Assembly: GCF_000423705.1 (NCBI RefSeq)
Contig: NZ_AUIM01000004.1
Coordinates: forward strand, 662,587-726,586
DNA from: Stappia stellulata DSM 5886
GTDB lineage: Bacteria; Pseudomonadota; Alphaproteobacteria; Rhizobiales; Stappiaceae
DNA length: 64,000 nucleotides
Direction of reading: 5' to 3'
Shown here piece by piece: positions 1 to 64,000 of this stretch (positions are counted from its first letter, which is position 1; each line of letters opens with the position of its first letter). Made by a program: the position numbers and the translations under genes. The notes beneath the pieces were generated by a model. That model was not told the origin of the DNA. It was given only the letters and a program-made list of their open reading frames with translations, and ran no database searches.

Positions 1-2
1 TC

Positions 3-29
3 GCCACCTATGCGCAGGTGGACCAGTGA
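3..29 (+). CDS. Possible 3' end of an upstream gene (partial)
   Basis: From base 3 an open frame encodes the residues ATYAQVDQ and stops with TGA at 27-29, so the window probably opens inside the last codons of a plus-strand gene lying upstream of otnK. Only eight residues are visible, so no family can be assigned. The GC-rich bases 36-50 that follow could fold but are not followed by a T-run. Reading this as chance coding is equally possible. Confidence 0.25.
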   Translation, partial: ATYAQVDQ

Positions 30-183
30 GAAACCGGGGGCCCGCCCCCGTCAAATACGCTGAGCGAAATTCCAGGGCGCGCGCCGACGGCTTTCAGTGC
101 AGCGGCACTCACGGCACCGACGCCCTGAGCATCAATGATCACATGCGCTGGCCCGGCCCGGGTCCGCTCACGGAGACCTCCCT

Positions 184-1410
184 ATGAAACTGGGTGTTAT
201 CGCGGATGACTTTACCGGAGCATCCGACATCGCGCTGACCGTGGCCGAAGGGGGGATGTCCTGTGTGCAATACGTCGACCTTCCAAAAACAGCGGCAGCC
301 AGCGATGTCGACGCCGGAGTTGTTTCGCTCAAGTCTCGAACCATCCCGGCCGATGAGGCCGTCAGACAGTCGCTGGATGCCTGCGAATGGCTGCTGGCTC
401 AGGGATGTGAGCTGATCGTCTTGAAGGTCTGCTCAACCTTCGATTCCACGGCGCAGGGCAACATCGGTCCGGTCGCAGGCGCGCTCGCAGCGCGATTGGG
501 CGAGGAGCAGGTCATGGTCTGCCCGGCCTTTCCCGAAAGCGGGCGCTCGGTCTATCAGGGCAACCTGTTCGTCAACGACATGCCCCTTGCCGAAAGCAGC
601 ATGAAAGACCATCCGCTGACTCCGATGCGCGATTCGGATCTGCGCCGCGTTCTGGCATCGCAGACGGATTGGCCCGTATCGCATGTTCCCGCGCAGATTG
701 TCTTCCAGGGGGGCGATGCGATAGCACAGGCGTTGCCGACCGAGCGGTGCATGGTCATCGTTGACGCGATCCGCGATATCGACTTGCGCGCAATCGCCCA
801 GGCAGGTCGAAACCGCAAGCTGCTGGTCGGAGGGTCCGGCATCGCCATCGGACTGCCGGAGAATTTTGCCGCAAGCCCCGCAACGCCGCGCTGGACCGCG
901 GTAACAGGACCGGGCGTCATTCTGTCCGGGTCATGCAGCAGCGCAACACGCGGTCAAGTCGCCACCTATGCCGCAAAGGCACCCAGCCGCCAGATCACGC
1001 CCGACATGGCAATGTCGGGAGGCGCCGATGCCGATGATATCGCCGATTGGGTCCTGGCGCAGGACACCGCGCCGCTGATCTACTCCTCTGCGGAGCCATC
1101 AAAGGTTCTGGAAGCGCAGGGCCGTTACGGCCGCGACCCGCTCGCCCATGCCATCGAAGGCTTCTTCACCGATCTCACAAATGCGCTGCTGCAGCGCGAC
1201 ATCGCGCGCCTGGTCATCGCGGGGGGCGAAACGTCTGGCGCCGTCGTGAACGGGCTGCACACCGATGCCTTTCACATCGGCCCACGCATTGCAGCCGGTG
1301 TACCGATGCTGCGCCCGAGCAATCGCGACATCGGGGTCGTGCTGAAATCGGGGAATTTCGGCGGACCCGACTTTTTCGCCGAAGCACTCGCAAGGCTGGC
1401 CGCATCATGA
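184..1410 (+). CDS. otnK: 3-oxo-tetronate kinase (four-carbon acid sugar kinase, OtnK type)
   Basis: ATP-dependent cytosolic kinase that phosphorylates a 3-oxo (or 2-oxo) four-carbon sugar acid on C4, the committed step of threonate/erythronate breakdown. The 408 residues match the usual family length. The N-terminal substrate domain begins with the hallmark GVIADDFTGASD at residues 4-15; the C-terminal nucleotide-binding domain carries VIAGGETSGAVVNGL near residues 344-358 and KSGNFGGPDFF near 388. GGAGACC lies ahead of the ATG. It overlaps the next gene by ATGA, so the two are translationally coupled, which matches the known otnK-otnC pairing. The dehydrogenase and isomerase expected upstream in this pathway are not within the window. 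Assignment is firm at family level; the exact tetronate isomer is not determined. Confidence 0.9.
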   Translation: MKLGVIADDFTGASDIALTVAEGGMSCVQYVDLPKTAAASDVDAGVVSLKSRTIPADEAVRQSLDACEWLLAQGCELIVLKVCSTFDSTAQGNIGPVAGALAARLGEEQVMVCPAFPESGRSVYQGNLFVNDMPLAESSMKDHPLTPMRDSDLRRVLASQTDWPVSHVPAQIVFQGGDAIAQALPTERCMVIVDAIRDIDLRAIAQAGRNRKLLVGGSGIAIGLPENFAASPATPRWTAVTGPGVILSGSCSSATRGQVATYAAKAPSRQITPDMAMSGGADADDIADWVLAQDTAPLIYSSAEPSKVLEAQGRYGRDPLAHAIEGFFTDLTNALLQRDIARLVIAGGETSGAVVNGLHTDAFHIGPRIAAGVPMLRPSNRDIGVVLKSGNFGGPDFFAEALARLAAS

Positions 1411-2048
1411 GCGAAGAAAGCCGTCTGCGTGAAGAGATCGCCCTATTCGCCAAGTCGCTCTTCGATCGGGGGCTGACCCCGGGCAGTTCCGGCAATATTT
1501 CCGCCCGTATGTCGGATGGCACTGTTCTTGTCACTCCGACGGGGAGTTCAATGGGGTTTCTCGATCCGGCCCGGATCAGCCATCTGAGCGCAGACATGGT
1601 TCACCTCGGAGGCGATTTGCCGACGAAGGAAATCCCGCTGCACAGTGCCTTTTACGACACCCGGAAACCCACGGGCGCGGTGGTTCACCTGCATTCGACA
1701 CATTCTGTCGCCCTGTCCATGCTGACCGATACAGATCCTGACGATGTGCTACCGCCGTTGACGCCCTATTCGATCATGAAGCTGGGAAAGGTGAAATTGC
1801 TTCCGTTCTTTCTGCCGGGCGATCCGGCCATGGGAGATGCAGTACGCGGGCTCGCGGGTCAGCGATCCGCTGTGTTGCTGGCGAACCATGGCCCCGTGGT
1901 TGCTGCAAAGGATCTGTCGGCGGCCGTGTTTGCCATGGAAGAGCTCGAGGAGACGGCAAAGCTCGCGATTCTGACACGCGGCTTGCCTGCCCGGGGGCTC
2001 GTGCAGTCACAAATCGACGCTCTCGTCGCACGGTTTGACAAGACCTAG
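1407..2048 (+). CDS. otnC: 3-oxo-tetronate 4-phosphate decarboxylase (class II aldolase family)
   Basis: Zinc-dependent class II aldolase/adducin-fold enzyme that decarboxylates 3-oxo-tetronate 4-phosphate to dihydroxyacetone phosphate, completing the step begun by OtnK. The start used is the ATG at 1407 that overlaps the otnK stop, giving 213 residues, the family length; a longer open frame upstream only shadows otnK. Visible motifs are the phosphate loop TPGSSGNISAR (residues 24-34), catalytic Glu75 in TKEIPLH, and zinc ligands His94 and His96 in VVHLHSTHS and His161 in LLANHGPVV. The gene is convergent with the hydantoinase gene. The 204-base gap holds a short hairpin at 2193-2210 (GGTCGG/CCGACC) but no gene. 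Confidence 0.9.
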   Translation: MSEESRLREEIALFAKSLFDRGLTPGSSGNISARMSDGTVLVTPTGSSMGFLDPARISHLSADMVHLGGDLPTKEIPLHSAFYDTRKPTGAVVHLHSTHSVALSMLTDTDPDDVLPPLTPYSIMKLGKVKLLPFFLPGDPAMGDAVRGLAGQRSAVLLANHGPVVAAKDLSAAVFAMEELEETAKLAILTRGLPARGLVQSQIDALVARFDKT

Positions 2049-2252
2049 GCCCGGTTTTCTCCCCGCGATCGTGCCATGCACGAGAGGCAACACCGGGTCT
2101 GTCTGGACTGTGCCGCGATGGGGGCTTTTCTGCCGAGCGAGCGCCGGCGGGCGCAGCTGTCACCGCTGTGCCCGCGGTCGCGCCGGGGGACTGGTCGGTC
2201 GCCGCCGACCGGCGCGGAGAGCTCGACACCCCGCAGCCGTCTGTTGGCGAGG

Positions 2253-3716
2253 TCAAAATCCGTCGGAAAACCGATTGGCCGTCACATCGTAATACGCCTG
2301 CGCCGGTCCAGGCCGATCCTCCGGAACCGGACGCTCACAGGCCAGCAGTTTGCCGGCGCCCTCGCCTCCGACCCACTCCTCTGCGTGACACAGCGTTTGC
2401 CCCCGCAGCAGCGTGCGCACCGGACGGCCGACAAGGTCGATCCCCTCGTAAGGCGTGTAGTCGATCCCGTCGTGGAGCAGCTCGACAGACATCCGCGCAG
2501 TCTGCGTCGGGTTCCAAATCACCAGATCCGCATCGTATCCGGGCGCAATCCGCCCCTTGAACGCGCCAAGTCCGTAGATCTCCGAAGGTCGCGTCGCGGT
2601 GACGTCGACGAATGTCTGCAGCGACAGCCGGCCGGCGCTGACGCCCTCGGAGAACATCAGCGGCATGCGCGCTTCAAGCCCGGGCAGTCCGTAGGGAATG
2701 CGGGTGAAGGGCGCGCCGTGGCCGTTGCGCTTCTTCCCGTCCGGCCCGTCGAAGAAGAACGCCGAATGGTCCGACGAGCAAACGGCAAGCGTCCCGTCGG
2801 CAAGCCCCTTCCACAGGGCCTCCTGATGCGCCTTGTCGCGCAGCGGCGGACTGCAGCAATATTTCGCGCCGCCGAAGTCTGGACGGTCCAGATCCGTATC
2901 CGCGAGAACCAGATACTGCGGGCAAGTCTCGGCGAGCACGGGACGTCCGCCGGCCTGGGCGCGACGGATTTCATCGAGCGCGTCGATGCTGGAAACGTGA
3001 ACGATGAGGACCGGCGTGTCGATCAGCTCGGACATGGCGATAGCATGATGGGTGGCATCGCGCTCGGCCACGATGGGGCGGGAACGCGGGAAGTAGCGCA
3101 CATCGTCGTAGCCGTGTTGCACCATGCGCTCGGTCAGCCAGGCGATCATGTCGTGGCTTTCCGCGTGCACCATCGTGATCAGACGCTCGGCGCGGCACAC
3201 GGCCAGCACATCGAGGGCCGAACGGTCGTCGAGGCGAAGCGCTTCGTAGGACAGGTAGATCTTGACCGAGGTGAAGCCCTCGGCCGCCAGTTCGGGAATA
3301 TCGCGCTTCAGCGTCTCTTGCGTCGGATCGGTGACGATCAGGTGAAACGCGCAGTCGACATGGCTGGTGTCGCCCATGCGCGCGCGGTAGTCGGTCACCG
3401 CCTCGCGGAGCGAGCAGCCGCGATGCTGCACGGCGAAGGGCATCAGCGTGGTGGTGCCGCCATGGGCGGCAGCCCGCGAGGCACTTTCAAAGGTATCGGC
3501 GGTCCGCGCACCGGTGGAGGTGAGCTGGTCGATGTGGCAATGCGCGTCGACGCCGCCGGGCGTGACGATCATGCCCTTCGCATCGATGACCTCCGCCCCC
3601 GACAGCCCCTGTCCCAGGGCGGCGATCCGCCCGTTACTGATCGCGATATCGCACAGGAGATCGCGGCCCGGCGCAGCCACAAGCCCGCCCGTGATGATCG
3701 TGTCGTAAGTCGTCAT
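2253..3716 (-). CDS. Dihydropyrimidinase / D-hydantoinase-like cyclic amidohydrolase
   Basis: Binuclear-metal amidohydrolase of the dihydropyrimidinase/hydantoinase/allantoinase group, 487 residues, expected to open a cyclic ureide ring in the cytosol. All metal-site elements are in place: His59 and His61 in GVDAHCHIDQ, the carbamylated Lys152 in SVKIYLSYE, His184 in TMVHAESHD, the His of LIVHVSS and the Asp of CSSDHSAFF. It is the last gene of module 1 and overlaps the epimerase gene by ATGA. Genetic linkage to an ABC importer, an SDR and a sugar-type epimerase argues for a substrate other than plain dihydrouracil, for example a hydantoin or ureide linked to a polyol; that is inference. Allantoinase (AllB-like) or phenylhydantoinase activity cannot be excluded from sequence alone. 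Confidence 0.85.
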   Translation of the reverse strand: MTTYDTIITGGLVAAPGRDLLCDIAISNGRIAALGQGLSGAEVIDAKGMIVTPGGVDAHCHIDQLTSTGARTADTFESASRAAAHGGTTTLMPFAVQHRGCSLREAVTDYRARMGDTSHVDCAFHLIVTDPTQETLKRDIPELAAEGFTSVKIYLSYEALRLDDRSALDVLAVCRAERLITMVHAESHDMIAWLTERMVQHGYDDVRYFPRSRPIVAERDATHHAIAMSELIDTPVLIVHVSSIDALDEIRRAQAGGRPVLAETCPQYLVLADTDLDRPDFGGAKYCCSPPLRDKAHQEALWKGLADGTLAVCSSDHSAFFFDGPDGKKRNGHGAPFTRIPYGLPGLEARMPLMFSEGVSAGRLSLQTFVDVTATRPSEIYGLGAFKGRIAPGYDADLVIWNPTQTARMSVELLHDGIDYTPYEGIDLVGRPVRTLLRGQTLCHAEEWVGGEGAGKLLACERPVPEDRPGPAQAYYDVTANRFSDGF

Positions 3717-4642
3717 GACGCCTCGTTTTCCTCCAGCCAGCGCAGGTAATCCTCGCAGGCGCGGTCACGTGTGTAGGTCGGATGAAACCCGAGCAGGGTT
3801 CGCATTCGTTGAGTGGCGAGCGGCGGACGGTCGTCGCGCCCGTGAAAATCGACGCTCGGGGCGGACGGCCCGATCCGCCAGTCGAACGGCACATGCCGCG
3901 CGAGGCTCTCGCACCAGTCGGCGACGCTCCATTCCTCCAGGCCGGCGATGTTCACCGGCGCGTCGGGCAGGTTGGACAGCCCCACGGCGGCAAGGACGGC
4001 GGCGGCGACATCGCGCGCATAGATCCAGTCGCGCCGTCCGGCGCGCGGCAGCCGCACCGCCCGCCCGCTCCGCGCCGCGCGCGTGACCTGATAAAGCGCG
4101 CTCAGGGTGTCGCGCACGCCCGTTCCCCGCTCGTGGGGACCGAAGACGGACCCGATCCGCAGGACACAGGCGTCAAGGCGGAAGGCACGCCGCGACAGAA
4201 CGAACTGCTCTGCGGCAAGCTTGGAGATGCCGTAGGCCGCGACGGGTCTGGGCCAGGTCCCGGTCTCGTCCAGCGGTCCGCCCGACGCTGCGCCATAGAC
4301 CGACGCCGAACTCAGATGGATCATGCGCACGCCGCGACGCTCGCACGCCATCGCAAGCCCCGCCGTCGCCGCCAGGTTGATGGCGAAAGCGCGTTGCACC
4401 GCCTCCGCATCCGCCGTTCCCGCAGGGGTGACCGCCGCGCAATGGATCACGGTGCGGACACCCTCAAGCGCCGCCTCGCAGGCAGCCGCATTGCCGATAT
4501 CCGCCTCGATGAACCTTGTCGCGCCGGGCGAGCGCGGCGCTCCGGGGCGCTCGAGTACGACCGTGAAACATCCCGCGGACACCAGCGCTTCCACGACATT
4601 CGCGCCGACGAAACCGCTGCCTCCGGTCACAAGAACCCGCAT
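3713..4642 (-). CDS. NAD-dependent epimerase/dehydratase family protein (module 1)
   Basis: Extended-SDR protein of 309 residues. The Rossmann signature GGSGFVG sits at residues 7-13, the catalytic Ser is in HLSSASVYG, and Tyr137/Lys141 form the YGISK pair, so it should be an active NAD(P) oxidoreductase or epimerase on a sugar, sugar acid or polyol. A strong GGGAGAGA ribosome site precedes the ATG. It lies between the SDR gene (15-base gap) and the hydantoinase gene (ATGA overlap). It is a paralogue of the protein at 10253-11245: both share FGPxExxxGVRxxLS and DWxYxRD blocks. D-erythronate dehydrogenase (DenD) is also in this superfamily, so with otnK/otnC nearby a tetronate dehydrogenase role is possible but unproven. 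Confidence 0.85.
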   Translation of the reverse strand: MRVLVTGGSGFVGANVVEALVSAGCFTVVLERPGAPRSPGATRFIEADIGNAAACEAALEGVRTVIHCAAVTPAGTADAEAVQRAFAINLAATAGLAMACERRGVRMIHLSSASVYGAASGGPLDETGTWPRPVAAYGISKLAAEQFVLSRRAFRLDACVLRIGSVFGPHERGTGVRDTLSALYQVTRAARSGRAVRLPRAGRRDWIYARDVAAAVLAAVGLSNLPDAPVNIAGLEEWSVADWCESLARHVPFDWRIGPSAPSVDFHGRDDRPPLATQRMRTLLGFHPTYTRDRACEDYLRWLEENEAS

Positions 4643-4657
4643 GGGTCTCTCCCTTTC

Positions 4658-5398
4658 CTAGCTGGCGAGCCAGCCGCCTTCCACCGGCAGCATCGCGCCG
4701 GTGGTGAAGGATGCTTCGTCGCTGGCGAGAAACAGCGCGGCAGCGGCCACCTCCTCCGGCGTTCCGAAGCGTCCCGCAGGGTGGCGTGACAGGGAGCGCT
4801 GCTCAGCCAGCGCCGGGTCGTTCGCGCGAGCGAAGGACCGGCGCAGCAAGGGCGTCTCGATTGCTCCCGGGACAAGGCAGTTGCAGCGAATGCCCTGGGA
4901 CGCATACTCCAGCGCAACCGTTCGGGTCAGCGCGGCGACCGCCCCTTTCGACGCGATGTAGGAGACATTGCCAGTCCCGCCGGATTGTGCCAGTTGCGAC
5001 CCGACCGTAACGATCGCGCCGCGCCCTGCCCGGCGCATCGACGGCAGCACGGCACCGATCCACAGTGCGGCCGCCACGACATTCACCTGCAGCACGCGGC
5101 TCCATGTCGCCGGGGTCGTATCCTCCACGGAGCCGCCCTGCGACATCGCGGCGAACAGCACGAGGACATCGCTTTCGCCGTGTCGTCCGGCGACTGCCTC
5201 GACGAATGCCGGGTCCGCGACATCCCCCTCTTCCGCGATGACGCCGTCGGGCCAGCCGGACTCCGGCGCGCAAAGATCCACGCCGACCACGACCGCCCCT
5301 TCCGCGAGGAACCGCCGCGCGGTCGCCAGCCCAAGTGCCCCCGCCGCGCCGGTAACGATGCACCGCTGCCCGGCAAGCCGTCCGCCCGTCTTCGTCAC
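4658..5398 (-). CDS. SDR family oxidoreductase (module 1)
   Basis: Classical short-chain dehydrogenase, 246 residues. The cofactor loop TGAAGALG is at residues 16-23, and Asn106, Ser134, Tyr147 and Lys151 (SYIASK) complete the catalytic tetrad. The start chosen is a GTG at 5398 that overlaps the TGA of the ABC ATPase gene (GTGA); the same frame stays open further upstream only as a shadow of the ATPase. C-terminal EGGWLAS is typical of the family. Likely role: NAD(P)-dependent oxidation of a hydroxyl of the compound imported by the transporter encoded just upstream. The closest functional counterpart in the window is the SDR at 8716-9486 in module 2. Confidence 0.88.
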
Positions 5399-6177
5399 GC
5401 CAGAACCTTGTTGAGGAACCGCTGGAGACGATCGCTTTTCGGGTTGTCGAAGATCTGGTCTGGCGCACCCGCCTCGACATCGTTGCCGTCGTCCATGAAG
5501 ACGACCTTGTCCGCGACCTTGCGGGCAAAACCCATCTCGTGCGTGGCGACGATCATCGTCATGCCGTCGGCGGCAACCGATTCCATGACCTGAAGCACCT
5601 CCCCGACAAGTTCCGGGTCGAGCGCTGATGTCGGCTCGTCGAACAGCATCACCTTCGGCTCCATTGCCAGAGCCCGTGCGATGGCGACGCGCTGACGCTG
5701 TCCGCCCGACAGATGCTCGGGGAAGGCATCGCATTTCGCGGCGAGGCCCACCCGCTCCATCTGCTCGCGCGCGATCTTCGCCGCCTGCGGCACCGACATG
5801 CCCTTCACCTCGGTCAGACCGAGGGCGACGTTTTCGATGGCGCTGATATGGGGCCACAGGTTGAACATCTGGAAGACCATGCCGATCTGGCTTCGCATCT
5901 GCGCGACCTGCCGCGCGGACATGCGCGTGGTCCTCCCGTTGTTCTCCACGCTTCCGACCGGCTGGCCATCGACCCGAACGACACCGGAATCCGGCGTTTC
6001 CAGATGATTGATACAGCGCAACAGCGTGCTCTTGCCGGACCCGCTCGGGCCGATCAGGCACACGACCTCGCCGCGCCCGACCGTCAGGGACACGCCCTTC
6101 AAGGCCTGGAACGTGCCGAACGTCTTGCGGATATCCCGCGCCTCGATCATGGGAGATTCTGCCTGTGTCATGATCAT
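5395..6177 (-). CDS. Polar amino-acid-type ABC transporter ATP-binding protein (module 1)
   Basis: HisP/GlnQ-type ATPase, 260 residues, which powers uptake through the membrane permease encoded by the overlapping upstream gene. The Walker A loop GPSGSGKST is at residues 43-51; the signature LSGGQRQR, Walker [15 protein letters not shown] and a switch His in VATHEMGF follow in order. The Q-loop region reads [12 protein letters not shown]. Its 5' end overlaps the permease stop by ATGA, and its stop overlaps the SDR start. The family usually imports polar amino acids or opines, but this one is tied to catabolic genes for a different kind of solute, so the substrate is open. Confidence 0.92.
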
Positions 6178-6899
6178 GCCTCCATCCGCACGGACGCATC
6201 CGATGCGCCCAGGAACTGCCGGCGGCGACGACGGCTCATGCCGCGCGCCTCATAGCTGGTGCGACGCTCGAGCCAGAGCTGCAACCCGGTCAGGCAGGAC
6301 GTCAGCACCAGATAGATCAGGCCGGCAACCGACAGGATCTCGATGGCGCGATACGTCGAGGAATAGACCATCTGCGACGTCAGCATCAGCTCGGGCACCG
6401 TGATGACGGAAGCCAGCGAGGTGTTCTTGGTGTGGGAAATGAAATTGCTCATATAGGGCGGGATAACGATCCGGATCGCCTGCGGCGCCACCACGCGACG
6501 GACGATCCGCCCATAGCGCATGCCCACCGCTTCCGCCGCCTCGATCTGCCCCTTGTGCACGGCCTGAATGCCGGAGCGCAGGATCTCGGTGTTGTAGGCG
6601 GCCGAGCTCAGCGACATCGCGATGATTGCGGCCGGAAGCGCATCCAGCGTCACACCGAACAGCGGCGCTGCGTAATAGACGAAAAAGAGGTGAAGCAGGA
6701 CCGGCGTGCCGCGAAACAGCCAGACATAGGACCAGACCGCAAAGCGCAGAACGCCGAAGCGGGACGTTCGTCCAAGGGCGAAAACGAAGCCGATAGACGT
6801 GCCGATGGTCTGGGTGACCAGTGCCAACATGATTGTCAGCAGGGTCGCCTCCAGCATGACCGGCAGATAGGTCCAGGCGACCGAGAAATCGAGTTCCAT
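6174..6899 (-). CDS. ABC transporter permease, His/Glu/Gln/Arg/opine type (module 1)
   Basis: Integral inner-membrane permease of about 241 residues with roughly five hydrophobic segments and the family EAA loop ([20 protein letters not shown]) that docks the ATPase. The start at ATG 6899 (MELDFSVAW) is preferred; a TTG at 6914 would add five residues and neither has a strong ribosome site. Only one permease gene is present here, so it presumably works as a homodimer, whereas module 2 encodes two permeases. The C-terminus ends in a basic cluster (RRRRRQF) on the cytoplasmic side. Confidence 0.9.
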
Positions 6900-6936
6900 G
6901 AGCCGAACTTTCAAAGGTTAGCAGGACGGAGATTTG

Positions 6937-6958
6937 GGGGCCCGGCACGCCGGGCCCC
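6937..6958 (-). terminator. Hairpin after the module 1 binding-protein gene
   Basis: A perfect 9-bp stem (GGGGCCCGG / CCGGGCCCC) with a 4-base loop lies just after the stop of the binding-protein gene and before the permease gene. No T-run follows, so it more likely acts as an mRNA-stabilising or partial-termination hairpin that raises binding protein over membrane components. The same arrangement recurs at four other binding-protein genes in this window. Confidence 0.6.
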
Positions 6959-6964
6959 GACAGG

Positions 6965-7786
6965 TCAGGGGACTTCGTCGACGAGCTGATCGCTGAAGTT
7001 CTCGATGCCGAAGAATTCCGCTCCCCACGCATCGAGAAGCCCCTGCGCCCGCATTTCGCGGATGGCGGTGTCGATCTCCGCCTTCAGCGCATCCGAGCCC
7101 TTCTGCATGGGCACGCCGACGAAGCGGACCATGTACGGCTCGCCGACGATCTCGGCGACACCCGGTCGCGACTTCAGGAAGCCGCCGGCCGCCGTGTCCG
7201 GCATGATCAGTGCGTCCACGCGGCCGACCATCAGGTCCTGCAGCATCTCGGCATAGCCGCTGTAGCCCTTGAACTGCTCGAACTCGCCGTATTCCTTGGA
7301 GATCGCCCGCGCCGGAATTTCGCCGTCGTTTCCGCCGGAGATCGCCCCGACGCGCTTTCCGGCAAGCGTCTTGTAGCCGGTGATGTCGTCGAGCCCGGCC
7401 CGCTTGACCACCACCACAGCGGCACGGGAATAGGGAATGGAATAGGTGAAGGTGTCCTTGCGCTCGCTCGTGATGTTCACGTTGGAGAACACCGCATCGA
7501 ACCGCCCCGTCTGAAGACCGGGGAGAATGCCCTTCCAGTCCAGACGATTGATCTCGATCTTCACGCCGAGCTTCTTCTCGATGAAGCGCGCGACATTGAT
7601 GTCGTAGCCTACCAGCTCGTTCTTTTCGTTCATGTAGCTGACCGGCGGAAGGTTTCCGCTCGTCGCCGCATTGAGCACGCCTTTCTCGCGAATCTCCTCG
7701 AGACTGGCCGCCTGGGCCGATCCGACGACCGCTCCTCCAATGGCCATGGCAAACGCGACAGACGCGGTGATCATTGCAGTTTTCAT
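6965..7786 (-). CDS. Periplasmic amino-acid-type solute-binding protein (module 1)
   Basis: Family 3 (SBP_bac_3) binding protein, 273 residues, which captures the solute in the periplasm and delivers it to the permease. A Sec signal peptide ends near SAQA-AS (about residue 26-27). The mature protein has the expected pattern: VLNAATSG start, GYDINVARFIEKKLG, and the lobe-2 block RVGAISGGNDGE. GGGGGAG precedes the ATG. It heads module 1, and a candidate regulator site lies upstream at 7823-7845, shared with a divergent SDR gene. It differs from the module 2 binding protein, so the two transporters are not simple copies. Confidence 0.92.
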   Translation of the reverse strand: MKTAMITASVAFAMAIGGAVVGSAQAASLEEIREKGVLNAATSGNLPPVSYMNEKNELVGYDINVARFIEKKLGVKIEINRLDWKGILPGLQTGRFDAVFSNVNITSERKDTFTYSIPYSRAAVVVVKRAGLDDITGYKTLAGKRVGAISGGNDGEIPARAISKEYGEFEQFKGYSGYAEMLQDLMVGRVDALIMPDTAAGGFLKSRPGVAEIVGEPYMVRFVGVPMQKGSDALKAEIDTAIREMRAQGLLDAWGAEFFGIENFSDQLVDEVP

Positions 7787-7822
7787 CTGTACTCCCCCTT
7801 AAAACCGTTGGGGACACCGTTG

Positions 7823-7845
7823 ATACTCCACTGGTATCCCACTAG
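7823..7845. promoter_or_regulatory. Candidate GntR/FCD operator upstream of module 1
   Basis: Two near-identical 11-base units sit back to back (TACTCCACTGG at 7824-7834 and TATCCCACTAG at 7835-7845) in the divergent promoter region between the module 1 binding-protein gene and the SDR gene at 7923. The unit GGTATCCCA resembles GGTATACCA upstream of allA and the GntR/FCD gene (14955-14978), which also occurs as an 11-base-spaced repeat. GntR FadR-type sites often contain a TGGTnnACCA-like core, so this is a plausible target of the regulator at 15065. Inferred from similarity only. Confidence 0.45.
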
Positions 7846-7922
7846 GATGCCTAGCACTCGCCATGCGGCGCTGTCAACGGAAGGCGGCGTCGGCAACACC
7901 ACGAAAACCCGGAGAAAGACGG

Positions 7923-8696
7923 ATGGATCTTGGATTGAAGGGGCGAAAAGCCTTGATAATCGGAGCAGGACGCGGCCTTGGACACGGCATCGCCCAGGCC
8001 CTTGCACAAGAAGGCGTATCGCTTGTCCTGAGCGGACGAACACAAGCGTCGCTCGACACGGCAGCTCAAGCCATCGCGGACAACGGCGGTCAGGCGGAGG
8101 CGATCCGCTGCGATCTGGCGGACGCGGACTCCATCGAGGCGCTGGCGCGGGCCGCCGGCGATATCGACATCCTGATCAACAATTGCGGCGGCCCGCCCCC
8201 GGGACCGATCGCCGAGGTTCCCGACGACGTCTGGATGGCGCAGTTCAACATCATGTTTCTGGGAAATTGCCGCCTGGCGCGGCATGTGCTTCCGGGCATG
8301 CGCGCGCGCGGCTGGGGCCGTATCGTGAATGTCGTCTCGTCTGGGGTGATGCAGCCGATCCCCAATCTCGGCATTTCAAACGCGCTTCGCCTCGCCGTCG
8401 TCGGCTGGTCGAAGACGCTGGCCGGCGAGGTTGCGGGCGACAATGTCACGGTCAACTGCCTGGCGCCGGGACGCATTCACACGGACCGTGTGGACGAACT
8501 CGACACCAGGGCTGCGGAGCGCTCCGGCAAGGAGATCGATGCGGTGCGGGCCGCTTCACGGGCCAACATTCCGGCCGGGCGCTACGGACGCGTCGAGGAA
8601 TTCGCGTCCTATGCCGCCTTCCTGTGCAGCGACCGGGCGTCCTACATCACCGGTTCCGTGCACCGCGCGGATGGCGGCATGATCAAGGGGATCTGA
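7923..8696 (+). CDS. SDR-like oxidoreductase with altered active site
   Basis: SDR-fold protein of 257 residues starting at ATG 7923 with GGAGAAAG just ahead; an in-frame start 60 bases upstream has no support. The cofactor loop reads IIGAGRGLG, lacking the usual Thr. After VVSSGV the expected YxxxK is replaced: the aligned segment is ISNALRLAVVGWSK, with Ser at the Tyr place and Arg at the Lys place. This fits the ketoacyl-reductase-like SDR subgroup known to lack the perfect tetrad, so its chemistry is uncertain. It is divergent from module 1, shares its promoter region, and is convergent with the next SDR gene. Confidence 0.8.
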   Translation: MDLGLKGRKALIIGAGRGLGHGIAQALAQEGVSLVLSGRTQASLDTAAQAIADNGGQAEAIRCDLADADSIEALARAAGDIDILINNCGGPPPGPIAEVPDDVWMAQFNIMFLGNCRLARHVLPGMRARGWGRIVNVVSSGVMQPIPNLGISNALRLAVVGWSKTLAGEVAGDNVTVNCLAPGRIHTDRVDELDTRAAERSGKEIDAVRAASRANIPAGRYGRVEEFASYAAFLCSDRASYITGSVHRADGGMIKGI

Positions 8697-8700
8697 GACG

Positions 8701-8728
8701 GATGGCGGCCTGGTGTCAGGCCGCCATC
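8701..8728. terminator. Bidirectional hairpin between convergent SDR genes
   Basis: A perfect 12-bp inverted repeat (GATGGCGGCCTG / CAGGCCGCCATC) with a GTGT loop begins four bases after the plus-strand SDR stop and covers the stop codon of the minus-strand SDR. It is symmetrical and can end transcription from both sides. No clear T-run follows on either strand. Confidence 0.65.
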
Positions 8729-9486
8729 CACCCTCCGTCCACCAAGAGGTTGTGTCCGGTGATGTAACGAGCTTCGTCGCTGGCGAGGAAAAGCGCCGCG
8801 CCAGCCACATCGTCAGGCTGTCCAAGGCGCGGCATCGGCGTCCGGCTGCGCGAATACGCCAGCACGTCCGGCTCGGACGGGCGCCCGCCCTTCCCCGTGA
8901 CGATCTTGCCCGGCGCCACCGCGTTGCAGATGATGTGCCGATCGGCATAGTCGGCGGCAACCTGACGCGTCATATAGACCACGCCTGCCTTGCTGACCCC
9001 ATAGGCGAAGGCGCCCGGCGCCGCGACCATGCCGTGCTGCGAGGAGATGTTGACGATCCTCCCGCGCGCCTCGCTGACGATCTCCTGACGGAGCATCTGC
9101 GCAATCGCGGCCCGGCTGCACAGATAGACGCCCTTCAGGTTCACGTTCATCACGCGGTCCCATTGCGCCTCTTCCGTCTCGCCCAGCGCGAAGGGGCTGC
9201 CGATTGCCGCATTGTTGACGATCACATCGAGCCGGCCGAAGTCCTCCGCCGTCTCCGCGACAAGCTCCGCGACGCTGGAGGCATCGGTGACGTCGACCTG
9301 CCGGAACCGGTTGGCCGGATCGATCTCGCCCAACGCGCCCGCGACCGGGGCCCCGCCCTCCACCACATCTTCGGTGATGTCCGCAGCCACCACACGCGCA
9401 CCGGCGCGTGCGAAGCGAAGCGCGATGGCGCGTCCGATACCGGACGACGCACCGGTAACGATTGCCGTCTTCCCATTCAGGTCCAT
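8716..9486 (-). CDS. SDR family oxidoreductase (module 2)
   Basis: Classical SDR of 256 residues, last gene of module 2. TGASSGIG starts at residue 11, NNAAIG and NVNLKGVYL follow, then Ser in VNISSQHG and the FAYGVSK catalytic Tyr/Lys; the C-terminus is VDGGWMAA. The start ATG 9486 is preceded by AAAGGCGAG; the longer open frame upstream is a shadow of the ATPase gene. The resemblance to glucose or galactitol dehydrogenase-like SDRs suggests a polyol or sugar-acid substrate, but no specific reaction can be given. It lies 14 bases after the ATPase gene in the same operon. Confidence 0.88.
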   Translation of the reverse strand: MDLNGKTAIVTGASSGIGRAIALRFARAGARVVAADITEDVVEGGAPVAGALGEIDPANRFRQVDVTDASSVAELVAETAEDFGRLDVIVNNAAIGSPFALGETEEAQWDRVMNVNLKGVYLCSRAAIAQMLRQEIVSEARGRIVNISSQHGMVAAPGAFAYGVSKAGVVYMTRQVAADYADRHIICNAVAPGKIVTGKGGRPSEPDVLAYSRSRTPMPRLGQPDDVAGAALFLASDEARYITGHNLLVDGGWMAA

Positions 9487-9500
9487 GGTCTCGCCTTTCG

Positions 9501-10256
9501 TCAGTGCCGGATGATCTGGCTGAGGAAGGTTTTGGCGCGCTCGTTCTGCGGGTTGGTGAAGAAGGTCACCGGGTCGGCGCTTTCCACGACCTGCCCCTTG
9601 TCCATGAACACCACCTTGTTGGCGACGCTGCGGGCAAAGCCCATCTCGTGGGTGACGCAGATCATGGTCATTCCGTCCTCGGCGAGCTGCACCATTACAT
9701 CCAGCACTTCCTTGATCATTTCCGGGTCGAGCGCGGAGGTCGGTTCGTCGAAGAGCATCACCTCGGGCTGCATGCACAAGGCGCGCGCAATGGCGACGCG
9801 CTGTTGCTGGCCGCCGGAAAGCTGCGCGGGCTTCTTGTCGGCATGTTCCGCGATCTGGACCCGCTCGAGATAGGCGCGCGCCATCTCCTCCGCATCGGCC
9901 TTCGCCACCTTACGGATCTTGATCGGCGCGATGGTCAGATTCTGCAGGACGGTCAGATGCGGAAACAGGTTGAAATGCTGGAACACCATACCGACCTCGC
10001 GGCGCACCTCGTCGAGGCTCCGGCTCTTGCCGTCGAGGACCTTTCCAGCGACGCGGATCACACCGCCGTCGTGGGTTTCCAGGCCGTTGATGCAGCGGAT
10101 GAGCGTGGACTTGCCCGACCCGGAGGGGCCGCAAATGACGATGCGCTCCCCCTTTCCGACGTTCAGGTCGACGCCCTTCAGCGCCTGGAAGCCGCCAAAG
10201 TTCTTCTCCACTCGCTCCAGCTCAATCACAGGCGTCTCTGCGGTGATACCGGTCAA
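9501..10256 (-). CDS. Polar amino-acid-type ABC transporter ATP-binding protein (module 2)
   Basis: HisP/GlnQ-type ATPase of 251 residues. Walker A is GPSGSGKST (near residue 44), the signature is LSGGQQQR, Walker B is [14 protein letters not shown] and the switch His is in CVTHEMGF. The start appears to be TTG at 10256: AGGAGG lies 8 bases upstream and the TTGA overlap couples it to the epimerase-family stop codon. It should pair with the two permeases encoded at 11247-12599. It is a close homologue of the module 1 ATPase but follows the epimerase gene instead of preceding it, so gene order is rearranged between the modules. Confidence 0.9.
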   Translation of the reverse strand: MTGITAETPVIELERVEKNFGGFQALKGVDLNVGKGERIVICGPSGSGKSTLIRCINGLETHDGGVIRVAGKVLDGKSRSLDEVRREVGMVFQHFNLFPHLTVLQNLTIAPIKIRKVAKADAEEMARAYLERVQIAEHADKKPAQLSGGQQQRVAIARALCMQPEVMLFDEPTSALDPEMIKEVLDVMVQLAEDGMTMICVTHEMGFARSVANKVVFMDKGQVVESADPVTFFTNPQNERAKTFLSQIIRH

Positions 10257-11245
10257 TGTTCATTCCTCCTGAGGGGGACGGCGTTGGGATGACTTTCCAT
10301 CCAGGCCAGATGATCGCGAACGCAGTCCGCCAACGAACCGGACGGGCGCAAGGGCACAAGGGCGTGCAACCGATTCACGGCCAGCGGTGCCCTGTCACGG
10401 GCAAGCGTCAGGTGAACGTTGGCGGCGTCTCCCGGCTCGGCAAGGCGCCAGCGTAGCTCGGGCAGAAGCTTCGACAAGGCCGCACACCAGTCGGAGACCC
10501 GGCTGATCGCCCCCGCGCCGACATTGAAAATCCCGCCGGACGCCTCTCCAGCGGACAAGAGGCCAGCAAGGGCGCGCCCCGCATCGCGGCTGTACAACCA
10601 GTCTCCGGCAAGCGCACGCGGCAGGACGACCTCCTGTCCCGCGAGCGCAAGCGCCAGCGCCTGGGTGTGCGGACTCAGAAACGGCCGAACCCCGCTGGCA
10701 TGTTCCCAGGGCCCGAACACGGGCCCGAGACGCCCGATCACGAGATCGAGGCCATTGAGACGGGCGAGATAACGCGCCAGCTGCTCCGCCGCCTGTTTGG
10801 TGATCCCGTAAAGGCTGGCGGGCGCCAGCGGGTCCGCAACCTCGTCCCAACGGTTTCCGACAGGGTCGCCGGTGCCATAGACGGCAACGCTGCTGACGAG
10901 AAGGATGCGGGCCTTCGGCGCATGAAGCGCAACACCGTGCATGAGACTTGCGGTTCCCCCGGCGTTGACATCGACCACGCTCATGGGATTTTCGGTCTCA
11001 TAGGCCTTGTCGGGGGTGATGGCGGCGAGATGTGCAACCGCATCGACGCCCCCCATCGCTTCGGCCAGCGTGTCCCGGTCGCGAATATCTCCGAGCCGGA
11101 CCTCCACCCCGGAAAGCGCGGGATCCTCCAGAAGTCCGGCGGGCGCGGAGGGCGCGAGAAGACGCACCCCATGCCCCTGCGCCAACAGACATTCGGCAAG
11201 CGACAGTCCGACGAACCCTGTCCCGCCGGTTACAAGTACCCGCAT
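10253..11245 (-). CDS. NAD-dependent epimerase/dehydratase family protein (module 2)
   Basis: Extended SDR of 330 residues, paralogous to the protein at 3713-4642. It has GGTGFVG at residues 7-13, catalytic Ser in VSSVAVYG and YGITK as the Tyr/Lys pair, so it should be active. FGPWEHASGVRPFLS and GDWLYSRD match the module 1 paralogue closely in position and spacing. It starts one base after the permease stop. Expected role: NAD(P)-linked oxidation or epimerisation of a sugar-like part of the transported compound. Confidence 0.85.
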   Translation of the reverse strand: MRVLVTGGTGFVGLSLAECLLAQGHGVRLLAPSAPAGLLEDPALSGVEVRLGDIRDRDTLAEAMGGVDAVAHLAAITPDKAYETENPMSVVDVNAGGTASLMHGVALHAPKARILLVSSVAVYGTGDPVGNRWDEVADPLAPASLYGITKQAAEQLARYLARLNGLDLVIGRLGPVFGPWEHASGVRPFLSPHTQALALALAGQEVVLPRALAGDWLYSRDAGRALAGLLSAGEASGGIFNVGAGAISRVSDWCAALSKLLPELRWRLAEPGDAANVHLTLARDRAPLAVNRLHALVPLRPSGSLADCVRDHLAWMESHPNAVPLRRNEH

Positions 11246-11246
11246 C

Positions 11247-11921
11247 TTATGCCCTTTCCTTCAGCGCCTTCTTCTCCATCTGCGAGACCCAGCGCGAGAA
11301 GGGCCACAGCATCACGAAGAAGATCACGGCAGCCGCGGTGAGCGGTGTCGGATTGTAGGTCTGCTCCTGGGCGACACGCGCCGAACGCAACAGTTCGGGC
11401 AATGCGACCAGCGAGGCGAGCGAGGTCATCTTGACCAGTTCGAGCGAGTTGCTGGCGAGCGGCGCCACCACCCGGCGCACCGCCTGCGGCAGGATCAGGT
11501 AGACCATCGCCCTGCCCCGCCCGAACCCGAGTGCGGCAGCGGCTTCGTGCTGGCTGCGCGGCACGGACTCGATTCCCGCCCGAAAGATCTCGCCATAGTA
11601 GCCCGTGTTGTTGATGACGAGCGCAAGCACGACCGCGGCGAAACCCGGCAGCGAAATGCCGAAAAACGGCAGGCTGTAGTAGATCAGGATAAGCAGCACC
11701 AGCGCGGGAAAGGACCGCAGCAGGTCGATCATGACGATGATCAGCCGCCGTGAAAACGTGTTGCCGAAACTGTAGGTGACGGCGACCGTCAAGCCGGCCA
11801 GCAGACCGAGCGGCAGGGAAACCAGCGAAAGGAGCAACGTCAGACTCAGGCCCTGGACCAAAAGCGGCCAGATCTTCACCAGGGAATCGATATTCGCGAA
11901 GTTCTGCAGAAACAGTTCCAT
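11247..11921 (-). CDS. ABC transporter permease, polar amino-acid type (module 2, second subunit)
   Basis: Inner-membrane permease, 224 residues, with about five membrane spans and an EAA loop (SQHEAAAALGFGRGRAMVYL). It begins three bases after the first permease gene, so the two are made together and should form a heterodimer. A basic tail (SQMEKKALKERA) closes the protein. Start ATG at 11921 (MELFLQNFANIDSL) is the natural beginning for this family. Confidence 0.9.
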   Translation of the reverse strand: MELFLQNFANIDSLVKIWPLLVQGLSLTLLLSLVSLPLGLLAGLTVAVTYSFGNTFSRRLIIVMIDLLRSFPALVLLILIYYSLPFFGISLPGFAAVVLALVINNTGYYGEIFRAGIESVPRSQHEAAAALGFGRGRAMVYLILPQAVRRVVAPLASNSLELVKMTSLASLVALPELLRSARVAQEQTYNPTPLTAAAVIFFVMLWPFSRWVSQMEKKALKERA

Positions 11922-11924
11922 GAC

Positions 11925-12599
11925 CTATCCCGTCGTCTTCGCCATGCGGTTTTCGATGATCCGGCTCGCAATCACCAACGGGATGAAGAACAGCAGGTAG
12001 AAACCGGCTGCCAGCGTCAGTGGCGAGGGATTGGCGAGAATTGCCATCACACTTTGCGCGCTCCCAAGCGTCTCCTGAAGAGACACCGCGACGCCCAGCG
12101 CCGTGCCCTTGGTGATTGCGATCGCACGATTGGTGATGAGCGGGGTGGCCAGGCGGATAGCCTGCGGCAGGATGATGTAGAACAGACACTTCATCCGCGA
12201 CATGCCGAGCGCAGCAGAGGCTTCCCACTGCCCCTTGGGCAGCGCGTTGATGGCCGCCCAAAAGGTTTCCGCGGCAAAGGCGGACAGCACAGCGCCGAGC
12301 CCAACGGCCACGGCAAGAAAGGGCGAGAACCGGATGCCCATGTAAGGCAGGCCGAAAAAGATGAAGATCAGGATGACCAGCTGCGGCAGGGTGCGAAACA
12401 CCTCCACATAGAGGCTGATGACCCCGTTCAAAACCGGGTTTTCCGCGCAGCGCAACAGCGCGAGCGCCAGCCCCGCACCGATACCGATCGCAATGACGCT
12501 GAGCGCGACCTGAACGGTTACCAGAAACCCGTCGAACACCGTCGGCAGGGCCTGCGCCATGACCGCGAGATTAAAGTAATTCTCAAGGATCCGATCCAC
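11925..12599 (-). CDS. ABC transporter permease, polar amino-acid type (module 2, first subunit)
   Basis: Inner-membrane permease of about 224 residues with five predicted spans and the EAA loop (GQWEASAALGMSRMKCLFYI). The start is ambiguous: GTG 12599 (VDRILENYF) has AAAGGGGG at good spacing, while TTG 12617 would add six residues. It is encoded after the binding-protein gene, separated by a hairpin, and directly before the second permease gene. Confidence 0.88.
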   Translation of the reverse strand: MDRILENYFNLAVMAQALPTVFDGFLVTVQVALSVIAIGIGAGLALALLRCAENPVLNGVISLYVEVFRTLPQLVILIFIFFGLPYMGIRFSPFLAVAVGLGAVLSAFAAETFWAAINALPKGQWEASAALGMSRMKCLFYIILPQAIRLATPLITNRAIAITKGTALGVAVSLQETLGSAQSVMAILANPSPLTLAAGFYLLFFIPLVIASRIIENRMAKTTG

Positions 12600-12618
12600 G
12601 ACCACCCCCTTTGACAAA

Positions 12619-12649
12619 CACCCGCGACGGTCGAGGACCGCCGTGGGTG
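12619..12649 (-). terminator. Hairpin after the module 2 binding-protein gene
   Basis: A 14-bp stem (12619-12632 with 12636-12649, one mismatch and one G-U pair) and a 3-base loop sits 13 bases beyond the binding-protein stop and before the first permease gene. It occupies the same place as the module 1 hairpin and probably serves partial termination or mRNA protection. Confidence 0.55.
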
Positions 12650-12662
12650 CCTGCTGCTTCTG

Positions 12663-13505
12663 CTACTGACAGCTCGGTTCGTGCGGGGTCTCGTCATACC
12701 CCTTGAAGCCAGGCGCGCCGTAGCCCGGATAGACCTTGCGCAGGGGCGAGTCCTCGGCGGCCGTTTCGCCGTACCACTTCTCGTAGAGCCCCGCGAGCGT
12801 GCCATCCTGCTTCATGCATTCGATGACGGCCTCCACCGTGTTGCGATAGTCCTCGCTTTCGAGGCGGAAGGCATAGCCGAAGTTGCGGCCGTTGAAGTCG
12901 CGGAAGCCGATGGTGATCGCGGAATTCTGGCTCGCTGCATAGACGGCGGTCGGGATCTCGTTCAAGGCGGCGAAGACCCGCTGGGTGATCACTGCCTGGA
13001 CGGAATCCGGGAAGGTCTCGTAGCGCTGAACCTCGAAACCGTATTTCTCGGCGTTCTCGGTGGCCCAGGTGTCGGAGATGGTGCCGCGGTTCACTGCGAC
13101 GGCCTTGCCGCGCAGCCCCTCGAAGCCGTCGAGCGTCTCGCCCTCGCGCACGATGAAGCCGTTGCCTGTCGCGAAGAACGGCTCGGTGAACAGCATGCGT
13201 TCGGCCCGGTCGGCGGTGATGTTCAGCGGATTGACGGTAAACTCGACCCGCTTGGCGAAGAGCGCTGCGAAGAGGCCGGAGAAGTTGATATCCTCGATCA
13301 CGACCTCGCGGTCGAGACGCTTGCCGATCTCGTTGATCATGTCGACACCGAAACCTTCCGGACCGGACGCGCTGCGCACCATCCAGGGCGACACGCCGAA
13401 GTCCGACCCCACCACCATCGGCGTTGCCGGATCATGATCCTGAGCCGCCACCGGGGACACGAAAAGTGCTGCCGCCAGAGCGGCGCCAAGAGAGAGATGT
13501 TTCAT
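12663..13505 (-). CDS. Periplasmic amino-acid-type solute-binding protein (module 2)
   Basis: Family 3 binding protein, 280 residues. A signal peptide ends near PVAA-QD (about residue 21). Lobe features include GFGVDMINEIGKRLDREV, VNPLNITADRAERMLFTEPFF and the interlobe segment FEGLRGKAVAVNRGTISD. GAGGAGG precedes the ATG. It ends with CQ, leaving a Cys near the C-terminus and another in VIECMKQDG, which may form a disulfide. It lies 12 bases after the deacetylase gene in the operon that starts with allA. Confidence 0.9.
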   Translation of the reverse strand: MKHLSLGAALAAALFVSPVAAQDHDPATPMVVGSDFGVSPWMVRSASGPEGFGVDMINEIGKRLDREVVIEDINFSGLFAALFAKRVEFTVNPLNITADRAERMLFTEPFFATGNGFIVREGETLDGFEGLRGKAVAVNRGTISDTWATENAEKYGFEVQRYETFPDSVQAVITQRVFAALNEIPTAVYAASQNSAITIGFRDFNGRNFGYAFRLESEDYRNTVEAVIECMKQDGTLAGLYEKWYGETAAEDSPLRKVYPGYGAPGFKGYDETPHEPSCQ

Positions 13506-13517
13506 GAAAAGTCCTCC

Positions 13518-14417
13518 TCACTTCTGAACATGATGTTCGTGCCAGTGACGGGCGATTGCGTCCCGCCGACAGACCCAGACGTCTTCGAATTGCATGATGT
13601 GATCGAGAAACCGCTCGACCCCGGCAGCCCTCCCCGGATGTCCCGACAGGCGCAGATGCAGCCCGACGGACATCATCCGCCCGCCTTCGCGGTACAGCAT
13701 GTCGAAGGAATCACGCAGGTATTCGAAGAACTCGTTCGCGGTCGCCATACCGCCGCGGATGAACTTCGCGTCGTTCATCGCAAGGCCGTAGGGCACCACC
13801 AGATGACGCCTGCCGGACACGTCGGTCCAGTAGGGCAATTCGTCGTTGTAGGCGTCGCTGTCATAGAGAAACCCACCATGTTCGACGACCAGCGAGCGGG
13901 TGTTGAGGCTCGGCCCGTAGCGACAGTACCAGCCCGCCGGCGGCGTCCCGACCAGATCCCGGATCGCGTCATGGGTGCGGGCGATCCGCTCGCGCTCTTG
14001 TGCCTCGTCGAGGCCGCGGTGATGCTCCCACTTCCAGCCGTGTGCGCAGATGTCGAAGTTTGACGTCTTGAGGTGTTCCACGATCTCGGGATTGCGCTGC
14101 AGCGCCAGACCGCAGGCCATGGCCGTCGCCGGAAGGCCGCGCTCCTCGAACAGCCGGACAAGACGCCAGTAGCCGACGCGGCTGCCGTATTCGAACATCG
14201 ATTCCGCGGCCAGGTCGCGGCCCGAAAGGGTCCCCGCCCCCCCTTCCGTAAGCCCGGTCTCGCTTGCCGCGTCGCCATCGGGAACCGAGGGCTCAGCGCC
14301 TTCCTCGATGTTCATCACGAAGTTGACGGCAATACGCGCACCACCCGGCCAACGCGGATCGACCGGAGCGCATCCATATCCCTTGAAGTCCCGTTCCAGA
14401 TGCCGATCCGCACTCAT
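13518..14417 (-). CDS. Polysaccharide deacetylase-family amidohydrolase, PuuE/allantoinase-like
   Basis: NodB-fold protein of 299 residues most similar in layout to the metal-independent allantoinase PuuE: it opens with RDFKGYGCAPVDPRWPGGARIAVNFVMNIEEGAE, contains FEYGSRVGYWRLVRLFEERG and DICAHGWKWEHH, and near the C-terminus SVGLHLRLSGHPGRA. PuuE proteins hydrolyse the hydantoin ring of allantoin. The start ATG 14417 overlaps the allA stop (ATGA), so the two enzymes are coupled and probably act in sequence on a ureide. A chitooligosaccharide or peptidoglycan deacetylase role is less likely because there is no signal peptide and the usual NodB metal-binding pattern is not apparent. Confidence 0.8.
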   Translation of the reverse strand: MSADRHLERDFKGYGCAPVDPRWPGGARIAVNFVMNIEEGAEPSVPDGDAASETGLTEGGAGTLSGRDLAAESMFEYGSRVGYWRLVRLFEERGLPATAMACGLALQRNPEIVEHLKTSNFDICAHGWKWEHHRGLDEAQERERIARTHDAIRDLVGTPPAGWYCRYGPSLNTRSLVVEHGGFLYDSDAYNDELPYWTDVSGRRHLVVPYGLAMNDAKFIRGGMATANEFFEYLRDSFDMLYREGGRMMSVGLHLRLSGHPGRAAGVERFLDHIMQFEDVWVCRRDAIARHWHEHHVQK

Positions 14418-14947
14418 GCTTCTTCCCCATTCCCTTCCGCATTGCCTCCGATGAGCAACCGCGTCTCCAGATCCAGAAGGACATCGTCGTCCTTGTCCGA
14501 CAGGGCCATGACCACGACAAACTCGGCTGGAGCCGAAAGAACCCTGAGGCCGGCGTGCCAGACATTGCGGCGGTAGATCACCCCTTGCCCAGGCTCGGCG
14601 ATGAAAGCCTTCGTCCGCGCGAGATCCGGCGCTCCGTCCGGCAGGTCCGGGCAGCAGACAACCAGAAACGGCTTCTCGAGCAAGGGAATGAATGCCTGGT
14701 GGCTGTGCGGGTGCCGTTCCAACTGGTCGATCACGAGCGGAAACTGCGACGCATCGGGCAGTCGGGAGACCCATATGGCCTGTCGAAGGTCTTCTTTTTT
14801 CTGGGAAAAGTTCGACTCGATCATATGACGACGTGCCGCGCCGCTGTGCTCGAGAACCTTGCCGAAAGGCTGAAAAGCCTCCGACGTGAGAGGCTCGGGG
14901 GAAAATTGCATTTGCTTGAAACTCACGTGCACCACATCACCTTGCAT
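14414..14947 (-). CDS. allA: Ureidoglycolate lyase (AllA family)
   Basis: Cupin-fold ureidoglycolate lyase/hydrolase that releases urea from ureidoglycolate and leaves glyoxylate. Family hallmarks are PEPLTSEAFQPFGKVL near the N-terminus, RHPHSHQAFIPLLEKPFLVV in the middle and GVIYRRNVWHAGL near the C-terminus. The start is uncertain: ATG 14947 is listed, but GTG 14926 (AAGGTGAT upstream) or ATG 14911 also fit, and the longer ATG at 14986 would run through the operator. It is the first gene of module 2, divergent from the GntR/FCD regulator. No uricase or AllC gene is near, so the ureide may not come from purines. Confidence 0.85.
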   Translation of the reverse strand: MQGDVVHVSFKQMQFSPEPLTSEAFQPFGKVLEHSGAARRHMIESNFSQKKEDLRQAIWVSRLPDASQFPLVIDQLERHPHSHQAFIPLLEKPFLVVCCPDLPDGAPDLARTKAFIAEPGQGVIYRRNVWHAGLRVLSAPAEFVVVMALSDKDDDVLLDLETRLLIGGNAEGNGEEA

Positions 14948-14954
14948 TCCAGTT

Positions 14955-14978
14955 ATAGTACCAGCGGTATACCAGCGG
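14955..14978. promoter_or_regulatory. Candidate GntR/FCD operator between allA and its regulator
   Basis: TACCAGCGG occurs twice, at 14959-14967 and 14970-14978, exactly 11 bases apart (one helical turn), with an 8-bp palindrome GGTATACC at 14966-14973 spanning the junction. It lies between the divergent allA and GntR/FCD genes, the usual place for an autoregulatory site, and its core matches the repeat at 7823-7845. GntR FadR-type consensus sites share this form. Likely bound by the product of the gene at 15065. Confidence 0.55.
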
Positions 14979-15064
14979 CGCGCCATGTGTCAATGGACTT
15001 CCGGTGCCGCCGTGTTTATAGAAGTCGAGACGCATGATGCCGGTCCACAGACCGCAGAAGAGGA

Positions 15065-15742
15065 GTGGCCAGCTTGGACAACAGCCAGACCGGAAGCGAC
15101 GCAAAGGAAGAAAAAAGCAGCATCTCGGAGCAAGCTTACCAATATCTCCGAAGCCTTATCTTTGCCCAGAAGCTCGGCCCCGGTGATGTCTTCACGGAGA
15201 GGCGCCTGGCAGAGCAGTTGAACGCATCACGAACACCTCTGCGAACAGCAATAAATCGGCTCGAGGGGGAAGGTCTCATTGAGCGATTAGCCAATGGCAG
15301 CATTGTGATCAGGCAAGTTGCGGTAGAAGAATTGCTCGAAATTCTCTTGATTCGCCGCCTGCTGGAGGGCGAGGCCGCGGCACATTCGGCGCGGCGGGCA
15401 TCGCCGGAACGCATCGCCGACATGATGGACCGGACCGAAAAGCTTCTTGCCGACAAGACCATCGAGTTCGACCGATTCTGGGAATATGACGACGAGTTTC
15501 ACCTGTTCATCGCCGAGAGCAGCGGAAAACCGCTTCTGGCCAGCCTGATCCAGAACCTGCGCAACAAGGCGCGCATGTGCCACATGGTGCGGATGGAGCA
15601 GAATTTCGAGGAACAGGCGCGCGAGCATATCGCCGTGCTGAAGGCGCTTGAGGCGAAGGATCCGGAACGGGCGCGCGAGGCGATGATCGGCCATTTGGAC
15701 TGCGTCCGCGAGCGTTTGATGCGGTGGCTTTTTACACAGTGA
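15065..15742 (+). CDS. GntR-family regulator, FadR/FCD type
   Basis: Transcription factor of about 225 residues with an N-terminal winged helix (AYQYLRSLIFAQKLGPGD, then ERRLAEQLNASRTPLRTAINRLEGEGLI) and a C-terminal helical FCD ligand domain with putative metal-site residues in DDEFHLFIAES and EHIAVLKALEA. The frame opens at GTG 15065, but TTG 15074 has AGGAG exactly 8 bases upstream and may be the true start. Divergent from allA, it probably represses or activates module 2 and, through the site at 7823-7845, module 1. FCD proteins normally sense small carboxylates such as sugar acids. Confidence 0.88.
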   Translation: MASLDNSQTGSDAKEEKSSISEQAYQYLRSLIFAQKLGPGDVFTERRLAEQLNASRTPLRTAINRLEGEGLIERLANGSIVIRQVAVEELLEILLIRRLLEGEAAAHSARRASPERIADMMDRTEKLLADKTIEFDRFWEYDDEFHLFIAESSGKPLLASLIQNLRNKARMCHMVRMEQNFEEQAREHIAVLKALEAKDPERAREAMIGHLDCVRERLMRWLFTQ

Positions 15743-15796
15743 TTTCTTGAACCTGTTTCCGTTTTCCGCCTTGGGCCGGTTCATGTCGCCAAGCCG

Positions 15797-16723
15797 TCAG
15801 ACCGGCGGCGCAGCATCCTCCCAGGGCGGTCTCTTGAAGGCCGTCACCAGGAAATCGATGAATTTGCGGATGCGCGGCACCATGTGGCGGTCCGGCAGAA
15901 AAACGGCGTAGATCGCGCCGTCGTCGACCTTTGTGCAGTCGCCAAGCACCTGCACCAGCCGCCCGTCAGCAATCGCCGGACGCGCCAGATGCTCGGCAAT
16001 GCGCATGACGCCGAAGCCCGCCAGACACATCTGATAGAGCGACATGCCCTGATTGCTCTTGAACCGGCTCTCCGCGCGAAGGACAACCGGCGCGCCTCCG
16101 ACCACGAACCGCCATCGGTTCAGGTGGTCGCGGCTTCCGTCCCAGGCGACACAGGGCATGCGCTCCAGATCCGCCGGCGTCTGCGGCACGCCGAAACGCT
16201 CCAGCAGCGCGGGCGCGGCCACGACGATCCTCTGCAACCGGCACAGCCGCCGGTGCATCAGGCTGGACGCCGGCAACCGGCCCATGCGGATCGCCACGTC
16301 GATCTGGTCGTCGATCAGGTTTTCCGTGTCGTCGGTCAGGCGCAGGTCGAGCGACAGACCCGGGTGGGACGCCAGAAACTCCGGCATCAGGGGCGTGACC
16401 CGGTCGAGACCGAAGGCGATGGGCGCCGACACCCGCAAATGGCCCTCCACGCGGGCCTCGTTCGTCTGCCAGTCGGCCTCCGCCTGTTCCACCGTCTCGA
16501 TCACCCGGCGCGCCGCCGCCAGGAATTGCTCACCCTCCGCCGTCAGTCGGTGACCGCGCGTCGTGCGATGCAGAAGCCTTGTTTCAAGTCGCTGTTCGAG
16601 CCGCTGGACGGTCTGGCTGATGAAGGGCTGGCTGACCCCGAGGCTGTGCGCGGCCGCCGTGAAGGCTCCGGTGTCCACCACCGCCTGAAACACCCGCATT
16701 TCCAGCAGTCGGTCGTCGCGCAT
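15797..16723 (-). CDS. LysR-family transcriptional regulator
   Basis: LTTR of 308 residues (ATG 16723; a GTG two codons upstream is also possible). The N-terminal HTH spans about residues 5-62 (FQAVVDTGAFTAAAHSLGVSQPFISQTVQRLE), followed by a LysR_substrate domain with LRVSAPIAFGLDRVTPLMPEFL and LDLRLTDDTENLIDDQIDVAIRMG, the pattern of the CrgA/AaeR-like group. It is convergent with the GntR gene and has no divergent partner today: the upstream neighbour is only a decayed aldolase fragment, which might once have been its target. Confidence 0.9.
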   Translation of the reverse strand: MRDDRLLEMRVFQAVVDTGAFTAAAHSLGVSQPFISQTVQRLEQRLETRLLHRTTRGHRLTAEGEQFLAAARRVIETVEQAEADWQTNEARVEGHLRVSAPIAFGLDRVTPLMPEFLASHPGLSLDLRLTDDTENLIDDQIDVAIRMGRLPASSLMHRRLCRLQRIVVAAPALLERFGVPQTPADLERMPCVAWDGSRDHLNRWRFVVGGAPVVLRAESRFKSNQGMSLYQMCLAGFGVMRIAEHLARPAIADGRLVQVLGDCTKVDDGAIYAVFLPDRHMVPRIRKFIDFLVTAFKRPPWEDAAPPV

Positions 16724-16729
16724 CGCCAC

Positions 16730-17482
16730 TCATGCCCTTTCATCCGCGCCGCCTGGCCGTCGGCGACAACTATTATTGCCGATCTTGCGTTGCCGCGTCC
16801 CGCCGCTTGTTGCGAAAATGGCGCCGCGCACCGCGCGCGGCCGGTTTCGCGTGCGCACTGCTATCGAAGCCCCCATGCCCGACCCTTGAATTCGCGTCTC
16901 GATCTATCAGCCCCAGAGGTCGGGGCTGATCGTCCCGAATTCGACCGGATGGAGGACGAGCGCCGCCAGCGCAAAGAGCTGCACGCCAACGTCCATGACG
17001 CCCCCCCCCGACATCACCGGCAAAGAGACCGGGCCGGTCGCGGCGAAAAACCGGGCCGGTTCCACTGTCGCCAAGGCGTTCAAGGGCGCGAAGGCAGCGC
17101 TTCGCCAGAACCATGGCCTCCTCTCCGCCAGCCTCCACAGCATCGACAGCGCCGCCTTCTGGTTCATCGCGCTGGAGCGTTGCTGCAAGCAACAGCTCGA
17201 CTTGGGCAGGAGGGAAACGAAAACGCCCGGCAGGAAGTGAGGGCGACGGCGCGGCGGAACGGATGAACGTCGCGGTCCTGTTGCGCAGCGAAACACCCCC
17301 CACTGCAGATCACCTTGGTTTATGCGCTTGAGGAAGTGACCCTGCTCAACACCGCCAAAGGTGCTGTCCGCCACCGTCAAGACACGAACCCCTTGACAGG
17401 TTTTACTGTTCGCCAGCGTGGACACCCCCTGATTTTCGGGGTTTGATGGCGCAATGGTCAGTCCTTCCGCCCTCCTCGCACG
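16730..17482. other. 750-base region without an intact gene
   Basis: No convincing intact gene lies between the LysR gene and the alpha/beta hydrolase gene. The one recognisable piece is a class II aldolase remnant (16995-17240). Bases 17335-17440 contain a TTGACA-like box at 17393-17398 and a small stem (ACCCC/GGGGT, 17424-17428 with 17438-17442). Open frames on both strands through this stretch have no family resemblance. The region looks like the debris of a lost catabolic gene. Confidence 0.6.
16995..17240 (+). pseudogene. Remnant of a class II aldolase/adducin-family gene
   Basis: An 81-codon frame encodes ALRQNHGLLSASLHSIDSAA followed by FWFIALERCCKQQL, which matches the second half of class II aldolase/decarboxylase-like proteins (normally xxLRNHGLLTVGxxVDEAAFWFxxxERxCQxQL). 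The rest of a protein of roughly 230-260 residues is missing: no phosphate loop, no HxH metal motif upstream and no proper C-terminus. Recognisable homology covers about 17050-17215. It is therefore a decayed fragment, not a small gene, and it is not a copy of otnC, whose matching segment reads LLANHGPVVAAKDLSAAVFA. Confidence 0.65.
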
Positions 17483-19021
17483 ATGGCTCCCAAAGGCATG
17501 AGCGCGCACATCCGACACGACCGGCCGTCGCGCGGAGGCTTGCTTGGATGGCTCGTCACGCTTGTCGCGCTCATCGCCATCGCCGTCTCGATTTTCAATC
17601 TCGAGCGTGGCCGCGCGGGCCTCGACATCTCCGGGATGTCGGTCGGCACGACACCCGCGACACTCTATCGAAAGCCTGGCGAGGCCGGCCCGCTCGTCGT
17701 CATCGCCCATGGCTTCGCCGGATCGCGCCAGCTGATGCAGGCCTATTCGCTGACGCTCGCGCGCGCCGGCTACACGGTGCTCGCCTTCGACTTCGAGGGG
17801 CACGGGCGCAACCCGGTCCCGATGTCGGGCGACGTCACCTCCATCGACGGCACAACTGCGCTTCTGGTTGCGGAAACCCGCCGCGTGATCGCAGCCGGCC
17901 GGGCTCTCACGCCGGAAATTTCCGGCCTGGCGCTACTGGGTCATTCGATGGCGACCGACATTCTGGTCCGCGCCGCCATCGCCGAGCGCGACGCCGGCAC
18001 GCCCGTCGATGCAGTTGTCGCGATATCGATGTTTTCCCAGGCCGTGACGGCAGACCGGCCGGTGCGCCTTCTTGCGATCAGCGGCGAATGGGAGACAAGA
18101 CTGCGGGCGGTCGCCCTCGCCGATCTTCGGAAGGTTCAGCCCGACGCGGCCGAAGGCGAAACCGCGACCGCAGGCAACGTTCAGCGCCGCGCCGTCGTCG
18201 CGCCGGGTGTGGAGCATGTCGGGGTCTTGTTCAGCGAAACGGCCCTGCGCGAGACCCGGAACTGGCTGGATGGTGCGTTCAACAGAACGTCTTCGGGCCG
18301 GATCGTCTTGCCGGGTGTTTGGATCCTGCTGCTGATGGCGGGCATCGTCGGCCTGTTCAAGCCGCTTACGATGTTGCTGCCGCAGACCGCCGGGCCACCC
18401 CGGGAAATTTCCCCGCGCCTGTTCTGGGCCGCAGTCCTGGTCCCGGCCGTTACGGTACCGCTGGTGGCGGTCGTTTCCTATGTCCCGTTCCTGCCCGTTC
18501 TCGTCGCCGACTACCTGGTGATCCATCTGGCGCTCTACGGACTTGCCCAACTGGCGCTGCTGCATGTCTGGAAGGCGAAAGCGCTGGCCGTATCCCTGCC
18601 GGCAGTATTCCTGCTCGCGATCTGGGGAATTGCCGTCTTCGGCCTTGCGATGGACCGCTATGCGGCAAGCTTCATGCCCAACGGAGAACGGCTCGCGATC
18701 ATCGCCGCGCTGGCGGTCGGCACCGTGCCGTTCATGATCGCCGACAGCTTCGTGACGCGGGCCGGACACGGCCTGTGGTGGCACCGGATCGCCGCGCGGG
18801 CCGCCGTGCTCGTATCGCTTGGCGCAGCCGCGGCGCTCGATCCCGAGCGGCTGATGTTCCTGTTCCTCATCCTGCCCGTGCTGGTGCTTTTCTACCTTGT
18901 GCAGGGGCTGATGGGACGATGGGTGGCGCAGCGCTCGGGCGCGCTTTCAGCGGGCCTGGGGCTTGGTCTTTGCCTCGCATGGGCGCTTGGCGTCAGCTTT
19001 CCGCTTTTCAGCCCGGGCTGA
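17483..19021 (+). CDS. Membrane-anchored alpha/beta hydrolase with polytopic C-terminal half
   Basis: A 512-residue protein with an N-terminal membrane anchor (about residues 18-40, LLGWLVTLVALIAIAVSIF), then an alpha/beta hydrolase domain (VVIAHGFAGSRQLMQAY, FDFEGHGRNPVP, nucleophile elbow LLGHSMAT, late His in GVEHVGVLF), then roughly six to seven hydrophobic segments from about residue 272 to the end. The elbow is GHSMA rather than GxSxG, a known tolerated change. The hydrolase domain should face the periplasm. Substrate unknown; an esterase or acyl hydrolase acting on lipid-like molecules is a guess. A second in-frame ATG at 17498 has a closer AAAGG. Confidence 0.75.
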   Translation: MAPKGMSAHIRHDRPSRGGLLGWLVTLVALIAIAVSIFNLERGRAGLDISGMSVGTTPATLYRKPGEAGPLVVIAHGFAGSRQLMQAYSLTLARAGYTVLAFDFEGHGRNPVPMSGDVTSIDGTTALLVAETRRVIAAGRALTPEISGLALLGHSMATDILVRAAIAERDAGTPVDAVVAISMFSQAVTADRPVRLLAISGEWETRLRAVALADLRKVQPDAAEGETATAGNVQRRAVVAPGVEHVGVLFSETALRETRNWLDGAFNRTSSGRIVLPGVWILLLMAGIVGLFKPLTMLLPQTAGPPREISPRLFWAAVLVPAVTVPLVAVVSYVPFLPVLVADYLVIHLALYGLAQLALLHVWKAKALAVSLPAVFLLAIWGIAVFGLAMDRYAASFMPNGERLAIIAALAVGTVPFMIADSFVTRAGHGLWWHRIAARAAVLVSLGAAAALDPERLMFLFLILPVLVLFYLVQGLMGRWVAQRSGALSAGLGLGLCLAWALGVSFPLFSPG

Positions 19022-19039
19022 GCGTCCGCGACCCGGCGG

Positions 19040-21040
19040 CTATTGCGCCCCGGCGAGCGCAAGGTCCTGGGGGATGCGCGACGCGGCCCAGCTGTCCACC
19101 GCCAGGGTGCGAATGCTTTCGATCAGTTCCGCAGGCACCGGCGCCCCTGCCCCTGCGGGACGAATGAGGTCGTCGTGGAACAGGTAGAGCCGCGAGACGA
19201 ACTGCTCGAACACGAGCGAGGCCTCGCCGTGGCGTTCGCCGTTGCCATGCGTCGAGACGGTAACGCCACCGCCCCAGTCCTGACCGCTGTCGTTGTTGGG
19301 ATTGTAGAAATAAATGCGCGTGCGCCCTTCCGTATCCTGCGCCACACGCAGGATCGAAATTGCATGCCAGCCGACGAAGCGCGCGCTGGCATCCGTCACC
19401 GCAATACCTGCGGGCTGGGGATGGATCACCGGCCGGCCGCCGTTATACGCCGGGTGATACCCTTGGCAAAAGCGGGTGACGAAGCCGTCGTAGTCGTCCA
19501 GTTGCCCGGTCAGCACATCGACGGCAACGACGCAGTCGCGCGCCACCCACCAGCCGTGGAACTCCGGGTTGATCCAGCGGTGCGGGTCGCCGCCGCGCGG
19601 GGCGCAGATCCGTCCCATCTCGGCATAGACGCGGTCAAGATGCGGCACCAGCAGCACGGAGACCGGATCGGCGTCGATCGGCGCGCCGGCCGCAAGCCCG
19701 GCCGGCAGGTCGCCGGAGGCAATCGCCTTCCCCTCGAAATGCATCAACAGGGAATCGAACTCGCCCACCTGGCAGATCAGATGCAGCAGGAAGTCGGGAT
19801 CGTTCAGCGCCCACATGGCAATTGCGCGGGCGGACTGGCAGGGCGGGGTGGCGCCCTGCCCCACGCCCAGCGGCTGGCCCATGACCTCCAGCGTCCCGGC
19901 AAGCACACGCGTCTGCGCCGGAACGGCATTGCCGAATGCCAGTTCGATGCGCGCGGCGACGGCCGGCTGCAAGGTCATCGAGAGCTGACGCTCCAGCGCC
20001 GGCGCGATCGGGGCGCTGTGCAGCACGCCGCGTTCCAGAAGCATCGCCAGTCCGTGGACGGCCTGCGGTGTCTGGGGATGCACGGCCGCCGAAATCAGCT
20101 TGTCGACGAGCGGCTTGAACTTCCTGTAACTGTCGAGCCCCGTCCCTCCAAGTCCGAGCGCCTCGGGCGCGAAGGACGCGTCACGGTACTTCGACACCCA
20201 GCGCAGGAAGGCCGCGTGATAGTCGGACACAAGGCCGGTGTCATGCATGGCGCGAGCGAAGCCGGACGCCTCGCGGCGCAAGGCCGTATCGTCGAGCCGC
20301 TCCAGGCGCATCTGGTAGGCATCGATCCCCGGATCGTCGATGCACTCGTTTGTCGGCCCGAAAAGCGCGCTGACCAGCCGGTCCGCGCCGAGGCGCTCAC
20401 GCCCGATCCCGCCATCCTCGCGCGTCAGCGCGATGGCGATCTGGGTGATCATCTCCTTCACGGGGCCGACCTGGATCGGCCTCTGCTCGAGGATGCGCCA
20501 GATCTCCGTGACCAGAATGCCGAGCACGTCCTGGAAGCCGATGTGATCCGCGATGAAGCGGAACACATCGCGGCGCATGGCGGTCCCTGCACTGTCCTGC
20601 CGGTCCGCCTCGCTGGTCTGGTCGAAGAAATGCGGAAGATTGAGCGCCAGCACCTGCGTCAGGAAATGACGGGCATGTTCGGCATGAACGTTGACATGCG
20701 CCCCGCCGCCGCTGGCGATCGCCAGCAGCCGCAGCAGGCTGGCCACCTCGAGCGCGACCGTCAGTCGGTCCGGACTTTGCAAGGTCTGCCCGACCAGCTG
20801 CGGCAACAGCCTTGAGGGGTCGTCCCAGTCGGACCCGCGAAAGAGACCGGCGGCCTCCATCGCAAGCCCGCGCGCGTAGAGCGCGTCCAGCCCGCCGGGA
20901 ACCGCAGCGAGACGCGCCGCCACATCGAGGACGGGACGCTGATGGCGTTGCTTGGCGAAGGGCCGCGCTCCGGAAAGCCGCTCGATGGCCACATCGAGCG
21001 TATCGGCCAGCCGTGCCGCCTCGGGCCTCGTTTCCGTCAT
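19040..21040 (-). CDS. Large uncharacterised protein with papain-like catalytic residue spacing
   Basis: No family is recognised. Start ATG 21040 is chosen because AAGGACG lies 8 bases upstream; the protein has 666 residues, no signal peptide and no membrane span. The first 380 residues are mostly helical. The C-terminal third has GQGATPPCQSARAI with Gln395 and Cys401, the same six-residue step as Gln19-Cys25 of papain, then GWHAIS with His559 and YFYNPNND with Asn580. That order and the local sequences suggest a papain/transglutaminase-fold cysteine hydrolase or acyltransferase; this is inference from motif geometry. The gene follows the ATP-grasp gene by 52 bases and is probably co-transcribed with it. 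It lacks resemblance to known peptidase sequences I can name. Confidence 0.7.
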   Translation of the reverse strand: MTETRPEAARLADTLDVAIERLSGARPFAKQRHQRPVLDVAARLAAVPGGLDALYARGLAMEAAGLFRGSDWDDPSRLLPQLVGQTLQSPDRLTVALEVASLLRLLAIASGGGAHVNVHAEHARHFLTQVLALNLPHFFDQTSEADRQDSAGTAMRRDVFRFIADHIGFQDVLGILVTEIWRILEQRPIQVGPVKEMITQIAIALTREDGGIGRERLGADRLVSALFGPTNECIDDPGIDAYQMRLERLDDTALRREASGFARAMHDTGLVSDYHAAFLRWVSKYRDASFAPEALGLGGTGLDSYRKFKPLVDKLISAAVHPQTPQAVHGLAMLLERGVLHSAPIAPALERQLSMTLQPAVAARIELAFGNAVPAQTRVLAGTLEVMGQPLGVGQGATPPCQSARAIAMWALNDPDFLLHLICQVGEFDSLLMHFEGKAIASGDLPAGLAAGAPIDADPVSVLLVPHLDRVYAEMGRICAPRGGDPHRWINPEFHGWWVARDCVVAVDVLTGQLDDYDGFVTRFCQGYHPAYNGGRPVIHPQPAGIAVTDASARFVGWHAISILRVAQDTEGRTRIYFYNPNNDSGQDWGGGVTVSTHGNGERHGEASLVFEQFVSRLYLFHDDLIRPAGAGAPVPAELIESIRTLAVDSWAASRIPQDLALAGAQ

Positions 21041-21092
21041 GGTCAATTCGTCCTTGTGCAAGCGATCGCCCCCGACGTGCCTGGAGACGCCC

Positions 21093-22316
21093 CTAGATAT
21101 AGAAATCCAGATCCTCCTGAGCCTTCAGGAGATCCCGCAGTTTGTGCGGATTCTCTCCAAAGAAATAGGCCAGACCCCAGTGGGTGCCGAATGCAGTGCG
21201 CTTCGTGACCTTCTGCTCCGCCGGCGAGGCAAGTTCGTGGAACTCGAAATAAGGGTGGTTCTGGGTTTCCTCCGGCACTTCCAGCCGGCTGATGACGCGC
21301 CGGCGCGGATAGACGCCGAAACACCCGGCATAGCCCTTGGCATCCGTCACCTCTTCGGGGAAGAAGGCGTCGATTTCCTCCGTCGTCGCCTTGGGGTCGA
21401 ACATCAAGGCGATGCCCTGATAGCCGTTGAACCCGTAGGCGCGTTCGATCAGTTCAAGCGCGTTGAAGCCCGGCGGACGATAGGCGACCTCGCCGAAGTA
21501 GAGCTTGCCGTCGCTCGTCAGGAAATATTCCGGATGAATGAAACCGAAATCGATGTCGAAGGTCTCGATCAGCTTCTCGACCTCCTCGGTGATCCGGGCA
21601 CGCCAGGACTCAAGCTCGGGCGTCGCCGGCACGAACACCGAATAGCCGAGCGTCACATATTCGGAAATGTTCAGGAACTGGATCTTTCGGTCCTTGATCC
21701 AGGCCTCGACCGCAAACTCCCAACCGTCGAGATGGCTTTCCAGCAGGGCCGGAAACTCCTCGTCGGGGATGTTGTCGACATCTTCCGGCGTGCGGATCAC
21801 CCGGTGGCCGGCCGTGCCGGACTTGTCGAATGCCTTGAAGTGGATCGGGTCGTTGGGATCGCCCTCGAGCTTCAGCAGCGTCTGGTTGACGCGCTTCAGG
21901 AAGCGGATCACGTCGCCGCGATCGTGCGCTTCCTCGAAGACGCCGACACGAATGCCGCCAAGCTGCGCACGCCGCTTCATCAAAGACTTGTCGCGGAACA
22001 GCATCGACTGGCCGAGAAGACGCGGATTGTCCATGAGCACGGAATTGATTGCACCCGCCCATTCCACGGTTTCCTCAAACAGCGGAATGGCAACGTCGAC
22101 GCCCTCTTCCTTCAACCGGTGGGCAAGCTCGTGCGACCGCTCGTTCAGCCGGTCGAAATCCCACGACATGTAGGGAATCTCGTTCTGCTGACAGTACTCC
22201 TCGGCCCAGGGCGGCGCGACGACGATGTACTTGCGATCGAACCGGTCGATTGCGTCAATGGCGTTCAGGCTCCAGCCGAGAAGCGCGATGTAGCCTTTGT
22301 CGGGATCAATGCTCAT
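21093..22316 (-). CDS. ATP-grasp carboxylate ligase-like protein
   Basis: A 407-residue protein starting at ATG 22316 behind AGGAGTT. The N-terminal pre-ATP-grasp domain (ALLGWSLNAIDAIDRFDRKYIVV, DVAIPLFEETVEWAG) is followed by the ATP-grasp core: LLKLEGDP, the flexible loop IHFKAFDKSGTAGHRVI with Lys161, GWEFAVEAWIKD, and the metal-binding end LYFGEVAYRPPGF. Such enzymes join a carboxylate to an amine or thiol through an acyl-phosphate. The substrate is unknown. Its partner gene encodes the papain-like protein, and the divergent gene is a ureohydrolase, so a guanidino-containing amide or dipeptide-like product is a reasonable guess. Confidence 0.82.
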   Translation of the reverse strand: MSIDPDKGYIALLGWSLNAIDAIDRFDRKYIVVAPPWAEEYCQQNEIPYMSWDFDRLNERSHELAHRLKEEGVDVAIPLFEETVEWAGAINSVLMDNPRLLGQSMLFRDKSLMKRRAQLGGIRVGVFEEAHDRGDVIRFLKRVNQTLLKLEGDPNDPIHFKAFDKSGTAGHRVIRTPEDVDNIPDEEFPALLESHLDGWEFAVEAWIKDRKIQFLNISEYVTLGYSVFVPATPELESWRARITEEVEKLIETFDIDFGFIHPEYFLTSDGKLYFGEVAYRPPGFNALELIERAYGFNGYQGIALMFDPKATTEEIDAFFPEEVTDAKGYAGCFGVYPRRRVISRLEVPEETQNHPYFEFHELASPAEQKVTKRTAFGTHWGLAYFFGENPHKLRDLLKAQEDLDFYI

Positions 22317-22550
22317 GTGTAACTCCTGTTCTGCGAAATGGACACGTCCTCCTGCAGCCTCGCACCGGATATGCGGCACGATCGCGCGAATGAGTGCGTG
22401 GCTAACGCACGCGTCCATCACATGAAGAACACGCTCCTGCCGGCCACTTGAAAATGAAACGTAAAGGAATAGGATCAGAATTCAAGCTACGGCAATGAAT
22501 TATAAAAACATCTCCGGCAAAAATGAAAATTGCGACGCGCCATTCTGGAA

Positions 22551-22570
22551 AATATTATTGATATAATATT
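22551..22570. promoter_or_regulatory. Perfect AT inverted repeat with embedded -10-like box
   Basis: AATATTAT at 22551-22558 is matched by ATAATATT at 22563-22570 around a TGAT centre, a perfect 8-bp palindrome pair. TATAAT, a perfect -10 box, occurs at 22562-22567. No good -35 lies 17 bases upstream on the plus strand, so the element could be an operator over an activated promoter for the ureohydrolase gene or its divergent partner. Confidence 0.45.
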
Positions 22571-22615
22571 TCAGATTTCGCCATATGTTTTCAAATATTA
22601 CTTTTATACAAACAA

Positions 22616-22643
22616 AAAAATCTAAAAGTAATTTTGGATTTTT
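22616..22643. promoter_or_regulatory. A/T-rich stem-loop in the presumed ureohydrolase leader
   Basis: A stem of 12 pairs (AAAAATC plus AAAA pairing with TTTT and GATTTTT, one T-G pair) closes on a GTAA loop. If transcribed, the AU-only helix would be weak, as in RNA thermometers or transcription pause sites. It lies about 165 bases before the ureohydrolase start. Function is not established. Confidence 0.35.
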
Positions 22644-22809
22644 AGTGCACAATTCCGCAAGCGCCCCTGGAGACGACGGATCTCGACCCCGTACCGGTTT
22701 TTTTATACCGTCTGACGGACCGGTCGGGGGCCGTGACGGCGCCGGCCGTCCGTGCGCGGCGCATCGCATCGCGGACCGCGTCGAGCCATTTCTTGCTGGA
22801 GCCCCCTCA

Positions 22810-23769
22810 ATGACGGATCCGTTCTTTCAGCCGGTGTCCGGGTTCGACCTGCCCCGCTTTGCAGGCGTCCCTACCTTCATGCGGCTCCCGCTCGTGGAAA
22901 ACGACCATCCGCGCCGCAAGGCTGTCGACATCGGGCTGGTCGGCGCCCCCTGGGACGGCGGCACCACCAACAGGCCCGGGCCGCGCCATGGCCCGCGGCA
23001 GCTGCGCGACCTGTCGACGATGATCCGCGCGCAGAACGGCGCGACCGGCGTTCGTCCGTTCGAACGGGCCAATTGCGCGGATCTCGGCGACGTCGGCCCG
23101 AACCCGGTCGACCTTCAGGACAGCCTCAAGCGCATGACGGCGTTCTACGCAGGGCTGAAGCAGGAGCGCATCCGCCCGCTGACCGCCGGCGGCGATCACC
23201 TGTGTTCGCTTCCGATCCTGCGGGCACTGGCAGTCGACGGCCCGCTCGGGCTCATCCACTTCGACAGTCACACGGATCTCTATCACAGCTATTTCGACGG
23301 CTGCCTCTACACCCACGGCACTCCGTTTCGCCGCGCGATGGAAGAAGGGCTGCTCGATCCGCACCGCTGCGTCCAGATCGGCATTCGCGGCACCGCCTAC
23401 GACAATGAAGACCGGGCATTCGCGCAATCCGCGGGCATTCGGGTCATCGCCATCGAGGAGTTTTTCGCACGCGGGGTCGAGGACGTGATGGCGGAGGCCC
23501 GCGAGATCGCCGGAGAGGCCCCGACCTATGTCTCCTATGACATCGACTTCGTCGATCCGGCCTATGCGCCCGGGACGGGCACGCCCGAGGTCGGCGGTCC
23601 GAATTCCTTCCAGGCGCTGCAGGTGGCGCGGCTTCTTTCGGGCGTAAACATCGTCGGCGCGGATCTTGTCGAGGTCTCCCCGCCCTTCGACGCCTCCGGC
23701 GGCACCGCATGGCTTGGCGTCTCGATCCTGTTCGAGATGCTGTGTGCGATGGTTGAAAGGCCGGCCTGA
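22810..23769 (+). CDS. Agmatinase/arginase-family ureohydrolase
   Basis: Manganese-dependent ureohydrolase of 319 residues that removes urea from a guanidino compound. The start is ATG 22810 with TGGAG upstream; the longer open frame runs into AT-rich non-coding sequence. Metal motifs are complete: GGDHLCSL, HFDSHTDLYHSYFDG, and SYDIDFVDPAYAPGTGTPEVG. THGTPFRRAMEEGLLDP is typical of the agmatinase/guanidinobutyrase group, not arginase. Because the gene is divergent from the ATP-grasp/papain-like pair, its substrate may be a product or building block of that system. Agmatine, 4-guanidinobutyrate and 3-guanidinopropionate are all possible. Confidence 0.85.
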   Translation: MTDPFFQPVSGFDLPRFAGVPTFMRLPLVENDHPRRKAVDIGLVGAPWDGGTTNRPGPRHGPRQLRDLSTMIRAQNGATGVRPFERANCADLGDVGPNPVDLQDSLKRMTAFYAGLKQERIRPLTAGGDHLCSLPILRALAVDGPLGLIHFDSHTDLYHSYFDGCLYTHGTPFRRAMEEGLLDPHRCVQIGIRGTAYDNEDRAFAQSAGIRVIAIEEFFARGVEDVMAEAREIAGEAPTYVSYDIDFVDPAYAPGTGTPEVGGPNSFQALQVARLLSGVNIVGADLVEVSPPFDASGGTAWLGVSILFEMLCAMVERPA

Positions 23770-23790
23770 CCGGCTGCGCGCAGGCGGTCA
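23767..23790. terminator. Bidirectional hairpin between convergent genes
   Basis: An interrupted palindrome (TGACCG-G-CTGC-GC-GCAG-G-CGGTCA) includes the stop codons of both the ureohydrolase gene and the convergent membrane-protein gene. The symmetry lets it serve both directions. It marks the boundary of the ureohydrolase transcription unit. Confidence 0.6.
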
Positions 23791-24522
23791 GCGCGACGCG
23801 CCGAACCCGACGTCGTCCGCAGCGGAAGGCTGCGCAAGCATCCGCGCCATCGTTGTGACGTGGAAACTCATCCAGCAAAAGATGCCAAGGAATTTCGCCC
23901 CGTCCTCGACATAGACGAGGACAGGATCGAGGCTGTGGAACACCGTGTCCACGCCCATGCTGAAGGCAAGTGCGCCGCAGGCCAGCAGAAGCAGCCACTT
24001 GTCGTGGTTGAGAATGATCCGATGGCTTGCCGCGACATAGACGACGGCAAATGCGGCATTCGCCGCCAGGACCAGATTTTGCGCGATCCCGAATTCGGGC
24101 AGCACGACCTCATGCAACAGGAAGGCATCGTCCAGCGCCAGCCACCCCGACAGCAATCCGGCGGCACCGGCAAACAACACGACCGCACGCGCCCGATGCG
24201 TCAGCGCGAAGGCGAGCGCGCAAAACAGGCACACCGCAGCGGTCGCGACCCACAGCATGATGCCGAGCGTCGAGACGAAGCCGAAATAGGGCCGACAGCA
24301 GGACTCCGCAAATTCCGCCGCTGCAAGCGTATCGAGGAACATCAGCTTGGGCTCTTTCACCGGCAACAGCAGAACCAGCGCCAGAAAGAGACTTGGAAGG
24401 ACCAGTGTGCAGACCCGTATCGCCGTCACCGGCCAGGCCCCACCGCGCACCGTGTCGAGAGGTACGGAGGACGCAGCGCCACCTTTCGGTTCGCAATCGG
24501 GAGAGAGTGAAAACTCGGACAT
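23788..24522 (-). CDS. Uncharacterised polytopic membrane protein
   Basis: A 244-residue protein starting most likely at MSEFSLSP (ATG 24522), with about six hydrophobic segments between residues 38 and 225. The cytoplasmic or loop segment FAESCCRPYFGF carries paired cysteines, and the segment LALDDAFLLHEVVLPEFG has acidic and His residues next to a membrane helix, a pattern that could bind metal. No transporter or enzyme family is recognised. It is convergent with the ureohydrolase gene and separated by 80 bases from the tautomerase-fusion gene start side, so its operon membership is unclear. Confidence 0.6.
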   Translation of the reverse strand: MSEFSLSPDCEPKGGAASSVPLDTVRGGAWPVTAIRVCTLVLPSLFLALVLLLPVKEPKLMFLDTLAAAEFAESCCRPYFGFVSTLGIMLWVATAAVCLFCALAFALTHRARAVVLFAGAAGLLSGWLALDDAFLLHEVVLPEFGIAQNLVLAANAAFAVVYVAASHRIILNHDKWLLLLACGALAFSMGVDTVFHSLDPVLVYVEDGAKFLGIFCWMSFHVTTMARMLAQPSAADDVGFGASR

Positions 24523-24603
24523 GGCGCTGGATCGACCTCGCGACAGAAAGACCATGGGAACCTTCACGCCCCCCATACGAAGCCCTTTCTTTACCGCCAA
24601 GGT

Positions 24604-25185
24604 CTAAACATCGGTTGAATCGCATCCCTCCCGTTTTCGCTCGCCCAGATCGTTCCAGACGCTCTGGCTGACAAGCCGCCCGTTCTCGACCTCGAAACGG
24701 TCGATGAAACGCACGCTCTCGAAACGCGACCCGTCCAGCCATTCCCCGCTCAGCGTGCCGTGACAATGAACCACCGCACGGCCGTCGGAAAAGCCGGTAT
24801 CGAACCCGGCGATGGTCTTGGAAACGCGCCGATACCGCGTCCCGGCCCAGGCAACCATTTCGGCAAGCGCCGAAAACCGCTGCCCGCCGGGAAACACCAT
24901 TTCGAAGCCGTCGGCGAGACAGGACTGCGCCCGCGGCAGGTCGCGCGCCTCCATCGCGGCGAGAAACCCGCGGACCACATCGACCGGATCGGGCACGGCG
25001 ACGCCCGGCGTGCGGCTCCGTCCGCCGCGCATGTAGTTCGACGGCCTCACCTCCTCGATGGCGACGGTCACCCCGTCCGCCGGCGCGGCGATGGTGCCGC
25101 GCACAGCGTCCGTCAGCCGCAGCGCAAGCCGCTGGCGCACCTCCTCCGCATAACCCTCGATCATCGTCACCCGCACGATCGGCAT
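24604..25185 (-). CDS. Tautomerase-SnoaL-like fusion protein
   Basis: A 193-residue protein with two domains. Residues 1-60 look like a 4-oxalocrotonate tautomerase subunit (MPIVRVTMIEGYAEEVRQRL), with Pro2 available as the N-terminal catalytic proline after Met removal. Residues about 72-190 form a SnoaL/NTF2-like cone domain (DVVRGFLAAMEARDLPRAQS, then FIDRFEVENGRL). GGGGGAGAG lies before the ATG. It is divergent from the HutC-type regulator gene and shares a 163-base promoter region with it, so it probably belongs to the same regulon as the hydantoinase operon. An isomerase for a pathway intermediate is likely. Confidence 0.8.
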   Translation of the reverse strand: MPIVRVTMIEGYAEEVRQRLALRLTDAVRGTIAAPADGVTVAIEEVRPSNYMRGGRSRTPGVAVPDPVDVVRGFLAAMEARDLPRAQSCLADGFEMVFPGGQRFSALAEMVAWAGTRYRRVSKTIAGFDTGFSDGRAVVHCHGTLSGEWLDGSRFESVRFIDRFEVENGRLVSQSVWNDLGERKREGCDSTDV

Positions 25186-25295
25186 TGCCGCTCTCCCCCT
25201 TTTCGCTTCCCGTCTTGTCCGGTCCGAACCCTCACCGACCCCGGAAATCGGCCACCCCCGCAAGATCCGGACAGGCGGCCGGAAGCCGGTTGACA

Positions 25296-25319
25296 TAATG
25301 ATATAATGACATACCATTA
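25296..25319. promoter_or_regulatory. Candidate operator of the HutC-type GntR regulator
   Basis: A 24-base imperfect palindrome, TAATGATAT paired with ATACCATTA around AATGAC, lies in the divergent region between the tautomerase-fusion and GntR/HutC genes, just after TTGACA at 25290-25295 and overlapping TATAAT at 25302-25307. The location and symmetry suit an autoregulatory GntR site. I did not find a second copy before the transporter operon. Confidence 0.5.
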
Positions 25320-25348
25320 AACGTAACAAACGGAAAGAGAGCCCAGCC

Positions 25349-26215
25349 GTGAGCACGCCGCCGATCCCGATCGTTTCCGAGACACAGGGCAGCGACACCG
25401 CCTCCACGGCGCGCGGATCCGGCATTCTCGATCCCAACGGGCCGGTCCCGCTCTACCACCAGATCTTCCTGCTGCTGCGCAACCGCATCTATGGCGGCAA
25501 CCTGTCGGCCGGCGAACGCGTGCCGAGCGAGCAGGATCTCACCACGGAATTCGGCGTCTCCCGCATCACCGCCAAGCGCGCGCTGAACGAATTGGCGGAC
25601 GCCGGCCTCGTCATCCGCGAACGCGGGCGCGGCACGCGCGTCGTCAACCGCCCGCCGGCGCCTGCCGTCACGTCGTCCATCGAAGGCTGGCTGGAGAACA
25701 TCACCTTGATGGGCCAGTCGACCACGGCGGAAGTCCTGTCCTTCGCCTACACGCAGGCCGGCGAGGAGATCGCCCATGCCCTGGAGGTGGAGCCCGGCAC
25801 CGAGGTGCAACGCGCGGTGCGCGTGCGTCGTCTCGAGGGCGAGCCGATGTCCTATCTCGTCACCTATGTGCCCGCCGACATCGGCCGCCACTACGGCGCC
25901 GACGACCTCAACGTCCAGCCGCTGCTGCACCTTCTGGAACGCGCCGGGGTGGATGTCACCTCCGCCCGCCAGACGATTTCCGCGACCGTTGCCGAGACGG
26001 ACGTCGCCGCCGTGCTTGCGATCCCGGCCGGTTCGCCGCTGATCGAGGTGCGCCGCGTGGTCAGCGACCGCGCCGAGCGCCCCGTTGAATACATCCGCGT
26101 CCTGTACCGGCCGGATCTCTACCGTTTCGAAATGTCCATGCGCCGGGTGCGCGCCGAAAGCGGCCCGCGCTGGACCACGACAAGCTCTCCACCGGTCCCG
26201 GCCGGCGGAGGATAA
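25349..26215 (+). CDS. GntR-family regulator, HutC/UTRA type
   Basis: A 288-residue regulator starting at GTG 25349 after GGAAAGAGAG. The winged helix covers about residues 30-98 (PLYHQIFLLLRNRIYGGNLSAG, then SRITAKRALNELADAGLVIRERGRGT), followed by a UTRA ligand domain (EVLSFAYTQAGEEIAHALEVEPG, PLIEVRRVVSDRAERPVEYI, LYRPDLYRFEM). HutC regulators usually repress catabolic genes and are released by a pathway intermediate. It stands 64 bases upstream of the binding-protein gene of the Liv-type transporter, in the same direction, so it may be the first gene of that operon or a separate unit. Confidence 0.92.
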   Translation: MSTPPIPIVSETQGSDTASTARGSGILDPNGPVPLYHQIFLLLRNRIYGGNLSAGERVPSEQDLTTEFGVSRITAKRALNELADAGLVIRERGRGTRVVNRPPAPAVTSSIEGWLENITLMGQSTTAEVLSFAYTQAGEEIAHALEVEPGTEVQRAVRVRRLEGEPMSYLVTYVPADIGRHYGADDLNVQPLLHLLERAGVDVTSARQTISATVAETDVAAVLAIPAGSPLIEVRRVVSDRAERPVEYIRVLYRPDLYRFEMSMRRVRAESGPRWTTTSSPPVPAGGG

Positions 26216-26279
26216 AAGCGCAAAGAGGGACCCGGGACAGCCAACCGGTCGCGAAGACGGCCGTCAGTGGAGGTTTGAG

Positions 26280-27512
26280 ATGACTGACAAGACGTTGAAG
26301 GGCGGCCTGCGCCGCCGCGAATTCCTGGCCACCGGCGCCGCCGCCCTCGGCCTTGGCGTGACGGGCTTTCCGAGCGTGCTGCGCGCCCAGGCCGCCCCCG
26401 TGAAGATCGGCCTGATCCACCCTGTTTCCGGCTTCATCGCCTTTTCCGGCACTCAATGCCGCGAAGGCGCAATGATGGCGATTGCCGACATCAACGCCGC
26501 CGGCGGCATCAAGTCGATGGGCGGCGCCAAGGTCGAGGCGGTGCTTGCCGACAGCCAGGGCAAACCGGAAATCGGCGCGGCCGAGGTAACCAAAATGGCG
26601 GAGGCCGGCATCGACGGCATCGTCGCCGGCTATGCCTCCTCGATCTCGCTCGCCACCTCGCAGGAAGCGGCCAAGACCAACACGCCGCATGTCGTCGACG
26701 TCGGCGTCTCCGACCAGATCGTCCAGCGCGGCCTCGCCAACACGTTCCGCTTCGGTCCCGGCTACGGCAAGATCGCCGAGTTTGCCGTCGACAACCTCGA
26801 CACGATCAACAAGGCGGCCGGATCGCCGGCCAAGACGGCGATGATCATCCACGAGGAATCGCTGTTCGGCACCGGCACCGCCGGTCTGCTCTCCAAACGC
26901 CTGCCTGAGAGAGGCATCGAGGTAATCGATGTCATCAAGCACGCCAATCCGACGCGCGACTTCACCAACATCGTGCTCCAGATCAAGTCGCAGAAACCGG
27001 ACCTGATCATTCCCGCCAACTACTACAACGAATATGTGCTGCTCGCCCGCACCATGCGCCAGCAACGCATCGAGGCGAAAGGCATCTATTCGGTGCTCGG
27101 AGGTGCTGCATCGAATTACAAGTTCGTCAACGAATTCCCCGAGGCCGCCGACCTCATCATGGATTGCAACCACTGGTTCAATCCGAAGTCGGACGTGGCG
27201 CTTGAGCGCAAGACGGCGGCGGAAGCCAAGGGCCTGATCTACACCTACGAGGTGTTCCTCGCCTATAACGCCGTTCTCGGACTGGTCGATGCCATCGAGC
27301 GCGCCGGCTCCACCGACAAGGATGCGGTGAACGCAGCCCTTGCCGCCTCGGAAATGGACATGTCCTACATGCCCTATGGCGCGACGAAGATGGTCGACGG
27401 GCAGAACGCGGGCGCCCAGCCGGTCAACACCCAGGTGCAGAACGGCGACATCGAGGTGATCTTCCCGGCCGAGTTTGCCTCCGCCGAGACGGTCTTCCCG
27501 ATGGGCGGCTGA
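26280..27512 (+). CDS. Branched-chain amino-acid-type ABC transporter substrate-binding protein
   Basis: A 410-residue Peripla_BP_6 protein. The start ATG 26280 follows GGAGGT. It carries a twin-arginine signal (LRRREFLATGAAALGLG), so it is probably exported folded by Tat and cleaved after LRAQA. The mature part shows PVKIGLIHPVSGFIAFSG, AIADINAAGGI and NPTRDFTNIVLQIKSQKPDLI. It captures the solute for the permeases that follow. The downstream enzymes indicate that this solute is a cyclic nitrogen compound rather than leucine. Confidence 0.9.
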   Translation: MTDKTLKGGLRRREFLATGAAALGLGVTGFPSVLRAQAAPVKIGLIHPVSGFIAFSGTQCREGAMMAIADINAAGGIKSMGGAKVEAVLADSQGKPEIGAAEVTKMAEAGIDGIVAGYASSISLATSQEAAKTNTPHVVDVGVSDQIVQRGLANTFRFGPGYGKIAEFAVDNLDTINKAAGSPAKTAMIIHEESLFGTGTAGLLSKRLPERGIEVIDVIKHANPTRDFTNIVLQIKSQKPDLIIPANYYNEYVLLARTMRQQRIEAKGIYSVLGGAASNYKFVNEFPEAADLIMDCNHWFNPKSDVALERKTAAEAKGLIYTYEVFLAYNAVLGLVDAIERAGSTDKDAVNAALAASEMDMSYMPYGATKMVDGQNAGAQPVNTQVQNGDIEVIFPAEFASAETVFPMGG

Positions 27513-27532
27513 TCGCCGGTCGCGGGATCGAA

Positions 27533-27560
27533 GCGGGCGGGGCCTGACGCTCCCGCCCGC
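27533..27560 (+). terminator. Hairpin between binding-protein and permease genes
   Basis: A perfect 9-bp GC stem (GCGGGCGGG / CCCGCCCGC) with a 10-base loop lies 20 bases after the binding-protein stop. It is followed by CCCTCTC, not a T-run, so partial attenuation or 3'-end protection of the binding-protein message is more likely than full termination. Confidence 0.55.
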
Positions 27561-27591
27561 CCCTCTCATCCGACAAGCCTTGCGAGTGACC

Positions 27592-28464
27592 ATGCCCGAC
27601 ATGGCGATCATCGTGCCGTCCGTACTGAACGGGCTGACGACAGGCGCGCTCTATGCGCTCGTCGCGCTCGGCCTGACGCTGATCTACGGCGTGCTGCACA
27701 TCATCAACTTCGCCCATGGGGCGCTGCTGATGCTCGGCCTCTACGCGGTCTACTATCTCAACGTCCAGTTCGGCATCGACCCTTACGTGGCGCTTCTGAT
27801 CGTGCCGCCGGGCATGTTCGCGCTCGGCTATGCACTGCAGCGCGGGATCATCGGCCGCGCCAGTCACGGGCGGGATGAAAACATCCTGCTGGTGACGCTC
27901 GGCCTCGCCATCGTGATCGAGAACCTCTCGCTCTTCCTGTTCAAGTCCGACACGCGCATCGTCGACGTGCCCTATGGCTTCCAGGTCGTCGAGATCTTCG
28001 GCGCCTTCCTGCCGCTGCCCAAAGTGGTCGCCTTCGCCGGCGCGCTGATCACGGCAGCCCTGCTGTGGCTGATCATGAGCAAGACGGATCTCGGCCGCGC
28101 GATCCGCGCGCTTGCAAAGGAGCGCAAGGGCGCGCAACTCGTCGGCATCGATGTGGAGCATGTTTTCGCCATGAGCTTCGGGCTCGGCATTGCGTGTCTT
28201 GGCGTCGCCGCCTGCCTGCTCCTGCCGAGCTACTACGTGAACCCGCAGGTCGGCCACGGCTTCGTGTTGATCGCCTTCACCATCGTCGTGCTCGGCGGCA
28301 TGGGCTCCTTCGTCGGCGCGCTTCTGGGCGGGCTGATCATCGGGGTGGTGGAAGCGCTCGGCGGCCTGTTCTTCGGCGAAAGCCTGGGCCAGCTCGGCAT
28401 CTTCCTGATCTTCATCCTCGTTCTCGTCTTTCGCCCAACGGGCCTGCTTGGACACAAGGTCTGA
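27592..28464 (+). CDS. Liv-type ABC transporter permease (LivH family)
   Basis: Inner-membrane permease of 290 residues with eight or so hydrophobic segments. Typical family blocks are NGLTTGALYALVALGLTLIYG at the start (entered from about residue 12), INFAHGALLMLG, and VVLGGMGSFVGALLGGLIIG near the C-terminus. The start at ATG 27592 is preferred over a GTG two codons upstream; no strong ribosome site is visible. It works with the LivM-type protein encoded three bases downstream. Confidence 0.9.
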   Translation: MPDMAIIVPSVLNGLTTGALYALVALGLTLIYGVLHIINFAHGALLMLGLYAVYYLNVQFGIDPYVALLIVPPGMFALGYALQRGIIGRASHGRDENILLVTLGLAIVIENLSLFLFKSDTRIVDVPYGFQVVEIFGAFLPLPKVVAFAGALITAALLWLIMSKTDLGRAIRALAKERKGAQLVGIDVEHVFAMSFGLGIACLGVAACLLLPSYYVNPQVGHGFVLIAFTIVVLGGMGSFVGALLGGLIIGVVEALGGLFFGESLGQLGIFLIFILVLVFRPTGLLGHKV

Positions 28465-28467
28465 CCC

Positions 28468-29442
28468 ATGCGCCAGCTCGCCCTTCTCGGTCTCGTCTTC
28501 GCCGCGCTCTTCACGCTTCCCTTCTTCGTGGAGTCTGAATCCTGGCGCACCACCATCATCATGACGCTCTACGCCGCCCTTCTCGGTCAGGCGTGGAACA
28601 TTCTGGGCGGCTACGGCGGCCAGTTCTCCTTCGGCCATGCCGCCTTCTTCGGAACCGGCGCCTATACGGTCGCGGTGCTCCAGGTGCAACTCGGCCTCAA
28701 TCCGTGGCTCGGACTGGTCGCAGGCGGCGCCCTTGCGGTTGGCGTGGCCGCCTTCATCGGCTTCACGACCTTTCGCTACGGCCTGCGCGGATCCTATTTC
28801 GCGCTGGTGACGCTGGCCTTCGCCGAAGTCTTGCGGATCCTGTCCAACACCGTGCCTTTCACAGGTGCCGGCGTCGGCATTCTCATCCCGCTCGATCCCG
28901 GCGCGGCGAACCTCCAATTCGCCTCCAAGGCCGGCTTCTACTGGCTGTTGTGGGCGATCACGCTCGGTGCCTTCCTGACCGCCTGGTGGATCGGCCATTC
29001 GCGCTTCGGCGCAAGACTGATGGCGGTGCGCGACAATGAGGATGCCGCCCGGGCGCTCGGCGTCGATCCCTTCCGCGTCAAGATGCGGGCAATCATGCTG
29101 TCGGGCCTCTTCTCCGGCCTCGCCGGCGTTTTCTACGCCCAGTTCTTCCTCTACCTCGATCCCGGTATCGCCTACGGCCCGGCCGTTTCGGTGGAAAGCC
29201 TGCTGGTTCCCATCGTCGGCGGCATGGGCACGCTCTTCGGTCCGCTGCTGGGCGCGGTCGCGCTCCATGCGGTCTCGGAAGTCACTCGCGAGGTGATCGG
29301 CGACCTGCCGGGCATCAGCCTCGTCATCTACGGCACGATCCTGGTGATCATGGTCCTCTTCGCCCCGCGTGGCCTGTCTGGCCTGGTCTCCCGCCTCACC
29401 CGTTCGGCACGGCGCAAGACGGAGGGCGACCGCCATGCATGA
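28468..29442 (+). CDS. Liv-type ABC transporter permease (LivM family)
   Basis: Inner-membrane permease of 324 residues. It has the LivM hallmarks LNILGGYGGQFSFGHAAFFG-like segment near residue 40, a central ARALGVDPFRVKMRAIMLSG cytoplasmic loop for ATPase contact, and VPIVGGMGTLFGPLLGA. It forms the translocation pore with the LivH-type partner. Its last codons overlap the start of the LivG-type ATPase gene by 8 bases. Confidence 0.9.
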   Translation: MRQLALLGLVFAALFTLPFFVESESWRTTIIMTLYAALLGQAWNILGGYGGQFSFGHAAFFGTGAYTVAVLQVQLGLNPWLGLVAGGALAVGVAAFIGFTTFRYGLRGSYFALVTLAFAEVLRILSNTVPFTGAGVGILIPLDPGAANLQFASKAGFYWLLWAITLGAFLTAWWIGHSRFGARLMAVRDNEDAARALGVDPFRVKMRAIMLSGLFSGLAGVFYAQFFLYLDPGIAYGPAVSVESLLVPIVGGMGTLFGPLLGAVALHAVSEVTREVIGDLPGISLVIYGTILVIMVLFAPRGLSGLVSRLTRSARRKTEGDRHA

Positions 29443-30214
29443 CGCCTCGCCCATTCTGGACGTCGCCGGGATCTCAAAACGTTTCGGCGGACTGCAGGCC
29501 TCCAACAACATCTCGATGCGCGTACCGCAGGGTGGAATCACCTCGCTGATCGGCCCGAACGGCGCCGGCAAGACCACGCTGTTCGCGCTGATCACGGGCT
29601 TTCATACGCCGGATGCGGGCAGCGTCCGGTTTCGCGGCGAAGACATCACCGGACTGGCGCCACAGGAGATCGCCGAACGCGGCATGATCCGCACCTTCCA
29701 GATCGTCCAGCCCTTCGCCGGCCAGAGCGTGCGCGAAAACATCGCCGTTGGCGCGCACCTCAAGATCCGCTCGCGCGCGGCAGCGCTTGAAAAGGCGGAA
29801 GACGTCGCCCGCAAGGTCGGGCTCGGCGATCGGCTCGACATGGATGCGGCGGCGCTGACCGTTGCCGGGCGCAAGCGGCTCGAGGTCGCCCGCGCGCTCG
29901 CCACCGACCCCGAACTGATCCTCTTCGACGAGGTGCTCGCCGGGCTGAACCCTTCGGAAATCCGCGACGTGATCCCGGTCATCCGCGCGATCCGCGACGA
30001 AGGCGTGACCATCCTTTTGATCGAACACGTGATGCAGGCGGTGATGAGCCTGTCGGAACACACCTGGGTGCTCAATCAGGGGCAGCTTATCGCCGAAGGC
30101 GCGCCACAGGACGTCACGCGCGACCCCCATGTGATCGAGGCCTATCTCGGCAAGGGCATGGCCGAGCGCATGGCGAAACAGGCGGCCGACGCCGTGGGAG
30201 GCGCGCATGAGTAA
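29435..30214 (+). CDS. Liv-type ABC transporter ATP-binding protein (LivG family)
   Basis: ATPase of 259 residues, start ATG 29435 after GGAGGGCG. Walker A is GPNGAGKTT (near residue 38), the Q-loop reads RTFQIVQPF, the degenerate signature is LTVAGRKRLEVARAL, Walker B is LILFDEVLAGLNPSE, and the switch His is in LLIEHVM. The signature region is atypical (VAGRKR in place of the common PYGxQR) but similar variants occur in LivG proteins. The final 20 residues (MAERMAKQAADAVGGAHE) form an extra polar tail. Confidence 0.9.
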   Translation: MHDASPILDVAGISKRFGGLQASNNISMRVPQGGITSLIGPNGAGKTTLFALITGFHTPDAGSVRFRGEDITGLAPQEIAERGMIRTFQIVQPFAGQSVRENIAVGAHLKIRSRAAALEKAEDVARKVGLGDRLDMDAAALTVAGRKRLEVARALATDPELILFDEVLAGLNPSEIRDVIPVIRAIRDEGVTILLIEHVMQAVMSLSEHTWVLNQGQLIAEGAPQDVTRDPHVIEAYLGKGMAERMAKQAADAVGGAHE

Positions 30215-30926
30215 CGAGACGATGCTTCTTGTCGACGGCTTGCGCGCCGGCTACGGCGCGGTGGAGGTGCTGCGCGGCGTCTCCTTCGATCTCGGAAAGA
30301 GCGAGATCGTCGCCCTGCTCGGCTCCAACGGCGTCGGCAAGACGACGATTTCCTCCGTTCTCTCCGGCCTGATCCCGGCGTGGTCGGGCCGTATCGTCTT
30401 CGACGGCGCGGAGATCCAGAACCGCACACCGGAGACAATCGTCGATCTGGGGCTGATCCATGTGCCGGAGGGACGCCACATCTTTCCCAACCTGACGGTG
30501 CGCGAGAACCTCGAGCTTGGCGCCTATCGGCGCGGCAAACCCAACCGCGCGCGCAATCTGGACCGGGTGATGGACACCTTCCCGCGCTTGCGCGAACGCG
30601 CAGGCCAAAAGGCCGGGACGCTTTCGGGCGGCGAGCAGCAGATGCTCGCTATCGGACGCGGCATGATGGCCGAACCGCGTCTTCTGATCCTCGACGAACC
30701 CTCCATCGGCCTCTCGCCGCTGCTGGTGGAGGAAATGTTCTCCCTGATCGGCGTGCTCAACAAGGACGGCCTGCCGATCCTGCTCGTGGAACAAAACGTC
30801 CTGCAGTCGCTGGAGATCGCCGACCGCGCCTTCGTCATGGAAAACGGCGAGATCCGCCTTTCGGGTCCGACCGCGACGCTGATGGACGATCCCGAGCTGA
30901 AACGTTCCTACCTGGGGCTTGCCTGA
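30207..30926 (+). CDS. Liv-type ABC transporter ATP-binding protein (LivF family)
   Basis: ATPase of 239 residues that pairs with the LivG-type subunit. Walker A is GSNGVGKTT, with the usual Pro of GPNG replaced by Ser; the signature is LSGGEQQMLAIGR, Walker B is LLILDEPSIGLSP and the family tail LVEQNVLQSLEIADRAFVME is intact. It overlaps the upstream gene by 8 bases and the downstream aconitase-like gene by one base (TGATG), tying transport directly to catabolism. Confidence 0.92.
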   Translation: MSNETMLLVDGLRAGYGAVEVLRGVSFDLGKSEIVALLGSNGVGKTTISSVLSGLIPAWSGRIVFDGAEIQNRTPETIVDLGLIHVPEGRHIFPNLTVRENLELGAYRRGKPNRARNLDRVMDTFPRLRERAGQKAGTLSGGEQQMLAIGRGMMAEPRLLILDEPSIGLSPLLVEEMFSLIGVLNKDGLPILLVEQNVLQSLEIADRAFVMENGEIRLSGPTATLMDDPELKRSYLGLA

Positions 30927-32233
30927 TGACCGGAGACACCCCCTCACCGACAACGCTTGCGCAAAAGATCGTCGCCCGCGCATCCGCACGCGATCACGTC
31001 ACGCCCGGCGAGATCGTGACGGCGCGCGTCGACCTTGCCATGATCCACGACAGCGGCGGCCCGCGCCGGGTCGAGCCGATCCTCAAGGATCTCGGCGTCG
31101 GCCTGTTCGACGCCTCGAAGGTCGTGCTGATCTCCGATCACTTCGTGCCAGGCGACACCGACGAAGGCGCGCGCATTCTCGAACTCACCCGCCAGTGGGC
31201 GAAGGAGCGCAAGGTCGCTTTCCACGATGGCGAGGGCATCTGCCACGTTGTGCTGCCCGAACGCGGGCACCTGCGACCCGGCATGCTGGTCGTCGGCGGC
31301 GACAGCCACTCGCCGACGGGCGGGGCCTTCGGCGCCTATATGTTCGGCGTCGGCGCGACCGAGATGGCCGGCGTTCTGGCGACCGGCGAAATCTGGCTCA
31401 AGGTGCCCGACACCATCCTGCTCGAGTGGCGCGGACGGCTGTCGCGGGGCGTCACCGCCAAGGACATGATGCTCGCGCTCTGCGGCAGGCTCGGCATGGA
31501 CGGCGGCAAGTATCAGGCGGTGGAATACACCGGCGAGGCAATCGCGGCCCTTTCCATGCAGGAGCGCATGACGCTCTCCAACATGGCAGCGGAACTTGGC
31601 GGCCAGGCCGGGCTGATCGCCCCCGACGCCACCACCGCCGCGTTCCTGGAGACCGCCGGCGCGGACATGAGCGGTAAGGAGATCTGGAGCGCGCTCGCGA
31701 CGGACCCCGGCGCGCCGGTGCTGGAACATCACGTCTTCGATGCGAGCGCCCTTGCGCCCCAGGTCGCCGCCCCGCATTCGCCGGCCAACAGCGCCCCCGT
31801 CACGGATGCGCCGGAAACCCCTGTCGATGTTGCCTATATCGGCGCCTGCACCGGCGCGAAATACGAGGATCTGAGGAACGCCGCGGCCATCCTGCGCGGG
31901 CGCAGGCTCGGAAAGGGCGTGGAGCTCCTCGTGGCACCCGCCTCGAAGCGCGATCAGGACCGCGCGGCGGCCGACGGCATCATGGCGGTCTTCGAGGAGG
32001 CCGGCGCGCGCATCCTGCCCAACGCCTGCGGCATCTGCGCGGGCTATGGCACCGACCGTCTGGGCGAGGACGTCACCTGCATTTCCTCCACCGCGCGCAA
32101 CTTCAAGGGACGGATGGGCGCGGCATCCTCGCAGGTGTGGCTCGGCTCGCCGCTGACCGTGGCGGCCTCCGCCATTGCCGGAAAGATCGCCGATCCGCGC
32201 GCCTTCCTCCAGGACGACGGAGGCACGGCATGA
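30926..32233 (+). CDS. Aconitase-family dehydratase, large subunit (LeuC/DmdA-like)
   Basis: Large subunit (435 residues) of a [4Fe-4S] hydro-lyase. The three cluster cysteines are Cys308 (GACTGAKYED) and Cys368/Cys371 (NACGICAGYG). Other family blocks are VVGGDSHSPTGGAFG and FKGRMGAASSQVWLGSP. Together with the small subunit it should interconvert hydroxy-dicarboxylate isomers through an unsaturated acid. Its tight coupling to a methylisocitrate-lyase-like gene recalls 2,3-dimethylmalate dehydratase DmdAB plus dimethylmalate lyase in nicotinate fermentation. Isopropylmalate or homoaconitate activity is less likely, as no leuB or lysine genes are nearby. The start overlaps the LivF stop. Confidence 0.85.
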   Translation: MTGDTPSPTTLAQKIVARASARDHVTPGEIVTARVDLAMIHDSGGPRRVEPILKDLGVGLFDASKVVLISDHFVPGDTDEGARILELTRQWAKERKVAFHDGEGICHVVLPERGHLRPGMLVVGGDSHSPTGGAFGAYMFGVGATEMAGVLATGEIWLKVPDTILLEWRGRLSRGVTAKDMMLALCGRLGMDGGKYQAVEYTGEAIAALSMQERMTLSNMAAELGGQAGLIAPDATTAAFLETAGADMSGKEIWSALATDPGAPVLEHHVFDASALAPQVAAPHSPANSAPVTDAPETPVDVAYIGACTGAKYEDLRNAAAILRGRRLGKGVELLVAPASKRDQDRAAADGIMAVFEEAGARILPNACGICAGYGTDRLGEDVTCISSTARNFKGRMGAASSQVWLGSPLTVAASAIAGKIADPRAFLQDDGGTA

Positions 32234-32754
32234 GCGGACGCATCTTCCTTCTCGGCGACGATGTCGACACCGACCAGCTCGCGCCCGGCGCCTACATGAA
32301 AGGCGGCATCGAGGCGCTCGCCGCCCATTGCCTGGAGGGCGTGCGCCCCGGCTTCGCGCAAGAGGTCCGGCCGGGCGACATTCTGGTCGCGGGCCGCAAT
32401 TTCGGCGTCGGCTCCTCGCGCGAACAGGCGGCGGAAGCCTTGAAGCATCTGGGCCTTGCCGGCGTCGTCGCGCTGTCGTTTGCCGGCATCTTCTACCGCA
32501 ACGCCATCAACCTCGGGCTTCCCGTGCTCACCGCACCGGATTTGGGCAGGGTGACGGACGGCGCGGCCGCCCGCCTCGATGTCTCTGCTGCGCGCCTGGA
32601 GCTCGAGGCGGCGGGAGAAACACTCGCCCTCGATCCCCTGCCCGACAATCTGCAGGTGCTGCTCGCCGACGGCGGGCTGGTGCCGCATCTCAAGAAGCGC
32701 TTCGCCAAGGAGCGCAACAAGGAGCATGACCGATGCGCCGACCCCCGCCCCTGA
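32230..32754 (+). CDS. Aconitase-family dehydratase, small subunit (LeuD/DmdB-like)
   Basis: Swivelling-domain subunit, 174 residues, overlapping the large-subunit gene by ATGA. Family features are GDDVDTDQLAPGAYM at residues 9-23, AGRNFGVGSSREQAAEALK with the substrate-binding Ser-Ser-Arg, and SFAGIFYRNAINLGLPVL. The C-terminus overlaps the next gene by 22 bases. It should close the active site over the cluster of the large subunit. Confidence 0.85.
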   Translation: MSGRIFLLGDDVDTDQLAPGAYMKGGIEALAAHCLEGVRPGFAQEVRPGDILVAGRNFGVGSSREQAAEALKHLGLAGVVALSFAGIFYRNAINLGLPVLTAPDLGRVTDGAAARLDVSAARLELEAAGETLALDPLPDNLQVLLADGGLVPHLKKRFAKERNKEHDRCADPRP

Positions 32755-33617
32755 AACAGCGCCTCGCCGAGCGGGACATCCTGCTGGCGCCCGGCGTCTA
32801 CGATGCGTTGTCCGCGCTGATCGCCGAACAGGCCGGCGCGGAGGCCGTCTATCTCTCCGGCGCCTCCATCGCCTACACCCGCTTCGGCCGCCCCGACATC
32901 GGACTGGTGTCGATGAGCGAGGTTGCCGACACGCTCGCCGCGATCCGCGACCGCATCGCGCTTCCCGTCGTCGTCGATGCCGACAACGGCTTCGGCAACG
33001 CCCTCAACGTCCAGCGCACCGTGCGCGTGTTCGAGCGCATGGGCGCCAACGCGCTTCAGCTCGAGGACCAGACCAGCCCGAAACGCTGCGGGCATCTCAG
33101 CGGCAAGTCGCTGATTGCCGCCGGCGAGATGGTCGGCAAGATCCGCGCGGCCTGCGACGCGCGAACGAACGCCGACACGCTGATCATCGCCCGCACCGAT
33201 GCCATCGCCGTCGAGGGCTTTTCCGCCGCGCTGGAGCGCGGCGAGGCCTATCTGGAGGCCGGCGCCGACATGCTCTTCATCGAGGCGCCGCAGTCGATGG
33301 AACAGATCTCCGAGATCGTGAAGCGCTTCGGCGGGCGCGTTCCGCTGATGGCCAACATGGTGGAGGGCGGCAAGACGCCCATCGTCGGCGCGGGCGCGCT
33401 TCAGGATCTCGGCTTCAGCTTCGTGATCTTTCCCGGCGGCGTGGTGCGCGCCATCGCCGCGACCGCGCGCGACTATTACGCCAACCTCGTCGCCAACGGC
33501 TCCAACGAGGCCTTTCGCAACCGCATGTTCGACTTCGCGGGCCTCAATGGCGTGATCGGCACCGACGACATGCTGGCAACCGGCAGGCGCTACGACACCG
33601 AAGGACCCTCGCGATGA
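32733..33617 (+). CDS. Isocitrate lyase / PEP mutase-family carbon-carbon lyase
   Basis: A 294-residue TIM-barrel enzyme of the 2-methylisocitrate lyase, dimethylmalate lyase and oxaloacetate decarboxylase group. Mg-binding Asp82 and Asp84 are in VVDADNGFGN, and the gating-loop motif KRCGH is at residues 117-121 with Cys119 as the likely catalytic residue, which favours true lyase activity. ATG 32733 has AAGGAG upstream. The expected reaction is cleavage of the 2-hydroxy-dicarboxylate made by the aconitase-like dehydratase into a 2-oxo acid and a shorter acid. Confidence 0.85.
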   Translation: MRRPPPLKQRLAERDILLAPGVYDALSALIAEQAGAEAVYLSGASIAYTRFGRPDIGLVSMSEVADTLAAIRDRIALPVVVDADNGFGNALNVQRTVRVFERMGANALQLEDQTSPKRCGHLSGKSLIAAGEMVGKIRAACDARTNADTLIIARTDAIAVEGFSAALERGEAYLEAGADMLFIEAPQSMEQISEIVKRFGGRVPLMANMVEGGKTPIVGAGALQDLGFSFVIFPGGVVRAIAATARDYYANLVANGSNEAFRNRMFDFAGLNGVIGTDDMLATGRRYDTEGPSR

Positions 33618-35350
33618 CCATCGACACCGTCACGCTCGCCATCCTGAAAGGCCGGCTGGAGCAGATCGCCGACGAGATGGACGCGACGCTCTTCCGCTCC
33701 GCCTTCAACCCGATCATCGCGGAAGCGCATGACGCCTCGCACGGGATCTACGACGCGACGACCGGTGAAACGCTTGTGCAGGGCAAGTCCGGCCTGCCGA
33801 TCTTCGTCGGCGTCATGGCCTTCGCCGTGAAGGCCGTCATCGACAAGGCGGCCACATCCGGCGGCGTCCACGACGGCGACGTTTGGATCTTCAACGACCC
33901 GTATGACGGCGGCACGCATCTCTCCGATTTCCGCCTGGTGAAGCCGGTGTTTCGCGACGGCAAGCTGTTCTGCTTTCTCGCCTCCGTCGGCCACTGGCAC
34001 GACGTCGGCGGCAATGTGCCCGGCAACTACAATCCGGCCGCCACGGAATGCTTCCAGGAAGGCATGCTGATCCCGCCGGTGAAACTCTACGACCGGGGCG
34101 AATTTCGCCAGGACGTGGTCGACATTCTCTCCGCCAACTCGCGCCTGCCGCTGTCGCTCTACGGCGATCTCAACGGCCAGATCAACGCGCTCGATCTCGG
34201 CACCAGGCGCATGGGCGAACTGCTCGACGACTATGGCCCCCGGACGGTGGGCAACTGCCTGGTGGAGCTGAAGGCGCGCGCCGCCAAGCTGATGCGCGCG
34301 CAAATCTCCGCCCTGCCGCAGGGCACCGTCTCCGCCGAGGACTGGCTCGACAACGACGGGATCGTCGACGAACCGCTCAAGATCGCGCTCGATCTCACCA
34401 TCGACGGCGAGACGATGGTGATGGATTTCTCCCGCTCCTCGCCCGCCTGCGCCGGGCCGGTCAACATCTCCCGCTCGACAACGATTGCCGCCTGCTACGT
34501 CGCGCTGAAGCACATCTTCGGCGATGTGCCGGCCAATGCCGGCGTGCTGGAGCCGGTGGAATTCAGGATCGACGAGGCCTCGCTGCTTTCGGTCCGGGCG
34601 CCCAAGCCCGTCGGCGGCTACACCGAGACGATCCTGCGGCTGATCGACGTGGTGTTTCAGGCGGTGGCGAAGATCGCGCCGGAGCCGGCAATGGCCTGCG
34701 CCTATGGCACGATCAACGCGCTGTCGCTCGCAGGCCACCGCGAAAACGGCAAGCGCTGGGTGATGTTCTCCTTCTTCGGCGGCGGGCACGGCGCGCATGC
34801 CGGGGGCGACGGACTGAACCACGGCAACGCGCCGATCTCCACCGCGACGATCCCGCCGCTGGAAATCCTGGAGGCGGCCTACCCCGTGCGCTTCACGCAA
34901 TGGGCGCTTCGGCCCGATTCCGGCGGTCCGGGCGAGACGCGCGGCGGTCTCGGGGCGATCTACGAGATCGAGCTTCTGGAAAAACAGGCCGACGTCTTTC
35001 TTTTCGGCGAGCGCGGACGGCACGCGCCCCTCGGTGTTGTCGGTGGATCTCCCGGTGCCATGAACCGCTTTTCCTACGAGCAGTCCGACGGCTGGCACCA
35101 GCCGCCGATGGCCTCGAAAATGGTCGGCATCAGCATCGCGCGCGGTGAGCGCCTGAAGCTGGAGACGCCCGGCGGCGGTGGCTATGGCGATCCGCTTGCC
35201 CGCGATCCGCAGGCCGTTGCACGCGACGTCGCGCTCGGCATCGTCAGCCGGAACCACGCGGAAGCCGACTATGGCGTCGCGCTGGATACCGAAGGCACGG
35301 TCGACGCGGCCCGGACCGAAACGCTTCGTTCAAGGGAGGCCGCGCAATGA
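33614..35350 (+). CDS. hyuB: Hydantoinase B / 5-oxoprolinase-type subunit
   Basis: A 578-residue HyuB subunit that, with HyuA, opens a five-membered cyclic amide with ATP. Family blocks are TLAILKGRLEQIADEMDATL near the N-terminus, IFNDPYDGGTHLSDF, HWHDVGGNVPGNY, and C-terminal GGGGYGDPLARDP. The start ATG 33614 overlaps the lyase stop; the much longer open frame upstream is a shadow. N-methylhydantoinase, acetophenone carboxylase and acetone carboxylase belong to the same superfamily, but the neighbours here favour a cyclic ureide or lactam. Confidence 0.88.
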   Translation: MTIDTVTLAILKGRLEQIADEMDATLFRSAFNPIIAEAHDASHGIYDATTGETLVQGKSGLPIFVGVMAFAVKAVIDKAATSGGVHDGDVWIFNDPYDGGTHLSDFRLVKPVFRDGKLFCFLASVGHWHDVGGNVPGNYNPAATECFQEGMLIPPVKLYDRGEFRQDVVDILSANSRLPLSLYGDLNGQINALDLGTRRMGELLDDYGPRTVGNCLVELKARAAKLMRAQISALPQGTVSAEDWLDNDGIVDEPLKIALDLTIDGETMVMDFSRSSPACAGPVNISRSTTIAACYVALKHIFGDVPANAGVLEPVEFRIDEASLLSVRAPKPVGGYTETILRLIDVVFQAVAKIAPEPAMACAYGTINALSLAGHRENGKRWVMFSFFGGGHGAHAGGDGLNHGNAPISTATIPPLEILEAAYPVRFTQWALRPDSGGPGETRGGLGAIYEIELLEKQADVFLFGERGRHAPLGVVGGSPGAMNRFSYEQSDGWHQPPMASKMVGISIARGERLKLETPGGGGYGDPLARDPQAVARDVALGIVSRNHAEADYGVALDTEGTVDAARTETLRSREAAQ

Positions 35351-37398
35351 GCAGGCCGGCTTATGTAATCGGCGTCGATGTCGGCGGCACCTTCACCGAT
35401 GTCTTCATCCTGGATGAAGCGGCGGGCCGCGTGACGACCGCCAAGGTGCCCTCGACACGCGGCGACCAGTCGCGCGGCTTCATCGAGGGCATCGCCTCCA
35501 GGGTCGAGACCTTCGGCGATATTCGCACGGTCGTGCATGGCACCACCGTCGGCACCAACGCGCTTCTGGAACGCAAGGGCGCGCGTACCGGCATCATCAC
35601 CACGGAAGGCTTCCGCGACGTGCTGGAAATGCGCCGCCGCGACCGCCCGACCACCTGGGGCCTGAAGGGCGCCTTCACGCCGGTGGTGGAACGTCCCGAC
35701 CGGGTGGAAGTGCGCGAACGCGTGCTGGCCGACGGCACCGTGCTTGAGGCGATCGATACGGGCGAGGTCGAGGCACGCGCGCGCGACCTGGCGGCAGCCG
35801 GCTGCGAGGCGGTCTGCGTCTTCTTCATCAACGGATATGCCAACAGCCACAACGAGCGCGTCGCGGTGGAAGCGGTGCGCTCCGTCTGGCCGACGTCCTA
35901 TGTGACGGCGGCGACCGAAATCCTGCCGGAGATCCGCGAGTTCGAGCGGCTGTCGACGGCAACGCTCAACGCCTATCTCCAGCCGGTGGTCTCCTCCTAC
36001 CTCGACCGCCTCGAGACAGGTCTCAAGGAGCAGGGGTTTGCCGGCGACATCCTCATCGTGCAGTCGAACGGCGGCGTCATGTCCATCGACACCGCCAAAC
36101 GCTATCCCGTACGCACCGCGCTCTCCGGCCCCGCCGCCGGCGTGATCGCGGCAACGAAGATCGCGGAGGCCGCCGGTTTCGACAACATCATCACCTGCGA
36201 CATGGGCGGCACGTCCTTCGATGTCTCGCTCGTCGCCGGCGGAGATGCGGCCCTTGCCGCGCAGACGGCCATCGATTTCGGCATGGTCGTGCGCACGCCG
36301 ATGATCGAGATCACCACCATCGGCGCCGGCGGCGGCTCGATTGCCACCGTGGATGCCGGCGGCCTGCTGCGGGTCGGCCCGGAATCCGCCGGCTCCGATC
36401 CGGGGCCGGTGGCTTACGGCCTCGGCAACACGCGGCCCACCGTCACCGATGCCAATCTGGTGCTCGGGCGCATCAACCCCGACCGCCCAATTGGCGGCAA
36501 GCTCGACCGGCTCGACATCGACGCCGCGCGCGGCGCCATCGAGAGCCACATCGCCACGCCGCTCGGGCTTTCGGTGGAAGATGCCGCCGAAGCGATCCTC
36601 AAGCTCGCCAACGCCAAGATGGCCGGCGCGATCCGCCTTGTCTCCATCGAGAAGGGCCACGACCCGGCACGCTTCGCGGCCATGCCGTTTGGCGGCGGCG
36701 GCGCGCTGCACACTGGCGCGCTGATCAAGGAGGTCGGCCTTGCCTCCGCCCTCGTCCCGCGCTTTCCAGGCGTCACCTCCGCGCTTGGCTGCGTCGTCGC
36801 CGACATGCGCCACGACCGGGTGCAGACGGTCAACGGCATCCTGTCGGAGATCGACACGATGGAACTCGGCAAGGCCATCCTGCGCGATGCACGCGAAACG
36901 GCCTCGGTGCTTGCCACCGCCGGCGTCAGCTTCGACGCGGTCGACCGGGTGATCGAACTCGACATGCTCTATCTGGGCCAGACCCATACGGTGAGCGTGC
37001 CCATCGAGGTGCCTGAAACCGGACTCAGTGCAGCCGCGATCCGCGACGCCTTCGAGGCCGCCTATGGCGCCACCTTCGGGCGACTGCTCAAGGGCATCCC
37101 GATGCGGGTGATGAACTACCGCATCGCGGTGATCGGCCGACGGCCCGGCCTCGACATGACGCTCTTCGCGCCGGAAGACGGCAAGCCCGCACGGGAGTGC
37201 AGGACGGCGACACGTTCCGTCTATGTCGACGGCAAGCATCATGTCGCCGGCGTCTACGACCGACTGGCGCTGGAAGTCGGAGCCCTGATCGAGGGACCGG
37301 CCCTGCTGGAACAGCCCGACACGACGATCTTCGTCGATCCGGGCCTGAACGCCACGGTCGACCGCTTCGGCAATCTCGTGATCGCACCGGCGGAGTAG
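35347..37398 (+). CDS. hyuA: Hydantoinase A / 5-oxoprolinase-type subunit
   Basis: ATP-binding subunit of 683 residues, overlapping hyuB by ATGA. The actin-like ATPase fold is evident: GVDVGGTFTDVFILDE at residues 9-24, VVHGTTVGTNALLERKGARTG, VQSNGGVMSIDTA, and CDMGGTSFDVSLVAGG. It should phosphorylate the amide oxygen before hydrolysis by HyuB. The length is normal for HyuA and no frameshift is evident. After the gene, a REP-like element separates it from the isochorismatase-fold gene. Confidence 0.9.
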   Translation: MSRPAYVIGVDVGGTFTDVFILDEAAGRVTTAKVPSTRGDQSRGFIEGIASRVETFGDIRTVVHGTTVGTNALLERKGARTGIITTEGFRDVLEMRRRDRPTTWGLKGAFTPVVERPDRVEVRERVLADGTVLEAIDTGEVEARARDLAAAGCEAVCVFFINGYANSHNERVAVEAVRSVWPTSYVTAATEILPEIREFERLSTATLNAYLQPVVSSYLDRLETGLKEQGFAGDILIVQSNGGVMSIDTAKRYPVRTALSGPAAGVIAATKIAEAAGFDNIITCDMGGTSFDVSLVAGGDAALAAQTAIDFGMVVRTPMIEITTIGAGGGSIATVDAGGLLRVGPESAGSDPGPVAYGLGNTRPTVTDANLVLGRINPDRPIGGKLDRLDIDAARGAIESHIATPLGLSVEDAAEAILKLANAKMAGAIRLVSIEKGHDPARFAAMPFGGGGALHTGALIKEVGLASALVPRFPGVTSALGCVVADMRHDRVQTVNGILSEIDTMELGKAILRDARETASVLATAGVSFDAVDRVIELDMLYLGQTHTVSVPIEVPETGLSAAAIRDAFEAAYGATFGRLLKGIPMRVMNYRIAVIGRRPGLDMTLFAPEDGKPARECRTATRSVYVDGKHHVAGVYDRLALEVGALIEGPALLEQPDTTIFVDPGLNATVDRFGNLVIAPAE

Positions 37399-37440
37399 GA
37401 CATGCGCGTGAATGTGCAAGGACAAGCGATTGAGCGCCGA

Positions 37441-37505
37441 CAGAGGGGGGCAGGCATCCGGCCCCGACCTGGCGGCTCACCCCCCTCTGCCCCCGACCGG
37501 GGGCA
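37441..37505. repeat. REP-like GC palindromic element
   Basis: In the 173-base gap after hyuA, CAGAGGGGGG (37441-37450) pairs perfectly with CCCCCCTCTG (37480-37489), and overlapping it TGCCCCC (37488-37494) pairs with GGGGGCA (37499-37505) around GACC. The sequence ACCCCCCTCTGCCC...GGGCATCTCCCCC is reminiscent of short palindromic repeats common between genes in Hyphomicrobiales. The two stems are mutually exclusive. It probably stabilises the hyu mRNA end or lowers read-through. Confidence 0.6.
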
Positions 37506-37571
37506 TCTCCCCCGCAAGTGGAGAGAGGAAGGCTCGTCTCCCGATCCACTTTGCACAGGACCGCATCAGGC

Positions 37572-38186
37572 ATGACAGTCAACCTCCACAACCCGAGCCG
37601 CACGGCGCTTCTGATCGTCGACCTGCAGAACGACTTCCTGCATCCAGACGGCGCCTATGCGCGCGGAGGGCAGACAAGCGCCGAGATCGCGGCCCTGCCC
37701 GCACGCGTGCGCCCCGTTGCGGAAGCCCTGCGCGAGGCCGGCGGCTGGATCGTCTCCACCCAGTTCACGCTGGTGCCCGGCAAGGGCGGCGAGCCCTTCA
37801 TCTCGCACCACCTCAAGCAGATGCGCCCCTTCCTCCGCAAGGGCGACTTCTGTCCCGGCCAATGGGGACACCGGTTGGTCGACACGCTGCAACCCGCCGA
37901 TCTCACGGTGGAAAAGGTCGCCTATTCCGCCTTCTACATGACGCGAATGGACTGGGTGCTGCGCAAGGCCGGGATCGAGACGCTTCTGGTCTGCGGCATC
38001 GTCACCAACGGCGGCGTCGCCTCCACCGTCCGCGATGCGCATGTGCGCGACTTCTCCACCGCAGTGCTCTCCGACGGCAGCGCCGCCTTCTCGCGCGAGA
38101 CCCATGAGCGCGCCATTGGCGATCTCTCGACGGTTGCAACCGCACTGACCTGCGCCGAGGCGCTCAGCGAACTGGCCAGGCGCTGA
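37572..38186 (+). CDS. Isochorismatase-fold hydrolase lacking the catalytic cysteine
   Basis: A 204-residue cysteine-hydrolase-fold protein. Asp17 (LLIVDLQNDF) and Lys115 (VEKVAYSAF) of the triad are kept, but the nucleophile position reads VTNGGVAST: Gly148 replaces the Cys found in N-carbamoylsarcosine amidase, maleamate amidase and nicotinamidase. True isochorismatases such as PhzD also carry Gly there and hydrolyse a vinyl ether without covalent catalysis. So an amidase label would be unsafe; a vinyl-ether or enol-type hydrolase, or a non-enzymatic role, should be considered. The start is ATG 37572; the gene follows the REP-like element and precedes the flavoprotein gene by two bases. Confidence 0.82.
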   Translation: MTVNLHNPSRTALLIVDLQNDFLHPDGAYARGGQTSAEIAALPARVRPVAEALREAGGWIVSTQFTLVPGKGGEPFISHHLKQMRPFLRKGDFCPGQWGHRLVDTLQPADLTVEKVAYSAFYMTRMDWVLRKAGIETLLVCGIVTNGGVASTVRDAHVRDFSTAVLSDGSAAFSRETHERAIGDLSTVATALTCAEALSELARR

Positions 38187-38188
38187 TC

Positions 38189-39595
38189 ATGAGCGCGCCG
38201 GCCATCCGCCGCGCACAGCCCGAGCGCCTCGACATCGAGACGGATGTGCTCGTCATCGGCGCCGGCGCCTGCGGACTGGTCGCCGCTCTCGCCGCGCATG
38301 ACGGCGGTGCCGACGTCGTCGTGGTGGAGCGGGACGCCTCGCCGAGCGGCTCGACGTCGATGTCCTCCGGCTTCATTCCCGCCCCCGCCACCAGGGCCCA
38401 GCGCGCCACCGGGATCGCGGACGACAACGCCAGCCGCTTCGAGGCGGACATACAGGCCAAGGCAAAGGGCCGGGCCGTGCCCGCGCTTGCGCGTCTCGCG
38501 TCGAGCGAAATCGGCCCCGCGCTCGACTGGCTGGCGGAGCGTCACGGCCTCGAATGGGTTGTGTTGACCGACTTTCTCTATCCCGGCCACAGCCGTCACC
38601 GCATGCATGCAGTCCCCGAGAAGACCGGCACGGCACTCATGGCCCGGCTCTCGGCCGCCGCCGCGGCCTGCGACATTCCCGTCGTGACCGAGGCTTTGGC
38701 ACGGGGTCTCTTTGTCGGCGATGACGATGCAATCCGGGCAGTCGAGATCGAGCGCCCGGACGGCCAGACGGAAATCATCGGCTGCAAGGCGCTGATCCTC
38801 GCCTGCAACGGCTATGGTGGAAATCCCGATCTGGTCGCGCGCCACATCCCGGAAATGACGGATGCGCTCTACTACGGCCATGCCGGCAACACCGGCGACG
38901 CACTGCTTTGGGGCGAGGAACTCGGCGCCCAGACCCGTCACCTCACCGCCTATCAGGGCCATGGGTCGCTGGCGCATCCCCATGGCGTGCTGATCTCCTG
39001 GGCGCTGATGATGGAGGGCGCGATCCAGGTGAACGCGGCCGGAGAGCGTTTTTCGAACGAACACGGCGGCTATTCCGAACAGGCCGTCGCCGTGCTCGCG
39101 CAGCCGGGCGGCACCGCCTGGAACATCTACGACGAGCGAATTCACGACTTTGCCCGCGCGGGCTTTCCCGACTACCGCGACGCGCTTGCAGCCGGCGCGA
39201 TCCGCGAGGGAGAAACCCTTGCCGATATCGCCGCAGCGACCGGCCTGCCCGGGGCGGCGCTTGAAGTCACGCTGGCGTCCGTCGCCCGCTTCCAGTGCGG
39301 GGTGGAAGCCGACCCCTTCGCGCGCGACTTCACCGACAAGCCGGCGCTCGCCGCGCCGTTTTTCGCGGTGAAGGTCACCGGCGCGCTGTTCCACACCCAG
39401 GGTGGACTGATGATCGACGACAGTGCCCGCGGCCTGCGCGGGGACGGGCACCCCTTCCCCAACCTTTTTGCCGCCGGAGGTGCCGCCTGCGGCGTCTCGG
39501 GGCCGGATGTGTCGGGCTATCTGTCGGGCAACGGCCTGCTGACGGCCATCGCCTTTGGCCGGGTTGCCGGGCGCGAGGCGGCATCGCGGGGATGA
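38189..39595 (+). CDS. FAD-dependent oxidoreductase, fumarate reductase/ketosteroid dehydrogenase type
   Basis: A 468-residue soluble flavoprotein of the FAD_binding_2 family. The dinucleotide site GAGACGLVAALAAHDGGADV begins near residue 29, SGSTSMSSGFIP follows, and the C-terminal FAD site is FAAGGAACGVSGPDVSGYL. The capping domain (residues about 250-370) carries HTQGGLMIDDSARGLRG. It should introduce or reduce a double bond next to a carbonyl. It is the last gene of the plus-strand operon and ends before a strong hairpin. No haem or membrane anchor is seen. Confidence 0.85.
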   Translation: MSAPAIRRAQPERLDIETDVLVIGAGACGLVAALAAHDGGADVVVVERDASPSGSTSMSSGFIPAPATRAQRATGIADDNASRFEADIQAKAKGRAVPALARLASSEIGPALDWLAERHGLEWVVLTDFLYPGHSRHRMHAVPEKTGTALMARLSAAAAACDIPVVTEALARGLFVGDDDAIRAVEIERPDGQTEIIGCKALILACNGYGGNPDLVARHIPEMTDALYYGHAGNTGDALLWGEELGAQTRHLTAYQGHGSLAHPHGVLISWALMMEGAIQVNAAGERFSNEHGGYSEQAVAVLAQPGGTAWNIYDERIHDFARAGFPDYRDALAAGAIREGETLADIAAATGLPGAALEVTLASVARFQCGVEADPFARDFTDKPALAAPFFAVKVTGALFHTQGGLMIDDSARGLRGDGHPFPNLFAAGGAACGVSGPDVSGYLSGNGLLTAIAFGRVAGREAASRG

Positions 39596-39611
39596 ACGGC
39601 TGAAACGCAAA

Positions 39612-39638
39612 CGGCCGCACCCGAACAGGATGCGGCCG
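39612..39638. terminator. Bidirectional hairpin between flavoprotein and RidA-family genes
   Basis: An 8-bp stem CGGCCGCA / TGCGGCCG with an 11-base loop lies 16 bases beyond the flavoprotein stop and 30 bases beyond the convergent RidA-family stop. It separates the plus-strand hydantoinase operon from the minus-strand amine operon. Confidence 0.65.
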
Positions 39639-39668
39639 CGAAACATCAGCGCGATGAGAAAGCCGAGG

Positions 39669-40022
39669 TCAGCCCTTCTGGGCCGCCACGATCATGATCT
39701 CGACCTTGTAGTCGGGCGTTGCCAGGCGGGATTCGCCGCAGGCACGCGCCGGGGTCTGCGTCTGGTCGACCCAGGCATCCCAGACCGCGTTCATCTCGGC
39801 GAAATCGTCCATCGACGCCAGCCAGATCGTCGCGCTCAGGATGTGCGACTTGTCCGAGCCGGCATCGAGCAGCAGCTTTTCGATCTTTGCGAGGATCCCC
39901 TGCGTCTGCGCGGTGACGCTTTCCCCCGGCGCCCCGACCTGGCCGGCAAGCCACACCGTGCCATTGTGGATGACGGCCTGGCTCATGCGCCGGCCGATCT
40001 CGAGGCGTTTGATATCCGACAT
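39669..40022 (-). CDS. RidA-family (YjgF/YER057c/UK114) imine/enamine deaminase
   Basis: A 117-residue RidA-family protein starting at MSDIKRLEIG (ATG 40022); a 19-residue upstream extension is not supported. It has VWLAGQVGA, QTQGILAKIEKLL, SATIWLASMDDFAEMNAVWD and ARACGESRLATPDYKVEI. The Arg of ARACGESRL-type motifs binds the carboxylate of imine intermediates in true RidA. The neighbouring amino-acid/amine oxidase would release imines, which this enzyme would hydrolyse. It is the last gene of the minus-strand amine operon. Confidence 0.88.
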   Translation of the reverse strand: MSDIKRLEIGRRMSQAVIHNGTVWLAGQVGAPGESVTAQTQGILAKIEKLLLDAGSDKSHILSATIWLASMDDFAEMNAVWDAWVDQTQTPARACGESRLATPDYKVEIMIVAAQKG

Positions 40023-40085
40023 GTCTGCGTTCCCTGGTGTTGAAAGAAAAAGAAAATCAGTCGTATGACTGCAGGCCACGCACGC

Positions 40086-41189
40086 CTAGGCGCGCGCAAG
40101 CCTGGAAGGGTCTAGCGCGGAAACCACCTCCGCGCCAAGCACCGGGCCGCGCCCGAGACACAGATCGGCCGCAAGGCGCGAGAGCGCAGGCGCGGTCTGG
40201 ATGCCATAACCGCCCTGCCCCGCCAGCCAGAAGAAGCCCGGCGTCTCCGGCGCAAATCCCACGACCGGCGAGCGGTCGGCCACGAAACTGCGCAGGCCCG
40301 CCCAGGTGCGCTCCACACGGGTGACCGGAACGGTGGTGGCGCATTCGAACCGGTGCAGCCCTTCCGCCATCACCATGTCCTCAGGCCAGGCGTCATGCGG
40401 ATCGACCGGATCCTCATCCGCCGGCGAGACCATCAGCTTGCCGGCCTCCGGCTTGGCGTACCAGCTCTCCGAGGCACTCACCACGGCGGGCCAATGCGAC
40501 ACGTCATGGCCGTCGGGTGCTGGCAGGATCGCGGCGGAGCGACGCATCGGCGTCAGACCGACTTTCGCGGCTCCGGCAAGACCGGCCACCTCATCGCCCC
40601 AGGCACCGGCGGCATTGATCAGGACGGCTGCGCGATAGACCTCGCCACCCGCTTCCACGCGCCACGCATCGCCCTCGCGGCGAATGGAAGTCGCCGGGGC
40701 ATTCTGCACCAGATGCGCACCGCGGTGCTTTGCGTGGCGGGCATAGGACTGAAGCAGACGGTCGACGTCGATGTCGCGCGCGTTTGGCTCGCGGGCGGCC
40801 TTGACGATCAACTCCTCGCGCAGGATCGGCACCATCCGCACGGCCTCGGACGGACTGACGGTCTCCATGCCGTCGGCCTCGGCGAGATAGGCATCCAATT
40901 GGCCGACTTCCTCGGCCGTTGCGATCACCAGTTCTCCGCGCGGCGACAGGAAACCGGTTTCGGCAAAATCACCGCCGCTCTCAAGCACCGGCTCAGCGGC
41001 CGCGTTCAGCGCCCGCAGGGTGGCGTTGCCATAGTTCTTGATGAAGATCGCCGCCGAACGACCCGTGGAGTGACGGCCGAGCGCGTCCTCTGTTTCCAGA
41101 ACGGTGACGCTGGCGCTGTCCGCCAGATGCGCGGCCGCGCCGACGCCGGCGATGCCTCCGCCGATGATCAAAAAATCGCTGGACTGCAT
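40086..41189 (-). CDS. FAD-dependent amine/D-amino-acid oxidase-like protein (DAO family)
   Basis: A 367-residue DAO-family flavoprotein. GGGIAGVGAAAHLA begins at residue 8, DALGRHSTGRSAAIF follows, AVLINAAGAWGDEVAGLAG marks the middle FAD contact, and FFWLAGQGGYGIQTAPALS the C-terminal one. It oxidises a C-N bond of an amino acid, sarcosine-like compound or amine to an imine. The start ATG overlaps the TAA of the HDAC-like gene (TAATG). Its place between an HDAC-like amidohydrolase and RidA suits a secondary amine left after deacylation. Confidence 0.85.
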   Translation of the reverse strand: MQSSDFLIIGGGIAGVGAAAHLADSASVTVLETEDALGRHSTGRSAAIFIKNYGNATLRALNAAAEPVLESGGDFAETGFLSPRGELVIATAEEVGQLDAYLAEADGMETVSPSEAVRMVPILREELIVKAAREPNARDIDVDRLLQSYARHAKHRGAHLVQNAPATSIRREGDAWRVEAGGEVYRAAVLINAAGAWGDEVAGLAGAAKVGLTPMRRSAAILPAPDGHDVSHWPAVVSASESWYAKPEAGKLMVSPADEDPVDPHDAWPEDMVMAEGLHRFECATTVPVTRVERTWAGLRSFVADRSPVVGFAPETPGFFWLAGQGGYGIQTAPALSRLAADLCLGRGPVLGAEVVSALDPSRLARA

Positions 41190-42211
41190 TACTCGCCCTT
41201 GAAGCCCGTGAGGAAGCTCGTGAGATTGTCGCCGAGCTGCGGTGAGAGGTATCCCCCTTCCTGCACCAGAACGGTCGGCAGGTCCATGCCGGCGATGGCC
41301 GCTCCCATGCGCGCAAAGCCGGGGGTGGTGATCGCCAGCCCCTTCAGCGGATCGTTTTCCGACGCGTCCAGGCCGAGCGCGACGATCAGCACGTCGGTTC
41401 CGAACGCCCTGATATGCGCGAAGGCGGTCTCCAGCGTTGTCAGGTAGTCGTCATCGCCCGTGCCGCGCTGGAGCGGCAGGTTGAGGTTGCAGCCAAGGCC
41501 CGCCCCCTCGCCGCGTTCATGGGCGTGCCCCCAGAAGAACGGATAGAAGCGGATCGGGTCGGCATGGATCGAGACCGTCAGCACGTCGGCGCGGTCGTAG
41601 AAGATCCCTTGCGTTCCGTTGCCGTGATGCACGTCGACGTCGAGGATCGCGGGCCTGAGGCCCTGCGCGCGCAGGTGTTCGGCCGCGATGGCCGCGTTGT
41701 TGAGGAAGCAGAAGCCCCCGGCGAGATCGCCGAAGGCGTGATGCCCCGGCGGGCGGCAGAGCGCATAGGCGCTTCGCTCGCCCCCGGCGACGAGATCGGC
41801 CGCCGTCAGGGCGGTCTGCGCCGACCAATAGGCCGACTGCCAGGTCCCTTCCGCGATCGGGCACGCCGTGTCGGTCTGATGGAAGCCGGCCTGACCGACG
41901 GCAGAGCGCGGATAGCTTGCCGTGCGCCGGTCGGGATGGATGTTGGGGATCACCTCGTCGGAGGCGTCCGTCATGCGCGACCAGCGGGTGTGGATGGTCT
42001 CGAGAAACACCAGATATTCGGCCGAATGAATGGCCGCAATCGGCCCGGCGCCATGATCCTCCGGCGCGGCGAAGTCGCAGCCGGCGGCCAGTGCGCCGCC
42101 TTGCAGCACCTCGATGCGCTTCGGCTGTTCGGGATTGGCGGACATCCTGCCGTTGGCCATGAAGTGCTTCGGGTCGTGGCGGGCCTGTCGGTCGTCAAGT
42201 AACGCTTTCAT
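41189..42211 (-). CDS. HDAC-family acetylpolyamine amidohydrolase-like protein
   Basis: A 340-residue zinc amidohydrolase. Tandem His157-His158 (PPGHHAF), zinc ligands Asp193 and His195 (DVDVHHGNGT) and Asp284 (GLDASENDP), and the catalytic Tyr323 (VQEGGYL) are all present and match the acetylpolyamine amidohydrolase pattern. It should remove an acyl group, typically acetyl, from an acylated amine in the cytosol. Gene context with a spermidine/putrescine-type transporter and a class III aminotransferase strongly supports an acyl-amine substrate. Its stop overlaps the oxidase start and its start overlaps the GNAT stop. Confidence 0.88.
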   Translation of the reverse strand: MKALLDDRQARHDPKHFMANGRMSANPEQPKRIEVLQGGALAAGCDFAAPEDHGAGPIAAIHSAEYLVFLETIHTRWSRMTDASDEVIPNIHPDRRTASYPRSAVGQAGFHQTDTACPIAEGTWQSAYWSAQTALTAADLVAGGERSAYALCRPPGHHAFGDLAGGFCFLNNAAIAAEHLRAQGLRPAILDVDVHHGNGTQGIFYDRADVLTVSIHADPIRFYPFFWGHAHERGEGAGLGCNLNLPLQRGTGDDDYLTTLETAFAHIRAFGTDVLIVALGLDASENDPLKGLAITTPGFARMGAAIAGMDLPTVLVQEGGYLSPQLGDNLTSFLTGFKGE

Positions 42212-42699
42212 GTCTCATCCGTCAGTCCATCGAAGTGAATGTGATCGAGCCGCATCACGGTCTCGCCAGTCGTGGCCGCAAAGCCGAGCCGGTCATAGAA
42301 CGCCCTTGCGCGCGGCGTGTCATCATAGACCGCAAGCTTCAGGAACCTGATGTTCCAGTCGGCCGGCGCCATCTCGATGGCCGCGGCCAGCAGCCTGCGG
42401 CCCAGTCCCCGCCCGCGCATCGTCTCGCAAACCCAGAGATCGGACACATAAAGCCCCGCCGCGCCCGACACGGTGGAAAACATCGGCGAAGACAACAGCG
42501 CGCCGACCACGGCACTGTCTTCGGTTTCCGCCAGCAACCCGCTAAAAATCGGCAAGGTACCGAAGCCGTGCCGCAAGAGGTCCTCCGGCTGTGTGCCATG
42601 CGGATCTCCCAGATCGCTCGAAAGCCGTGCCAGGGCGTCATTGAACCTGCCTGCGTCGGCTTCGCTCGCCTGCCGAATGGAGATGCCGTCCTGTGTCAT
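42208..42699 (-). CDS. GNAT-family N-acetyltransferase
   Basis: A 163-residue acetyltransferase. The acetyl-CoA-binding motif A reads VCETMRGRGLGRRLLAAA (R/QxxGxG/A form), preceded by LYVSDLWV and followed by LAVYDDTPRARAFYDRLGFA. It starts at ATG 42699, overlapping the BKACE stop by ATGA, and ends overlapping the HDAC-like gene by ATGA. Encoding an acetyltransferase between a deacylase and a beta-keto acid cleavage enzyme is odd; it may protect a toxic free amine intermediate by acetylation. Confidence 0.85.
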   Translation of the reverse strand: MTQDGISIRQASEADAGRFNDALARLSSDLGDPHGTQPEDLLRHGFGTLPIFSGLLAETEDSAVVGALLSSPMFSTVSGAAGLYVSDLWVCETMRGRGLGRRLLAAAIEMAPADWNIRFLKLAVYDDTPRARAFYDRLGFAATTGETVMRLDHIHFDGLTDET

Positions 42700-43622
42700 A
42701 GCGCCACCTCGTCGGCGCCCTTCAGACCGAGCATCGCGCGCGCCTCGTCGGGGGTTGCGATCTCGCGGCCCATCTCCTCCAGGATCCTGCGGATCTTGCG
42801 CACCTGCTCGGCATTGGAAACCGCAAGCTCGCCCCGGGCGATGAAGAGACTGTCCTCCAGCCCGACGCGCACGTTGCCGCCCATCGCCGCCGAGATCGAG
42901 GCGAAGGGGATCTGCTGGCGTCCAGCGGCGAGCACGGAAAACATGTAGTCGTCGCCGAAGAGCTTGTCGGCCATGCGCTTCATGTGCATCAGGTTTTCCG
43001 TATCCGCGCCGATGCCGCCGAGCACGCCGAAAACGAACTGGATGAAATACGGCGGCTTCACCAGCCCCCGGTCGGCGAAGTGCCGCAGCATGTGCAGGTG
43101 GCCGACGTCGTAGCATTCGAACTCGAACCGCGCGCCGCGCTCCGTGCCGAGATCGTTGAGAATGCGGGCGATGTCGCGCGGGGTGTTCTTGAAGACGAGG
43201 TCGTCGCTCTCCTCCAGGAACGGCTTTTCCCAATTGTGCTTCCAACTGTCGTAGCGCGCGGCCATCGGATAGAGCGCGAAATTCATCGTGCCCATGTTGA
43301 GCGAGCACATCTCCGGCGCGACCTGAAGCGGCGCGGCGAGCCGGTCGTCGAGGGTCATGACCGCGCTGCCACCGGTGGAAAGGTTCAAGACCGCATCGCA
43401 GCGCGCGCGGATGTCGGGCAGGAACGCCAGGAAATGCTCGGGCAGCGCCGAGGGGCGGCCCGTCTCCGGATCGCGGGCATGCAGATGCAGGATGGCGGCG
43501 CCGGCCTCGGCCGCCTCTACCGCCTGGTCGGCGATGTCCTTTGCTGTGACAGGAAGATGCGGCGACATGGTCGGCGTGTGGATCGACCCGGTCACCGCGC
43601 AGGTGATGATGGCTTTTGTCAT
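42696..43622 (-). CDS. Beta-keto acid cleavage enzyme (BKACE, DUF849)
   Basis: A 308-residue TIM-barrel enzyme that condenses a beta-keto acid with acetyl-CoA to give acetoacetate and a new CoA ester. The zinc ligands His46 and His48 are seen in ILHLHARDPETGRPS, the family hallmark; NMGTMNFALYPMAARYD and FVFGVLGGIGADTENLMHM follow. The start MTKAIITCAVTGSIHTPTMSP (ATG 43622) is the canonical family N-terminus. It implies that the amine pathway produces a 3-oxo acid, for example from a 3-amino or 3-hydroxy acid. Confidence 0.9.
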   Translation of the reverse strand: MTKAIITCAVTGSIHTPTMSPHLPVTAKDIADQAVEAAEAGAAILHLHARDPETGRPSALPEHFLAFLPDIRARCDAVLNLSTGGSAVMTLDDRLAAPLQVAPEMCSLNMGTMNFALYPMAARYDSWKHNWEKPFLEESDDLVFKNTPRDIARILNDLGTERGARFEFECYDVGHLHMLRHFADRGLVKPPYFIQFVFGVLGGIGADTENLMHMKRMADKLFGDDYMFSVLAAGRQQIPFASISAAMGGNVRVGLEDSLFIARGELAVSNAEQVRKIRRILEEMGREIATPDEARAMLGLKGADEVAL

Positions 43623-43653
43623 GATGCGAGTGCGGTCTTTCAGGCAAAATTCT

Positions 43654-45009
43654 TCAGGCGGCGCGGGGCAGATACGGTGCTGCGTCGGCAAGGAAGCGCT
43701 TCAGCGCCCGCTCAAGCCCCTCCATGATCTCGTCAACCTGTTCCGCCGTGGTGATCATCGGCGGACAGACGAGGAAGTGATCCCCTTCATAGCCGCCACG
43801 CGTGCGTCGCGAATAGAGGATCAGCCCCTCGTCATAGGCATGTTCCACGAGCTTGTCATGGGCGTTCAGCTCGCGGGGGAGCGGCGCGAGCGTGTCCTTG
43901 TCGCTGACCATCTCGAAGGCAAGCAGCAGCCCTTGCCCACGCACGTCGCCGATCAGCGGATGACGCCCCATCAGCTCGACCAACCGCGACTTCAGCAGCG
44001 CGCCGACACTTTGCGCATTCTGGCACAGCTTCTCCGCCTCGATTTCTTCCAGAACGGCAAGCCCGGCGGCGCAGGCCAGCGGATTGCCCGCATAGGTGAA
44101 GCCATGCAGAAAACCGCCGCCATCCAGCACCGGCTCGACAATGCGATCATGCGCCACCATCGCGCCGAGCGGCGCATAGCCGGCCGCAAACCCCTTCGAC
44201 ACCACCAGAATGTCCGGCGCGACGCCATAGTGCTCGGCGGCAAAGAAGCGCCCCGTGCGTCCGCCGCCGCACATCACCTCGTCATGGATCAGGAGCACGC
44301 CGTAGCGGTCGCAGATCTCGCGCACGCGTTGCATGTAGCCGGCGGGCGGCACCAGCGCGCCGGTCGAGGCGCCGCCGATCGGTTCCACCATGAAGGCGAG
44401 CACCGTCTCCGGCCCCTCCTCGCGGATGCGCGCTTCCAGCATGTCGGCATAGTGATGGCCGGTCGCCGGGTCGTTCGGGTCGAGGCCGTCAAGATAGGCG
44501 CGCGGCGCCGGGATTTTCGGCATCGGCCGCATCATCGGGTCGAAGGGCGCGGTCAACGGCGCATAGCCGGTGAGCGCCAGCGCCCCCAGCGTGCAGCCGT
44601 GATAGCTCGGCTGGCGCGAGATCACCTTGTATCGCTGCGCCGCGCCGGTCGCGATGGCATGTTGGCGGGCAAGCTTGATGGCGCTTTCCACCGCCTCCGA
44701 GCCGCCGGAGACGAAGAACACCTTCTCAAGCCCCTCCGGCGCGCGCTGCGCCGTCAGGCGGGCGAGATTTTCCGCAGGCTCGGTCTCGAAATGCAGCCGG
44801 TAGCCGAAGGTCGACTTCTCCATCTGGCGGCGCATCGCCTCCAGCACCCGCTCGTTGGAATGGCCGATGTTGCAGACCATCGCGCCCGACGATCCGTCGA
44901 GATAGCGCTTTCCGTCGACATCCCACATGTAGACGCCGCGCGCCCGGTCGAGCTGCGGACGTCGCCGCCGGCTCTGGTAGAACAGATGGCTCCTGGCCCG
45001 CTCGCTCAT
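43654..45009 (-). CDS. Class III PLP-dependent aminotransferase
   Basis: A 451-residue omega-aminotransferase-type enzyme. It has GKRYLDGSSGAMVCNIGH, VFFVSGGSEAVESAIKLARQ, the PLP-binding Asp in LLIHDEVMCGGGRTG, and the Schiff-base Lys in VVSKGFAAGYAPLGA. It moves an amino group from a diamine or omega-amino acid to pyruvate or 2-oxoglutarate. The start ATG 45009 overlaps the transporter ATPase stop by one base (TGATG). The extended RTRGGYEGDHFLVCPPMITT region is normal for the beta-alanine/putrescine:pyruvate group. Confidence 0.9.
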   Translation of the reverse strand: MSERARSHLFYQSRRRRPQLDRARGVYMWDVDGKRYLDGSSGAMVCNIGHSNERVLEAMRRQMEKSTFGYRLHFETEPAENLARLTAQRAPEGLEKVFFVSGGSEAVESAIKLARQHAIATGAAQRYKVISRQPSYHGCTLGALALTGYAPLTAPFDPMMRPMPKIPAPRAYLDGLDPNDPATGHHYADMLEARIREEGPETVLAFMVEPIGGASTGALVPPAGYMQRVREICDRYGVLLIHDEVMCGGGRTGRFFAAEHYGVAPDILVVSKGFAAGYAPLGAMVAHDRIVEPVLDGGGFLHGFTYAGNPLACAAGLAVLEEIEAEKLCQNAQSVGALLKSRLVELMGRHPLIGDVRGQGLLLAFEMVSDKDTLAPLPRELNAHDKLVEHAYDEGLILYSRRTRGGYEGDHFLVCPPMITTAEQVDEIMEGLERALKRFLADAAPYLPRAA

Positions 45010-46100
45010 CACGCCGCCTCCGCCAGAATGGTGCAATCGCGCGGGCGCAGCCGTACGTCGACCGCCGCTCCTTCCGCAAAGGGGCTTCCGTCGATCATGT
45101 TGATGGCCTGAAGCTGCTCGTTGCCAACGCGCACGAAATAGCGCGCAGCCAGGCCCTGGTAATCGACCGTCTCGACCACGCCCGGCACGCTGACCTCTTC
45201 CTCGCCGACGGCACCCGCCGCGCCCGGCGCGACGATTGAGAGTTTTTCGGCACGCACCGCAAGCTTGACCGCGCCCGCTCCCGTGACATGCGGCGCGCGC
45301 TCGCGCGGCAGCACCAGCTTGCCGAAGGCGGAATTGTCGAGCGCGACAGTGGTCTGATCGGTGCCGGTGCAGATCGAGGGCAGAATATTGGAGGCGCCGA
45401 GAAAGCGCGCGACGAATTCCGTCGCCGGGGTCGTGTAGACGTCCTCCGGTGCGCCGACCTGCTCGACACGCCCGTTGCTCATCACGACGATCCGGTCGGA
45501 GAGCGCCAGGGCCTCGGCCTGGTCGTGCGTGACGAAGACGGTGGTGATGCCGATCTGGTGCTGGATGCGCTTCAGCTCCACGCGCATGTCCTCGCGCAGG
45601 TTGGCGTCGAGCGCCGACAGCGGCTCGTCGAGCAGCAGAACATCCGGCTCGATGACGATGGCGCGCGCCAGCGCAATGCGCTGCTGCTGCCCGCCGGAGA
45701 GCTGCTTGGGATAGCGGTCGCCGACATCGGGAAGCTGCACGAGATCCAGCGCCTTCTTCACGCGCACATCGCGCTCCGCCTTGTCGACACCGCGAAACTT
45801 CAGGCCGAAGGCGACATTTTCGGCAATCGTGCGATGGGGAAACAGCGCATAATTCTGGAAGACGAGCCCGAGATTACGCTTGTGGATCGGCACGTCGTTG
45901 ATCCGGCGGCCGTTGATCTGGATGTCGCCCTCGCTCGGATCGAGAAGGCCTGCGATCATGCGCAAGGTGGTCGTCTTGCCGCAGCCAGACGGCCCCAGAA
46001 GACTGACGAACGCGCCTTCCGGGATCTCCAGCGACATCGGATGAACCGCCGTGAAGGCGCCGAAGCGTTTGACGATGTTTTGAAGCGTGACGGCGCCCAC
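45009..46100 (-). CDS. Spermidine/putrescine-type ABC transporter ATP-binding protein (PotA family)
   Basis: A 363-residue ATPase with a C-terminal TOBE domain. Walker A GPSGCGKTT is near residue 36, the signature LSGGQQQRIALARA, Walker B VLLLDEPLSALDANLR, and the switch His in FVTHDQAEA. The TOBE part covers about residues 240-363. A GTG at 46100 is the only plausible start, with GAGTGAG ahead. It is separated from the binding-protein gene by a 13-bp hairpin. Confidence 0.92.
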   Translation of the reverse strand: MGAVTLQNIVKRFGAFTAVHPMSLEIPEGAFVSLLGPSGCGKTTTLRMIAGLLDPSEGDIQINGRRINDVPIHKRNLGLVFQNYALFPHRTIAENVAFGLKFRGVDKAERDVRVKKALDLVQLPDVGDRYPKQLSGGQQQRIALARAIVIEPDVLLLDEPLSALDANLREDMRVELKRIQHQIGITTVFVTHDQAEALALSDRIVVMSNGRVEQVGAPEDVYTTPATEFVARFLGASNILPSICTGTDQTTVALDNSAFGKLVLPRERAPHVTGAGAVKLAVRAEKLSIVAPGAAGAVGEEEVSVPGVVETVDYQGLAARYFVRVGNEQLQAINMIDGSPFAEGAAVDVRLRPRDCTILAEAA

Positions 46101-46132
46101 GGGCTCACTCCGGTCAGGGGTCTGGAAGATGT

Positions 46133-46175
46133 CGGCGCCGGCGGGTGCGAATGTCGCGCGGTCCCGCCGGCGCCG
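46133..46175 (-). terminator. Hairpin after the PotD-type binding-protein gene
   Basis: A perfect 13-bp stem (CGGCGCCGGCGGG / CCCGCCGGCGCCG) with a 17-base loop lies between the binding-protein and PotA-type genes. It is the strongest of the five hairpins found directly after binding-protein genes here. With no T-run it probably balances expression rather than stopping it. Confidence 0.65.
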
Positions 46176-46182
46176 CTCAGGC

Positions 46183-47322
46183 TCAGTAGCCCTTCTGGAT
46201 GCGGCCGAAGAGCTTCGACCACTCCTGCTCGTGGCCGTTCCAATAGGCCGGATCGGCGAAGGTCAGCCCGTCGAGCGTGCCGGACGGATCGAAGGCCGGC
46301 AGCGTCGGGATCTTCTTGCCCAGGTCCACCTTGGTCGGATCGAGCGCCGGCGGATAGTTCTGCCCTTCCGCCACGGCGATGGAGGTTTCCGGCGCCAGCA
46401 TGAAGTTCAGGAGCTCCTCGCAAGCTTCCATCGGAGACCCTTTCATCACGAAGAGGCACTCCTGCCAGCCGAAGCCGTTGGGCGGATCCATGTAGCCGAT
46501 GTCGTGGCCCTGCTCCTGCAGCGCAAAGACGCGGCCCGACCAGGCCTCGGTCACATAGATCTCCTCTTCCGCCAGAAGGCTCATCAGCTCGGCGCCGGAG
46601 TTCCAGTACTTCAGCAGCAGATCGCGGTGGGTGCGCAGCGCCTCCCAGATCGCTTCCATGTCGGTGGCGCCGTTCGGGTCCTGACCGGTCTGCAGCGAGG
46701 CGTACCAGATGCGCGTGCGCCAGTCGCTCCAGCCGGCGATCTTGCCCTTGAAGCGCGCGTCGAGAAGGATGTTCGCGCCCTTTTCCTTCATCTCCTCGTC
46801 GGAGATGTGCTTGCGATTGTAGGCAAGTCCGGTGGTGCCGTAGTCGTAGGGCACGCAGGACAGCGTTCCGCCGGTCACCTTGCGGAACACGTCGGTCAGC
46901 TTCGGGATCACATATTTCAGGTTCGGAATATTGTCTTCGTTGAGCGTCGATGACAGCCCGAGATTGTGATAGCGCGCATAGTCGAAGACGCCGGAGAGGT
47001 GAGCAATATTGTATTCGCCCGGCTGGCTGGCCTTGACCCGCGACAGATATTCGTCGCCGCCGCCGAAGGTGCCGTCGACCACGGTGATGCCGGTCTTTTC
47101 CGTGTAGGGGTCGAAGGCATGCTTGCGGAAGGCCTCCGAGACCACGCCGCCCCAACCGTCGAAACGCACCTCACCGGTCGCGGCCAGCGCGCCACGCGCA
47201 AACGGCGTCTGCACGCCATAGGCAAGCCCGGCGGCGCCGATCAGGCCGAGAAAGCTGCGGCGGTCGATCCCGCCATTCAGGTAGCGTTCGCGCAATCGCT
47301 CGTAACGTTTTGTATTGTCCAT
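46183..47322 (-). CDS. PotD-like periplasmic substrate-binding protein
   Basis: A 379-residue SBP_bac_8/PotD-type protein. The start ATG 47322 follows GAGAGGA. It carries a Tat signal (DRRSFLGLIGAAGLAYG) and is probably cleaved near GALA-AT. The mature domain starts EVRFDGWGGVVSEAF and has GGDEYLSRVKASQPGEYNIA and VTEAWSGRVFALQEQGHDIG. Aromatic residues (WNSGAEL, WSDW) are consistent with binding of a cationic amine. It delivers its ligand to the two permeases encoded upstream. Confidence 0.9.
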   Translation of the reverse strand: MDNTKRYERLRERYLNGGIDRRSFLGLIGAAGLAYGVQTPFARGALAATGEVRFDGWGGVVSEAFRKHAFDPYTEKTGITVVDGTFGGGDEYLSRVKASQPGEYNIAHLSGVFDYARYHNLGLSSTLNEDNIPNLKYVIPKLTDVFRKVTGGTLSCVPYDYGTTGLAYNRKHISDEEMKEKGANILLDARFKGKIAGWSDWRTRIWYASLQTGQDPNGATDMEAIWEALRTHRDLLLKYWNSGAELMSLLAEEEIYVTEAWSGRVFALQEQGHDIGYMDPPNGFGWQECLFVMKGSPMEACEELLNFMLAPETSIAVAEGQNYPPALDPTKVDLGKKIPTLPAFDPSGTLDGLTFADPAYWNGHEQEWSKLFGRIQKGY

Positions 47323-47368
47323 AACAATGTCCTCTCTGGAGTGCGGGTCTTGAGGTGCCAGCGCGGTT

Positions 47369-48154
47369 CTAGCCGCCGCGCTTGAGCGCCAGACGCCGGG
47401 CGATTGCAATGCCGGCAAGCGGCAGCCCGGCCGTCAGGAAAATCATCACCGTGCCGAGCGCATTGATCTCCGGAGAGATCGAATTGCGCAGCATGGCGAA
47501 GATCTGGGTGGGGACGGTCTCGACGCCGCCCGGCTTCCAGAACAGCGTGCCGGTGATGTCGTCGAAGCTGATCGTGAAGGCGAACAGCATGCCGGCGAAA
47601 ACGGCCGGCGCGAGAAGCGGCAACGTCACCTGGAAGAAGGTCTGGATCGGGCTCGCGCCGAGGCTCATCGCCGCCTCCTCGACGTCGCGGCGGATGCCGA
47701 CGAGACGGGCCTGCACCACCAGGATGACGAAGGGCAGCGTGAAGATGACATGGCCGGCCAGAAGCAGGGCGAAGCTCTTGTTGACCGACAGCGCGTTGAG
47801 GAAGAGCAGCAGCGCCACGGCAAGCACCACCTCCGGCACCAGGATCGGCGCGATCAGGAGCGTCGAGATCGCATTGCGCGCCGGCACGTTGTAGCGCACC
47901 AGCGCAAGGCTCGCGAGAACGCCGATGGTGGTCGAGATCACCGAGGTCAGCAGCCCGAGCACGATGGAGGTGCGAAAGGCGCGCAGGATCGCCTCGTTTT
48001 CCGCCAGTTCGACGAACCAGCGAAACGACACGCCGGTCATCGGGAAACTGCCGAACTGGCTGGCGTTGAAGCTCAAGAGCACAACCACCATGATCGGCAG
48101 GAACATGAAGAGATAGACCAGAACCGTCCATCCGCGCAGCAGGTGCCACCCCAT
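47369..48154 (-). CDS. Spermidine/putrescine-type ABC transporter permease (PotC family)
   Basis: A 261-residue permease with six predicted spans and the EAA loop (DVEEAAMSLGASPIQTFFQVTLPLL). ATG 48154 overlaps the stop of the partner permease gene (TGATG); a TTG one codon upstream is also in frame. It ends with RRLALKRGG, a basic cytoplasmic tail. Confidence 0.9.
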   Translation of the reverse strand: MGWHLLRGWTVLVYLFMFLPIMVVVLLSFNASQFGSFPMTGVSFRWFVELAENEAILRAFRTSIVLGLLTSVISTTIGVLASLALVRYNVPARNAISTLLIAPILVPEVVLAVALLLFLNALSVNKSFALLLAGHVIFTLPFVILVVQARLVGIRRDVEEAAMSLGASPIQTFFQVTLPLLAPAVFAGMLFAFTISFDDITGTLFWKPGGVETVPTQIFAMLRNSISPEINALGTVMIFLTAGLPLAGIAIARRLALKRGG

Positions 48155-49020
48155 CAACCAAGCCCCTTCATCAGTTGCCCCATGCCGAGGAAGTGGTTGT
48201 AAAGCAGCACCAGCGCGCCGAGCACGGCCAAAAGCATCAAGGAGAGCGCCGACCCGAGCGGCCAGTTGAGCTGGGTGATGATCGCCTCGAAGACAAGATT
48301 GGCGAACATCGCGTCCGTTGGTCCGCCGAGCACGATCGGCGTGATGTAGGTGCCCGCCCCCAGAACGAAGGCAAGCAGTCCGCCGGCGGCAAGCCCGGGC
48401 AGCGACAGCGGCAGCGTGACCTCCAGAAAGGTGCGCCAGCGCGTCGCCCCGAGCGAGCAGGCCGCATCCTCAAGCGTCGTGTCGATCCCGTCGAGACTGA
48501 CGTAGATGTTGAGGATCATGAAGGGCAGCAGGAAATGCACCAGCCCCAGAACGACGCTCGCCTCGTTGTAGAGCATCTGGATCGGTTCGTCGGTGATGCC
48601 GACCCAGATCAGCGCGGAGTTGATCGCGCCCGACGCGCCCAGGATGTTGATCCAGGACATCGTGCGGATGATGTAGCTGATCCAGAACGGCAGCATCAGG
48701 AGGAGCAGAAGCACCGCCTTGTTGCCGCGCGAGCGCGCGATCACATAGGCCGCCGGATAGCCCATGACAGCGCAGACCAGCGTGGTGATCCCGGCGATCT
48801 TCAGCGTGTTGAGGAGAATGTCGCGATAAAAGGCGTCGGAGAGCGCCTCGCGCCAGTTGTCGAGGAAGAAACCGGCCTGATCCGCGCCGGTCGCCGTGCG
48901 CAGCCAGAACGAATAGACGACGATGAAAGCGAGCGGCACCAGAAGCAGCAGCGTCACCGCGACCATTGCGGGACTGAGCAGCAGATAGGGTTGCCGCGCC
49001 TCCCGCGCTTCAACCGTCAT
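48154..49020 (-). CDS. Spermidine/putrescine-type ABC transporter permease (PotB family)
   Basis: A 288-residue permease with six predicted spans, starting at MTVEAREARQPYLLLSPAM (ATG 49020) behind AGAGGGAAA. The EAA loop is LEDAACSLGATRWRTFLEVTLP. It is the first gene of the nine- to ten-gene amine operon, with the LysR gene divergent 96 bases away and a candidate LysR site between them. Confidence 0.9.
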   Translation of the reverse strand: MTVEAREARQPYLLLSPAMVAVTLLLLVPLAFIVVYSFWLRTATGADQAGFFLDNWREALSDAFYRDILLNTLKIAGITTLVCAVMGYPAAYVIARSRGNKAVLLLLLMLPFWISYIIRTMSWINILGASGAINSALIWVGITDEPIQMLYNEASVVLGLVHFLLPFMILNIYVSLDGIDTTLEDAACSLGATRWRTFLEVTLPLSLPGLAAGGLLAFVLGAGTYITPIVLGGPTDAMFANLVFEAIITQLNWPLGSALSLMLLAVLGALVLLYNHFLGMGQLMKGLG

Positions 49021-49081
49021 GAGCGGATTTCCCTCTCCCGTTTGTTGCGCGAAGGGTGGCACCCCCTCTATCATTGTTCAA

Positions 49082-49096
49082 ATAGATAATCGCTAT
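49082..49096. promoter_or_regulatory. LysR-type T-N11-A operator
   Basis: ATAG-N7-CTAT (49082-49085 and 49093-49096) is an inverted repeat that fits the T-N11-A rule of LysR regulators. It also forms part of a larger AGATA...TATCT palindrome. It lies between the divergent amine-operon permease gene and the LysR gene, in a locally AT-rich stretch (49075-49107), the expected site for activator binding. Confidence 0.6.
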
Positions 49097-49116
49097 CTTG
49101 GAAATAGACACAGCCT

Positions 49117-50085
49117 ATGATCGCCCGCTCCCCCGACCAGCCGCCCGAACGTCTCGCCCGCAATCTGGACTGGAATCTCCTGCGCACCTTTCTCGTTCTG
49201 GCTGAATCGGCCAGCATCACGGAAGCTGCGGACCAACTCGGGCTGAAACAGCCGTCGGTCTCCTCCGCGCTGAAGCGGCTGGAGGAGCAACTCGGCAAGC
49301 GGCTGATCGACCGCTCGCCCGGGCGCTTCCGGCTGACGGCGGCCGGAACGCTGCTCCAGCGCGAGGTCATCGACATTCACGGCGCGGTTCTCCGGCTCGG
49401 CACCTTGATGCGCGAGGTCGCCAACGAGGTGCGCGGCCACGTGCGCATTGCCATGGCAAGTCATGTTGTCTGCCCTGTCTTCGACGAAGCGCTGACGGCG
49501 TTTCACACCGCCCACCCGCACGCGACGCTCTCCATCGACATTTCCGCCAGCAAGGACGGGCTGGCCGCCGTCATGTCGCGGCGTGCCTCGCTCGGCGTCT
49601 GCCTCGTGCACGACAAGAGCCCGCGGCTCGAGTACCGGCGGCTTTATCGCGAGTTCTTCGGACTGTTCTGCGGCCCCGGCCATCCGCTGTTCGGCCGCAC
49701 CGGGCTGACCAAGGCCGATCTCGGCGGCCATTCCTCGGTCAGTTTCGTCACCGACCGGATGAGCGACGCGCTGCGGCCCGTCACCCTGATGCGCGCCGAC
49801 GCACGGCTGGAGGATCGCATCGTCGGCACCTCGGCCCATCTGGAAGAGGTTCGGCGCATGATCATCGCCGGCCTCGGCATCGGCCCGCTGCCGATCCACG
49901 TGATGCGCCGCGACATCGAGGACGGGCTCTTGTGGCAACTGCCGCCCTATGACGACATGCCGGCGATCGACGTGCATGTGGTGTGGAACCCGAAGGCGGC
50001 GATGAACCGGGCCGAGACCGCCCTGCTGGACGAGCTGCTCAGACGCATCGAGGCTACGCCGATCGAGGCGCGGACCTATATCTGA
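49117..50085 (+). CDS. LysR-family regulator of the amine operon
   Basis: A 322-residue LTTR. The HTH covers about residues 17-74 (LDWNLLRTFLVLAESASITE, then LKQPSVSSALKRLEEQLGKRLI) and the ligand domain follows (VRGHVRIAMASHVVCPVFDE, SFVTDRMSDALRP). It starts at ATG 49117 without a strong ribosome site, 96 bases from the divergent transporter operon it probably activates. A bidirectional hairpin separates it from the convergent cyclodeaminase-family gene. Confidence 0.92.
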   Translation: MIARSPDQPPERLARNLDWNLLRTFLVLAESASITEAADQLGLKQPSVSSALKRLEEQLGKRLIDRSPGRFRLTAAGTLLQREVIDIHGAVLRLGTLMREVANEVRGHVRIAMASHVVCPVFDEALTAFHTAHPHATLSIDISASKDGLAAVMSRRASLGVCLVHDKSPRLEYRRLYREFFGLFCGPGHPLFGRTGLTKADLGGHSSVSFVTDRMSDALRPVTLMRADARLEDRIVGTSAHLEEVRRMIIAGLGIGPLPIHVMRRDIEDGLLWQLPPYDDMPAIDVHVVWNPKAAMNRAETALLDELLRRIEATPIEARTYI

Positions 50086-50274
50086 CGCGCGCACATCGGC
50101 GGTTGACGGCAGGTTTCCGGCGAGATTGCGGCAACGACAATATCGACAAGTTCTGCGCTAAAAATTGCGAAACTTGAGGCCGAAACAAGCCGGGTTGATG
50201 CAAATTGCGCGGACCGGACGCGGACGCCGGCCCATCCCGCTCGCGGGGAAATCCCGGCTCCGCGCGCGGGGACA

Positions 50275-50299
50275 AAAGGCGCGGCGGCTGACCGCCTTT
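50275..50299. terminator. Bidirectional terminator between LysR and cyclodeaminase-family genes
   Basis: AAAGGCG (50275-50281) pairs with CGCCTTT (50293-50299), with an 11-base loop that itself contains GGCGG able to pair with CCGCC. The A-run on one side and T-run on the other make it look like an intrinsic terminator usable from either strand. The remaining 50086-50342 holds nothing else recognisable. Confidence 0.6.
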
Positions 50300-50342
50300 G
50301 CCAAGGTGTTGTCCCCGCAGGCCGCGCCCCGTATCCCCGCTC

Positions 50343-51320
50343 TCACATCAAGGGCAGCTTGCGCTCGGGCTTGTCGGCAGCGGACGCCGTTTCATAAGCG
50401 AGGATCGCGCCGGCGAGATCCTCAAGCGCCGCCCCGACGGACTTGAACAGCGTGATGTCATCCGGCTCGCGCAGCACCGGGGTCACGGCGCGGGTGAGTT
50501 CGAAGAGATCGCCCTCCACCGCGTCTTCGGTGAGCGCACCGGATTCAAGCGCCTGCACGATGTCGCCGCCTTCCTTGAGCGCCCCGGCGCGCGTGTCGAC
50601 GAAGACGCGGGCCCGCGACACGGCCGCATCGTCTGTCTCGCGCATCGTCGGCTTGAAGGCACCGACCAGATCCACATGACAGCCGGCCGGCAGCCATTCA
50701 CCAAGAATGAGCGGCGTTTCGGACAGTGTTGCGGCGGTCACGATGTCGGCCGAGCCAACCGCGTCTTCCAGATCGTCCGTCGGGGTCGCGAAAATGCCGA
50801 CCGTTTCGGAAATCTCTTCCGCAACGCTTGCCGCCTTCTCCGGATTGCGACCCCACACGCTAATGCGCGACAGCGGCCGCACGGTTGCATGGGCCGCCGC
50901 CAGATTGACCGACAGCCGGCCCGTTCCGACAACGACGAGATGGCGCGCGTCGGCGCGCGCCAGATAGTCGGCCGCCAGCGCGGAGGCCGCCGCCGTGCGC
51001 CGCGCGGTCAGTTCGCCGCCATCGACCAGGGCGCGCAGCTCACCGGTCTTCGCGTCGGAGAGCATGTAGCTTGCCATCACCGCCGGCAGGCCGCGGTCGC
51101 TGTTTCCCGGCACCACGGTGGCCAGCTTGACGCCGAGATAGCGGCCCGGAACCCAGGCCGGCATCAAGAGCAGGGTTCCGCTCGTCTCGCCCGGCACCTC
51201 GAAATCGTGATGGTGGCGCACCGGCATCTCGCAGCCGTCGCGAAACATCGTTCGAAGCGCTTCGATCAGGTCCCGCCAGTCGAGCGCGTCCCTTGTGGCT
51301 TGCGGGTCGAGTTGCAGCAT
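50343..51320 (-). CDS. Ornithine cyclodeaminase/mu-crystallin-family protein
   Basis: A 325-residue NAD(P)-binding protein. VVVGTGRLSVNLAAAHA marks the Rossmann site (near residue 129), GGELTARRTAAASALAADYLA precedes it, and GCHVDLVGAFKPTMRETDD follows. The family includes ornithine cyclodeaminase, alanine dehydrogenase, ketimine reductase and ectoine-utilisation EutC. The usual KxxxxxPxN-type substrate loop reads GRYLGVKLATVVPGN. With an amine-degrading operon nearby, reduction of a cyclic imine is plausible. The glycine loop is GTGRLS, without the more typical GxGxQ glutamine. Confidence 0.85.
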   Translation of the reverse strand: MLQLDPQATRDALDWRDLIEALRTMFRDGCEMPVRHHHDFEVPGETSGTLLLMPAWVPGRYLGVKLATVVPGNSDRGLPAVMASYMLSDAKTGELRALVDGGELTARRTAAASALAADYLARADARHLVVVGTGRLSVNLAAAHATVRPLSRISVWGRNPEKAASVAEEISETVGIFATPTDDLEDAVGSADIVTAATLSETPLILGEWLPAGCHVDLVGAFKPTMRETDDAAVSRARVFVDTRAGALKEGGDIVQALESGALTEDAVEGDLFELTRAVTPVLREPDDITLFKSVGAALEDLAGAILAYETASAADKPERKLPLM

Positions 51321-51464
51321 GATGTGGGTCCCCCTGGCGATTTTCGATGCGCATGCCGGGCGCGGACGATTCGCGGCACCCCGACGGGCGCGATCATGAC
51401 GGCCCGTCCCGGGGAGGTCCAGAGGCGGCCCTGAAGCGCGGCCGCCCCCCTGCCGGGCGCTGCG

Positions 51465-52034
51465 TCAACCACCGCAGAACGGCCAGATCCAGGTGAGTCC
51501 GTCGAAGACGGCAAGCGTGCGCGCCGCGCGCGCTTCCGGCGTGCGCATCGACAGAAGCAGCGCCATGGCACCCTGCGCGAGGATCATGTCCTCATACAGG
51601 CGACTGTCCTCGCGGATACCGATCCGGGTCGTCCAGTCGGCAAACCCCGCCGCCGTGCGCTGGACGGTTTCCGATGCGGCATCGCCGAACCAGCGGCCAT
51701 CGGCGCGCAACAGGAATGCGGGAACCTCGCGTTGCGCTGTCGCAAACCCCGCGTCCGGCGTTTGACCGTAGGCCTGCCGCCAGGCATCGAGCGCACGCCG
51801 CCGCCAGGCCCCGCGCTCGTAGCCGAAGGGCCCGGTATAGCCCAAACGAAGGTCGAGCAACGTTCCCGAAAGGCCGCGCATGCGGAAAAACAGCGCACGG
51901 TCCTCGACAAACCGCCCGGACAGGACAGGATCAAGATCCGGAATGGCTCTGGCACTGGTGGGACGTACCGCAACCGACGCGCCGACCGTGGTGGCGAGCG
52001 CAATCGTCCCAAGCAGATGCCGTCGTGTCAGCAT
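51465..52034 (-). CDS. Small exported protein of unknown function (Tat/Sec signal)
   Basis: A 189-residue protein starting at MLTRRHLLGTIALATT (ATG 52034, AGGGG upstream). Twin arginines at residues 4-5 and the hydrophobic stretch suggest Tat export, with cleavage after TSARA. The mature part is helical with many Trp, Arg and Ala residues and ends in WIWPFCGG with a single Cys. No family is recognised. It is flanked by the cyclodeaminase-family gene and the TetR gene on the same strand but 143 and 230 bases away, so it is probably transcribed alone. Confidence 0.65.
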   Translation of the reverse strand: MLTRRHLLGTIALATTVGASVAVRPTSARAIPDLDPVLSGRFVEDRALFFRMRGLSGTLLDLRLGYTGPFGYERGAWRRRALDAWRQAYGQTPDAGFATAQREVPAFLLRADGRWFGDAASETVQRTAAGFADWTTRIGIREDSRLYEDMILAQGAMALLLSMRTPEARAARTLAVFDGLTWIWPFCGG

Positions 52035-52264
52035 GAACGCCCCTTGTGATCCCGCCGCACAAGGATGATGGATGCGGCTTCGTCTGGCGCTGCCCGGCTG
52101 GCGACGGCTTCGGCCCGGCCGGCGAAAGGGCCGACCGGCGCAACCGCAACGGCGGCAACCGGCATGACCGCCCGGGGCATTGCGATCAGACGACGCAATC
52201 ATAGGTCGCTGGATTTCAGAACACAATCACGGAAAAACGCCCTGCGAAACCCCGGCGTCGACCG

Positions 52265-52864
52265 TCAGGTCGCAAGGCTGCGCGCCCCGTCGAGAATGAG
52301 CCGGGTTGCAATTTCGGCATAGTCCTCGCGGCTGACGGGACCGCCGTCGCGGAACCAGAGATAGTGCCAGTTGACCATGCCGAACAGGCTCATGGTGACG
52401 GGTTTCAGAAGATGGGATCCGTTGCCAAGTTCGGGAACGGCCTGCGTCAGCGCGGATGCGAAAAGCTTGACCAGGGCGCGTTCGCGCTCCTTCAGGTCTT
52501 CCTGCTGCTCGGGCGGAAGCCGCTTCATTTCGTTGATCTGGATCTTGTGTTCCGCGTTGGCGTCGCGATAGGCGTCGAGCAGTGCACCGACATAGCCAAG
52601 AAGCCGTGCCTCGCCGGAGGCCGTTTCGGGCGCCGCCTCCTCCACCGCCGCGATCAATTCGTCGAGGTGGTCGCGGATGATGTCGAAGAGCAGCGCGTCC
52701 TTGTTGTCGTAGTAATGATAGACGAGCGCCTTGGAGACGCCGCAGCCCTTGGCGATCTGGTTCATCGAGGCGCGGTCGTAGCCGTGCTCGGCGAACAGCT
52801 CCGCCGAGGTCTTCAGGATCGCCTTGCGCTTGTCGTCGTAATCGTCCGCGCGCGGCCGCGCCAT
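52265..52864 (-). CDS. TetR-family regulator of phenylacetate genes (PaaR-like)
   Basis: A 199-residue TetR regulator. The HTH is clear at about residues 12-57 (KRKAILKTSAELFAEHGYDR, MNQIAKGCGVSKALVYHYYD). A C-terminal TetR domain contains MFGMVNWHYLWF-like residues (FGMVNWHYLWFRDGG), as in regulators that sense aryl-CoA or acyl-CoA. It lies right behind paaK on the same strand and has a near copy of the paa operator 50 bases upstream of its start. It is expected to repress paa genes until phenylacetyl-CoA accumulates. Confidence 0.85.
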   Translation of the reverse strand: MARPRADDYDDKRKAILKTSAELFAEHGYDRASMNQIAKGCGVSKALVYHYYDNKDALLFDIIRDHLDELIAAVEEAAPETASGEARLLGYVGALLDAYRDANAEHKIQINEMKRLPPEQQEDLKERERALVKLFASALTQAVPELGNGSHLLKPVTMSLFGMVNWHYLWFRDGGPVSREDYAEIATRLILDGARSLAT

Positions 52865-52915
52865 GTCTCTCTCCGTTGCTCGCGCGGCGACTGCGATGCC
52901 GCCGCCGCGCCGTTT

Positions 52916-52929
52916 GCCGACCAGTTGGC
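52916..52929. promoter_or_regulatory. Second candidate PaaR operator
   Basis: GCCGACCAGTTGGC between paaK and the TetR gene matches 11 of 14 positions of the inverse of the site at 55761-55774 (ACCGACCGGTTGGT). It is a near palindrome located upstream of the tetR start, so it may serve autoregulation. Confidence 0.45.
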
Positions 52930-52939
52930 GTGCGAACGC

Positions 52940-54253
52940 CTAGGCTTCCTTCGGGCGGTTGTCGATAACCCGTTTCGCCTTGCCCATCGAGCGTTCCAGC
53001 GCATCCGGGTCGGCGACATGGATGCGGGCGCTGACGCCGATCACGTTTTTCAGGTGGGCGCGCAACTCCGCCGCGGCGGACGCCCGGTGCGCATCGTCGG
53101 CATGGGAGGCAAGCGCCTCGACGTGGACGGTCATTTCGTCCATCCGCCCGGTGCGTGTCAATTCCACCTGATAATGCGGCGACAGGCCTTCGACGCGAAA
53201 GAGCTGTTCCTCGATCTGGGTGGGAAACACGTTGACGCCGCGCACGATCATCATGTCGTCGGAGCGACCCGTCACCTTTTCCATCCGCCGCATCGAGCGC
53301 GCCGTTCCCGGCAAAAGCCGCGTCAGGTCGCGGGTGCGGTAGCGGATCACCGGCATCGCCTCCTTGGTGAGCGAGGTGAAGACCAGTTCGCCGACCTCGC
53401 CGTCGGGCAGCACCTCTCCCGTCTCCGGATCGATGATCTCGGGATAGAAATGATCCTCCCAGATGTGCAGCCCGTCCTTCGTCTCCACGCATTCGTTGGC
53501 GACCCCCGGCCCCATCACCTCCGACAGGCCGTAGATGTCGACGGCATGCATGTCGAAGGCCTCTTCGATCTCCTCGCGCATGGCGTTGGTCCAAGGTTCC
53601 GCCCCGAAAACGCCAAGCTTCAGCGACGAGGAGCGCGGATCGATCCCACGCGCCTTGTACTCGTCCAGGATCGCCAGCATGTAGGAGGGCGTCACCATGA
53701 TGACTTCCGGCCTGAAGTCCTCGATCAGCGTCACCTGGCGTTCGGTCATGCCGCCGGAAATCGGCACCACGGTCATGCCCAGTTCCTCCGCACCGTAGTG
53801 CGCGCCCAAACCGCCGGTGAAGAGGCCGTAGCCATAGGCGACGTGACAGATCATCCCCTTGCGCGCGCCGGCGGCGCGCAAAGAGCGCGCGACCACGCTC
53901 GACCATGTCTTGATGTCGTTTCGCGTATAGCCGACCACCGTCGGCTTGCCGGTGGTGCCCGAGGAGGCATGCACCCGCACCACCTCCTCGCGCGGCACCG
54001 CAAACAGGCCGAAGGGGTAGTTGTCGCGCAGGGTCTGCTTGGCGGTGAAGGGAAATTTCGCGAGATCCGCCAGCGTCTCGAGATCGTCGGGATGAACACC
54101 CGCTGCATCGAAACTCTTGCGGTAATGCGCCACGTTTTCATAGGCGTGACGCACGGACCACTTCAGGCGCTCAAGTTGAAGCGCGGAAATCTCGTCCCGG
54201 GATGCGGTCTCGATGGGATCGAGATCGCCGGGCTTGGGCGATAGGTCGTGCAT
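52940..54253 (-). CDS. paaK: Phenylacetate-CoA ligase
   Basis: A 437-residue AMP-forming ligase that converts phenylacetate to phenylacetyl-CoA, the entry step of the aerobic hybrid pathway. The start ATG 54253 has GGGAGGA upstream; a longer frame is a shadow of paaI. Motifs are VRVHASSGTTGKPTVVGYT (phosphate loop), IDIYGLSE-like VDIYGLSEVMGPG, RTRDLTRLL, and C-terminal KVTGRSDDMMIVRGVNVFP with GKAKRVIDNR at the end. The length and all motifs are normal for PaaK. Confidence 0.95.
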   Translation of the reverse strand: MHDLSPKPGDLDPIETASRDEISALQLERLKWSVRHAYENVAHYRKSFDAAGVHPDDLETLADLAKFPFTAKQTLRDNYPFGLFAVPREEVVRVHASSGTTGKPTVVGYTRNDIKTWSSVVARSLRAAGARKGMICHVAYGYGLFTGGLGAHYGAEELGMTVVPISGGMTERQVTLIEDFRPEVIMVTPSYMLAILDEYKARGIDPRSSSLKLGVFGAEPWTNAMREEIEEAFDMHAVDIYGLSEVMGPGVANECVETKDGLHIWEDHFYPEIIDPETGEVLPDGEVGELVFTSLTKEAMPVIRYRTRDLTRLLPGTARSMRRMEKVTGRSDDMMIVRGVNVFPTQIEEQLFRVEGLSPHYQVELTRTGRMDEMTVHVEALASHADDAHRASAAAELRAHLKNVIGVSARIHVADPDALERSMGKAKRVIDNRPKEA

Positions 54254-54348
54254 GGATGTCCTCCCGACGTATTCACTTTGATCTTGAGGCGGCCGCAGGC
54301 GGCCGGAAAAACGCAAAACGGACTCCTCAACCCGTCTTGCCGATGAAC

Positions 54349-54813
54349 TCAGGCCGTGTCTGTCTCCGGAATGAGCGTGCCGCGGATCGTGCGCGAGTTG
54401 CCGCGAAACTCGGCGATCGTCTCGCCATCCGCATTGGTCACCGTCACGTCGGTGATGCCGGAGCGCCCCTCGCGCCAGCGCTCGTGTGCGGTCGCGACGA
54501 GGCGCTCGCCGAGCTTGCCCGGCCGCAGGAAGGTCACCGCGCAATGGCTTGCGACCGTCGACTGGTTGTGGCTGTTGCAGGCGAAGGCGAAGGCGCTGTC
54601 GGCGAGCGTGAAGACGAAGCCGCCGTGACAGATGCCATGGCCGTTGACCATCTCCTCGCGCACGCTCATGGCGATCACCGCGCGGCCCGGGCCGACCTCG
54701 ACGATCTCCATGCCGAGCCCCCGGCTGGCCTTGTCGTCGGCCCACATGGCGTCGGCGCAGGCCCGCGCGAGCGCGGTCGGATCGAGACCCTCGGCGGATA
54801 CGGGCGCGCTCAT
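54349..54813 (-). CDS. paaI: Hydroxyphenylacetyl-CoA thioesterase
   Basis: A 154-residue hot-dog thioesterase. The motif VNGHGICHGGFVFTLADSAF with the catalytic Asp is typical of PaaI, which rescues CoA from dead-end aryl-CoA intermediates. The start ATG 54813 overlaps the paaG stop by ATGA, so the two are coupled. The 95 bases before paaK include an inverted GGCGGCC/GGCGGCC-like stretch but no clear promoter. Confidence 0.92.
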   Translation of the reverse strand: MSAPVSAEGLDPTALARACADAMWADDKASRGLGMEIVEVGPGRAVIAMSVREEMVNGHGICHGGFVFTLADSAFAFACNSHNQSTVASHCAVTFLRPGKLGERLVATAHERWREGRSGITDVTVTNADGETIAEFRGNSRTIRGTLIPETDTA

Positions 54814-55649
54814 GATGCCTCTCCGTCGGGATCCTTGCCGGTGAAGACCGGCGGACGCTTGGCCATGAAGGCGGCCACGCCCTCGCGGTAGTCCGGCGAG
54901 CGGCCGGCACGGCCCTGAAGATCGCGCTCCAGATCGAGCTGCGCGTCGAGCGTGTTGTCGGTCGCGGCCTCCATCGCCTGCTTGATCAGCCCGAGGCCGA
55001 AGGTCGGCGCTTCGGCGAGCGAGCCCGCAAGCTTGCGCGCTTCCGTCATCAGGTCGGCATCGGGCACCGCCTTCCAGATCATGCCCCAGTCTTCGGCCTG
55101 TCTTGCCGGCACGGGCGTTGCCAGCATGGCAAGCGCCTTGGCGCGCGCCAGTCCGACAAGCTGCGGCAGCGACCAGGTGCCGCCGGAATCGGGAACGAGG
55201 CCGATCTTCGAAAACGCTTGGATGAACTTGGCGCTCTCGCCGGCCAGCACGATGTCGCAGGCCAGTGCGATATTGGCGCCGGCCCCGGCCGCGACACCGT
55301 TGACGGCGCAGACGACGGGCTTCGGCAGGGCCTTCAGCCGGCGGATCAGCGGATTGTAGTTGGCCTCGATGGTCTGGGTGAGGTCCGGCGGCGTGCCGTC
55401 GTCGGAGGCGACCCGGTCGCCAAGGTCCTGACCGGCGCAAAAGCCGCGCCCCGCCCCGGTCAGCAGCAGTGCCCGCACCTCCGCGTCGGTCTCGGCAATG
55501 TCCAGCGCGTTCCGCAGCTCGGCATGCATCGCCTCGTTGAAGGAGTTGAGCTTGTCCGGCCGGTTCAGCGTGACGACCAGCACGCCCCCGTCCCGCTCGA
55601 CGAGAACCGGCGCATCCATCGCCCCCTCGCCCGTCTGTCCCTCGTTCAT
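54810..55649 (-). CDS. paaG: Enoyl-CoA hydratase/isomerase of phenylacetate degradation
   Basis: A 279-residue crotonase that isomerises the epoxidised phenylacetyl-CoA to the oxepin and later moves a double bond. The oxyanion motif GAGRGFCAGQDLGDR and the second block GLVPDSGGTWSLPQLVG (with the Asp typical of PaaG rather than the Glu of PaaF) are visible. The start ATG 55649 has GGGAGG; a second ATG at 55619 is possible. It opens the paaG-paaI-paaK-tetR unit, divergent from paaN. Confidence 0.9.
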   Translation of the reverse strand: MNEGQTGEGAMDAPVLVERDGGVLVVTLNRPDKLNSFNEAMHAELRNALDIAETDAEVRALLLTGAGRGFCAGQDLGDRVASDDGTPPDLTQTIEANYNPLIRRLKALPKPVVCAVNGVAAGAGANIALACDIVLAGESAKFIQAFSKIGLVPDSGGTWSLPQLVGLARAKALAMLATPVPARQAEDWGMIWKAVPDADLMTEARKLAGSLAEAPTFGLGLIKQAMEAATDNTLDAQLDLERDLQGRAGRSPDYREGVAAFMAKRPPVFTGKDPDGEAS

Positions 55650-55760
55650 GTGGCCTCCCTTGCCTGCCTCTCCCGTGGCGCCGCACCGTCCTTCAGCCGG
55701 CACGCTTGTGCGTCGAAAGATCGGGAGCGGAACGGTCGCTTGTCATTTTTCACTTGACTG

Positions 55761-55774
55761 ACCAACCGGTCGGT
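55761..55774. promoter_or_regulatory. PaaR operator between paaG and paaN
   Basis: ACCAACCGGTCGGT is a 14-base near-perfect palindrome (one mismatched pair) in the divergent paaG/paaN promoter region. It sits between a -35-like TTGACT (55754-55759) and a -10-like TATTAT (55779-55784), so bound repressor would block the paaN promoter. A related site is found before the TetR gene. Confidence 0.65.
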
Positions 55775-55961
55775 TAATTATTATGATCGTCAATCGGGCG
55801 CTGTCAATCACGGGCAGCACCAACATTCGAACCCCGGCGGCGGCGGCGCAGGATGCGCGGCGACAGACCGGGACGGCGCGCCCTCAGGGCATGTCCGACC
55901 ATCGCGATCAGTACGGATCGCAAGCCGGGCAGTCTTGCGCGCAACCAGAAGGGAGAGAGGC

Positions 55962-57623
55962 ATGGCCGCGTTTTTCGACAGGCACAAGGACACGCTGGAC
56001 AAGGCGGTTGCGGCGATCCACGCCCGTGGCTTCTTCTCCGCCTATCCGGAGATGCCGTCGGGCAAGGTCTATGGCGAGACCGCCAAGGACGATGGCGAGG
56101 CCGCCTTCAAGGCGTTGATCGGAAAGGCCTTCGACCTCGACCAACCGACAGCCGGCGGGTCCGTCGGCCATGAAGTCAGCCCCTACGGCCTCGACCTGGC
56201 GATTTCCTATCCAAAGGCGGAGGCCGACACGCTCGTTGCCGCCGCCAAGGTGGCGATGGCCGGCTGGGCATCGGCAAGCGTCGAGGCGCGGATGGGCGTG
56301 TGCCTGGAGATCCTGGCGCGCATCAATGCCCAGAGCTTTCTCTTCGCCAATGCGGTGATGCACACCTCCGGTCAGGCCTTCATGATGGCGTTTCAGGCCG
56401 GTGGCCCGCACGCGCAGGACCGCGGGCTGGAAGCGCTTGCCTATGCCTATGACGAGATGTCGAAGGTGCCGGGCAACGTGCGCTGGGAAAAGCCGCAAGG
56501 CCCCAAGGACCCGATCGTTCTGGACAAGACATTCCGCCTGATCCCGCGCGGCGTGGCGCTCGCCATCGGCTGCGCCACCTTCCCGACGTGGAACACCTAC
56601 CCGGGCCTCTTCGCCAGCCTCGCGACCGGCAACGCCGTGATCGTCAAGCCGCATCCGGGCGCGATCCTGCCGCTGGCGCTGACCGTGAAAATCGGCCGCG
56701 AGGTCCTCACGGAGGCCGGTTTCGATCCGAACGTGCTGCTTCTGGCCGCAGACGATGCGGATGCGCCGATCACCAAGGATCTGGTGACGCACAGGGACAT
56801 CGCCATCGTCGACTTCACCGGCTCGCCCGCCTTCGGCAAATGGGTGCGCGAGAATGCGCGCGACAAGCTCGTCTACACCGAGGAGGCCGGCGTCAATTCC
56901 ATCGTCGTGACCGGCACCGACAACCTGCGCGGGCTGGCCGGCAATGTCGCCTTCTCGCTGGCGCTCTATTCGGGGCAGATGTGCACCGCGCCGCAAAACG
57001 TCTACATCCCGCGCGGCGGCATCGAGACCGACGACGGTCACAAGTCCTTCGACGAGGTGGCCGAGGCGATCAGGATCGCCATGGACAAGCTGCTCGGCGA
57101 TCCGCAGCGTGCCGCCGGCGTTCTCGGCGCGGTCCAGAATCCCGCCACCATCGAGCGCGTCGCCAAGGCAAGGTCGCTCGGTCGGGTGGTGCGCGAGAGC
57201 ACAGCCGTCGAGGGCATGGACGGCGCGCGCACGGCGACACCGCTGATCCTCGCCGTCGATGCCAGGGACGAAGACGCCTATCTGGAAGAGCGTTTCGGAC
57301 CGATCAGCTTCGTCATCGCCACGGACGACGCGAGCGACGCGATCGCGCGTGCCGCCAACTCGGCCCGCGCCAAGGGCGCGATCACGGCAGCGCTTTATGC
57401 GACCGACGAGGCCGTGATCGACCGGGCCGCGGACGCTTTTGCGGAGGCCGGTGTCGGCCTCTCCGTCAATCTGACCGGCGGCGTCTTCGTCAACCAGAAC
57501 GCCGCCTTCTCCGACTACCACGTTACGGGCGCGAACCCGGCCGGCAATGCCTGTCTGTGCGACAGCGCATTCGTTGCCAATCGCTTCCGCGTGGCAACCG
57601 TGCGCCGCCCGGTCGCGGCGTAA
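55962..57623 (+). CDS. paaN: Phenylacetic acid degradation protein PaaN (aldehyde dehydrogenase family)
   Basis: A 553-residue aldehyde-dehydrogenase-fold protein of the PaaN family, the ring-opening aldehyde oxidising step that in other bacteria is done by the PaaZ ALDH domain. The start ATG 55962 has GGGAGAGAGG ahead. Visible features are NTYPGLFASLATGNAVIVKP, the catalytic Glu in YTEEAGVNS and the catalytic Cys in YSGQMCTAPQN, then ERFGPISFVI. No hotdog hydratase domain follows, which matches PaaN and not PaaZ. It is divergent from paaG and leads into the second Liv-type transporter. Confidence 0.92.
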   Translation: MAAFFDRHKDTLDKAVAAIHARGFFSAYPEMPSGKVYGETAKDDGEAAFKALIGKAFDLDQPTAGGSVGHEVSPYGLDLAISYPKAEADTLVAAAKVAMAGWASASVEARMGVCLEILARINAQSFLFANAVMHTSGQAFMMAFQAGGPHAQDRGLEALAYAYDEMSKVPGNVRWEKPQGPKDPIVLDKTFRLIPRGVALAIGCATFPTWNTYPGLFASLATGNAVIVKPHPGAILPLALTVKIGREVLTEAGFDPNVLLLAADDADAPITKDLVTHRDIAIVDFTGSPAFGKWVRENARDKLVYTEEAGVNSIVVTGTDNLRGLAGNVAFSLALYSGQMCTAPQNVYIPRGGIETDDGHKSFDEVAEAIRIAMDKLLGDPQRAAGVLGAVQNPATIERVAKARSLGRVVRESTAVEGMDGARTATPLILAVDARDEDAYLEERFGPISFVIATDDASDAIARAANSARAKGAITAALYATDEAVIDRAADAFAEAGVGLSVNLTGGVFVNQNAAFSDYHVTGANPAGNACLCDSAFVANRFRVATVRRPVAA

Positions 57624-57723
57624 CGGTCTTCGCGCGTCCGGGGGGGACGCGGCACAGGGACGACCGATGTTTTGAAAGCGTGAAAACAACACCTGGCCTC
57701 AAGGCCGAATCTGGGAGGAAACC

Positions 57724-58878
57724 ATGACCAACATGAAAACATGCCTCGGGGGCGCTGCCCTTCTGGCCGGTGCGGCGATGTTCGCCGGCACCGCAACCGC
57801 CGCCGAGACGATCAAGATCGGCGCCTCGCTCGCCGTGACCGGCCCCGCGTCCTTCCTGGGCGATCCGGAAGCCAAGACGCTGGAACTCTACGTCGACCAG
57901 ATCAACAAGGACGGCGGCGTCAACGGCAAAGAGCTGGAACTGATCGTCTATGACGACGGCGGCAACGCCAACAAGGCGCGCACCTTCGCGACCCGCCTCG
58001 TCGAGGACGACGGCATCGTCGCCATGGTCGGCGGCTCCACCACGGGTGCGACGATGGCGATGGTTCCGGTGTTCGAGGACGCCGGCATTCCCTTCATCTC
58101 GCTCGCCGGCGCCGTGGTGATCATCGATCCGGTCAAGGAATTCATCTTCAAGACGCCGCACACCGACCGCATGGCCTGCGAGAAGATCTTCACCGACATG
58201 AAGGCCCGCGGCATCGCCAGGATCGGCATGATTTCGGGCACCGGCGGCTTCGGCAAGTCGATGCGCAGCCAGTGCCTCGACGTGGTCGGCAACTACGGCA
58301 TCGAGATCGTCGCGGACGAGACCTACGGGCCGAAGGATTCCGACATGACGCCGCAGCTGACCAACATCAAGTCGGCGGACGGCCTGCAGGCCGTGATCAA
58401 CCCGGGCTTCGGCCAGGGGCCGGCCATCGTCACCCGCAATTACAGCCAGCTCGGGTTCGACGTGCCGCTCTACCAGAGCCACGGCGTCGCCTCCAAGTCG
58501 TTCATCGATCTCGCCGGAGATTCGGCGGAAGGCGTGCGCCTGCCGGCCTCCGCCCTTCTGGTGGCCGAAAAGCTTCCCGACAGCGACCCGCAGAAGGCCG
58601 TCGTCACCGGCTACAAGAGCACCTATGAGGACGCGACCGGCCAGCCGGTCTCGACTTTCGGCGGTCATGCCTATGACGGGCTGATGATCCTCGTCGAAGC
58701 GATGAAGCGCGCAGGCTCCGAAGATCCCGCCGCGATCCGCGACGAGATCGAAAAGACCTCCGATTTCATGGGCACCGCCGGCGTCGTCAACATGTCCGCC
58801 GACGATCACCTCGGTCTCGACCTGTCCGCCTTCCGCATGCTGGAAATCAGGGACGGCGACTGGTCCCTGGTCGAATAA
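57724..58878 (+). CDS. Liv-type substrate-binding protein of the phenylacetate region
   Basis: A 384-residue Peripla_BP_6 protein starting behind GGGAGGAA at ATG 57724. A Sec signal peptide ends near ATAA-ET (about residue 27). The mature part shows IKIGASLAVTGPASFLGDPE, YVDQINKDGGVNGKELEL and GGHAYDGLMILVEAM. Liv-type binding proteins next to paa genes commonly serve aromatic acids, so phenylacetate uptake is the leading idea; this is inference from location. A strong hairpin follows the stop. Confidence 0.9.
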   Translation: MTNMKTCLGGAALLAGAAMFAGTATAAETIKIGASLAVTGPASFLGDPEAKTLELYVDQINKDGGVNGKELELIVYDDGGNANKARTFATRLVEDDGIVAMVGGSTTGATMAMVPVFEDAGIPFISLAGAVVIIDPVKEFIFKTPHTDRMACEKIFTDMKARGIARIGMISGTGGFGKSMRSQCLDVVGNYGIEIVADETYGPKDSDMTPQLTNIKSADGLQAVINPGFGQGPAIVTRNYSQLGFDVPLYQSHGVASKSFIDLAGDSAEGVRLPASALLVAEKLPDSDPQKAVVTGYKSTYEDATGQPVSTFGGHAYDGLMILVEAMKRAGSEDPAAIRDEIEKTSDFMGTAGVVNMSADDHLGLDLSAFRMLEIRDGDWSLVE

Positions 58879-58896
58879 CGCGCAAAACCGCACTCC

Positions 58897-58923
58897 CCCG
58901 CCGCGCTCCTGAAGCGCGGCGGG
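58897..58923 (+). terminator. Hairpin after the phenylacetate-region binding-protein gene
   Basis: A perfect 11-bp stem (CCCGCCGCGCT / AGCGCGGCGGG) with a 5-base loop begins 18 bases after the binding-protein stop and precedes the permease genes. Partial termination here would give an excess of binding protein over membrane subunits. Confidence 0.65.
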
Positions 58924-58990
58924 TCCTCACCTCTCGCATCGTGACGGCGCTTCTTGAGCGCGCGCACCCCTGACGTGGCGGCGGAGATCC

Positions 58991-59863
58991 ATGCCCGAAT
59001 TCCTGCAATTCAGTGTATCCGGCCTGACGGTCGGCGCGGTCTACGCGCTGGTCGCGCTCGGCTTCACCATCATCTACAACGCCTCCGACGTGGTGAATTT
59101 CGCGCAAGGCGAATTCGTCATGATCGGCGGCATGGCAACCGTGTTCCTCACCGCCGCCGGGATCCCCCTTCCCGTGGCCGCGCTCATGGCCATCGCCGCC
59201 GCCATGGCGGTCGGACTGGCGCTGCACCGGCTCGCGATCGAGCCGGCGCGCGGCGCCTCGCCCGTCACCTTGATCATCATCACCATCGGCGCGTCGATCT
59301 TCCTGCGCGGCCTCGGCCAGGTCGTCTTCGACAAGCAGTTTCACTCGCTGCCGTCGTTTTCCGGCGATACGCCGATCCGGTTCGGCGGCGCCGCCATCCT
59401 GCCGCAAAGCTTCTGGGTGCTCGCCGGTGCCGGCATCATCGTCCTGGCGCTGTGGGCCTTCTTCAACCGCACGCTGCTCGGCAAGGCGGTGCTCGCCACC
59501 GCCGCCAACCGCCTCGCGGCAAGGCTCGTCGGCATCAACACCTCCTTCGTCGTCGGCTTTTCCTTCGTCGTCTCCGCCGCCATCGGCGCGATTGCCGGCA
59601 TTCTGGTGACCCCGATCACGCTGACGAGCTACGACATCGGCACGCTGCTGGCGCTCAAGGGCTTCGCCGCCGCCATGCTCGGCGGCATGGGCAATCCGCT
59701 CGGCGCCATCGTCGGCGGACTGGCCGTCGGCCTGCTGGAGGCCTTCGGCGCCGGCTATCTCTCCTCCACCTACAAGGATGCCATCGCCTTCATCGTCATC
59801 CTCGGCGTGCTTTTCGTCATGCCCGGCGGCCTGTTCGGTCGCGCCAGCGTGGAGCGCGTGTGA
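58991..59863 (+). CDS. Liv-type permease of the phenylacetate region (LivH family)
   Basis: A 290-residue permease with about eight spans; ATG 58991 follows GGAGATCC. Family blocks are SVSGLTVGAVYALVALGF, VVNFAQGEFVMIGG and ALKGFAAAMLGGMGNPLGAI. It couples to the LivM-type gene through an overlapping GTG or a closely following ATG. Confidence 0.9.
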   Translation: MPEFLQFSVSGLTVGAVYALVALGFTIIYNASDVVNFAQGEFVMIGGMATVFLTAAGIPLPVAALMAIAAAMAVGLALHRLAIEPARGASPVTLIIITIGASIFLRGLGQVVFDKQFHSLPSFSGDTPIRFGGAAILPQSFWVLAGAGIIVLALWAFFNRTLLGKAVLATAANRLAARLVGINTSFVVGFSFVVSAAIGAIAGILVTPITLTSYDIGTLLALKGFAAAMLGGMGNPLGAIVGGLAVGLLEAFGAGYLSSTYKDAIAFIVILGVLFVMPGGLFGRASVERV

Positions 59864-59865
59864 CC

Positions 59866-60810
59866 ATGCCGGCCCTCCTCTCTCATCGTCTCGCCGTTCC
59901 CCTCGTCATCGCCCTCGTGGTCGTGGCGCTCTCCTTCGCCCTGCCCTCGAACTTCTACCTGCGCGTCGCAGCACTTGTGTGGATCTCCGCACTTGCCGTG
60001 ATCGGGCTGAACCTCCTGATGGGCTATGCCGGTCAGGTGAGCCTGGGACACGCCGGCTTCTTCGGCCTCGGCGCCTATGCGGTCGCCGTGCTGCCGGCAC
60101 AATTCGCGCTGCATCCGCTCCTCGCCGCCCTTGTCGGCGCGGTGATCTGCGGGCTGATCGCCTTTGTCGTCGGACGGCCGATCCTGAAGCTCAAGGGCCA
60201 TTATCTCGCCGTCGCAACGCTCGGCTTCGGCATTCTGATCGCCATGGCGATCTCCAACGAGGCCTGGCTGACCGGCGGGCCGGACGGGATGCCGGTCAGC
60301 CGCATGACGCTGTTCGGCTGGCGCGCACGCGGCGCGGAGACCTGGTACTGGATCACCGGCGGATTGCTGGTCGTCGGCGCATGGATCGCGGTCAACCTGG
60401 TGGCAAGCCCCACGGGCCGCGCGCTGCGGGCCTTGCACGATTCCGAAGTCGCCGCACGCGTCGCCGGCATCGATGTCGCCCGCTACAAGGTCCGCGTTTT
60501 CGTGATTTCCGCCGTCTATGCCTCCGTCGCGGGCTCGGCGCTGGCGCTGGTCAACGGCTTCGTCACGCCGGAAACGGCGAACTTCATGCATTCCATCGAG
60601 CTGGTGACCATGGTGGTCGTGGGCGGCATGGGCTCGATCCTCGGATCGGTCGCGGGTGCTGCGATCCTCGTCGTGCTGCCGCAGGTTCTCACCGCCTTCC
60701 ACGAATACGAGCACATGCTGCTCGGCCTGATGATGATGGTGATCATGATCGTGCTGCGGTCGGGCATCGTGCCGAGCCTTGCCGCGCTGATCCAGCGGAG
60801 GCGCAAATGA
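59866..60810 (+). CDS. Liv-type permease of the phenylacetate region (LivM family)
   Basis: A 314-residue permease. ATG 59866 is used; GTG 59860 overlaps the upstream stop (GTGA) and has GGAG at closer spacing, so the true start may be two codons earlier. Typical blocks are LNLLMGYAGQVSLGHAGFFG, LKLKGHYLAVATLGFGILI, AARVAGIDVARYKVRVFVIS and VVVGGMGSILGS. The C-terminus is basic (IQRRRK). Confidence 0.9.
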   Translation: MPALLSHRLAVPLVIALVVVALSFALPSNFYLRVAALVWISALAVIGLNLLMGYAGQVSLGHAGFFGLGAYAVAVLPAQFALHPLLAALVGAVICGLIAFVVGRPILKLKGHYLAVATLGFGILIAMAISNEAWLTGGPDGMPVSRMTLFGWRARGAETWYWITGGLLVVGAWIAVNLVASPTGRALRALHDSEVAARVAGIDVARYKVRVFVISAVYASVAGSALALVNGFVTPETANFMHSIELVTMVVVGGMGSILGSVAGAAILVVLPQVLTAFHEYEHMLLGLMMMVIMIVLRSGIVPSLAALIQRRRK

Positions 60811-61595
60811 GCATCCTCGCAGTCCAGGACATCGGCATCGCCTTCGGCGGCGTACGCGCCGTCGACAATGTGTCCTTTACCGCCGAGACGGGACAGGTCT
60901 TTTCGATCATCGGCCCCAACGGCGCGGGAAAGACCACGCTGTTCAACCTGGTCTCCGGCGTCTATCGGCCGAAGACCGGCCAGGTGCGGCTCGACGGCGC
61001 CGAGGTAACGACGCTGGAGCCGAACCGCCTCGCCGAGCGCGGGTTGTCGCGCACCTTCCAGAACCTCCAGGTGTTCTTTCGCATGAGCGCGCGGGAAAAC
61101 GTCATGGTCGGCCGTCACCTGAAGGAGAAACGCGGCCTGCTCGCCCATCTCCTCGCACTGCCCTCGACGCTTGCCCAGAACCGCGAGAGCGCGGAAATCG
61201 CCGACACGTTGCTGGCACGCGTCGGACTGGCGGATTACGCCGACACGCCGGCCTCCTCCATGCCCTATGGCGCCTTGAAGCGTCTGGAAATCGCCCGTGC
61301 GCTCGCAGCCGATCCCAAGGTGCTGCTGCTCGACGAGCCGGCCGCCGGCTGCAACCCGGTGGAAACGGAAGAGATCGAACGGCTGATCCGCACCATTGCC
61401 GACGACGGCGTCGCCGTGGTGCTTGTGGAACACGACATGAAGCTCGTCATGCGCATTTCCGACCGGGTGCTGGTGCTCGACCAGGGCCGCGTGCTGGCGG
61501 AAGGCCCCGGCGCGGAGATCCGCTCCAACCCCAAGGTGATCGAAGCCTATCTGGGAACCCATGGAACGCGGGAGGCAAACCTTGCTCTCGACTGA
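60807..61595 (+). CDS. Liv-type ATP-binding protein of the phenylacetate region (LivG family)
   Basis: A 262-residue ATPase overlapping the LivM-type gene by ATGA. Walker A is GPNGAGKTT, the Q-loop RTFQNLQVFF, the signature region MPYGALKRLEIARAL, Walker B VLLLDEPAAGCNPVE and the switch His in VLVEHDM. All are standard for LivG. It overlaps the LivF-type frame at its 3' end. Confidence 0.92.
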   Translation: MSILAVQDIGIAFGGVRAVDNVSFTAETGQVFSIIGPNGAGKTTLFNLVSGVYRPKTGQVRLDGAEVTTLEPNRLAERGLSRTFQNLQVFFRMSARENVMVGRHLKEKRGLLAHLLALPSTLAQNRESAEIADTLLARVGLADYADTPASSMPYGALKRLEIARALAADPKVLLLDEPAAGCNPVETEEIERLIRTIADDGVAVVLVEHDMKLVMRISDRVLVLDQGRVLAEGPGAEIRSNPKVIEAYLGTHGTREANLALD

Positions 61596-62307
61596 AGCCC
61601 CCCTCCTCTCCGTCGCGGACCTCACCTCCGCCTATGGGCGCATCGAGGCGCTGCACGGGTTGTCGCTGCATGTCGGCGCGCGTGAGATCGTCGCGCTCGT
61701 CGGCGGCAACGGCGCCGGCAAGACCACGCTTCTGCGCGCGCTTTCGGGCGTCCAACCGGTCACCGGCGGGCGCGTCTCCTTCGAAGGCACGGACATCACC
61801 CGCGCCAGCCCGCATGCGCGCGTGCGCGCCGGCATCGCCCAGGTGCCGGAAGGGCGGCAGATCTTCACGCCGCTGACGATCGAGGACAATTTGCGCCTGG
61901 GCGCCTATCTGCGCAAGGACAAGGACATCGCCGACGATCTGGAGCGGGTCTATGCGCTCTTCCCGGTGCTCAAGGAACGCCGGCGCAATCCGGCCGGCGG
62001 CCTGTCGGGCGGCCAGCAGCAGATGCTCGCCATCGGCCGCGCGATGATGAGCCGGCCCAAGCTGCTGCTGCTCGACGAGCCGTCCATGGGCCTTGCGCCG
62101 GTTCTCGTCGACCAGGTGTTCGAGATCATCGCCCGGCTGCGCGACACCGACGACGTGACGATCTTCCTGGTGGAGCAAAACGCCTTCGCCGCGCTGTCGA
62201 TTGCCGACCGGGGCTATGTCATCGAGACCGGCGACATCGCCATGAGCGGTCCGGGCAAGGAACTGCTCTCCGACGACCGGGTGCGCGAGGCCTATCTCGG
62301 CGTGTGA
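61561..62307 (+). CDS. Liv-type ATP-binding protein of the phenylacetate region (LivF family)
   Basis: A 241- to 248-residue ATPase. ATG 61561 gives the longer form, but TTG 61582 has GGGAGG six bases upstream and is the better ribosome-site choice. Walker A is GGNGAGKTT, with GG in place of GP; the signature is LSGGQQQMLAIGRAM and Walker B LLLLDEPSMGLAP. Its last 16 bases overlap the convergent diguanylate cyclase gene. Confidence 0.9.
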   Translation: MERGRQTLLSTEAPLLSVADLTSAYGRIEALHGLSLHVGAREIVALVGGNGAGKTTLLRALSGVQPVTGGRVSFEGTDITRASPHARVRAGIAQVPEGRQIFTPLTIEDNLRLGAYLRKDKDIADDLERVYALFPVLKERRRNPAGGLSGGQQQMLAIGRAMMSRPKLLLLDEPSMGLAPVLVDQVFEIIARLRDTDDVTIFLVEQNAFAALSIADRGYVIETGDIAMSGPGKELLSDDRVREAYLGV

Positions 62308-63806
62308 GGCGCGACCCGCGCCGCGATCCGCTCGTCGGACGGCAGATCCCCGGCCCCCGCCTCGTCTGCCCCTTGATCTTGCGAAAGATAGGCGCGCCCG
62401 CGCCCGTCTTCCTTGGCGCGGTAGAGCGCCTCGTCGGCGCTGCGGATCACCGATTTTGCGGTTCGCGCATCCTCCGGCCACCAGGCAACGCCGATGCTCG
62501 CGCCCACGCTCGCGCGTCCGCCCTCGATGGGGATTTCGGCGCAGATGCTCTCCACGATACCGTCGCACAGGAGACGTACGGCATCTCGCCCTAGCCCCTC
62601 GTGCAGCAGGACGATGAATTCGTCGCCGCCCACCCGCGCGGCAATGCCTCGCCCCTCGACAATGGCCAGGATCCGGGACGCAACGGTGCGCAGCACCTGG
62701 TCGCCTGCCGAATGGCCGTAGGTGTCGTTCACGGCCTTGAAGCGGTCGAGATCGATGCAGAGCACGGCACAGCGGTCCTGTTCGCCCCGGCTCAGGATCT
62801 CTTCCAGCAGACGGTCGAAGTAAAGCCTGTTCGGCAAGCCGGTCAGCGCATCGTGATGGGCGAGGAAGCGGTTGCGCGCCTCGCTTTTTTGCATGCGCTG
62901 CAGAGCCCGGCCGTAAAGCACAGCCACCGCACCGAGCGACAGCATTGCCAGGGCGACCACGCCGGCGAGAACCGGAAGCGCCTGGCTCCAGATCACGGTT
63001 GAGGGATGCGACAGCGTCCAGGAGGCGTAGAGGGCATCGGCATCCGCCTTGCGGCTGACCCGCAGGGCCCCGGCCCCTTCCGGCACCCGGTCGCCCGACG
63101 TGACGGCGAAGTCCTGCAGCCCGAGTTTCGCGCCCGCCGTCTCCATCATCGCCGAGGTCAGTGGCTTCAGCGTCAGGAGCACATTCGGCTGCCCGTCGGG
63201 CAGCGTCTCATCGTCGTCGGGAACGATCGCCTGCGCGACGATCATGTTGACGTCGCCGTCGACCATCCGGAAATCGGACACATAGATCGGCACCGGGGAG
63301 CGCACCGGATGCGCCAGGATCGTGAACCGTTCCCCGCGCGGCAGCCGTTTGGCCATATAGACCTCCCGGGCGGCGGCGATCAGGTCAAAGGCCAGGTCGA
63401 CGTGTCTTTGCGCTTCCGCCACCGCGAGAATGTCGTCCTCAAACACCATCACGCGCGGGGCATCGTCCGGTCCGATCACGATGGTGGTCTGGATGCCGAA
63501 ATCGTCCCACAGCCAGTCCGCCATTTCCTCGCGGACGAACTCCCAGTCGATGCGCGACATCAGTGCACGCACCGCCTCGTCCCAATGCGAGATCTGCGAC
63601 TGGTCCCGGGCCAGGATTTCCGTCTGACGGGCCACCTCGTTGCGCACGAGGTTCTGCTCGTCGGCAGCGCGCACCTCGTCGGCGATCCCGCCGGCCCGCG
63701 TCAGCACATGCGCATTCGACACGACGAAAGCGATCACCACCGCCGCACAGATCAGATAGATCCCCACGGCAATATTGCTCTCCCGCATCTTCAACCAGCG
63801 CGCCAT
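62292..63806 (-). CDS. CHASE4-like sensor diguanylate cyclase
   Basis: A 504-residue membrane protein: an N-terminal span (about residues 11-32), a periplasmic domain of some 230 residues with the CHASE4-like segment ISHWDEAVRALMSRIDWEFV, a second span near residue 280, and a GGDEF domain. The GGDEF core is RVGGDEFIVLL with ALTGLPNRLYFDRLLEEI upstream, so cyclic-di-GMP synthesis is expected. The inhibitory RxxD site is absent (the matching bases encode RGIA). ATG 63806 with AAAGGGAC is preferred over ATG 63839. It is convergent with livF and overlaps its end. Confidence 0.9.
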   Translation of the reverse strand: MARWLKMRESNIAVGIYLICAAVVIAFVVSNAHVLTRAGGIADEVRAADEQNLVRNEVARQTEILARDQSQISHWDEAVRALMSRIDWEFVREEMADWLWDDFGIQTTIVIGPDDAPRVMVFEDDILAVAEAQRHVDLAFDLIAAAREVYMAKRLPRGERFTILAHPVRSPVPIYVSDFRMVDGDVNMIVAQAIVPDDDETLPDGQPNVLLTLKPLTSAMMETAGAKLGLQDFAVTSGDRVPEGAGALRVSRKADADALYASWTLSHPSTVIWSQALPVLAGVVALAMLSLGAVAVLYGRALQRMQKSEARNRFLAHHDALTGLPNRLYFDRLLEEILSRGEQDRCAVLCIDLDRFKAVNDTYGHSAGDQVLRTVASRILAIVEGRGIAARVGGDEFIVLLHEGLGRDAVRLLCDGIVESICAEIPIEGGRASVGASIGVAWWPEDARTAKSVIRSADEALYRAKEDGRGRAYLSQDQGADEAGAGDLPSDERIAARVAPHTPR

Positions 63807-63914
63807 CAACCGTCCCTTTTCATTGTTCGTCAGCACCATGGCGGATACTGTTGAATCTTCAACTAAACGTTATGGTTCGCAGGTGGTTAACGGGAGACGG
63901 TCGCAAACGCCACA

Positions 63915-64000
63915 ATGACACGCAACGGACGGCTTTCCGTCCCCAACCGTCGGGACATGCTGAAATGGGGCACGGGCGCGGCCCTGTCGGGACTTGCCGC
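63915..64000 (+). CDS. Start of a Tat-exported protein (partial)
   Basis: The last 86 bases open with ATG and encode MTRNGRLSVPNRRDMLKWGT followed by GAALSGLA, a twin-arginine signal peptide (NRRDMLKWG). The gene is cut by the window edge. Many binding proteins begin this way, so another transporter may start here. The ATG lies 75 bases from the divergent diguanylate cyclase start and has no clear ribosome site. Confidence 0.7.
   Translation, partial: MTRNGRLSVPNRRDMLKWGTGAALSGLA

Follow-up and report, generated by a model that had tools for sequence, protein, structure and literature searches.

The locus

The window, i.e., the whole stretch of 64,000 nucleotides from Stappia stellulata DSM 5886 that was analyzed, encodes a 666-aa papain-like protein, an ATP-grasp protein and a ureohydrolase in the following arrangement:

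19043..21040 (stop codon 19040-19042), minus strand: papain-like protein, 666 aa, ORF with ATG at 21040
19922..21040, minus strand: all-helical N-terminal half, residues 1-373 (AlphaFold model mb6286874a345, mean pLDDT 86)
19076..19921, minus strand: predicted papain-type catalytic domain, residues 374-655 (AlphaFold model md26449480033, mean pLDDT 88)
19856..19858, minus strand: Gln395 codon, predicted oxyanion-hole type Gln
19838..19840, minus strand: Cys401 codon, predicted nucleophile at the N-terminus of helix 401-413 of the AlphaFold model
19364..19366, minus strand: His559 codon, within predicted strand 555-568
19301..19303, minus strand: Asn580 codon, directly after predicted strand 574-579
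21096..22316 (stop codon 21093-21095), minus strand: ATP-grasp carboxylate-amine ligase-like protein, 407 aa, the partner gene
22450..22649, no strand: AT-rich part (GC 19-38%) of the divergent intergenic region (22317-22809)
22810..23769, plus strand: ureohydrolase, nearest to 3-guanidinopropionase by PDB matches and judged from its linkage to lie outside the module

The 666-codon reading frame is present as first annotated. Upstream of it, and in the same orientation, is the ATP-grasp gene, whose stop codon is separated by 52 bases from the ATG at 21040, and this spacing, together with the conservation of the arrangement described below, suggests that the two genes are co-transcribed.

A putative undescribed papain-like family

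The first-pass annotation described the 666-aa product as matching no known family, and library searches agree: Pfam and NCBIfam give no match at E ≤ 1, PADLOC and PHROGs none at E ≤ 0.01, and PDB sequences, searched with a four-sequence profile, none at E ≤ 10. Genome contigs contain at least 488 relatives, of which the best 80 were kept as named loci. The proposed active site, Gln395, Cys401, His559 and Asn580, was found at the positions given and had been made to depend on good conservation in homologues. None of the four residues varies in alignment A2, which comprises 79 sequences (the window protein plus 78 relatives that share 51-69% identity with it), or in alignment A4, whose 77 rows combine 66 from A2 with 11 copies of greater divergence, among which three are solo paralogues; one copy with an internal stop (L042) was excluded from both alignments and from the identity correlation below. 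Because they are invariant across A2 and A4, these positions are not a product of chance. The protein thus has conserved Gln, Cys, His and Asn in the order of clan CA peptidases, with a Cys-to-His spacing of 158-159 and a His-to-Asn spacing of 21 in 73/77 A4 rows that could be parsed.

The predicted structure divides the protein into two halves, of which the N-terminal one is less conserved within the family (median pairwise identity 49% for residues 1-373 vs 62% from residue 374 to the end). In Foldseek searches with the model of residues 374-655, ranks 1-9 are occupied by papain-fold peptidases only, and about 25 of the first 26 rows, assigned by reading, belong to this fold; the list also contains the papain-fold deubiquitinase ZUP1 (7oje). 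The best match is m-calpain (3df0; E 3.3e-3, probability 0.99, TM 0.42), which makes calpains the nearest solved structures, albeit weakly (best E 0.003); all E-values are ≥0.001, and the loop ahead of Cys401 is modeled with low confidence. The Foldseek list for the full-length protein is weak and headed by armadillo-like (helical-repeat) proteins that match the N-terminal half, with E ≥ 0.065 and a query-length TM no higher than 0.19 among the 50 rows of matches listed.

Kinship with named peptidase families, for which the annotation had suggested a profile-profile search, was not borne out: comparisons of the catalytic domain with calpain, C1 and transglutaminase gave E-values of 0.15-0.68, none of them significant: the two C1 comparisons came out slightly ahead of an unrelated control (0.31), and the other three did not surpass it. 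A match to the family profile was accordingly not obtained for Calpain C2 (PF00648; no Pfam match, hhalign E 0.39 and 0.68 against one bacterial calpain and one three-sequence bacterial calpain alignment), Papain C1 (PF00112; no Pfam match, E 0.15 with one single C1 sequence and 0.17 with another) or the transglutaminase core (PF01841; no Pfam match, E 0.65). The calpain alignments are in register at the Gln-Cys motif, and the three-sequence one is also in register at the L-D-R-x-Y-A motif, which may be taken as a hint and is suggestive only. Calpains (C2, clan CA) and the papain-like protein have in common the order Gln-6-Cys, His, Asn and a helix resembling L-E-K-x-Y-A between Cys and His. 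Counted by hand, calpain-1 has Cys-to-His and His-to-Asn distances of 157 and 24, and 80 residues from Cys to the Tyr of the helix motif, vs 71 in the papain-like protein, which moreover has NPNNDSGQDWG in place of calpain NPWG and, unlike calpain, carries an undescribed helical N-terminal half. Taken together, the conserved residues and, less firmly, the structural models support placing the 666-aa protein in a family that has not been described before, in which the catalytic residues follow the papain order and the predicted fold is papain-like.

The ATP-grasp partner

The match of the 407-aa protein to Pfam ATP-grasp_4 (PF13535) is weak (17.7 bits, with a cut-off of 27), so that membership by the curated cut-off was rejected, and only three NCBIfam models matched, all far under their cut-offs. 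The conserved acidic metal ligands and the Arg near the C-terminal lobe that characterize the ATP-grasp superfamily are nevertheless in place: E263, E276 and R280, which we take to bind metal and phosphate and which follow one another as expected, are invariant in all 37 of the available sequences taken into alignment A3, where mean column identity is 84%. ATP-grasp_4-type ligases include amino-acid ligases. With the L-amino acid ligases of PF13535 the protein shares the putative metal and phosphate ligands and their order, but it falls below the Pfam cut-off and forms a tight separate clade, whose matches at E ≤ 1e-20 are confined to 11 pair-holding genomes among 398; its matches to two such ligases, 4wd3 at E 0.051 and 3vot at E 0.17, are non-significant.

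Across phyla the ATP-grasp protein is strongly conserved (median pairwise identity 77%). Such conservation, the helical-repeat proteins at the head of the full-length Foldseek list and the occurrence of ZUP1 among the catalytic-domain matches would all fit a system of reversible protein tagging under osmotic stress, in which the ATP-grasp protein tags a target protein with an amino acid or peptide, the helical half recognizes that protein and the thiol domain removes or transfers the tag. We consider this quite improbable, given that the ligase matches, weak and sub-threshold as they are, point toward small-molecule ligases, that the armadillo-type matches are as poor as stated above, and that there is no candidate target protein.

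A conserved and probably mobile pair

The first-pass annotation treated the papain-like and ATP-grasp genes as partners, and this is strongly supported by comparative data. The ATP-grasp gene lies directly upstream of the papain-like gene in 79/80 named loci, an in-frame ATG that overlaps the upstream stop codon is available in 23 of them (both counts for the best 80 of at least 488), and the pair is kept where the arrangement has changed, i.e., where the genes are divergent (L104, L106, L108, L110) or reversed in order (L123). The profiles of the two proteins match the same 11/398 genomes and 7/213 genera (E ≤ 1e-3 for the papain-like and E ≤ 1e-20 for the ATP-grasp profile). Furthermore, pairwise identities of the two proteins correlate with r = 0.87 over 75 of the 80 loci; besides L042, four loci in which the ATP-grasp gene is broken, truncated or not adjacent (L034, L038, L059, L086) were left out. 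Against this, three solo papain-like copies (L103, L105, L109) have no ATP-grasp gene in the surrounding DNA stretch. On the whole, the two genes form a conserved unit. In the tree, Actinomycetota appear in two separate places, and the window protein falls within a group of 20 rows whose other members are from Roseobacteraceae and Paracoccaceae, because of which we read the pair as horizontally mobile.

The surroundings of the pair are variable. Neither clustering of neighbors nor the neighbor proteins scanned revealed a constant third gene, and the roughly 40 proteins scanned are mostly ordinary. A mechanosensitive channel gene occurs nearby as part of a synteny shared by Halomonadaceae and at two other loci, which was not counted as strong. 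Rfam searches gave sub-threshold matches only, and no riboswitch or RNA element, in the window from 15000 to 28000; in seven relatives they located a tRNA (L009) and an SRP RNA (L049) near the pair and, some 6 kb from it, a c-di-GMP-I riboswitch (L032). Insertion next to tRNA genes was considered as a rule and rejected, because tRNA genes occur at only 5/60 of the loci scanned.

ATP-grasp ligases and thiol proteases are known both from graspetide-like peptide natural products and from anti-phage defense, and the mobility of the pair would suit either role. No conserved small ORF (≥25 residues) that could be a precursor gene lies within 1.5 kb on either side of the pair, the ends of the two genes and the Halomonadaceae synteny being set aside. 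Relatives were neither confirmed in viral contigs nor found in phages, and these results, along with the lack of PADLOC or PHROGs matches and the ordinary neighbors, render such a role very unlikely.

The ureohydrolase and its divergent intergenic region

As first described, the ureohydrolase gene is divergent from the pair, with an AT-rich spacer between them (windows of 19-38% GC at 22450-22649), and the promoter-like hexamers in 18950-23000 (three found vs 0.6 expected) all lie at 22448-22594. The best PDB match of the enzyme is the 3-guanidinopropionase 3nip (E 1.3e-113), vs 1.9e-88 for the guanidinobutyrase 3nio. A close orthologue (E ≤ 1e-120) occurs in 3/14 genomes of the genus (G000, G005 and G008), in all three divergent from the pair (at L007 in G005), and is absent from the two further pair-holding genomes in the genus, G011 and G007, the latter fragmentary; no ureohydrolase lies in the 18 kb of sequence surrounding the G011 pair. 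Among the other 79 named loci, a ureohydrolase is near the pair only at L028 (39% identity) and L030 (33%), and there is no relative at E ≤ 1e-5 around the remaining 77 (the named loci being the best 80 of at least 488).

The recurrent linkage of three genes that had been proposed thus holds for the papain-like/ATP-grasp pair and fails for the trio, in which the ureohydrolase joins the pair in the Stappia group only. 3-Guanidinopropionase is an ordinary catabolic enzyme. A pathway in which the ligase makes a guanidino-containing amide, the papain-like enzyme processes it and the ureohydrolase hydrolyzes it, as the annotation suggested, could draw on the divergent arrangement in three Stappia-group genomes and on the distant ureohydrolases near L028 and L030. 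It is unsupported, since the ureohydrolase resembles 3-guanidinopropionase and adjoins the pair only in the Stappia group, and the missing linkage, at 77 loci and beside the G011 pair, largely refutes it and leaves it with hardly any credibility.

Association with ectoine synthase

Among salt protectants, ectoine is one of those studied most thoroughly, and it is also produced industrially; ectC, the gene for ectoine synthase, tends to be a sign of salt adaptation in a genome. It is present in each of the 27 pair-holding genomes tested, compared to 42/330 of the sampled genomes that lack the pair (hypergeometric probability 2e-8 when genomes are counted and 2e-5 when genera are counted); nine of the 27 were tested in the same survey as the 330 and 18 in another. 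The test covered only 16 of the 80 named-locus genomes, the remaining 64 as well as G005, G007, G008, G011, G556 and G790 being outside it. ectA and ectB adjoin ectC in 22/27 pair-holders, and in the other five (G168, G234, G270, G498, G493) neither lies within about 4 kb of it.

A search of the 80 named loci, L006, L102-L112, L120-L123, L163, L166, L167 and the window located three cases, from unrelated lineages (L022, L058 and L033), in which the pair has ectC or what is left of it no more than 2 kb away; of the three, one is a solitary ectC, one has an ectB fragment and one is a remnant. These are 3/80 named loci (the best 80 of at least 488), and no complete ectABC stands beside the pair. 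By chance 0.09 cases would be expected (P ~1e-4), with genome size and copy number assumed and loci treated as independent. The link between ectC and the pair might come from shared salinity and shared ancestry.

The pair could accordingly be salt-linked and independent of ectoine, making a separate amide or dipeptide compatible solute similar to N-acetylglutaminylglutamine amide (NAGGN), with ectC merely a mark of salt-adapted genomes. That five holders lack ectAB beside ectC would agree with this, as would the amino-acid ligases among ATP-grasp_4-type enzymes and the non-significant matches to 4wd3 and 3vot. However, ectC in 27/27 genomes is tighter than a loose common habitat would suggest, and its closeness to the pair in three unrelated lineages also argues otherwise; we regard this possibility as serious, if somewhat unlikely.

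Likeness to known systems

The butirosin ligase BtrJ is an ATP-grasp enzyme. It works alongside the papain-like acyltransferase BtrH, whose family is named papain-like in the available part of PMC2922099, and thus likewise combines an ATP-grasp ligase with a papain-fold acyl-transferring enzyme. Unlike in butirosin synthesis, the scanned neighbors of the pair include neither a carrier protein nor pathway genes, and the papain-like protein has no Pfam match. The Anbu-associated operon encodes a circularly permuted ATP-grasp protein, an alpha-E protein and a transglutaminase-like protein. It resembles the pair in joining an ATP-grasp protein with a papain/transglutaminase-like enzyme, but neither pair protein matches its Pfam families, and no proteasome-like gene is found among the scanned neighbors. 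The NAGGN genes of saline bacteria serve an ATP-grasp-containing osmolyte synthesis and include a peptidase in the cluster. ATP-grasp and peptidase are thus common to both; unlike them, the papain-like protein has no NCBIfam match, and the ATP-grasp protein matches only three other models, below their cut-offs.

Iyer et al. 2009 is reportedly the main prior survey of ATP-grasp amidoligase systems. Among the literature matches listed, that survey aside, no paper deals with the pair. In the available part of a paper on papain-like classification (PMC10318531), ATP-grasp occurs only within a reference title.

A possible role in osmoadaptation

The reading we prefer, which we hold to have about an even chance of being right, is that the pair is a self-contained, mobile module that serves the osmoadaptation of ectoine producers. 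The ATP-grasp protein would activate a carboxylate with ATP and join it to an amine, and the papain-fold thiol enzyme, with Cys401 as nucleophile, His559, Asn580 and Gln395 in the oxyanion hole, would transfer, trim, reverse or recycle the resulting amide via an acyl-enzyme; the product would support osmoadaptation in bacteria that also make ectoine. As to the substrate, we can only guess that it may come from the ectoine pathway (diaminobutyrate, N-acetyl-diaminobutyrate, ectoine) or else be an amino-acid amide solute independent of that pathway.

The available part of PMC5924519 states the role of solitary EctC proteins as unresolved. In an ectoine-centered version of the module, which we think unlikely, the ATP-grasp protein would couple ectoine, hydroxyectoine or a diaminobutyrate precursor, via its carboxylate or its amine, to an amino acid, and the papain-type enzyme would release or transfer the conjugate, which could act as a second-tier osmolyte or store. 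Solitary EctC might then close the ring on the product of the pair, and orphan EctC proteins would thereby gain a function.

What the comparison reveals is a transferable, conserved two-gene cassette of salt-adapted bacteria, always accompanied by ectoine synthase where tested and without a family name in the libraries scanned. It also brings to light a previously undescribed protein family whose catalytic order and predicted fold are of the papain type. The pair bears on the question of what solitary EctC proteins do. On the preferred reading, it would be a missing part of osmoadaptation, and it hints at an unrecognized piece of bacterial salt adaptation.

A Conserved Pair of Papain-Like and ATP-Grasp Genes

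Two adjacent genes of the window form the pair considered here (L-numbers denote individual loci and G-numbers genomes, G000 being the window's own):

19043–21040, minus strand: papain-like ORF, 666 aa, starting with ATG
21096–22316, minus strand: ATP-grasp protein, 407 aa, upstream of the papain-like gene, with a sub-threshold ATP-grasp_4 match

Searches with the 666-aa protein found nothing in Pfam or NCBIfam at E ≤ 1 or in PADLOC or PHROGs at E ≤ 0.01, and a four-sequence profile retrieved no PDB sequence at E ≤ 10. A genome-wide pattern scan confirmed at least 488 relatives, the best 80 of which constitute the named loci; these 80 belong to Alphaproteobacteria, Gammaproteobacteria, Thermodesulfobacteriota, and Actinomycetota, and the host taxa of the relatives are presumably mostly marine, hypersaline or soda-lake organisms. 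Gln395, Cys401, His559, and Asn580, proposed in the first-pass annotation as papain-type catalytic residues, lie at exactly these positions of the translation and are invariant across 79 aligned sequences, as are His467, His487, His540, Asp584, Gln587, and Trp589; the four catalytic-type residues are also retained in 11 additional copies. The papain-like family is real, and none of the libraries searched describes it as a family. It is present in 11 of 398 sampled genomes of the window's phylum, in 3/296 genomes of the Actinomycetota sample (centre genome counted), and in 1/148 genomes of the phylum of L033, namely the centre genome alone. In viral contigs, 76 stretches matched a pattern and none was confirmed as a relative; the phage records searched yielded none, and the plasmid collection contained a single one, carried by a 1.8-Mb Halomonas replicon.

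The 407-aa protein scores 17.7 bits against ATP-grasp_4 (Pfam cut-off, 27). Its claimed linkage to the papain-like gene holds well beyond the window: 79 of the 80 named loci have an ATP-grasp gene directly 5′ of the papain-like gene and in the same orientation, a count that includes genes cut by a contig end (L059, L086) or broken (L038). The exception is L034, whose genome carries a second papain-like copy (L123) adjoining an ATP-grasp gene in reversed order. Eight of 11 further loci have the partner as well (four tandem, four divergent), and the fetched stretches of the other three, all from genomes with three papain-like copies, contain none. Searched independently, the papain-like (E ≤ 1e-3) and ATP-grasp (E ≤ 1e-20) profiles recovered the same 11/398 genomes and no others, with copy numbers that are sometimes unequal (G168, for example, has three papain-like genes against two for ATP-grasp, and G148 has one against two). 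Median pairwise identity is 77% for the ATP-grasp proteins versus 55% for the papain-like proteins, and their identity matrices correlate with r = 0.87 (75 loci).

Some copies depart from the common form. Solo paralogues, with no ATP-grasp gene in the fetched stretch, occur at L103 (7018–9027), L105 (7279–9246), and L109 (7918–9870), all in a single genus, represented by three sampled genomes with three papain-like copies each; that of L105 is flanked on one side by a Memo-family gene and on the other by GCS2-like and AstE/AspA-like genes, all on the same strand. In Streptomyces daqingensis, a partial second copy (L120, 13940–14278, minus strand), about 8 kb from an intact pair, looks degenerate. 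The record of Halomonas sp. PA16-9 (L006) has a frame change near the 3′ end of the papain-like gene (9797–9937), possibly a sequencing error.

Predicted Fold

The full-length model of the 666-aa protein (mean pLDDT 86, pTM 0.81) is helical over the first ~370 residues, followed by a mixed domain in which Cys401 starts a helix, His559 is part of a strand and Asn580 comes after the following one. Whole-chain Foldseek searches placed armadillo-type proteins on top, at E 0.065 or worse. When the catalytic domain was folded separately (pLDDT 88, pTM 0.87; low confidence in loop 394–399, immediately before Cys401), the first-ranked match was m-calpain (E 0.0033, probability 0.99, TM 0.42), and papain-fold peptidases occupied all of ranks 1–9 and, by our reading, 25 of the first 26, with no match under E 0.001. 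In a viral structure library, the top match was likewise a papain-like peptidase (E 0.001). None of five profile-profile comparisons of the domain was significant, three being no better than an unrelated control. The spacing within the family (Cys-His 158–159, His-Asn 21; 73 of 77 alignment rows parsed) is close to that of calpain-1 (157 and 24, counted by us from a printed alignment). Taken together, these results point, with moderate to high confidence, to a papain-type protein, and its likeness to calpain appears to be a resemblance only.

The Ureohydrolase Is a Local Neighbour

Divergent from the pair lies a ureohydrolase gene, whose product is a strong member of the Arginase family (Pfam, E 1.2e-84) with 3-guanidinopropionase as its nearest solved structure. 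The AT-richness of the spacer was verified. The claimed three-gene linkage is confined to the Stappia group: of the 79 named loci other than L007, which belongs to that group, only two have a ureohydrolase relative in the fetched stretch (L028 and L030; 39% and 33% identity). Close orthologues (E ≤ 1e-120) occur in 3/14 genomes of the window's genus, every one a pair-holder, and G008 shows the same divergent arrangement as the window; the pair-holder G011 has no orthologue in the 18 kb fetched around its pair, and the remaining one, G007, is fragmentary there. The ureohydrolase is a local neighbour of the pair, and the guanidino idea of the first-pass annotation is less interesting than the pair's association with ectoine genes. 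In Thiomicrorhabdus and Desulfobulbaceae, the surroundings of the pair repeatedly include a gene that we take from its sequence to resemble the arginase/deacetylase superfamily (L032, 3387–4520; L037, 5006–6133; L042, 10007–11104; L044, 10082–11179).

Association With Ectoine Synthase

The pair is associated with the ectoine synthase gene, ectC. The phylum sample searched for ectoine synthase (PF06339, E ≤ 0.001) comprised 339 genomes, taken as a subset of the 398 (all handles are shared among those listed), and 51 of them have the gene: ectC is present in 9/9 pair-holders versus 42/330 genomes without the pair. It was also present in 18/18 more pair-holders, two from the 398-genome sample and 16 of the 80 named-locus genomes, drawn from Alphaproteobacteria, Gammaproteobacteria, Thermodesulfobacteriota, and Actinomycetota. 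Hypergeometric tests, which take account of neither phylogeny nor salinity, give 2e-8 when genomes are counted and 2e-5 when genera are. The window's own genome (L164) is one of 22 pair-holders, out of these 27, whose ectA and ectB adjoin ectC; in the other five neither lies within ~4 kb of it. Three unrelated lineages have ectC near the pair, none of them with a complete ectABC beside it:

Oceanibium (L022): ectC 0.66 kb from the pair, divergent; integrase-core gene at the same locus
Saccharopolyspora soli (L058): ectC 1.9 kb from the pair, accompanied by an ectB fragment
Desulfobacteraceae MAG (L033): 33-residue ectC tail ~70 bases upstream of the pair, same strand

Among the literature matches listed, which cover few subscription papers, an ATP-grasp enzyme and ectoine are nowhere relevantly joined. 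Four genomes, one of them Marinobacter shengliensis (G498, pair locus L071), carry ectC without ectA or ectB within ~4 kb (L171, L173, L174, L184), and in alignment these genes closely resemble the solitary pair-adjacent ectC of Oceanibium. Besides ectABC-ask, the window's genome encodes a second protein, of ~263–276 aa (L165; G000 contig C3, 91204–91881), in which two stretches weakly resemble ectoine synthase; one of these shares 29% identity with an EctC.

Mobility and Other Neighbours

A quick-method tree splits the Actinomycetota sequences between two separate places and nests the window protein within a group of 20 rows, otherwise from Roseobacteraceae and Paracoccaceae (99% support); movement of the pair from lineage to lineage is therefore very likely.

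Several other genes were observed near the pair. In Salinivibrio sharmensis (L041, 10106–11787), Amidoligase_2 and glutamine-amidotransferase/C26 genes follow it on the same strand. A putative zinc metallopeptidase (PF15887) occurs in the distant lineages Oceanibium (L022, 745–1719), Pelagibacterium (L026, 10135–11163; 81% identical to the L022 copy), and Wenzhouxiangella (L086, 6314–7279; 75%), assigned by Pfam match in the first two and by similarity only in L086. MscK/MscS-type mechanosensitive channel genes, with a Pfam match shown for L059 only, are found in 17 named Halomonadaceae loci and L006, in L059 (2712–3539), and in L051 (16444–17289); in Halomonadaceae this is shared synteny, from which the channel genes in Ectothiorhodospiraceae and Pelagibius are apparently separate. 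In the window itself, a 277-aa ORF (24607–25437, minus strand) combines a tautomerase and a SnoaL-like domain, a candidate fusion.

Putative Function

For the pair, the data establish genetic linkage, co-occurrence of the two genes across genomes, conservation of the active-site residues and the association with ectC. The most economical reading of the pair is a two-step amide module for osmoadaptation. Both proteins would be catalysts acting on a small-molecule substrate: the ATP-grasp enzyme would form an amide by ligation, and the thiol enzyme would transfer, trim or recycle this amide. Precedents for pairing an ATP-grasp with a papain-like protein are the Anbu operon and BtrJ/BtrH, BtrJ being the ATP-grasp partner. 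BtrH is described as papain-like in PMC2922099. The pair is a conserved system with a putative function that is directly testable.
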